Part shown: positions 1 through 22,912 of the stretch, in pieces
Layout of the letters: the number at the start of each line of letters is the position of its first letter
How positions within the stretch are numbered: position 1 is the stretch's first letter
DNA from: a virus
DNA: 22,912 nt
Strand: one strand, 5' to 3'
IMG/VR virus record: IMGVR_UViG_3300042905_003812
Coordinates: 1 to 22,912 of that record
Made by a program: the position numbers and the translations under genes
The notes under the pieces: model-generated
The model's database searches: none
What the model was told of the DNA's origin: nothing
What the model saw: the letters and a program-made list of their open reading frames with translations, nothing else

Positions 1-12
1 ATGGCATTTTAT

Positions 13-18
13 AAGGAG
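13..18 (+). promoter_or_regulatory. Ribosome binding site of the gp32-like gene
   Basis: AAGGAG lies 7 nt upstream of the ATG at 26 and fixes this start. The first 12 bases of the window hold nothing else that can be interpreted. Confidence 0.85.
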
Positions 19-25
19 AAACATT

Positions 26-1027
26 ATGGCCACATCTTTAGCAGAAATTCGCGCTAAACTACAAGCGCAAGAGACACGCTCACAAGGCGGACAATCACAA
101 GGCGACAACGCCATCTATGCACACTGGAACATTCCAGAAGGCTCAAGCAGCAAAATCCGATTCCTACCAGACGCTAACACACAGAACTCATTCTTCTGGG
201 TTGAGCGACTGATGATTCGCTTGCCGTTTGCAGGCATCAAAGGACAAGCTGATAGCAAGCCAGTTGTTGTACAAGTACCCTGTGTAGAAATGTACGGCGA
301 CGCATGTCCTATTCTTGCAGAAGTTAGAACATGGTTCAAAGATCCAGGACTAGAAGAAATGGGTCGTAAGTATTGGAAGAAGAAGTCATATCTATTCCAA
401 GGTTTTGTAAGAGAGAATCCACTAGCGGATGACAAAACACCAGAGAATCCTATTCGTAGATTCGTTATTAGTCCCCAGATTTTTAATTTGATCAAGGCTG
501 CACTAATGGACCCAGAACTAGAAAGCATGCCTACTGATTACACCGCTGGATTAGATTTTACTGTTACCAAAACCTCAAAAGGTGGATATGCAGACTATTC
601 AACTAGTAAATGGAGTCGTAAAGAAACTGCACTGACTGCACAAGAACAAGCGGCCATTGACAGTTTTGGTCTTTACAATCTAACTGACTTTTTGCCCAAG
701 CGTCCAGGTGAAGTCGAACTAAAGGTTCTCAAAGAAATGTTTGAAGCGTCGGTTGATGGTCAAGCATACGATCCAGATCGTTGGAGCCAATACTACAAGC
801 CTAGCGGCTTCCAAGGTCGAGGTGGTGATGATGCAGCAGAATCCGCAACACCAGCACCAGTAACAAAAGCTGCACCTGCCCCAGTCCAATCGGCTGCACC
901 GTTTGATGCAGATGAAGAGGACGATGCACCAGTAGCAACTGCACCTGTGCAAGCTGCTGCTACCAAACCATCAAGTCAGCGAGCCGAGGACATTCTAGCA
1001 ATGATCCGTAATCGCAGTAAGCAATAA
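26..1027 (+). CDS. 32: gp32-like single-stranded DNA-binding protein
   Basis: 333 residues. Binds single-stranded DNA cooperatively in phage replication, recombination and repair, and partners UvsX/UvsY. The layout is that of T4 gp32: a basic N-terminal arm (residues 1-25), an OB-fold core (about 35-255) with aromatic and basic patches such as GRKYWKKKSYLFQGF (113-127), and a disordered tail rich in Ala, Pro and Asp/Glu (268-310, including DADEEDD) that in T4 contacts other replication proteins. T4 gp32 binds zinc with one His and three Cys; here only Cys86 and Cys94 are visible and the expected CPxC reads CPIL, so the site looks incomplete. It stands alone between its own Shine-Dalgarno and a strong terminator, so it is probably made at a higher level than uvsX. 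The identification rests on recalled family features and on the adjacent uvsX. Confidence 0.9.
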   Translation: MATSLAEIRAKLQAQETRSQGGQSQGDNAIYAHWNIPEGSSSKIRFLPDANTQNSFFWVERLMIRLPFAGIKGQADSKPVVVQVPCVEMYGDACPILAEVRTWFKDPGLEEMGRKYWKKKSYLFQGFVRENPLADDKTPENPIRRFVISPQIFNLIKAALMDPELESMPTDYTAGLDFTVTKTSKGGYADYSTSKWSRKETALTAQEQAAIDSFGLYNLTDFLPKRPGEVELKVLKEMFEASVDGQAYDPDRWSQYYKPSGFQGRGGDDAAESATPAPVTKAAPAPVQSAAPFDADEEDDAPVATAPVQAAATKPSSQRAEDILAMIRNRSKQ

Positions 1028-1055
1028 AAACAAGGGGGTAACCCCTTGTTTTTTT
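1026..1055 (+). terminator. Rho-independent terminator after gene 32
   Basis: A perfect inverted repeat AACAAGGGG (1029-1037), loop GTAA, CCCCTTGTT (1042-1050) is followed by a run of T (1049-1055). The flanking A and T tracts can extend the stem to 12 bp. It lies 0-30 nt after the gp32 stop codon and separates gp32 from uvsX. Confidence 0.93.
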
Positions 1056-1087
1056 CTTATAAAAAAATAATATCAAGGAATCTAATT

Positions 1088-2155
1088 ATGGCTAAACCAT
1101 TTGACGTATCAAAATTTCGTAAAAGCATTACAAAAAGTATTGACGGTATCTCCGTTGGATTTAACGACCCAACAGACTGGATCTCCACAAACAATTACGC
1201 TCTTAACTATCTTATTAGCGGGGATTTTAATAAGGGTATTCCAATGGGTAAGGTTACTGTATTTGCTGGAGAGTCTGGTGCGGGTAAAAGCTTTATCTGC
1301 TCAGGAAATCTTGTCAAAAACGCTCAAGAACAAGGTATATATGTTATTCTTATCGATACTGAAAACGCACTCGACGAAGCCTGGCTTCACGCACTTGGTG
1401 TCGATACTAATGAAAACAAGCTTCTCAAACTCAATATGGCTATGATTGACGATGTAGCTAAAATGATTACAGAGTTCGTTAAAGAGTACAAAACATTACC
1501 CGAAGACCAACGCCCCAAAGTCTTAATCGTGTTAGACAGTCTAGGTATGTTGTTAACACCAACCGATGTCAATCAGTTCGAAGCAGGTGATCTAAAAGGC
1601 GACATGGGTCGTAAGCCCAAAGCATTAACCGCATTGGTTCGCAACTGTGTTAACATGTTCGGTAGCTTGAACATCGGTTTAGTTGCTACTAACCATACAT
1701 ACGCAAGCCAAGACATGTTTGATCCAGATGACAAGATCTCGGGCGGACAAGGATTTATCTATGCAAGCTCGATCGTTGTTGCTATGCGTAAACTCAAACT
1801 CAAAGAAGATGAAGATGGCAACAAGATTTCAGAAGTAAAGGGCATTCGTGCAGCATGTAAGATTATGAAAACACGCTATGCCAAACCGTTTGAAAGTGTG
1901 CAGGTCAAGATTCCGTATGAGTCTGGCATGAATCCGTATTCGGGACTGGTTGATATGTTCGAAGGCAAAGGTTTGTTGCAGAAAGAAGGCAACAGTCTTA
2001 AATACACGCTAGCAGACGGTACAGTTATCAAACAGTTCCGTAAAGCATGGGAACGCAATGATGATGGTAGTTTGGATCGTGTAATGAAAGACTTTACTGC
2101 CAACCCACATAAAGATACCGCTGCTGTTCAACCAGAAGAGGAAACTGTCGAATGA
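1088..2155 (+). CDS. uvsX: UvsX-like RecA-family recombinase
   Basis: 355 residues. ATP-dependent strand-exchange protein that forms filaments on single-stranded DNA and drives recombination-dependent replication. Walker A GESGAGKS is at residues 61-68; Walker B LIVLD is at 146-150, followed by SLGML; TNHTY at about 201-205 matches the loop after the core strand in the UvsX/RecA family. The acidic C-terminus (PEEETVE) is typical. The open frame extends upstream to 1046 with non-ATG starts, but that would overlap the terminator; the ATG at 1088 has AAGGAA at 1075-1080 with 7 nt spacing and gives the usual MAKPFDV-type N-terminus. The stop overlaps the next ATG (ATGA). Confidence 0.93.
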   Translation: MAKPFDVSKFRKSITKSIDGISVGFNDPTDWISTNNYALNYLISGDFNKGIPMGKVTVFAGESGAGKSFICSGNLVKNAQEQGIYVILIDTENALDEAWLHALGVDTNENKLLKLNMAMIDDVAKMITEFVKEYKTLPEDQRPKVLIVLDSLGMLLTPTDVNQFEAGDLKGDMGRKPKALTALVRNCVNMFGSLNIGLVATNHTYASQDMFDPDDKISGGQGFIYASSIVVAMRKLKLKEDEDGNKISEVKGIRAACKIMKTRYAKPFESVQVKIPYESGMNPYSGLVDMFEGKGLLQKEGNSLKYTLADGTVIKQFRKAWERNDDGSLDRVMKDFTANPHKDTAAVQPEEETVE

Positions 2156-2373
2156 GCATTGATGTTGAAGTCTTAATCGAATCTTATATTACGCTTAAAG
2201 AATACATTCCTGCCAAAGAACGGCAAGCCGCTGCCGACAACTTGGTCAGTCTGCTAGTAGATAATCTGAGCGATAAAGAATTAAGGGAATTTGGTGGCAC
2301 TGATAGTTATACAAAACGTGCCATTGAGGAATATATCGACGACGAAGACGAAGAAATTGATTACGAAGACTGA
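2152..2373 (+). CDS. Small acidic protein of unknown function
   Basis: 73 residues, not recognised. It is predicted helical and strongly acidic, ending in a run of Asp/Glu (IDDEDEEIDYED). It starts inside the uvsX stop codon (ATGA) and its own TGA touches the next ATG (TGATG), so it should be translated together with uvsX and the following gene. The position between uvsX and a UvsY-like gene suggests a role in recombination or replication, but nothing in the sequence proves that. Confidence 0.75.
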   Translation: MSIDVEVLIESYITLKEYIPAKERQAAADNLVSLLVDNLSDKELREFGGTDSYTKRAIEEYIDDEDEEIDYED

Positions 2374-2825
2374 TGTGGTATAATCGTGTTGTTGCAGATC
2401 TGGGAGAAATTCCGGCCTTCATCAATTATTATGAAGGTGAACTCGTACAGGCAAAAACAGAAACATCTATACGAGGTAATGTTGAAAAGTCCGCTGCGAA
2501 TTTACCGGGTATTACAGAGCACAGATTTAACCAGCTACAGGAGATCGAAGCTGTACTTCAATATCTTAACATACAACTTCGCAAGATTAGACGACGGCAT
2601 TTTCAAAAGTACTTGGAATCTTATGCCCGAGCTCTTACCAGTCGCGACGCTGAGAAATATACAGATGGCGAGGACGAAGTCATTGACTTTGAGACTATCA
2701 TTAACGAAGTTGCTTTGCTTAGAAACAAATGGCTTGGAGTTATGAAAGGACTGGAAAGTAAAAACTTTATGCTTGGCCATGTGGTAAGATTAAGAACAGC
2801 CGGCATGGAAGATATTGCGGTATAA
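2373..2825 (+). CDS. UvsY-like recombination mediator candidate
   Basis: 150 residues, almost all helical, rich in basic and acidic residues. The C-terminal third (about 115-146) shows a Trp-Leu-Gly segment, then GLESKNFMLGHVVRLRTAG, which resembles by eye the end of T4 UvsY (a Gly-Leu/Asp pair, a Lys/Arg-Gly/Asn-Phe step, then an amphipathic helix with a conserved Arg). UvsY loads UvsX onto gp32-covered DNA, and this gene sits one small cistron after uvsX, close to gp32, which supports the idea. The match is weak and was made from memory, so an unrelated conserved T4-like phage protein remains possible. It overlaps both neighbours by one base. Confidence 0.5.
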   Translation: MWYNRVVADLGEIPAFINYYEGELVQAKTETSIRGNVEKSAANLPGITEHRFNQLQEIEAVLQYLNIQLRKIRRRHFQKYLESYARALTSRDAEKYTDGEDEVIDFETIINEVALLRNKWLGVMKGLESKNFMLGHVVRLRTAGMEDIAV

Positions 2826-3076
2826 TGGATTACAAAGAATACGCAAACAACATTTTACGAGAATGGGCACTTTGCTCCGGTGCCCGACCCAAAAACAATG
2901 CTGTTGATATTCAAATTGAAAAAGACACTTGCGGTCGTTGGGCTGTCAATTTGATTCACAATCTCAATTGGGGTTCAGAAACTGAAATAGCAGAAGCATG
3001 CCACCAGCTTGAATCCAGATTAAAGCCACTTAAAGAAAAAATTGTTATTGAGGTATTGCAAAATGGGACTGTTTAA
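2825..3076 (+). CDS. Small protein of unknown function
   Basis: 83 residues, not recognised. It has two Cys (in ALCSGA and DTCGRW), a short beta-rich centre (VDIQIEKD, WAVNLIHNL) and a helical C-terminus ending EVLQNGTV. It starts in the TAATG junction with the preceding gene and its end overlaps the following methyltransferase start by 14 nt, so it belongs to the same translation-coupled string. No domain can be assigned. Confidence 0.7.
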   Translation: MDYKEYANNILREWALCSGARPKNNAVDIQIEKDTCGRWAVNLIHNLNWGSETEIAEACHQLESRLKPLKEKIVIEVLQNGTV

Positions 3077-3821
3077 GAACGCCGAAGAAAGTTTCCAGCA
3101 TAGCAAACCAATACGTGACCTGTTGTATCAATATGATAGCTTTTTGGACAGTTTAGAAGTTGTTGCCGATTACGGATGCGGCGCCGGACTTGATATTGAG
3201 TGGTGGGCCACACTTGAAACTAGAGACGATCCGCCAGAACCAAGAAATTATCTATGTTATGCTGTTGATAAAAACACAAAACAGATTGAACCAAGAATAC
3301 GAGATCTTGCAAACGTTAAAATTTTACAAGCTGATGTAGAAACGGAATCTCCGGTGCCTCGCATGATAGATTTATTATGGTGCAGAGATACATTTCAGTA
3401 CTTGACAAATCCACTTAACACTTTGCGTATGTGGAATGAGAACATGAGTGTAAACGGCATGCTCATACTGTCTATTCCACAGAGCGTACACTACGAACAC
3501 AATAGACTAAACCATTTAAGCCATAACGGTAATTATTTCAATCATAACGTAGTTAACTTGATGTACATGTTGGCGGTAAATGGATTTGATTGTAGAGATG
3601 CTTATTTTTACAAAGATATCAACGACATGTGGCTGCATGCCGCTGTTTACAAAAGTGATGTACAACCCATGAATCCCAAAACCGCAACATGGCATGATTT
3701 AATTGACAGTCATTTAGTAAATGAAAGTATCAAAAATTGTGTTAACAAGTACGGTCATGTTCGGCAAGAAGAAATACTTACTACCTGGCTCAACAAAGAC
3801 TATTATAGAATTAAAGAATGA
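3063..3821 (+). CDS. Class I SAM-dependent methyltransferase
   Basis: 252 residues. Motif I DYGCGAG (36-42) binds S-adenosylmethionine; VDKN downstream fits the acidic ribose-binding position, and DLLWCRDTFQYL followed by NGMLILSIPQ fits motifs IV-V of the Methyltransf_11/25 group. The frame is open upstream to 3042, but ATG 3063 has GAGGT at 3050-3054 and 8 nt spacing, so it is preferred; the overlap with the previous gene is then 14 nt. It is joined by ATGA to the cytidylyltransferase-cupin gene. That pairing suggests a small-molecule or sugar substrate, but the acceptor cannot be named. Confidence 0.82.
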   Translation: MGLFKNAEESFQHSKPIRDLLYQYDSFLDSLEVVADYGCGAGLDIEWWATLETRDDPPEPRNYLCYAVDKNTKQIEPRIRDLANVKILQADVETESPVPRMIDLLWCRDTFQYLTNPLNTLRMWNENMSVNGMLILSIPQSVHYEHNRLNHLSHNGNYFNHNVVNLMYMLAVNGFDCRDAYFYKDINDMWLHAAVYKSDVQPMNPKTATWHDLIDSHLVNESIKNCVNKYGHVRQEEILTTWLNKDYYRIKE

Positions 3822-4570
3822 ACATTGTGTTAGCAACTGGCGGTTTTGATCCTGTTCATTCGGGTCATATTGCCTATCTAAAAGCAGCAAGTACATTAGG
3901 CGACATGTTAATTGTAGGACTCAACAGCGACGAATGGCTTGAGCGTAAAAAAGGTCGTGCCTTTATGCCTTGGAATGAGCGTTTGTGTGTACTAAACAAC
4001 TTGTCAATGGTTGACGAAGTTTATACATTTGACGACGAAGATGGATCAGCAAGACATTTTATTCAACAGGTACGAGCTCATTATCCTGATGCCAGATTGA
4101 TATTTGCCAACGGCGGTGATCGCACCAAGGATAACATTCCTGAATTGTCAGAGTCAGCTGTAGAGTTTGTATTTGGAGTAGGCGGAGACAGTAAAAAAAA
4201 TAGCAGCAGCGATATATTACGGCGTTGGACCGCAATAGAAGTAGAAAGATGCTGGGGTTCCTACACTGTACTAAACGAGATACCCGGTGCCAAAGTTAAA
4301 ACATTGACTATTCGACCAGGTCAAACACTGAGCATGCAGCGTCATAAACATCGCAGCGAATATTGGATGGTTACCTCGGGCATGTGCATGATCAACATGG
4401 CCTTGCCCGGAGACATGAGCAAGCCACCTAAAATACTCGAAAAATACGACGAATGGCGTGTGCCTGTTAATGCCTGGCACCAACTTACCAATCCTTTTAC
4501 CAAACCTTGCACCATTATTGAAATACAATATGGCGAACAGTGTGTAGAGGATGATATTGAGAGGTTATAA
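3818..4570 (+). CDS. Cytidylyltransferase fused to a phosphomannose isomerase-type cupin
   Basis: 250 residues with two domains. Residues 1-137 are a nucleotidyltransferase of the TagD/HldE-C type: GGFDPVHSGHI carries the HxGH signature (14-17), and NSSSDILRR (128-136) stands at the place of the ISSTxxR motif. This domain would activate a sugar- or polyol-phosphate with CTP or ATP. Residues about 143-250 match the type II mannose-6-phosphate isomerase domain that usually ends GDP-mannose pyrophosphorylases: CWGSY, RPGQTLSMQRHKHRSEYW, the Gly of VTSG, and the closing GEQCVEDDIERL. Likely metal ligands are Gln174, His176, Glu181 and His221. The join is unusual because the partner of this cupin is normally a GDP-mannose pyrophosphorylase. 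The C-terminus overlaps a minus-strand gene by 6 nt. Confidence 0.87.
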   Translation: MNIVLATGGFDPVHSGHIAYLKAASTLGDMLIVGLNSDEWLERKKGRAFMPWNERLCVLNNLSMVDEVYTFDDEDGSARHFIQQVRAHYPDARLIFANGGDRTKDNIPELSESAVEFVFGVGGDSKKNSSSDILRRWTAIEVERCWGSYTVLNEIPGAKVKTLTIRPGQTLSMQRHKHRSEYWMVTSGMCMINMALPGDMSKPPKILEKYDEWRVPVNAWHQLTNPFTKPCTIIEIQYGEQCVEDDIERL

Positions 4571-4732
4571 ACCTAGATAATCTCTATGAGTATGATAGGT
4601 CCATTGTTGTAACCAATGTTCTACATCTGCTCCATTCTGTGGATTTTTACTTTCAATGTATTGTTCTAGATCACTTTTTCCTATTGCAGGAAATATTTCG
4701 TGCAGACGATCCACTAGACTTCGAAAGTCCAT
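4565..4732 (-). CDS. Small protein of unknown function, minus strand
   Basis: 55 residues beginning MDFRSLVDRLHEIFP and ending YHTHRDYLGL. The call rests on an open frame, an AAGGAG Shine-Dalgarno (4744 to 4739) 6 nt before the ATG, and a late-promoter-like box 25 nt upstream. It looks like a compact helical protein with two Trp residues near its end. It is convergent with and overlaps the preceding gene by 6 nt, and diverges from the gene at 4815. No function can be assigned. Confidence 0.72.
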   Translation of the reverse strand: MDFRSLVDRLHEIFPAIGKSDLEQYIESKNPQNGADVEHWLQQWTYHTHRDYLGL

Positions 4733-4814
4733 TTAATTCTCCTTAAAGTGTGCTTGTATTTATTGCAATGCAACATCAATAATAAGAATAGATAAAACCG
4801 GTAAATATGTTATT
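4733..4814. other. Divergent intergenic region
   Basis: This 82-nt spacer separates the minus-strand small gene from the plus-strand gene at 4815. Apart from the AATAAATA box on the minus strand, the plus strand has a poor sigma70-like pair TTGTAT (4754-4759) and AATAAT (4778-4783) with an 18-nt spacer. No good Shine-Dalgarno precedes 4815. Confidence 0.4.
4757..4764 (-). promoter_or_regulatory. Candidate T4-type late promoter box (AATAAATA)
   Basis: On the minus strand the bases read AATAAATA, one mismatch from the T4 late -10 TATAAATA and agreeing with the looser NATAAATA form described for marine T4-like phages. It lies 25 nt upstream of the ATG at 4732, with the Shine-Dalgarno in between. 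Such boxes are expected by chance several times in sequence this AT-rich; only the position supports this one. Confidence 0.35.
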
Positions 4815-5993
4815 ATGCGTGATTTGATTAACATACTTACTGAAGCAGCAACTAAAGCAGATATCCAGCAAATACTGGCCCAAAACGGCTACACAGATTT
4901 GAAAATTAACGGCAATTTAATTGCTGTTTTAGTACAAGTTCCTGATGGACAAATTAAGGAAGCTTTTAGACACAAAGTTCTACAAGATCTAGTAGAAATT
5001 ATCAATGCAGCCGACCCTGATGTGCAGGCAAGATATAGTCCTTATCAACCTAGTAGCATTGGACATGTTGAATTTTGGCAAAGCAAGGTTAAAATTGTTG
5101 TAAAAGACAAAGGCATTCAAGGCGATAAAAGTGCCGGTGTTGCCAACGAAATAGAACTTGCTGGTATAATACAAAGTGTAATTGAAAAGTATGGATCAGC
5201 GAATATAACATTTGTTGATCACAGAGGTAAATCGTTAACTATTAACAATTGCAATCAAGTTGACATTTCAGGGCGAGATGTTAAGGGCAGAAAAAAAGCT
5301 GATGTGGTTCTAGTTAGTCCGGATAGAAATCTTCCTATATCAATCAAGAAATTGAATGCCGAAGCATGGGAAAGTGCAGATACCATGTTTGGAAAAAAAG
5401 CTAGAGCTATAATTGATAATCTAAGTGATGCAGGAATAGTTAAACTAAACAAAACAGAAAAATCACCAGACTGGGCACCTATATTTGAACTAAGCAAAGA
5501 AATTGTTGTTGAGCCTACAGAAGAAGAAGCAATGGCGGCAATTTTTGGTAGCGATTTGAATCCCAAAGGCGGCATTGTTATACAAACTTTCCGACCTGAG
5601 CATTTTGTACAAGATGGTAATCAAGTGAACGTAGAATGCCATGCAGTTATTACCAACAAAGCAGAAATACCCGAAAGCCATTTAATGGTATGGCTGATAC
5701 GCAACGACTCTAGCAGAAACAGCACCGAATTAGGAATTCCTGGAATAAGAATACAGGGAGTCACATTAAGTAGAGGAATTGGTAAAACAGGTAAAAAAAA
5801 TCCAATATTGGTTGACCAATACGGTAATGTAGTAGAACGTAATTATGATCCAAACGATGAACAAGATCAAGAAGTAACATCCAAACAACTCAAAAATTTT
5901 GATCCAGAAAAAACTCGAATCAACATTAAACATCCAGGTAGAAAGCCAGTATCAAGAGATGTAGACACCAGTCCTCGTAAAAAACGCGATTAA
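4815..5993 (+). CDS. Uncharacterised protein with a possible PD-(D/E)xK-like core
   Basis: 392 residues. Not recognised as a named family. The middle part has an order of residues seen in PD-(D/E)xK nucleases: a Glu-bearing helix ANEIELAGII (110-119), a strand with Asp (KADVVLV, Asp163), and a strand PISIKK with Lys178, followed by a helix. If real, the acidic residue two before the Lys is replaced by Ser176. The C-terminal third (about 250-392) is beta-rich, with GIPGIRIQGV, and ends in a basic tail (SPRKKRD) that could bind nucleic acid or the phage particle. It lacks a clear ribosome binding site and ends just before the promoter at 5999. A structural or tail-associated role is an alternative. 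Confidence 0.6.
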   Translation: MRDLINILTEAATKADIQQILAQNGYTDLKINGNLIAVLVQVPDGQIKEAFRHKVLQDLVEIINAADPDVQARYSPYQPSSIGHVEFWQSKVKIVVKDKGIQGDKSAGVANEIELAGIIQSVIEKYGSANITFVDHRGKSLTINNCNQVDISGRDVKGRKKADVVLVSPDRNLPISIKKLNAEAWESADTMFGKKARAIIDNLSDAGIVKLNKTEKSPDWAPIFELSKEIVVEPTEEEAMAAIFGSDLNPKGGIVIQTFRPEHFVQDGNQVNVECHAVITNKAEIPESHLMVWLIRNDSSRNSTELGIPGIRIQGVTLSRGIGKTGKKNPILVDQYGNVVERNYDPNDEQDQEVTSKQLKNFDPEKTRINIKHPGRKPVSRDVDTSPRKKRD

Positions 5994-5998
5994 CTGAT

Positions 5999-6027
5999 TT
6001 GACTTAGTTCACCTTATTCTGTATAAT
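5999..6027 (+). promoter_or_regulatory. Near-consensus sigma70-type promoter
   Basis: TTGACT (5999-6004), a 17-nt spacer and TATAAT (6022-6027): 11 of 12 consensus bases at the ideal spacing. It starts 6 nt after the preceding stop codon and drives the run 6034-7299. The predicted transcription start, about 7 nt after the -10 box, falls at the ATG (6034), leaving little or no leader. Confidence 0.88.
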
Positions 6028-6033
6028 TGTTAC

Positions 6034-6210
6034 ATGAAAATTTACATTGCTATGGCCGAAACCGAAGACGGTACTCGCATTATAGAAAATGCCTATCGTA
6101 CCAAACATGCAGCCGAAACTGCTGCTTATTCAATGACCAAAGATATGGTTGAAGGAGCCAAGTGGCAAGTGGTTCCTATTATAGAAGAATTGGAGTTGAT
6201 AGATGAATGA
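6034..6210 (+). CDS. Small protein of unknown function
   Basis: 58 residues, beginning MKIYIAMAETEDGTRI and ending EELELIDE, an alpha/beta pattern. No family is recognised. The gene is supported by its placement directly behind a near-perfect promoter, by the 8-nt overlap with the MazG-like gene at its end, and by its continuous frame. No Shine-Dalgarno is visible before the ATG, and the mRNA may be leaderless (see promoter). It shows acidic patches at both ends. Confidence 0.72.
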   Translation: MKIYIAMAETEDGTRIIENAYRTKHAAETAAYSMTKDMVEGAKWQVVPIIEELELIDE

Positions 6211-6472
6211 AAAACAGAGAGAAATTCTTGTAATAGCACAAGAAGAATGTGCTGAAGTGATACAAGAAATTTCTAAAATATTTAGATTTGGTATTGACAA
6301 TCAACACAAAGATGGCGTCACGCATCAAGAAAAATTGGAACAAGAAGTGGGTGATGTATTGTGCATGATCAATTTATTAACCGCACACGGTTTAGTTAGA
6401 CCAGATGCAGTAACACGAGCAGTAGAAAACAAAGCCAACAAATTGAAACAGTGGAGCAAGATTTATGACTGA
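6203..6472 (+). CDS. MazG-like nucleotide pyrophosphohydrolase
   Basis: 89 residues, the length of a single all-alpha NTP pyrophosphohydrolase domain. These enzymes hydrolyse (d)NTPs or (p)ppGpp-like substrates to monophosphates and pyrophosphate. The magnesium-binding signature is present: EECAE (Glu14, Glu15, Glu18) in helix 1 and EQEVGDVL (Glu48, Asp51) in helix 3, with FRFG between. T4-like phages of marine bacteria commonly carry one. It starts inside the preceding gene (ATGAATGA) and overlaps the next gene by 8 nt, so it is cotranslated. Whether the substrate is a nucleotide or an alarmone cannot be read from the sequence. Confidence 0.88.
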   Translation: MNEKQREILVIAQEECAEVIQEISKIFRFGIDNQHKDGVTHQEKLEQEVGDVLCMINLLTAHGLVRPDAVTRAVENKANKLKQWSKIYD

Positions 6473-6812
6473 GTTGTACAGAGGTATTTTAGAAATTTTA
6501 GTAATGCGCTTTATTGAGCAGGTAGAAACTTTGAGAATGCATATAAGATCTAAAAATTCTGGGTATGCTGAAAATGTTGAATTAGACATAGGAGTTTCTG
6601 GATTTTGGAATCTAATGCTAGAAACTATTTTTACAATATTTTCAATTTTGTTTTTGCTAACAGGAGTTTGTCTGGCAGTGGCAATAGCAATTTTTGCATA
6701 TCCGTGTGCTGCTTTTATTAACTATGGCGGTTGGTTAGTATCTAATACAAAAAATCCTGTACAAGATAAGCCTACAATTATAAAACAAGACAATGGCGAA
6801 GAAAAAAAGTAA
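6465..6812 (+). CDS. Small membrane protein of unknown function
   Basis: 115 residues. An N-terminal amphipathic part (1-45) is followed by a long hydrophobic stretch (about 50-88, from FWNLMLETIFTIF to AYPCAAFI) that could form one long or two short membrane helices, then a hydrophilic tail ending in NGEEKK. No signal-peptide cleavage site is evident. It lies in the run of four overlapping genes from 6034 to 7299, overlapping both neighbours. A role in envelope interaction or lysis control is possible, but only the membrane topology is supported. Confidence 0.75.
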   Translation: MTELYRGILEILVMRFIEQVETLRMHIRSKNSGYAENVELDIGVSGFWNLMLETIFTIFSILFLLTGVCLAVAIAIFAYPCAAFINYGGWLVSNTKNPVQDKPTIIKQDNGEEKK

Positions 6813-7299
6813 TGTAGCCAAAGGCCAAAATAGTTATGATGCCACCCTTGATAATTCATTGGTGGCATTTTTTAATAAAAATATTACGCCTTATGCAACA
6901 GAAGCAGGTGGTCCCAAGTTTGATTTAATTCCTGTTGAAAAACAAAAAGACATCATGGTCAATGTTGCTCGAATGCATGCCGAGCAAGAGTATAATCGTA
7001 TCATGGATCTGGTAAATGTTCTTACCAAGCAGGCAGCAGAATTAAAACGTAGATTAGAAATAACAGATGCCGTACATGCCGCAAAATATGATTTTCAAAT
7101 CTATCACGGACAATGTTATTGGTTGTGTTTTGACAACAAGATTGATAACACTAGATTAACACATCAAGGACCCAGTGACTGGACAACTGGTCCTCCAGAT
7201 CATTATACCTATATTGCCAAGGTAAAATGGTTGGGTGATTATACCTGGATTGAAGTTCCTACCACACAAAGTTCTGACGATAGTATTCAACAATCCTAG
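6793..7299 (+). CDS. DUF2452 family protein
   Basis: 168 residues. The whole length follows the DUF2452 pattern as recalled: an N-terminal segment ending ITPYATEAGGPKF, a central long helix with KQAAELKRRLEI, then a beta part with CYWLCF, GPSDW, YTYIAKVKWLGDYTW. The family occurs in bacteria and T4-like phages and has no established function. The start overlaps the membrane-protein gene by 20 nt; the sequence just upstream (ACAATGGCGAAG) has only a weak ribosome binding site, so translation is probably coupled. The last 41 nt overlap the convergent minus-strand dehydratase gene. Confidence 0.82.
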   Translation: MAKKKSNVAKGQNSYDATLDNSLVAFFNKNITPYATEAGGPKFDLIPVEKQKDIMVNVARMHAEQEYNRIMDLVNVLTKQAAELKRRLEITDAVHAAKYDFQIYHGQCYWLCFDNKIDNTRLTHQGPSDWTTGPPDHYTYIAKVKWLGDYTWIEVPTTQSSDDSIQQS

Positions 7300-8200
7300 C
7301 AATCTCTGTATCAAAGTTGGCCTGTGGGCGCCAACCCAGCTGTCTTAGCTTACTATCATCAATGGCATATCTCACATCCTGTCCAGGACGAGCCAAATCT
7401 GTTATGTGTTGCTCATAGTCAAACTGGATGCCAAATTCGTTAAATATTTTATTGACCACATTCAAGTTGGAATCTTCGTAATTGCCTGAGATGTTGAAGA
7501 TTTCGTTCTTGACATTGCTTTGAATAATGGTGTAAACAGCTTGAGCTGTATCATTTATGTGTAGCCATGTTCTGCGAGGTTGACCGCGGTCATGCAAGTC
7601 AATCTTGCGACCTAGTTGTAAATACTTGACGGTTTTTGGAATTAGTTTTTCCACATACTGACCAATTCCGTAATTGTTGGTTGGTCGAACTATCACATAT
7701 GGAATGTTGAATGTTCGCGCCCAAGCTTGCACCAGCATGTCGGCTGCGGCCTTGGTTGCCGAATACGGATTACTGGGTTTCAATAAATCTGTTTCCACAT
7801 GCGCTCCATTCACAATGTCACCGTATACTTCGTCGGTGCTGAAATGTATCAAAGTAGGCATATTGAATCTGCTTTTTTGTTGAATAAGGCCGAGCAAATG
7901 ATGCACACCGTTTATGTTGCTTTTTAAAAAAACATCTGATCCAACAATGCTGTTATCTACATGTGTTTCTGCTGCGGTGTTAACCACATAGTCACAGTCG
8001 ACTAGTCTTTCGAGGTCATTAATATCGCTTTTGATGTATTTAAAGCGAGAATTTTGTTTAAATTCATCCAAGAACTCACGGTTGCTGGCATAAGTCTCAC
8101 AATCTACACCTAGCACATAATGTCCTTGATCTAAAAGTCTTCTAGTTACGGCTGCGCCAATGAGCCCCAGGCAACCGGTTACGTATACAATTTTTGTCAT
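7259..8200 (-). CDS. RmlB-like NDP-sugar 4,6-dehydratase
   Basis: 313 residues, extended short-chain dehydrogenase/reductase. It would convert an NDP-hexose to the 4-keto-6-deoxy sugar, the entry point to deoxysugars. Seen: nucleotide-binding TGCLGLIG (8-15), FSTDEVYGD with the dehydratase Thr-Asp-Glu triad (121-123), YSATK with Tyr145 and Lys149, and RPTNNYG, which is diagnostic of RmlB-type enzymes. The end (RPGQDVRYAID, LGWRPQ) also fits RmlB. The nucleotide (dTDP, CDP or UDP) is not certain. It is the last gene of the minus-strand operon, joined by ATGA to the epimerase before it. No terminator is seen after it; its end runs 41 nt into the convergent DUF2452 gene. Confidence 0.9.
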   Translation of the reverse strand: MTKIVYVTGCLGLIGAAVTRRLLDQGHYVLGVDCETYASNREFLDEFKQNSRFKYIKSDINDLERLVDCDYVVNTAAETHVDNSIVGSDVFLKSNINGVHHLLGLIQQKSRFNMPTLIHFSTDEVYGDIVNGAHVETDLLKPSNPYSATKAAADMLVQAWARTFNIPYVIVRPTNNYGIGQYVEKLIPKTVKYLQLGRKIDLHDRGQPRRTWLHINDTAQAVYTIIQSNVKNEIFNISGNYEDSNLNVVNKIFNEFGIQFDYEQHITDLARPGQDVRYAIDDSKLRQLGWRPQANFDTEIARIVEYYRQNFVW

Positions 8201-8991
8201 AGGTAGTTTTTAAATCCGTTTTCTAATCCACTTAATTTTATATTCAATTTGGCCAACTTGTCTCCATTTCCTGTGTAGTTTTTATCACCAACTGACACTA
8301 CTTGTATTGGAGTGGTTTGATTATGAATGTTGGCAAATTTTTCTATTGTTTGGCTTATCAATAATTTGTTTTGATATACACAGTTTATATCTTTAAAAGC
8401 AATGTTGGAAGTAGTTGCCACATGTGCTACAACAGCACATAAATCTTGTATGCTGAAAAAATCAAAATATCTATCGTGTGTAATAGTAAAAGAGTCTGTG
8501 CAAGATAAAAACCGCGGAAACACTCGAGTGGCCAATTCGCCTGACCCAAAACAATTAAAAATTCTCAGTGTATAAAAATTGTCAGTGTCATAGCACAACC
8601 TACTTTTGATATTCTGTCCAAATCCGTAACTGTCTTTGGGCATACGATTGTATATTTCTTCCTCATCAATATTATTGATATCCAAGGTTCGATCAAATTC
8701 TGCACCACTGCCTAAATTGATCATTTTACCAAACCAGTTCCGGTTATTGTACAAGTTCATAAACAATCCAAGATTGTTATGAGTGTCGTTGATCAAAACT
8801 GGATCTGACATTCTAGCAGCAGCATTAATTATAACATCAAACTTGTTGGTCTTTAAAAAATCTCTTGTTTGTTGATTGTCTAATAAATTAATCGAGCGGC
8901 TAGTGACAGGAGAAACATCAAACTTGGTAGATAAAAAAGAAACAAGAGAACTGCCCACAAAGCCATTGCTTCCAACTATTGCAATCTTCAT
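8197..8991 (-). CDS. NAD-dependent epimerase/reductase-like protein with atypical active site
   Basis: 264 residues from the ATG at 8991, which overlaps the previous stop as ATGA; the open frame runs slightly further upstream but that start is less likely. Extended SDR fold: MKIAIVGSNGFVGSS holds GxxGxxG, INAAARMSD follows, and LGSGAEF supplies the catalytic Ser. The usual YxxxK reads SYGFGQ: Tyr122 is present but the Lys position is Gln126 (a Lys lies at 129). It is therefore either an altered catalyst or no longer a redox enzyme. Its relatives are dTDP-4-dehydrorhamnose reductase and GDP-fucose synthase-like proteins. A decayed copy of its first 85 or so codons lies at 9781-10030. Confidence 0.82.
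   Translation of the reverse strand: MKIAIVGSNGFVGSSLVSFLSTKFDVSPVTSRSINLLDNQQTRDFLKTNKFDVIINAAARMSDPVLINDTHNNLGLFMNLYNNRNWFGKMINLGSGAEFDRTLDINNIDEEEIYNRMPKDSYGFGQNIKSRLCYDTDNFYTLRIFNCFGSGELATRVFPRFLSCTDSFTITHDRYFDFFSIQDLCAVVAHVATTSNIAFKDINCVYQNKLLISQTIEKFANIHNQTTPIQVVSVGDKNYTGNGDKLAKLNIKLSGLENGFKNYL
8743..8778. repeat. Direct repeat, copy 1 (in the intact epimerase gene)
   Basis: 36 bp starting GTTATTGTACAAG, matching 9787-9822 at 35 of 36 positions (T/C difference at 8767/9811). It encodes LGLFMNLYNN-type residues (about 75-84) of the intact epimerase. It marks the best-preserved part of the duplication. Confidence 0.92.
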
Positions 8992-9776
8992 CGAGCCTGT
9001 CCTAAAACGCAAAAAACATTGCCGTAATGATTTCCACCAGTGAATTTTCTTACAATATCAAAATTGTGCAAATCAAATAAAAATTCTAGATTTTGTTGAC
9101 TAAAAATGTTTATGTGTTCGTGAAACTTTCGACCATCCATGCTTTGTGCTGTTCTTTCGTTTGGCACTTCAACGTATAAAAATTTTTTTAATTTTAGCAT
9201 GTTGCGCATTTTTTCCATATGATAATTGATATCGCTTACATGTTCAAGAACATGACTACAAATAATCAAATCCATTGGTTCACAAATATCATCTTTGCCA
9301 ATATAGGTAATTTTTTTGTTGTGTTCTCTAATTTCTGTTTCAAGTACATAACATCGTGCATGAGCAAATTGATCAGGAATCCCTTCACCGTGGTTACCGC
9401 CGTAGTCCAGTAACGAATCGACTGTGTTTTCGTTGGCAAAATCTTTTACAAATTCGTATATTTCTTTTTTTCTGTTTTCTAAAATACCTTGTTCTTGTTG
9501 GTATTCGGCATGACTCTGAACACTCTGCCCCTCATATGCAATACGATGGGTCAAATATTCCCCGGACATGTATTCTTTATAATAACGAGATTCTTCCTCA
9601 AGATTAAATCTTAAATTGGTGCCATGATAATCACATATGGGACAGTGAATTGACCAGCATTGAGTATCACTTCCGGATTTTCCAGTCATACGGTCAACCA
9701 CAAATGGAAACATTTCTCCCTTAAATTTACTGACTTGATTAGAGCCGCAAACTATGCAAGAGTCAATTTGTTCCAT
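8988..9776 (-). CDS. Zinc-ribbon SAM-dependent methyltransferase
   Basis: 262 residues. The N-terminus has four likely zinc ligands in Cys pairs: Cys7/Cys10 (CIVC) and Cys45/Cys48 (CPIC), with Cys40 nearby. A class I methyltransferase domain follows: LLDYGGNHGEG (122-132) as motif I, ICSHVLEHV as the motif IV region, and YVEVPNE. Family members with this layout usually methylate nucleotide-sugars or related small molecules. The ATG at 9776 follows AGGA at a good distance, and this ribosome binding site lies inside the decayed epimerase copy. The stop overlaps the next start (ATGA). The substrate is unknown. Confidence 0.85.
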   Translation of the reverse strand: MEQIDSCIVCGSNQVSKFKGEMFPFVVDRMTGKSGSDTQCWSIHCPICDYHGTNLRFNLEEESRYYKEYMSGEYLTHRIAYEGQSVQSHAEYQQEQGILENRKKEIYEFVKDFANENTVDSLLDYGGNHGEGIPDQFAHARCYVLETEIREHNKKITYIGKDDICEPMDLIICSHVLEHVSDINYHMEKMRNMLKLKKFLYVEVPNERTAQSMDGRKFHEHINIFSQQNLEFLFDLHNFDIVRKFTGGNHYGNVFCVLGQAR

Positions 9777-9780
9777 TTAA

Positions 9781-10030
9781 ATTCCTGTTATTGTACAAGT
9801 TCATAAACAACCCAAGATTGTTTCTAGTATCGTGCAATGCATGATCATCCTGCATCGTTGCAGCAGCATTGATAACAATATTTATTTTCTTTTAACCAAT
9901 GTAAAACTGCACCTGGGTCGAGCAAATTTATAGTTTGCCTAGTTGCCGGCACCACTTGATGATAATTTGAAAAATATTGACTTATTTTTGATCCAACAAA
10001 ACCGTTAGAACCAAGGACCGCAATTTTCAT
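9781..10030 (-). pseudogene. Truncated and frameshifted duplicate of the epimerase
   Basis: Starting at ATG 10030 the frame reads MKIAVLGSNGFVGSK and INLLDPGAVLHWLKENK, clearly parallel to the intact epimerase (MKIAIVGSNGFVGSS and INLLDNQQ). Near 9885-9895 the frame breaks; the next frame continues as IVINAAATMQDDHALHD then RNNLGLFMNLYNNRN, matching the intact protein to about residue 85. Similarity then ends at the methyltransferase start. In the starting frame, translation runs out after 61 residues as a Cys-rich non-homologous tail. The start overlaps the kinase stop (ATGA), so this was once a normal cistron of the operon. The missing C-terminal two thirds carried the active site, so the copy cannot be functional. 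Confidence 0.92.
9787..9822. repeat. Direct repeat, copy 2 (in the epimerase remnant)
   Basis: 36 bp partner of 8743-8778 with a single mismatch, in the same orientation. Similarity continues towards 10030 at a lower level, and stops abruptly within about 10 nt on the other side, at the start of the methyltransferase gene. Confidence 0.92.
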
Positions 10031-11295
10031 TTTGTATTACCTAACAAGTGTAAATTGTATAGACCATCAAATGTTTCTTCTTTGAAACGTGCACCTGATG
10101 ATTGATAGTTCCTATTAGGATCTAAATTCCTTAATACATCTAATAGAAATTTACTTTTATTTGCTACCCCTCCGGATACTATTACTTCTTTTTGTTCTTT
10201 ATTGGGATCTAGAATCCCAATAGCTTCAATGTATTGAGTTGCCCAGGACCTGGCGATACAACCAATAATAAATTCTAAATCTGTTTTTTCTTCTCTCAAT
10301 CTAATATAACCACTAGACGAGCTAAATTTCCAGGCCGCATCAAATACATTTAAGTCTACGCAATTTTCAGAATTGAGCACATCGTATGCTGTCAGCTCAT
10401 CCCATTTGCTCCAAAATAAATTTTTATCAGAAGAAAAATTGCTTATAAATCCAGCAAATAAATTCAATGCTCGACCACAAGGAATATGAGTAATAACTCT
10501 AATATAATTATTAAGGTACGGTCTAACTTCGAATCCCTCTCTATTATCTTTACAAATTACTTGAGAACCTGTTCCTAAATTAATTACTGCATGTTGATTT
10601 AACCCCGAGCCCAACACAGCAGCTTGGAGATCCCCAATACCACCAAAAATTTTAATTCCGTTGAATGTTGCAATGGGCTGTACTGGATCAAAAGATATTT
10701 CATTAAATGATATATTATTATAAGGGCACAATTCTTGTGACCATTCTTTTTTTCTTAAATCTATAAGTCCAGAGGATGTAGCTAATGAAAAATCAGATCT
10801 AATATCTTGGCATTGCATAGAATAAAGCAATGCATCAACTAAAGTACAAAATTTATATTTTTTATTAGAGTCGACTTTATTTTTAATTGATAAAAAAGGC
10901 AATCCTGGCCGTAATTTTATTCCTGTTAAATTAAAGAATTGATTTGAATATTTTAGATAAGGATCAATTTTTACACTATTGTCCTTCCAACTTACATACG
11001 GTAAGATTTTGTTTGTTTCTAAATCTAATAAGCTGAACCCATGCATTTCACTACAAATGTATATAGAATCAATATCCGTGTGAACTTGTAATAGTTTTAG
11101 AACAGTATTTGAAAATGCACTATGATATCTATCAAATGAGATTTGATAAGAGTCTAATTCTAAGATATCTGGAGTTTGGCTAGGGGAAATTTCTTCTCTG
11201 GCATCAATTACATTTTTTGTAATTTTGTCCACAACTATAGATTTGATTCTAGAGGCCCCAAAATCTGCTAATAGTATTTTATTTTTTAAAGACAT
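10027..11295 (-). CDS. FGGY-family carbohydrate kinase, sedoheptulokinase-like
   Basis: 422 residues from the ATG at 11295 (an ATG at 11298 is equally possible; no clear Shine-Dalgarno, so coupling to the cyclase, which overlaps by 17 nt, is likely). ATP-dependent phosphorylation of a sugar. Seen: N-terminal phosphate loop ADFGASRIKS (10-19), EMHGF (83-87), the LPYVSWKDNS sugar-binding segment, GGIGDLQAAVLG with the probable base Asp222, INLGTGSQV (238-246) and SGGVANKS in the second ATPase half. The GDLQ plus INLGTGSQ pair resembles sedoheptulokinase more than xylulokinase or glycerol kinase. Paired with a sugar-phosphate cyclase it could supply sedoheptulose 7-phosphate or phosphorylate the cyclic product. 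The gene is very AT-rich. Confidence 0.83.
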   Translation of the reverse strand: MSLKNKILLADFGASRIKSIVVDKITKNVIDAREEISPSQTPDILELDSYQISFDRYHSAFSNTVLKLLQVHTDIDSIYICSEMHGFSLLDLETNKILPYVSWKDNSVKIDPYLKYSNQFFNLTGIKLRPGLPFLSIKNKVDSNKKYKFCTLVDALLYSMQCQDIRSDFSLATSSGLIDLRKKEWSQELCPYNNISFNEISFDPVQPIATFNGIKIFGGIGDLQAAVLGSGLNQHAVINLGTGSQVICKDNREGFEVRPYLNNYIRVITHIPCGRALNLFAGFISNFSSDKNLFWSKWDELTAYDVLNSENCVDLNVFDAAWKFSSSSGYIRLREEKTDLEFIIGCIARSWATQYIEAIGILDPNKEQKEVIVSGGVANKSKFLLDVLRNLDPNRNYQSSGARFKEETFDGLYNLHLLGNTK

Positions 11296-12421
11296 CATTA
11301 AAAGCTTTTGATATTTCTTCTTGTCCTGTTGCATCGAGAGGAAAATCAATAAACTTCATATCGCCAATTTTTTCAATTATTGATAATTTAAGGATGTTTC
11401 CTACAGCTTTCTTGTCACTTTTTAAATAATCTAATATTGAATTAGTGTTATACATGCTTAAAAAAGTTTTAGTTCTATTCGACAGTAACTTTTCTCCAAC
11501 GGCTTTTATTCTGGTATAATCTTCATATGAAAGTAGTCCTCTATCTAAAGACATTTTATTTTCAATTAAGATTCCAACTGTTACTCCTTGTCCGTGGGGA
11601 ATGGCGTAACTACTTGCAGCTTCTAAAGCATGTCCTATACTGTGTCCATAGTTCATTGATCTACGGATATCTAATTCAAATTCATCGTGTTCAACTACTA
11701 CTTTTTTTACATTCAATGAGTGTTTCATTAATTCTTTAATTGTTTCTAAATTTCCCGCAGCCAATTGGTCAATATTTTTTTCTAAGATGTTGAAAGTTTC
11801 TACACCTCCAGTGATCATTAATCGTAAAATTTCCCCCGCACCGCTGTAAATGTCTTCGTTGTTTAACGATAAAAGAAATTCTTCATTAATGATTACTTCT
11901 CTTGGGGCACTGAATAAACCAAGAACATTTTTGTTATCCTTGAAATTTACAGCGGTTTTTCCGCCAAGACAACTATCTGTTTGACATAACAGTGTAGTTG
12001 GAATCAGTTTCCACGGTATTCCTCTTTTATACATAGCAGCACTAAAGGCGCCCAAGTCTTGAATAATGCCGCCGCCTATAACAAATAACATACTTCCTCG
12101 GTTGGCATTATGTGCAGTTAGAAACTCACAAATTTTTAGAACATTTTCGATATTTTTATTTTTTTCAAGTGCTTCTATTTCGTAAATTGGAAGATCTTCA
12201 AAATCTAAACTTGATAAAATTTTTTTCTTTAAGTTTTTATCGATTAAAATTAACGGACTGGTTTCTTTTTTAATTAATTCAATCATCCAAGAAAAGCTCT
12301 TACCAGTTACAAATTTAACCAGGTATGGTCTTGGATTTGATTGAACATTAATTATATCTATTTGCGAGTTGTAATTATTTTTAAACTCTGTATTTTGTAT
12401 TAAAAAATTTAAAGTATTCAT
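11279..12421 (-). CDS. Sugar-phosphate cyclase (3-dehydroquinate synthase superfamily)
   Basis: 380 residues. NAD- and metal-dependent cyclisation of a C7 (or C6) sugar phosphate. Seen: GGGIIQD (116-122), YKRGIPW, PTTLLCQTDS with Asp149, GGKTAVNF with Lys155, KN (164-165), GEILR with Glu197, Lys240, DEFE, RRSMNYGHSIGHALE with Asn257, His260 and His264, PHG with His276, and KSDKK near the end. Glu197, His260 and His276 match the three metal ligands. The position of DHQS Lys197 (AEVIK) is Arg200 here. This, and neighbours that are kinase and SDR rather than aromatic-pathway genes, argue for a secondary cyclase (2-epi-5-epi-valiolone synthase-like or another) over true DHQS. It starts in an ATGA junction with the SDR. 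Confidence 0.86.
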   Translation of the reverse strand: MNTLNFLIQNTEFKNNYNSQIDIINVQSNPRPYLVKFVTGKSFSWMIELIKKETSPLILIDKNLKKKILSSLDFEDLPIYEIEALEKNKNIENVLKICEFLTAHNANRGSMLFVIGGGIIQDLGAFSAAMYKRGIPWKLIPTTLLCQTDSCLGGKTAVNFKDNKNVLGLFSAPREVIINEEFLLSLNNEDIYSGAGEILRLMITGGVETFNILEKNIDQLAAGNLETIKELMKHSLNVKKVVVEHDEFELDIRRSMNYGHSIGHALEAASSYAIPHGQGVTVGILIENKMSLDRGLLSYEDYTRIKAVGEKLLSNRTKTFLSMYNTNSILDYLKSDKKAVGNILKLSIIEKIGDMKFIDFPLDATGQEEISKAFNDVFKK

Positions 12422-13086
12422 TTTTGAAATCCACCAATTGAAAAACCACCATCAACGACAATATCTTGACCATTGATGTAAGTGTTATCGTCGTTTACTA
12501 AAAAATTAACAACCTTAGCAATTTCTTCCGGTTTACCTAATCTTCGTTGCGGAATGCCTTGTACAAGTTCGTTAATTTTTTCAGGGCTATTATTTTTTGT
12601 TGTCATCTTAGTATTAATGTAACCAGGAGATACAGCATTGGTTAAAATATTGTATTTGGCTAGTTCTATAGCTAATGTACGAACTGCACCAAGTAATCCA
12701 TGTTTTGAAATAACATACGGCAGTCTGCCCTTTCTAGCTAGAAAACCATACAAAGATGAAATAACTACAATTCTTCCATAGCTTTGTTTTTTCCAGTTTG
12801 GTAATAAGGACTTAACTACATGAAGAAATCCAATTAAATTTGTATCAATGCCTAATTCAATTTCATGCAGTTCTTTGTCTTCGAAGTTGCCTACTACATT
12901 TAAGCCTGCAGAATGAATTAGAATATCGAAATTTTTATTTTTTAAAAACTCGTCGATTGAACTTTTATTTGATAAATCTATATCTTTACTACCAACGGAT
13001 GTTACAATAAGTCCTTTGCTGGAAAGTTCGTTGTGTATTGCTTGTCCTATGTCTCCGGTCCCGCCTAATATTAAAACAGTTTTCAT
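12418..13086 (-). CDS. Short-chain dehydrogenase/reductase
   Basis: 222 residues, classical SDR. Cofactor motif GGTGDIGQ (8-15), IHSAG (57-61, for the usual NNAG), catalytic Ser110/Ser111, Tyr124 and Lys128 (YVISK), then NAVSPGYINTKM and a C-terminal NGQDIVVDGG. It would oxidise or reduce a sugar or cyclitol hydroxyl. The lack of Arg in the early turn (LGGTGDIG, then VTSVGSKDIDL) leaves the NAD/NADP choice open. It begins in a TAATG junction with the ThDP enzyme and ends in ATGA with the cyclase. In known C7-cyclitol pathways an oxidoreductase acts after cyclase and kinase, which fits this order. Confidence 0.9.
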   Translation of the reverse strand: MKTVLILGGTGDIGQAIHNELSSKGLIVTSVGSKDIDLSNKSSIDEFLKNKNFDILIHSAGLNVVGNFEDKELHEIELGIDTNLIGFLHVVKSLLPNWKKQSYGRIVVISSLYGFLARKGRLPYVISKHGLLGAVRTLAIELAKYNILTNAVSPGYINTKMTTKNNSPEKINELVQGIPQRRLGKPEEIAKVVNFLVNDDNTYINGQDIVVDGGFSIGGFQK

Positions 13087-14924
13087 TAGTCTATTCTATT
13101 TTTTGCCATTTCTTCGTCAGAAAGAAATGGACTCATGTTTTCTAAACTAGGTGCTAACATTGTTCCGTCATCTAATTTTTTTGCAGTCAATTTAGGAGAA
13201 AAATTTTGTTCGGGATCTAGCATTACTTCAATTAATACAGGATCATTGTTAATAATAGCATATTGTATAGTATTACTTCTCCATTGGTCAATATTTTCAA
13301 CTTTATATGATTTAAGACCAAACGCATGTGCCAATTTAACGAAGTTAGGTAAGGTAACGCCGTCACTAGGGCAAGTACCAAACACATTATCGGGGAAATA
13401 ATTTTGTTGCGTTTGTTTAATACTTAGATAGCCGTTATTGTTTAATACAATAATTTTAATTGGAAGTTTATAACCTAAAACTGTTTGCAGTTCCTGTATA
13501 TTCATCATTAAACTTCCATCGCCAGCTAAACAAATAACTCGCTGCTTATTTCTTGCTAAACAAGCACCAATTGATGCAGGCAAATCATACCCCATACTAG
13601 CATTGCCAGAATTTGTAAATAGCCGTTGACCAGATTTTATTTTAGCAGTTTGAAAGCTAATAACACAGGCACTTCCGTTTCCAGTTATTATGCAATCATC
13701 CTCGGCAAGATTTTTTAGTAATTCATCTACAAACAAATAAGGATTAAGTTGATTTTCTTTATGATGATATTCTGGTAATACAACAGGATAACGATTTACT
13801 CGTTCTTTGCACCAATTCAAATAATCAATATGATCATTTGGTGTTACATAATTAGACAATCTTCCTAAAAATTTAGGAATAAATTTTTTTAAGTCGGCAA
13901 CTATCTTGTAGTCTGTGTGAAGTGTTGGTTTATTAAGTTCCGTTTGATCAATATCCACGTGAATCTTATAAGCACGACTAGCAAAGTTTTTATGATTATA
14001 ACTTACTTGTCGTACATTTAATCTGCTACCTAGAACAATCAAAAGATCTGAATTTTGAACAGTAAAGTTTCCTGCTCTGTCTCCTACAGTTCCCGGACGA
14101 CCTGCATAGCATTCATTAAAATTTGGTAAAGCATCGTGAGCATTCCATCCTGTTACTGTAGGTATTCCCAAAGATGAAACTAGTTTTAGAAAATTTTCGT
14201 ATTGATTACTAAGCCGTATTCCGGCACCCGCAAATAATACAGGTCTTTTAGATTTTTTCAGCTGATCAAGAATGTGGTCGAGATGTATCTCTAGATTATT
14301 GTATGTTTGTTGTAATTCTAATCTAGTGTTCGCTGTCACAGCCGGATCCAGTGCCAGGGTGGTCAAATTGCCGTCCCACTCTTTAATTAGTTCGGGGGCA
14401 ATTTTTGCACTTTGCATGTCAATAGGAATGTCGATCCAGACTGGCCCCGGTCTACCAGTGGCAGCTAAGAAAATGGCCTTGTCCATAACTTCACGAATAT
14501 CTTTTGGATCTTGTAGTGTAACCGCATACTTGACAACAGGACGAGCCATACTTACGATATCTACTTCTTGATCGCCTAGCTGTCGCATAGGAATATCGTA
14601 ATTTCGTAAGTAGGTTTCGTTTTTAACTTGCCCACTAATGACCAACATACCGCAACTGTCAACATATGCACCAAACACACCATTGAGTGCATTGATACCT
14701 CCTGGTCCTGTGGTAACATTAAGAACGCACAGTTGATTGTTGATGCGATAGTAACTTTCTGCTGCAATTGCCGCACCTTGTTCGTGATGAAAGCAAACTG
14801 GAGTCATATCCGGATGTCTACTAAAAGCATCGTTGAGATGCATGGCGCCACCTCCGGTCACTAAAAAAGTGTGCCTGGCGCCTGCTTTGACACACCTTTG
14901 TGCTACGTAATCAGCTAATCTCAT
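13086..14924 (-). CDS. Acetolactate synthase-like thiamine diphosphate enzyme
   Basis: 612 residues, the size of the IlvB/acetohydroxyacid synthase family with all three domains. Pyr domain: GGGAMHLNDAF and HHEQGAA with the activating Glu48. Central domain: about 205-350, ending in the VDIDQTELNK-type segment. PP domain: GDGSLMMNIQELQ (468-480) and LNNNG (494-498), the GDG-x26-NN thiamine diphosphate motif. It would decarboxylate a 2-oxo acid and add the carbanion to an acceptor. In a sugar cluster with an RfbH-type 3-dehydrase the closest known parallel is YerE in yersiniose synthesis, which adds a two-carbon branch to a keto sugar. A decarboxylase role is possible. No small regulatory subunit is present, arguing against amino-acid synthesis. 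Confidence 0.85.
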   Translation of the reverse strand: MRLADYVAQRCVKAGARHTFLVTGGGAMHLNDAFSRHPDMTPVCFHHEQGAAIAAESYYRINNQLCVLNVTTGPGGINALNGVFGAYVDSCGMLVISGQVKNETYLRNYDIPMRQLGDQEVDIVSMARPVVKYAVTLQDPKDIREVMDKAIFLAATGRPGPVWIDIPIDMQSAKIAPELIKEWDGNLTTLALDPAVTANTRLELQQTYNNLEIHLDHILDQLKKSKRPVLFAGAGIRLSNQYENFLKLVSSLGIPTVTGWNAHDALPNFNECYAGRPGTVGDRAGNFTVQNSDLLIVLGSRLNVRQVSYNHKNFASRAYKIHVDIDQTELNKPTLHTDYKIVADLKKFIPKFLGRLSNYVTPNDHIDYLNWCKERVNRYPVVLPEYHHKENQLNPYLFVDELLKNLAEDDCIITGNGSACVISFQTAKIKSGQRLFTNSGNASMGYDLPASIGACLARNKQRVICLAGDGSLMMNIQELQTVLGYKLPIKIIVLNNNGYLSIKQTQQNYFPDNVFGTCPSDGVTLPNFVKLAHAFGLKSYKVENIDQWRSNTIQYAIINNDPVLIEVMLDPEQNFSPKLTAKKLDDGTMLAPSLENMSPFLSDEEMAKNRID

Positions 14925-16027
14925 AGTCCGCGATTTTTAATTAAGTTTTTGAGTGCAGGGTTAGTTGCATACGGACCATCGATGTGATCAATAGTCAAAG
15001 CTTCATCGGCCTTGATTGCTTGTCTTAGTGTTTCGCCGTTCATGATTTCTCTACAGCTGAGTTGACCTTTGCGTAACGGAATGGCCAAGTAAAAGTCTTT
15101 TTCAAAACTGTTCTTATGGATCTTATAACCTGGTTCAAGATCTCTACGTGCATAAGCACCTCTAACCAGTTGATCAAGATATTCAGTTTCTTTGCGACTG
15201 ATAACACGGCGTGTGTTTGTTCTACCGCCACACATTTCTACTGCTTTGTGATAGGCCTTGAACCAAGTATCACATTGTTCCGGCAATGAACAATAATTGC
15301 TTACTGGCACATTGTTGTAGTCAATGTCGATGTGTCTTTCCCATGTTCTGGCACCTTTGGCGTATGATATCAACATGCTGGATGACCAGTCGTGATATTC
15401 GTGTGTGCTTAATCCAATCACGTTGTCCTGATAGCGATTGCGTAGGTAATCAATTTGATCCAGTTCCAATTCGTTATCTTCACTGGGATACAAACTCACA
15501 CAGTGATTGATAGCCAAAGGAATATCTCTGTTGGCAAAGTATGTGACAATATCATCTAGGTCTTTTTCGCTTGCACCTCCACTACTAATAATAGTAGGGC
15601 GGCGTGTACTTGCAATCTTGCTAATCAATGGCCAATCATTCACATCACTACTTGCAATTTTGATAATTGGCATGTCAAACTCCAAACAGAGATCCACACT
15701 CTTTTCATCAAATGGTGTACTCATAGGAATACAACTCATATCTCGGATCTTGTTAACCATTACAGCAAAGTCATCTCTGCTTAATTTTGTAGCTTCTGTT
15801 TTTTTAATATAGCGATTGGCTTGGTCGCCTTTGAATTCAGGATGGATAAACTCATCCACGTCTCTAAATTGCAGTTTGATTGCTGCTTTCACATTGTTGA
15901 TGCGAGCCACACTACCGTGTTCATAAATGATTTTAAGGCCGCGTTCAACACTGCCCCAATGATTGTTTGCTAGTTCTAGTACAAAGAGATTTTCAAATAT
16001 CTCGTTGCCTTTTTTGCGATATGACAT
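14921..16027 (-). CDS. NeuB-family (sialic-acid-synthase-like) PEP-condensing enzyme
   Basis: 368 residues. The family condenses phosphoenolpyruvate with a sugar aldehyde to give a nonulosonic acid. Seen: LELANNHWGS (17-26) in place of IAEIGxNHNG, AIKLQ (49-53), MSTPFDEKS (102-110), IKIASSDVNDWPL (122-134), ISSGGAS, INHCVSLYPS (173-182), GLSTHE (205-210, for GYSDHT) and WERHID (229-234, for EKHFT). The C-terminus holds VRGAYARRDLEPG, a SAF/antifreeze-like segment. Substitutions in several motifs suggest a divergent subfamily with another acceptor than ManNAc or 6-deoxy-HexNAc. It ends in ATGA with the ThDP enzyme. The product sugar cannot be predicted. Confidence 0.84.
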   Translation of the reverse strand: MSYRKKGNEIFENLFVLELANNHWGSVERGLKIIYEHGSVARINNVKAAIKLQFRDVDEFIHPEFKGDQANRYIKKTEATKLSRDDFAVMVNKIRDMSCIPMSTPFDEKSVDLCLEFDMPIIKIASSDVNDWPLISKIASTRRPTIISSGGASEKDLDDIVTYFANRDIPLAINHCVSLYPSEDNELELDQIDYLRNRYQDNVIGLSTHEYHDWSSSMLISYAKGARTWERHIDIDYNNVPVSNYCSLPEQCDTWFKAYHKAVEMCGGRTNTRRVISRKETEYLDQLVRGAYARRDLEPGYKIHKNSFEKDFYLAIPLRKGQLSCREIMNGETLRQAIKADEALTIDHIDGPYATNPALKNLIKNRGL

Positions 16028-16035
16028 AATTTTCC

Positions 16036-17355
16036 TTAAATGAATAAACTCATAAAACCATCAACCTTTTCGCCTATGTAGGCAATTTGTTCTGGTGTAA
16101 TTACTGGACTGGTGCCATGGAAATAGGTGTGCGTCATGGCATGTGTTGCATTCGGGAAATCATCTCTGGCTCTTTTAGGATCCATTAGGTGACTGTATGC
16201 TGGTTGCAACATTATGTTGCCGGCAAAGTACGGACGAGTTTGGATTAAGTTTTCTTCCAAGTAGTCTACAATGTCTGCGCGAGTGAATGGTGCGTCTTTG
16301 CGCACAGTTAGTGGGAAAGCGAACCAAGACGGATCTGATTTCGCTTGTGCCCGAGGCAAATGGAAAAATTCTTCGTACTTGGCATAAATGTTGAATAACA
16401 ATTGATAGTTGCGTCTACGCAGAGCATGGATCTCGGGCAGCTTCTTTAACTGTTGCATGCCCATGGCACATTGCAATTCAATTGGCTTTAGATTGTAGCC
16501 AATTTCGTCGTAAACATATTTGTGATCAAATATCTCACCTGGTAACTCTGGGATCCATTCTTGGAATCGCGTGCCGCAGGTGCCGCACTTTAATTTATTG
16601 GCTTCTGGTCCAACACAGTAACAACCACGCCCCCACTCACGGAAACTGCGAATGATTGTTTCTTGGTGGTAATCGTCGGTGGCCACAAAGCCACCTTCGC
16701 CCATGGTCATATGGTGTGCAGGATAGAAACTGCAACTGGCCATCAATCCAAATGAACCCAATGGTCTGCCATCGTATGTGCTACCTAGTGCATCACAGCA
16801 GTCTTCCAATAAAATCAATTTATATTTTTCAACCAGTTGCATTAGTTGATCCATGTTGGGTGGATTACCTAACACATGTGCAAATGTAATCACTCGGATA
16901 TCAGGATTGGATTCTAACACTTGCTCAACTTGATTCAAATCAAGATTCAGTGTATCTAATTCAATATCAACAAACACAGATTCAAATCCCACTTGCAGTG
17001 TGGGATTGAGGGTTGTAGGAAAGCCGGCAATTGGCATTAGTACCTTTGTGCCTTTAGGCAAATTATGACCGCGCTTGCTGGTCAGACTGGCCATCATTAA
17101 AAGATTGCTGGAACTGCCTGAGTTGGTCACAATGCCACCGCGTTTGCCAAACTGCTTGGGAAACTCGCGTTCAAATCGCAGGCTTTCGTCGCCCATAGCC
17201 AGCCAACCTTTGAGCAAGCTGGCTACACCGGCAACATATTCAGACGAGTCGTAATATGCTCCTGCATAGTTCACAAAGTCTTTGCCCGCAGTCCAAGTCT
17301 TAGCGGCTTGTTTTTGTTCGATGTGTTTTTTTACTAGATCTAATATTTCTTGCAT
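16036..17355 (-). CDS. RfbH-type PLP/[2Fe-2S] NDP-4-keto-6-deoxyhexose 3-dehydrase
   Basis: 439 residues, DegT/DnrJ/EryC1 fold. SFYPAHHMTMGEGG (209-222) puts His (214/215) where aminotransferases have the PLP-binding Lys, the mark of the 3-dehydrases (E1/RfbH/AscC). REWGRGC and later Cys residues give C187-x57-C245-x-C247-x9-C257, close to the iron-sulfur motif I recall for E1; DHKYVYDEIGYNLKP also fits RfbH. The enzyme removes the 3-OH of a CDP-4-keto-6-deoxyhexose, together with an E3 reductase that is not in the window. LLEDCCDALG and TNSGSSSNLL are PLP-site segments. It starts 1 nt after the preceding stop and ends 8 nt before the NeuB-like start. Confidence 0.93.
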   Translation of the reverse strand: MQEILDLVKKHIEQKQAAKTWTAGKDFVNYAGAYYDSSEYVAGVASLLKGWLAMGDESLRFEREFPKQFGKRGGIVTNSGSSSNLLMMASLTSKRGHNLPKGTKVLMPIAGFPTTLNPTLQVGFESVFVDIELDTLNLDLNQVEQVLESNPDIRVITFAHVLGNPPNMDQLMQLVEKYKLILLEDCCDALGSTYDGRPLGSFGLMASCSFYPAHHMTMGEGGFVATDDYHQETIIRSFREWGRGCYCVGPEANKLKCGTCGTRFQEWIPELPGEIFDHKYVYDEIGYNLKPIELQCAMGMQQLKKLPEIHALRRRNYQLLFNIYAKYEEFFHLPRAQAKSDPSWFAFPLTVRKDAPFTRADIVDYLEENLIQTRPYFAGNIMLQPAYSHLMDPKRARDDFPNATHAMTHTYFHGTSPVITPEQIAYIGEKVDGFMSLFI

Positions 17356-17356
17356 A

Positions 17357-18085
17357 TCAATAAGTTGCCAAGTGAATGTTCCATGGATCGTGTTGCACTT
17401 TCATACCAAATTTTGAAAATAGCACATCTAAACTCAAATCTGAGTACATACAGACGTGTCCATTTCTAGGACTCAAATACCAAAATGTTGGATCACGACG
17501 TCCTTGCATGATACCAGTGCTACAAGTTGCTAACAGTATGGCACCACCAGGTGCAAGCCAACTGTGCATTTCTTCTAGTGTTTCTTTAGGAGTAGGAGTG
17601 TGTTCAAGCACTTCCCAAGCCATAACAAGATTAAATTTCTTATCTGGTGGCCAATCAGGCTCAGTGCCCCACATTGGATCCCAACTATCTACCTTGTATC
17701 CGTGCTTGGTCAGCTCTTTCCCTAGTACGGCTGGACCTGCTCCGTAATCTAGTATATCAAGATCCTTGCTTATTTGCAAGCGATTAAGGAAATATTGGGC
17801 ATCATTGATGCTTCGTTTTCCATCATATTCGGGATCAACCACAATATAATCTTGGTTGTATATAAGTTCTTTGAAATCATCTTGACTCCATGAATCAAAA
17901 TCTGGACTAAACAAAAATTCACAATGGTTGCATTTAAGATAATAAATGGCTACACCTGTGTAAGGCAAATACATGCCGTTACGTTCTTCGCAGTTTTTGT
18001 TAAAATCAACACAACCCCATATGCTAGTGTCGTGGTCGCATATTTTGCATTTTACTTCGGAATAATTGATATTGGACAATCTCAT
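17357..18085 (-). CDS. Zinc-ribbon SAM-dependent methyltransferase
   Basis: 242 residues. Two CxxC pairs (Cys13/Cys16 and Cys52/Cys55) make a likely zinc ribbon, then a Methyltransf_23-like domain: ILDYGAGPA (111-119) as motif I, MAWEVLEHTPTP as the motif IV region and WLAPGGAILLAT after it. RRDPTFWYLSPRNGHVCMY is typical of the family's C-terminal part. It is related in layout to the proteins at 8988-9776 and 22534-22912. Start by ATGA overlap with the GT34-like gene. It probably methylates a sugar or glycan; carbon or oxygen specificity cannot be read. Confidence 0.87.
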   Translation of the reverse strand: MRLSNINYSEVKCKICDHDTSIWGCVDFNKNCEERNGMYLPYTGVAIYYLKCNHCEFLFSPDFDSWSQDDFKELIYNQDYIVVDPEYDGKRSINDAQYFLNRLQISKDLDILDYGAGPAVLGKELTKHGYKVDSWDPMWGTEPDWPPDKKFNLVMAWEVLEHTPTPKETLEEMHSWLAPGGAILLATCSTGIMQGRRDPTFWYLSPRNGHVCMYSDLSLDVLFSKFGMKVQHDPWNIHLATY

Positions 18086-18738
18086 TTTACCACTTGTTCC
18101 ATCATATTATGTGCCAGCTGGATTCTTTTATCCAAAGCCACAGCAGGCCAGTGAATGAGAAAATCGCCCACCTGCCACTGACCATCATTACCAAATAGGT
18201 CTTTTTTGAAAATATGAGGAATTATTCCTGGATACAAATCGTAGTCGTATGAATTAATTAATTTTTGAGGAACGATTTTTAGTCCATCACCTAATCGTTC
18301 AATGTTGTCGATCATGCATTGTTGATCATTCCAGGGATGTTTCATACAGTACTGATCTTGCAAGGTGTCCAAATACTTTAACCAATTTATACAGTTTTCG
18401 GTGTTATGTGCCAGGTAACTGTCGTTGTTAATATTAAGACAATCAGCCGCAATAATAAAGTCTGAATTAGCGTCAACCAGATCCTCTAATCTTATGTTAA
18501 AATTGGTAATCATGGTATCACAACCCACAGCGTGTACCCAGTCGTATCCAGATTCTAACAGTTCGACTACTTTTCTAGTTCGAGCCCAGGATATATCACC
18601 TAAACTAGTAAATCCTTCGGTCACTGTATAGGTGTCGTATCCCCATCGTTGGGCATACAGTTTTTTGTTGTTTTCCCAGGTAAGATCAGCTAACGGTTTG
18701 TAAGCCTCGTCATAGGCAGTAACAAGTGCAAATTTCAA
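18082..18738 (-). CDS. GT34-like (GMA12/MNN10) glycosyltransferase, TTG start
   Basis: 218 residues. The start is TTG at 18738, chosen because GAGGAA (18749-18744) lies 5 nt upstream and a promoter just beyond; there is no ATG in a suitable place. The pattern fits GMA12/MNN10-type galactosyl/mannosyltransferases: MKFALVTAYDEAY, RWGYDTY, a block GYDWVHAVGCDTMI (64-77), WNDQQCMI and a late GDFLIHWPA. The usual DxD metal motif reads GCD, so the first Asp is missing. First gene of the minus-strand operon, so every downstream gene depends on the same promoter. Donor and acceptor unknown. Confidence 0.75.
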   Translation of the reverse strand: MKFALVTAYDEAYKPLADLTWENNKKLYAQRWGYDTYTVTEGFTSLGDISWARTRKVVELLESGYDWVHAVGCDTMITNFNIRLEDLVDANSDFIIAADCLNINNDSYLAHNTENCINWLKYLDTLQDQYCMKHPWNDQQCMIDNIERLGDGLKIVPQKLINSYDYDLYPGIIPHIFKKDLFGNDGQWQVGDFLIHWPAVALDKRIQLAHNMMEQVVK

Positions 18739-18815
18739 TTGAATTCCTCGATCATTGATGTTATTATACTATTTAAGAAATCTCTAAGTCAACAATTTTT
18801 AAAATAAGTACCAAT
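18739..18815. other. Divergent intergenic region
   Basis: 77 nt between the two outward-facing glycosyltransferase genes. The minus-strand promoter is strong; for the plus strand only TATACT (18765-18770), overlapping the other -10, with a TTGAAT 20 nt before it, and a TAAAAT at 18800-18805 are visible, both poor. The plus-strand gene also lacks a clear Shine-Dalgarno. Confidence 0.5.
18763..18792 (-). promoter_or_regulatory. Promoter of the minus-strand sugar operon
   Basis: On the minus strand TTGACT (18792-18787) is followed by an 18-nt spacer and TATAAT (18768-18763), 11 of 12 consensus bases. The predicted start near 18756 leaves a short leader with GAGGAA before the TTG codon. No comparable promoter was seen inside the operon. 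Confidence 0.85.
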
Positions 18816-19667
18816 ATGAAAATATACGATTGCTTCCCATTTTACAACGAGCTAGATTTGCTGGAACTGAGATTCGAAGAACTTTATGATCATGTGGATC
18901 ATTTTGTTTTGGTAGAAGCAAATACAACTTTTACTGACATTCCTAAACCATATTATTTTGACGAAAACAAAGACAGATACGCAAAATGGTTGGATAAAGT
19001 TATACACATCAAAGTTACAGACATGCCTCACAGCAGTAATGCATGGGACAATGATATTTGGCAAAGAAACAGCATCAATCGAGGCATAATTGATGCCGAT
19101 GACAACGACATTATCATTGTATCCGATCTTGACGAAATTATCAGACCAGAAACAGTAGACGCCATGCGGCAAGATCATGAAACCCAGATATGGGGATTAA
19201 GAATGCCACTATTCTATTTCAAGTTCAATCACATGCTTACAACTACAGAAAGCAAGTATACCATGTGGGGTATGGCCTGCCGTAAACGACTCATGGTGCC
19301 TGCAGATGAATTTAGATTTCAACGATTCCAATTGGCAAATTTACCATACAACCATGCCAGCGGCGGTATAAGAATCATGGAACACGCAGGATGGCAGTTT
19401 AGTTATCTGGGCGACACAGAATTCGCCAAAAACAAAATAAAAAGTTTTGCACATCAAGAAACCAATACGCCTGAAGTATTAAGTTTGATTGATGTAGAAG
19501 CCAGTGTGCAAAACGGATACGGCTTGGGCCCAAGCAATTTGGAAGTGTTTGTCAATGTAGCAATTGATGACTACATGCCTAAAACAGTTGTAAATAATCC
19601 CGATAAATACAAAAATTACATTGCTAATGCTACACACAATGTAAAAGATTTTTTACCTTTTAATTAA
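18816..19667 (+). CDS. Glycosyltransferase family 17-like protein
   Basis: 283 residues. The N-terminus MKIYDCFPFYNELDLLELR and HFVLVEANTTFT are characteristic of GT17 (beta-1,4-mannosyl-glycoprotein GlcNAc-transferase fold), found in many bacteria and giant or T4-like viruses. IIIVSDLDEI contains the metal-binding DLD (104-106). The rest, with RMPLFYFKFNH and a basic patch, fits the family, and WQFSYLGD near residue 193 too. Weak ribosome binding site. Its role here is presumably transfer of a sugar from a nucleotide donor onto a glycan or protein; the substrate is not known. Confidence 0.87.
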   Translation: MKIYDCFPFYNELDLLELRFEELYDHVDHFVLVEANTTFTDIPKPYYFDENKDRYAKWLDKVIHIKVTDMPHSSNAWDNDIWQRNSINRGIIDADDNDIIIVSDLDEIIRPETVDAMRQDHETQIWGLRMPLFYFKFNHMLTTTESKYTMWGMACRKRLMVPADEFRFQRFQLANLPYNHASGGIRIMEHAGWQFSYLGDTEFAKNKIKSFAHQETNTPEVLSLIDVEASVQNGYGLGPSNLEVFVNVAIDDYMPKTVVNNPDKYKNYIANATHNVKDFLPFN

Positions 19668-19670
19668 AAT

Positions 19671-20552
19671 ATGAATTTTTATCAACTTGAAATTACAACC
19701 ATGATAGGTTGTCCACTAATGTGTACGTATTGCCCGCAAGACAATTTGCGCGATGCTTACGGCAATGATGTCAAATATATGAGCTTTAATGATTTTAAAA
19801 TCATGATCGACAAAGTGCCTGAATATGTGAGAATTGATTTTAGTGGGCAGGCCGAACCTTGGGTAAACCCCGAGTGTAGCGACATGTTAGAGTATGTGCT
19901 AGAAAAAGGACATAGAGTGGCAATCTTTACCACTCTGTACGATTGGGATGAACAAACGGTTCACAGAGTTGGCGAAATTGTCTTACGATACGCAGACAAA
20001 TTTGATATTTTTAAAATTCATTTTCCGGACGCAGCAGGCAACATGAAAGGTTGGAAACACAGTGAAGAATGGGAATATGCCTATATAGGCATGAGAACTA
20101 TCCTACAAACAGCTGGTGTTCATTATGAGGCCATGACCATGAGCGACGATGGAATACATCCTTCCATACGTCATTTGCCTGGAGCTGCACCGAGTCATCG
20201 ATGGGATATAGCTGCACACGATCGTGCAGGTTTGCTCAACAAAGAACAAGTAAAAGGGCAAGTAATAAAAATCACTCCAAGACACGAAGGACCTGTGGTT
20301 TGTAGCAAAACCACTTTGTACAATCAGGGTGTTTTATTACCAAATGGAGAAGTGCTGTTGTGTTGCATGGATTACGATAAAAAACATGTAATGGGCAATT
20401 TACTAACTGATTCATATGATGAAATTCTCAACGGGCCTGCCATGCAGAAACTTTTAGAATTGAATCGGCTTGAACACTTCACAAATGAAACTCTATGTAA
20501 GAGTTGTGTTGATGCTGTTCCAGACAAAAGATATATTCTCCAAGCAGCATAA
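19671..20552 (+). CDS. Radical SAM/SPASM-like enzyme
   Basis: 293 residues. CPLMCTYC (Cys14, Cys18, Cys21) binds the radical-SAM [4Fe-4S] cluster; FSGQAEPWVNP matches the GGExP-like segment. A C-terminal auxiliary-cluster region has Cys211, Cys231/Cys232 and Cys276/Cys279, with GVLLPNGEVLLCC and the usual GNL after it, as in SPASM proteins. Radical SAM/SPASM enzymes modify peptides or, in some cases, sugars (dehydrogenation, epimerisation, C-C bonds). Situated between a GT17 gene (3-nt gap) and sugar enzymes, with no peptide substrate gene evident nearby, a carbohydrate or protein-glycan role is a guess. No Shine-Dalgarno visible; AAAATATG precedes. Confidence 0.9.
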   Translation: MNFYQLEITTMIGCPLMCTYCPQDNLRDAYGNDVKYMSFNDFKIMIDKVPEYVRIDFSGQAEPWVNPECSDMLEYVLEKGHRVAIFTTLYDWDEQTVHRVGEIVLRYADKFDIFKIHFPDAAGNMKGWKHSEEWEYAYIGMRTILQTAGVHYEAMTMSDDGIHPSIRHLPGAAPSHRWDIAAHDRAGLLNKEQVKGQVIKITPRHEGPVVCSKTTLYNQGVLLPNGEVLLCCMDYDKKHVMGNLLTDSYDEILNGPAMQKLLELNRLEHFTNETLCKSCVDAVPDKRYILQAA

Positions 20553-20553
20553 G

Positions 20554-20582
20554 TTGACATAGTAATTTAAATTTTGTATACT
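20554..20582 (+). promoter_or_regulatory. Near-consensus sigma70-type promoter
   Basis: TTGACA (20554-20559, exact consensus), 17-nt spacer, TATACT (20577-20582). It starts right after the radical-SAM stop and drives the 49-residue gene at 20609 and perhaps the sugar genes beyond. Confidence 0.9.
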
Positions 20583-20608
20583 GTGTATTCAACTACTCTG
20601 GAGATACC

Positions 20609-20758
20609 ATGTTTGAATCAATCGAAATTAGACGAGTTGCCAACGGTTTTGTAGTCACTGTCAACATGGAAGACGAAACTGTGGAATATGTGTTTGATAC
20701 TGCACGTAAAGCAATGAGCCACATCAAGCAATTTGTTGCACCAAAAGCTGGTGAATAA
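20609..20758 (+). CDS. Small protein resembling a recurrent T4-like phage protein
   Basis: 49 residues, starting MFESIEIRRVANGFVV and ending QFVAPKAGE. GGAG at 20600-20603 lies 5 nt before the ATG, and a near-consensus promoter sits upstream. Two beta strands and a helix are likely. It seems similar to a small protein that recurs in aquatic T4-like phages, by recollection only; the function is unknown. It stands between two sugar-gene groups but need not take part in sugar metabolism. Confidence 0.8.
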   Translation: MFESIEIRRVANGFVVTVNMEDETVEYVFDTARKAMSHIKQFVAPKAGE

Positions 20759-20761
20759 ATA
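20754..20761 (+). promoter_or_regulatory. Candidate T4-type late promoter box (AATAAATA)
   Basis: AATAAATA, one mismatch from TATAAATA, overlapping the stop codon of the small gene and ending 27 nt before the ATG at 20789. The distance to the ATG is about the same as for the minus-strand box at 4757. It could give the dehydratase and the genes after it late expression. AT-rich sequence makes chance matches common. Confidence 0.35.
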
Positions 20762-20788
20762 TGTATATTCAATAATCAATGAGGATTC

Positions 20789-21823
20789 ATGTCAAAAACT
20801 GTATTAATCACCGGCGGTGCAGGATTCATCGCGCATCATGTAATTGATTTAATTTTACGAACCACAGACTGGCGTGTGGTCTGTTTAGATAGACTGGATA
20901 TCAGTGGTAATCTAAATAGACTGCACGACATGCTACAAGACCATGATGCCAAAATGGTCAGTCAACGTCTTCGTATTGTGTTTCACGATCTCAAAGCAGA
21001 AATCAACAGCCAAATTGTACACGACATTGGTCCGGTTGATATTGTTTTACATTTAGCAGCCGGTAGTCATGTGGATCGGTCAATTGCTTATCCCATGGAG
21101 TTTGTGCAGGACAATGTGGTTGGCACTGTGAATATGCTAGATTATGCACGAAAGAACTTACCCAATTTGGAGAAGTTTGTTTACTTTTCCACCGACGAGA
21201 TTTATGGAATTGCACCACCCGGGGTGGCTTATAAGGAATACGATAGGTACAACTCAACTAACCCTTACTCCGCGAGCAAAGCGGCAGCAGAGGAGTTTTG
21301 TGTGGCATATGAAAATACTTACAAGATGCCTATCATTGTTACACACACCATGAATGTGTTTGGCGAACGTCAGCATCCGGAAAAGTTTATTCCGGCAACT
21401 ATTCAAAAGGTAAGAGATGGGGAAACAGTCATCATACACAGTGATCCAACGCGAACCGTGGCAGGTAGTCGAATGTATATCCATGCCCGAGATGTTGCTG
21501 AGGGTCTTATGTTCATACTCAGCCTCAAGGATTATCGTCACCAAGGAGATTACGGCCATGCCCACTGTCCCAAGTTTAATCTCGTTGGTACAGAAGAAAT
21601 TGATAACCTTACCCTAGCACAAATGATTGCACGGGCAGTAGGTCAAGAACTCAAATACGAAATGACCGACTTCCATACCAGTCGTCCCGGACATGACATG
21701 CGTTATGCACTAGATGGCGGTTTGCTAAAGAGTCTAGGTTGGGAACCCAAGATCAAACTGAGCGAGCGTATCACAGAAATGGTCCAGTGGACTCTGGCCA
21801 ATGAAAGATGGTTGCGCAAATGA
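20789..21823 (+). CDS. NDP-sugar 4,6-dehydratase (second copy)
   Basis: 344 residues, extended SDR. GGAGFIA (9-15; third Gly replaced by Ala), HLAAGSHVDRSI (88-99), FSTDEIYG with Thr135-Asp136-Glu137, YSASK with Tyr160 and Lys164, FGERQHPEKFIP and RPGHDMRYALD. The Thr-Asp-Glu triad shows a 4,6-dehydratase; the pattern is RmlB-like, and CDP- or UDP-sugar use is not excluded. It differs clearly from the copy at 7259-8200 and may feed a different branch. GAGG precedes the ATG. It ends in an ATGA junction with the next gene. Confidence 0.9.
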   Translation: MSKTVLITGGAGFIAHHVIDLILRTTDWRVVCLDRLDISGNLNRLHDMLQDHDAKMVSQRLRIVFHDLKAEINSQIVHDIGPVDIVLHLAAGSHVDRSIAYPMEFVQDNVVGTVNMLDYARKNLPNLEKFVYFSTDEIYGIAPPGVAYKEYDRYNSTNPYSASKAAAEEFCVAYENTYKMPIIVTHTMNVFGERQHPEKFIPATIQKVRDGETVIIHSDPTRTVAGSRMYIHARDVAEGLMFILSLKDYRHQGDYGHAHCPKFNLVGTEEIDNLTLAQMIARAVGQELKYEMTDFHTSRPGHDMRYALDGGLLKSLGWEPKIKLSERITEMVQWTLANERWLRK

Positions 21824-22530
21824 TTAGACATTGTTTTGTAGTTACATCAGCAGTAAACAGCAAATTTGGTATTTACAACGCCGAAGAGAGACTGGCGCAA
21901 ACTGTTATTACTTTACAGAATATTAGATTCCGTGTGCCAGATGCCAAAATCATTGTGATGGAGTGTGCTGGTACTGCACTGACACAAGCCCAAAGTGACA
22001 CACTAGAACAAAATTGTGATCTACTGTTAGACTTCAGTCAAGATCCTGATGTGCTAGCAATTTATCAAAGCGACAATTGGGATGTGGTCAAAAATTCAAC
22101 AGAAATCATGTGCTTTGGCCGTGCCCTACGTATGTGCAGAGATGATGGTGATTTTGACGGCTACGATCGAATTCACAAAATGTCCGGACGCTACGTGCTC
22201 AACGACGATTTTGATTTAGCGGTGTATGAAAAACACAAAGACCGAATCGTTATTGGTCCAAAACATCAAAGTCAATTTCCATTTCAAGTAACAGGAATTG
22301 AACTGCAATACATGGCTCGACTATGGTCATGGCCCGCCAGCCAACTGGACACAGTAATCAAGGTGTATGAGGACAGTTTGAGTTATATTGGTGAACGTGT
22401 GAGCCAAGGTGGCTATGCAGACATAGAACATGTGCTTTACAAATTTTTACCTGTTGATCTAGTACAGGAGATACCTTTGCTAGGTGTAGAAGGATTTATC
22501 GCACCAAATGGTGTACCAATCAAAAACTAA
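21820..22530 (+). CDS. Probable glycosyltransferase
   Basis: 236 residues from the ATG at 21820, which overlaps the dehydratase stop as ATGA (an in-frame ATG at 21808 is possible). No family is certain. RIHKMSGRYVLNDDFDL (about 134-150) resembles the Lys-Ser-Gly-Arg-Tyr segment in several capsule and O-antigen glycosyltransferases. The beginning, MIRHCFVVTSAVN and VPDAKIIVMECAG, fits a GT-A-like Rossmann half. Position between a 4,6-dehydratase and a C-methyltransferase supports a sugar role. Confidence 0.6.
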   Translation: MIRHCFVVTSAVNSKFGIYNAEERLAQTVITLQNIRFRVPDAKIIVMECAGTALTQAQSDTLEQNCDLLLDFSQDPDVLAIYQSDNWDVVKNSTEIMCFGRALRMCRDDGDFDGYDRIHKMSGRYVLNDDFDLAVYEKHKDRIVIGPKHQSQFPFQVTGIELQYMARLWSWPASQLDTVIKVYEDSLSYIGERVSQGGYADIEHVLYKFLPVDLVQEIPLLGVEGFIAPNGVPIKN

Positions 22531-22533
22531 ACC

Positions 22534-22912
22534 ATGAAAAACTTGACAAAACTTGATGAATGTGTGGCCTGCGGCAGTGATAGATTGGTGTTGACACTGG
22601 ATCTCAATGATCAGCCATTGGCAAACACATATCCACCCACAGCAGATGACAATGAACCGCACTATCCATTGGCTGTAAATCGTTGCACAGATTGTTGTCA
22701 CTTGCAACTGACACACATTGTTGATCCAGAATTAATTTATAAAGACTATGCCTACGTGAGTGGTACCAGTCAGACCTATCTTGATTACATGTCGTGGTTC
22801 GCCAAGTGGTGTAGAGAATATAGCGACCTCTGGCGCGGGCATGTGTTAGATATTGGTTGCAATGACGGCAGTCAATTGGATGCATTTGACAAGCTCGGGT
22901 ACAATACATACG
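22534..22912 (+). CDS. Sugar C-methyltransferase, N-terminal part (runs off the window)
   Basis: 126 residues are visible and the frame is open to the window end. Four Cys, Cys10/Cys13 and Cys51/Cys54, form the putative zinc domain of NDP-hexose C-methyltransferases (PF08421 as recalled): DLNDQPLANTYPP, YPLAVNRCTDC, HLQL, and DYAYVSGTSQ are typical. LDIGCNDGSQLDAF (105-118) is the SAM motif I. The relatives add a methyl group to C3 of a 4-keto-deoxysugar, fitting the 4,6-dehydratase two genes upstream. It starts 3 nt after the previous stop without a clear Shine-Dalgarno. Confidence 0.9.
   Translation, partial: MKNLTKLDECVACGSDRLVLTLDLNDQPLANTYPPTADDNEPHYPLAVNRCTDCCHLQLTHIVDPELIYKDYAYVSGTSQTYLDYMSWFAKWCREYSDLWRGHVLDIGCNDGSQLDAFDKLGYNTY

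Follow-up and report, generated by a model that had tools for sequence, protein, structure and literature searches.

In a viral DNA stretch of 22,912 nucleotides (the whole stretch analysed here, hereafter the window), three adjoining genes encode an SDR oxidoreductase, a sugar-phosphate cyclase and an FGGY-family carbohydrate kinase, and we propose, with a probability of roughly 0.6, that this cassette is an exchangeable unit which extends a YerE/ErwE-type pathway leading to C-branched nucleotide sugars of a surface glycan, the predicted product carrying a carbocyclic branch. We regard the cassette as an add-on to such a pathway because a carboligase, an RfbH/E1-type 3-dehydrase and an alpha-keto-acid maker lie alongside it. 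Its membership in a branched-sugar pathway is well supported, and closure of the carbocycle on the dideoxysugar branch is the most likely course, the ring product being what we infer.

All three frames lie on the minus strand and have no internal stop. The classical SDR (222 amino acids; positions 12418 to 13086) matches PF13561 (140 bits) and PF00106 and is 54% identical to its counterpart on the phage contig L005 and 37-44% identical to the SDRs of bacterial modules, while the cyclase (380 amino acids) is encoded at 11279 to 12421 and the kinase at 10027 to about 11298. The three genes overlap in series, the SDR and cyclase genes by 4 nt, and the carboligase and SDR genes overlap by 1 nt. 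These intact frames, short overlaps and Pfam matches bear out the coupling of the three genes that had been described in a first-pass annotation of this DNA, whose proposal of a phage-borne pathway pairing a sugar-phosphate cyclase, a kinase and an oxidoreductase also holds. The run of overlapping genes begins earlier, with a NeuB-type synthase (14921 to 16027) and the carboligase (13086 to 14924) that directly precedes the SDR gene, and the unit is larger than three genes. Also on the minus strand are an RfbH/E1-type dehydrase gene (16036 to 17355) and, beyond the kinase, genes for a methyltransferase of the same sugar island (8988 to 9776; PF13489), for an NAD-dependent epimerase/reductase encoded past the variable slot (8197 to 9012; PF01370/PF04321; 48-53% in most phage relatives) and for an RmlB-like NDP-glucose 4,6-dehydratase that is retained in relatives (7259 to 8200).

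The ThDP-dependent carboligase carries GDG...N and HHE motifs, and its best solved match is 8rph (380 bits, against 234 for acetolactate synthase), which is JanthE (PMC12188165). In sequence, it is a YerE-like enzyme, nearer to JanthE/YerE than to acetolactate synthase. YerE and ErwE join alpha-keto acids, hydroxy-alpha-keto-acid donors included, to CDP-4-keto-3,6-dideoxyglucose (PMC12247030), and the window carboligase shares its island with the deoxy-ketosugar genes for the RfbH/E1 enzyme and the dehydratase. Related cassettes are found in bacterial glycan clusters of several phyla, with RfbF, RfbG and RfbH in clusters carrying the module, and a carboligase is the commonest gene partner of the cyclase clade: it is present in 12 of 16 cyclase-clade loci versus 0 of 65 other DHQS-family loci, with no adjacent carboligase detected at L018 and L028. 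The first-pass annotation had overlooked this main partner of the cyclase.

An alpha-keto-acid maker is present in the well-sampled module loci that have a carboligase, the makers adjoining carboligases being NeuB here and HMGL, HpcH, PanB or DmpF-DmpG elsewhere. The window's NeuB-type protein is a divergent PEP-condensing synthase (PF03102; 194 bits to 3g8r) that scores under the curated PseI and NeuB cut-offs and is predicted to make a hydroxylated alpha-keto acid; its gene is kept beside the carboligase in related phage contigs. As to the dideoxysugar itself, the RfbH/E1-type protein matches the CDP-4-keto-6-deoxyglucose 3-dehydrase model NF011936 (445 bits, cut-off 423) and the structure 3bcx (329 bits), and a histidine replaces its PLP-lysine (SFYPAHHMTMGEGG), as it does in 3bcx. 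The 4,6-dehydratase reaches 302 bits against TIGR01181, short of the 365-bit cut-off, and scores as dTDP-type rather than CDP-type, a point against the pathway proposed here.

In the pathway that we propose, the 4,6-dehydratase and the RfbH/E1 dehydrase would produce a 3,6-dideoxy-4-ketohexose, NeuB would supply a hydroxylated alpha-keto acid, and the carboligase would decarboxylate this acid and join its acyl unit to the C4 ketone, these three steps being the ones that sequence supports. The FGGY kinase may then place a phosphate on the end of the polyhydroxy chain, and the cyclase could act as DHQS does, by transient oxidation of the chain, elimination of phosphate and aldol addition to a six-membered ring, with a carbonyl reduced or oxidised by the SDR, yielding a dideoxysugar that bears a carbocyclic branch. 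The known YerE, ErwE and JanthE pathways (yersiniose, erwiniose, caryophyllose) have in common with the window an E1-type 3-dehydrase, a ThDP carboligase, an alpha-keto-acid donor and a surface-glycan setting, whereas the window adds the cyclase, the FGGY kinase and the SDR, likely uses a NeuB-type donor maker and is phage-borne. A literature search found no such carboligase-plus-cyclase pathway type, and searches for cyclases in polysaccharide clusters, for phage DHQS genes and for YerE with DHQS returned nothing relevant. Bradyrhizose is a bicyclic LPS sugar with a carbon ring; a paper on it names only a dehydratase in the eleven-gene cluster and does not mention a cyclase.

The cyclase might act after carboligation or on a free ulosonic-acid phosphate. 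Lys250 and Arg264 are invariant in all 25 module cyclases checked and are not kept in sedoheptulose 7-phosphate (S7P) cyclases, which act on a substrate lacking a C1 carboxylate. This indicates a carboxylate on the substrate of the module cyclases; since carboligation would remove that carboxylate, the free acid may be what the cyclase acts on. Its substrate would then be a 3-deoxy-2-ulosonic acid phosphate, formed by NeuB or an aldolase and then phosphorylated by the kinase, and a dehydroquinate-like carbocyclic acid would arise as a parallel product and glycan substituent, following an aminoshikimate logic, as the alpha-keto-acid makers of the carboligase-bearing loci would also allow. We consider this unlikely, although it is the best of the alternatives: about five distinct phage relatives have NeuB and the carboligase without a cyclase, from which we take NeuB to serve the carboligase, and cyclisation of the acid would destroy the alpha-keto group that the carboligase needs.

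A true DHQS that raises the host's supply of aromatic amino acids is a less probable identity for the cyclase. Such a role would fit its DHQS-family fold (Foldseek E 5e-21), its nearest solved structures, which are DHQS, and its active site, in which 12 of 13 DHQS catalytic and ligand residues are identical, the sole change being Arg200 for Lys197. The domain matches (PF01761 and PF24621; 116 bits for PF01761 and 105 bits for DHQS_C) agree with the superfamily. Against a housekeeping role, the protein scores 256.7 bits with TIGR01357 (AroB), under the 305-bit cut-off, and its best NCBIfam model is TIGR04425 (312 bits, under the 400-bit cut-off, versus 257 bits for aroB), a putative AroB-related, cyclizing sugar phosphate phospholyase that is itself a hypothetical equivalog without assigned function. 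In a tree built without DOIS sequences, it falls on the DHQS side in a clade of its own (SH-aLRT 99), marked by the subfamily residues Gln121, Trp137, Cys151 and Gly196, while DOIS, absent from that tree, is only a weak sequence match (86 bits versus 142 for DHQS). Moreover, the island contains no shikimate genes, and 6 of 11 bacterial genomes with the clade (G001, G005, G006, G007, G008 and G011) hold a separate AroB above cut-off. Because of the sub-threshold AroB score and these separate copies, we conclude from sequence comparison that the cyclase is a non-housekeeping paralogue of AroB, which shares the fold and active-site residues of AroB but differs in its clade, its subfamily residues and its glycan-cluster setting.

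Even less probable is the C7-cyclitol route of the first-pass annotation, in which the cyclase would be an S7P cyclase of the valiolone-synthase type. Valiolone-type systems likewise place a cyclase next to a kinase and an oxidoreductase, but the substitutions of known S7P cyclases are K250M, N268D or A, and H275P, with R264 variable, whereas the window enzyme has Lys, Asn and His at the first three positions and none of the 25 module enzymes (the window's and 24 others) has an S7P-type change there. In addition, valiolone and gadusol synthases split from the cyclase clade in the tree (SH-aLRT 99), and the three fetched S7P-cyclase neighbourhoods that show a kinase have a ROK kinase, not FGGY. 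The tree placement that the annotation had called for separates the valiolone synthases from the window enzyme, and the full sugar-phosphate-cyclase active site that it had read holds except at the Lys197 position; a carbocyclic product stays plausible, but not through S7P cyclisation.

The kinase matches PF00370 above cut-off (50 bits), is modelled with an FGGY fold (E 8e-19) and has the invariant GDxQ Asp and the N-terminal DxG. The GDLQ and INLGTGSQ motifs read in it earlier lie at residues 239-242 and 256-263, and the catalytic Asp240 is invariant across eight kinases compared. It had been called sedoheptulokinase-like, of which the FGGY assignment stands; its closest fold matches, among those listed, are glycerol kinases and xylulokinases, in a comparison that included no sedoheptulokinase. 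Its start is probably ATG 11298 or 11295, rather than TTG 11349 where the open frame begins. No FGGY kinase was detected beside the cyclase in bacterial loci L014-L018 and L028 and in several Negativicutes loci, which weighs against the pathway that we propose.

Genes for a gp32-like SSB, UvsX and a UvsY-like protein (26 to 2825, plus strand; PHROG matches) flank the sugar island in synteny with jumbo phages: UvsX is 67-69% identical to those of Phosso, Atu_ph07, CBB, GAP32 and Vibrio 2.275.O, and the SSB-UvsX-UvsY order is common to the window, Phosso and 2.275.O. By these markers, the virus is a T4-related jumbo phage, which narrows the earlier, broadly correct label of a T4-like phage. Relatives were found by IMG/VR scans with the carboligase, a cyclase alignment and NeuB; a scan with the cyclase sequence alone gave no match. 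Cyclase matches in cultured phages (27-34%) were set aside, as they mostly resemble AroB from contaminating bacterial DNA.

The cassette is present in four phage contigs, L139 and L005 among them. Close relatives retain RfbH-NeuB-carboligase and differ in the cassette slot, which is empty or filled by other genes in L133, L134, L136, L137 and L138. Between the window and L004, which lacks the cassette, carboligase residues 1-120 are 95-97% identical and those beyond mostly 45-75%. By these gene comparisons, the SDR-cyclase-kinase cassette is exchangeable between related phages. That its genes are degenerate or passengers without current phage function is very improbable: distribution is sporadic and the L013 kinase has lost part of its N-terminal domain, but the cyclase frame is open in all four contigs and the active site is conserved in the other three at 41-53% identity to the window.

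The module would define a predicted route, through carboligase, kinase, cyclase and reductase, to a carbocycle-bearing sugar, and would suggest what may be done by cyclases that are currently annotated as AroB or placed in a family without known function. The wider idea is that a DHQS-family cyclase builds a carbocycle on a nucleotide deoxysugar out of the acyl branch that a YerE-like carboligase installs, that this chemistry is distributed among bacterial glycan clusters, and that jumbo phages trade it with one another as a swappable cassette resetting the displayed sugar; we hold it tentatively, at slightly less than even odds. For the phage, the sugar would probably be a means of modifying the surface of its host, as a defence against superinfection for instance. 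Cyanophages and jumbo phages also have LPS-type sugar clusters of their own (PMC7824862), which encode epimerases, cupins and glycosyltransferases, whereas neither a cyclase of the window's kind nor a YerE-like carboligase close to the window's was found in the cultured phage collection. Phages that carry YerE-like carboligases and swap one pathway step would be able to change the surface sugar of their host. Between the window and L004, which lacks the cassette, carboligase residues 1-120 are 95-97% identical and those beyond mostly 45-75%.

The first-pass annotation had read three genes of this IMG/VR virus record (22,912 bp) as a possible C7-cyclitol cassette, and all three were indeed found on the minus strand as uninterrupted, overlapping ORFs: an SDR (12418-13086), a cyclase of the dehydroquinate synthase (DHQS) family (11279-12421) and an FGGY kinase (10027 to about 11298, most likely starting at ATG 11298 or 11295), with identities backed by Pfam and predicted folds. 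Together with the upstream NeuB (14921-16027) and carboligase (13086-14924) genes, they form a tightly coupled NeuB-carboligase-SDR-cyclase-kinase run, with overlaps of 4, 1 and 4 nt and, for the kinase with its start corrected, of about 20 nt. The window begins with genes for SSB, UvsX and a UvsY-like protein; its UvsX is 67-69% identical to those of the jumbo phages Phosso, Atu_ph07, XbC2, CBB, GAP32 and Vibrio 2.275.O, and the SSB-UvsX-UvsY order is common to the window, Phosso and 2.275.O. Considering this identity and gene order, the phage, previously called T4-like, belongs to the T4-related jumbo phages and is not a T4 phage in the classical sense. Phosso and 2.275.O lack a sugar island at the corresponding place, whereas the window has one.

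If the cyclase were a housekeeping AroB, one would expect a DHQS active site, and Lys250, Arg264, Asn268 and His275 (DHQS numbering) are all as in DHQS, the sole active-site change being Lys197 to Arg, common to loci L005, L139 and L017. However, its score with the aroB model (257 bits) is below that model's cut-off of 305; with TIGR04425, a model of AroB-related putative cyclizing phospholyases, it reaches 312 bits, again short of the cut-off, here 400. Moreover, 6 of the 11 bacterial genomes searched (G001, G005, G006, G007, G008 and G011) carry an AroB over the cut-off and a separate relative of the window cyclase that scores higher with TIGR04425 than with aroB, and this clade has its own near-fixed residues (Gln121, Trp137, Cys151, Gly196) inside otherwise conserved DHQS motifs, all of which argues against a housekeeping role. 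As for a valiolone synthase, sedoheptulose 7-phosphate cyclases (solved or annotated: ValA 4p53, DDGS 5tpr and plasmid-borne relatives) have Met for Lys250, Asp or Ala for Asn268 and Pro for His275, with Arg264 variable. In a quickly built tree of 62 sequences, with SH-aLRT as the single support measure, the EEVS/DDGS group forms one side of a branch (99), while the window cyclase falls on the DHQS side in a long-stemmed clade of 17 (99) that leaves out locus L022. The DHQS-type residues and this placement lead us to reject the valiolone-synthase (C7-cyclitol) reading. A DHQS-family protein of a Streptomyces microflavus plasmid (L096, 5779-6894), with Arg264 replaced by Ala and Lys356 lost, sits on a long branch outside both the DHQS and EEVS groups, as another cyclase without an assigned role.

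For the comparison of neighbourhoods, loci were chosen on the similarity of their cyclases, whatever genes lay around them. Of the 16 clade loci, 12 have a carboligase homologue and 12 an SDR, 9 have the kinase, 7 RfbF, 6 RfbG and 7 an RfbH-like gene, and 11 have an alpha-keto-acid maker (HMGL 5, NeuB 4, HpcH 2); the same threshold gave none of these partners in 65 other DHQS-family loci, 41 of them longer than 15 kb. Five of eight further bacterial loci, all from a single class, repeated the carboligase plus HMGL pattern; none of the eight had an FGGY kinase of the window type. The module kinase of phage L013 (13372-14322) has only 316 aa and misses much of the N-terminal domain, but keeps the GDxQ and GTGSQ motifs. 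Two gammaproteobacterial module clusters (L014, 14749-15828; L016, 6480-7406) encode a Rieske-domain protein, possibly for an extra sugar oxidation.

The best solved relative of the window carboligase is 8rph (380 bits, versus 234 for acetolactate synthase; 407 versus 218 for a bacterial homologue, L021), so that it is, judging from sequence, YerE-like. 8rph is JanthE, a YerE-like enzyme coupling alpha-keto acids to ketones (PMC12188165). YerE makes yersiniose from CDP-3,6-dideoxy-4-ketoglucose and pyruvate, while ErwE, and similarly the caryophyllose enzyme, prefer hydroxylated alpha-keto acids such as 4-hydroxy-2-oxopentanoate (reviewed in PMC12247030). The window RfbH (16036-17355) scores over the curated cut-off and matches the E1 dehydrase 3bcx, with His replacing the PLP-lysine. 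Carboligase genes in our data set adjoin varied alpha-keto-acid makers. The window and its relatives have NeuB, the rumen-bacterial loci 4-hydroxy-2-oxovalerate-aldolase-like proteins, the gammaproteobacterial ones HpcH-like aldolases, phage L006 a ketopantoate hydroxymethyltransferase, and phages L008 and L010 an acetaldehyde dehydrogenase together with a DmpG-type aldolase. On this pattern, the most plausible role of NeuB is to supply the carboligase with its donor. In the L006 contig (8324-12169), RfbH, the YerE-like carboligase and ketopantoate hydroxymethyltransferase stand in a row. The rare CDG motif described for JanthE (PMC12188165, PMC12247030) likewise occurs in the YerE-like carboligases of phages L008 (carboligase and neighbours at 9998-13601), L010 (7144-10744) and L011, the last with an adjoining aldolase; these genes predict a second phage-borne branched-sugar pathway.

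RfbH, NeuB (79-95% identical) and the carboligase are also present in the related phages L004/L135, L133, L134 (possibly identical with L133), L136, L137 and L138. In these, the slot between carboligase and NAD-epimerase is filled by an FkbM methyltransferase or by other SDRs, or has no recognisable gene. SDR-cyclase-kinase occupies this slot in the window, L005 and L139, and also in the more distant L013. Between the window and L004, carboligase residues 1-120 are 95-97% identical and the remainder mostly 45-75%; the exchanged segment therefore starts inside the carboligase gene, most of which moves with the cassette. Because close relatives retain the core without the cassette, we infer that the cassette modifies the product of the branched-sugar pathway. 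The first interpretation was partly right in spirit but wrong about the enzyme family.

In the most economical scheme, carboligation would come first; the kinase would then phosphorylate the hydroxyl at the end of the chain that was transferred, the cyclase would eliminate this phosphate and close a ring on the ketone that remains from carboligation, and a carbonyl would be adjusted by the SDR. Lys250 and Arg264 are carboxylate ligands in DHQS structures, and their conservation speaks for a carboxylate-bearing substrate, which would make an alternative order of steps possible too. The phage probably benefits through a change in the surface of its host, an effect that has been proposed for other jumbo phages (PMC7824862).

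The window also encodes, at 3818-4570, an HldE-like nucleotidyltransferase domain fused to a mannose-6-phosphate-isomerase-type cupin, which is kept in relatives. Beside the sugar island of the related phage L005 lies a fatty acid desaturase gene (PF00487, 5118-5870), with a similar-looking second ORF at 1370-2017.
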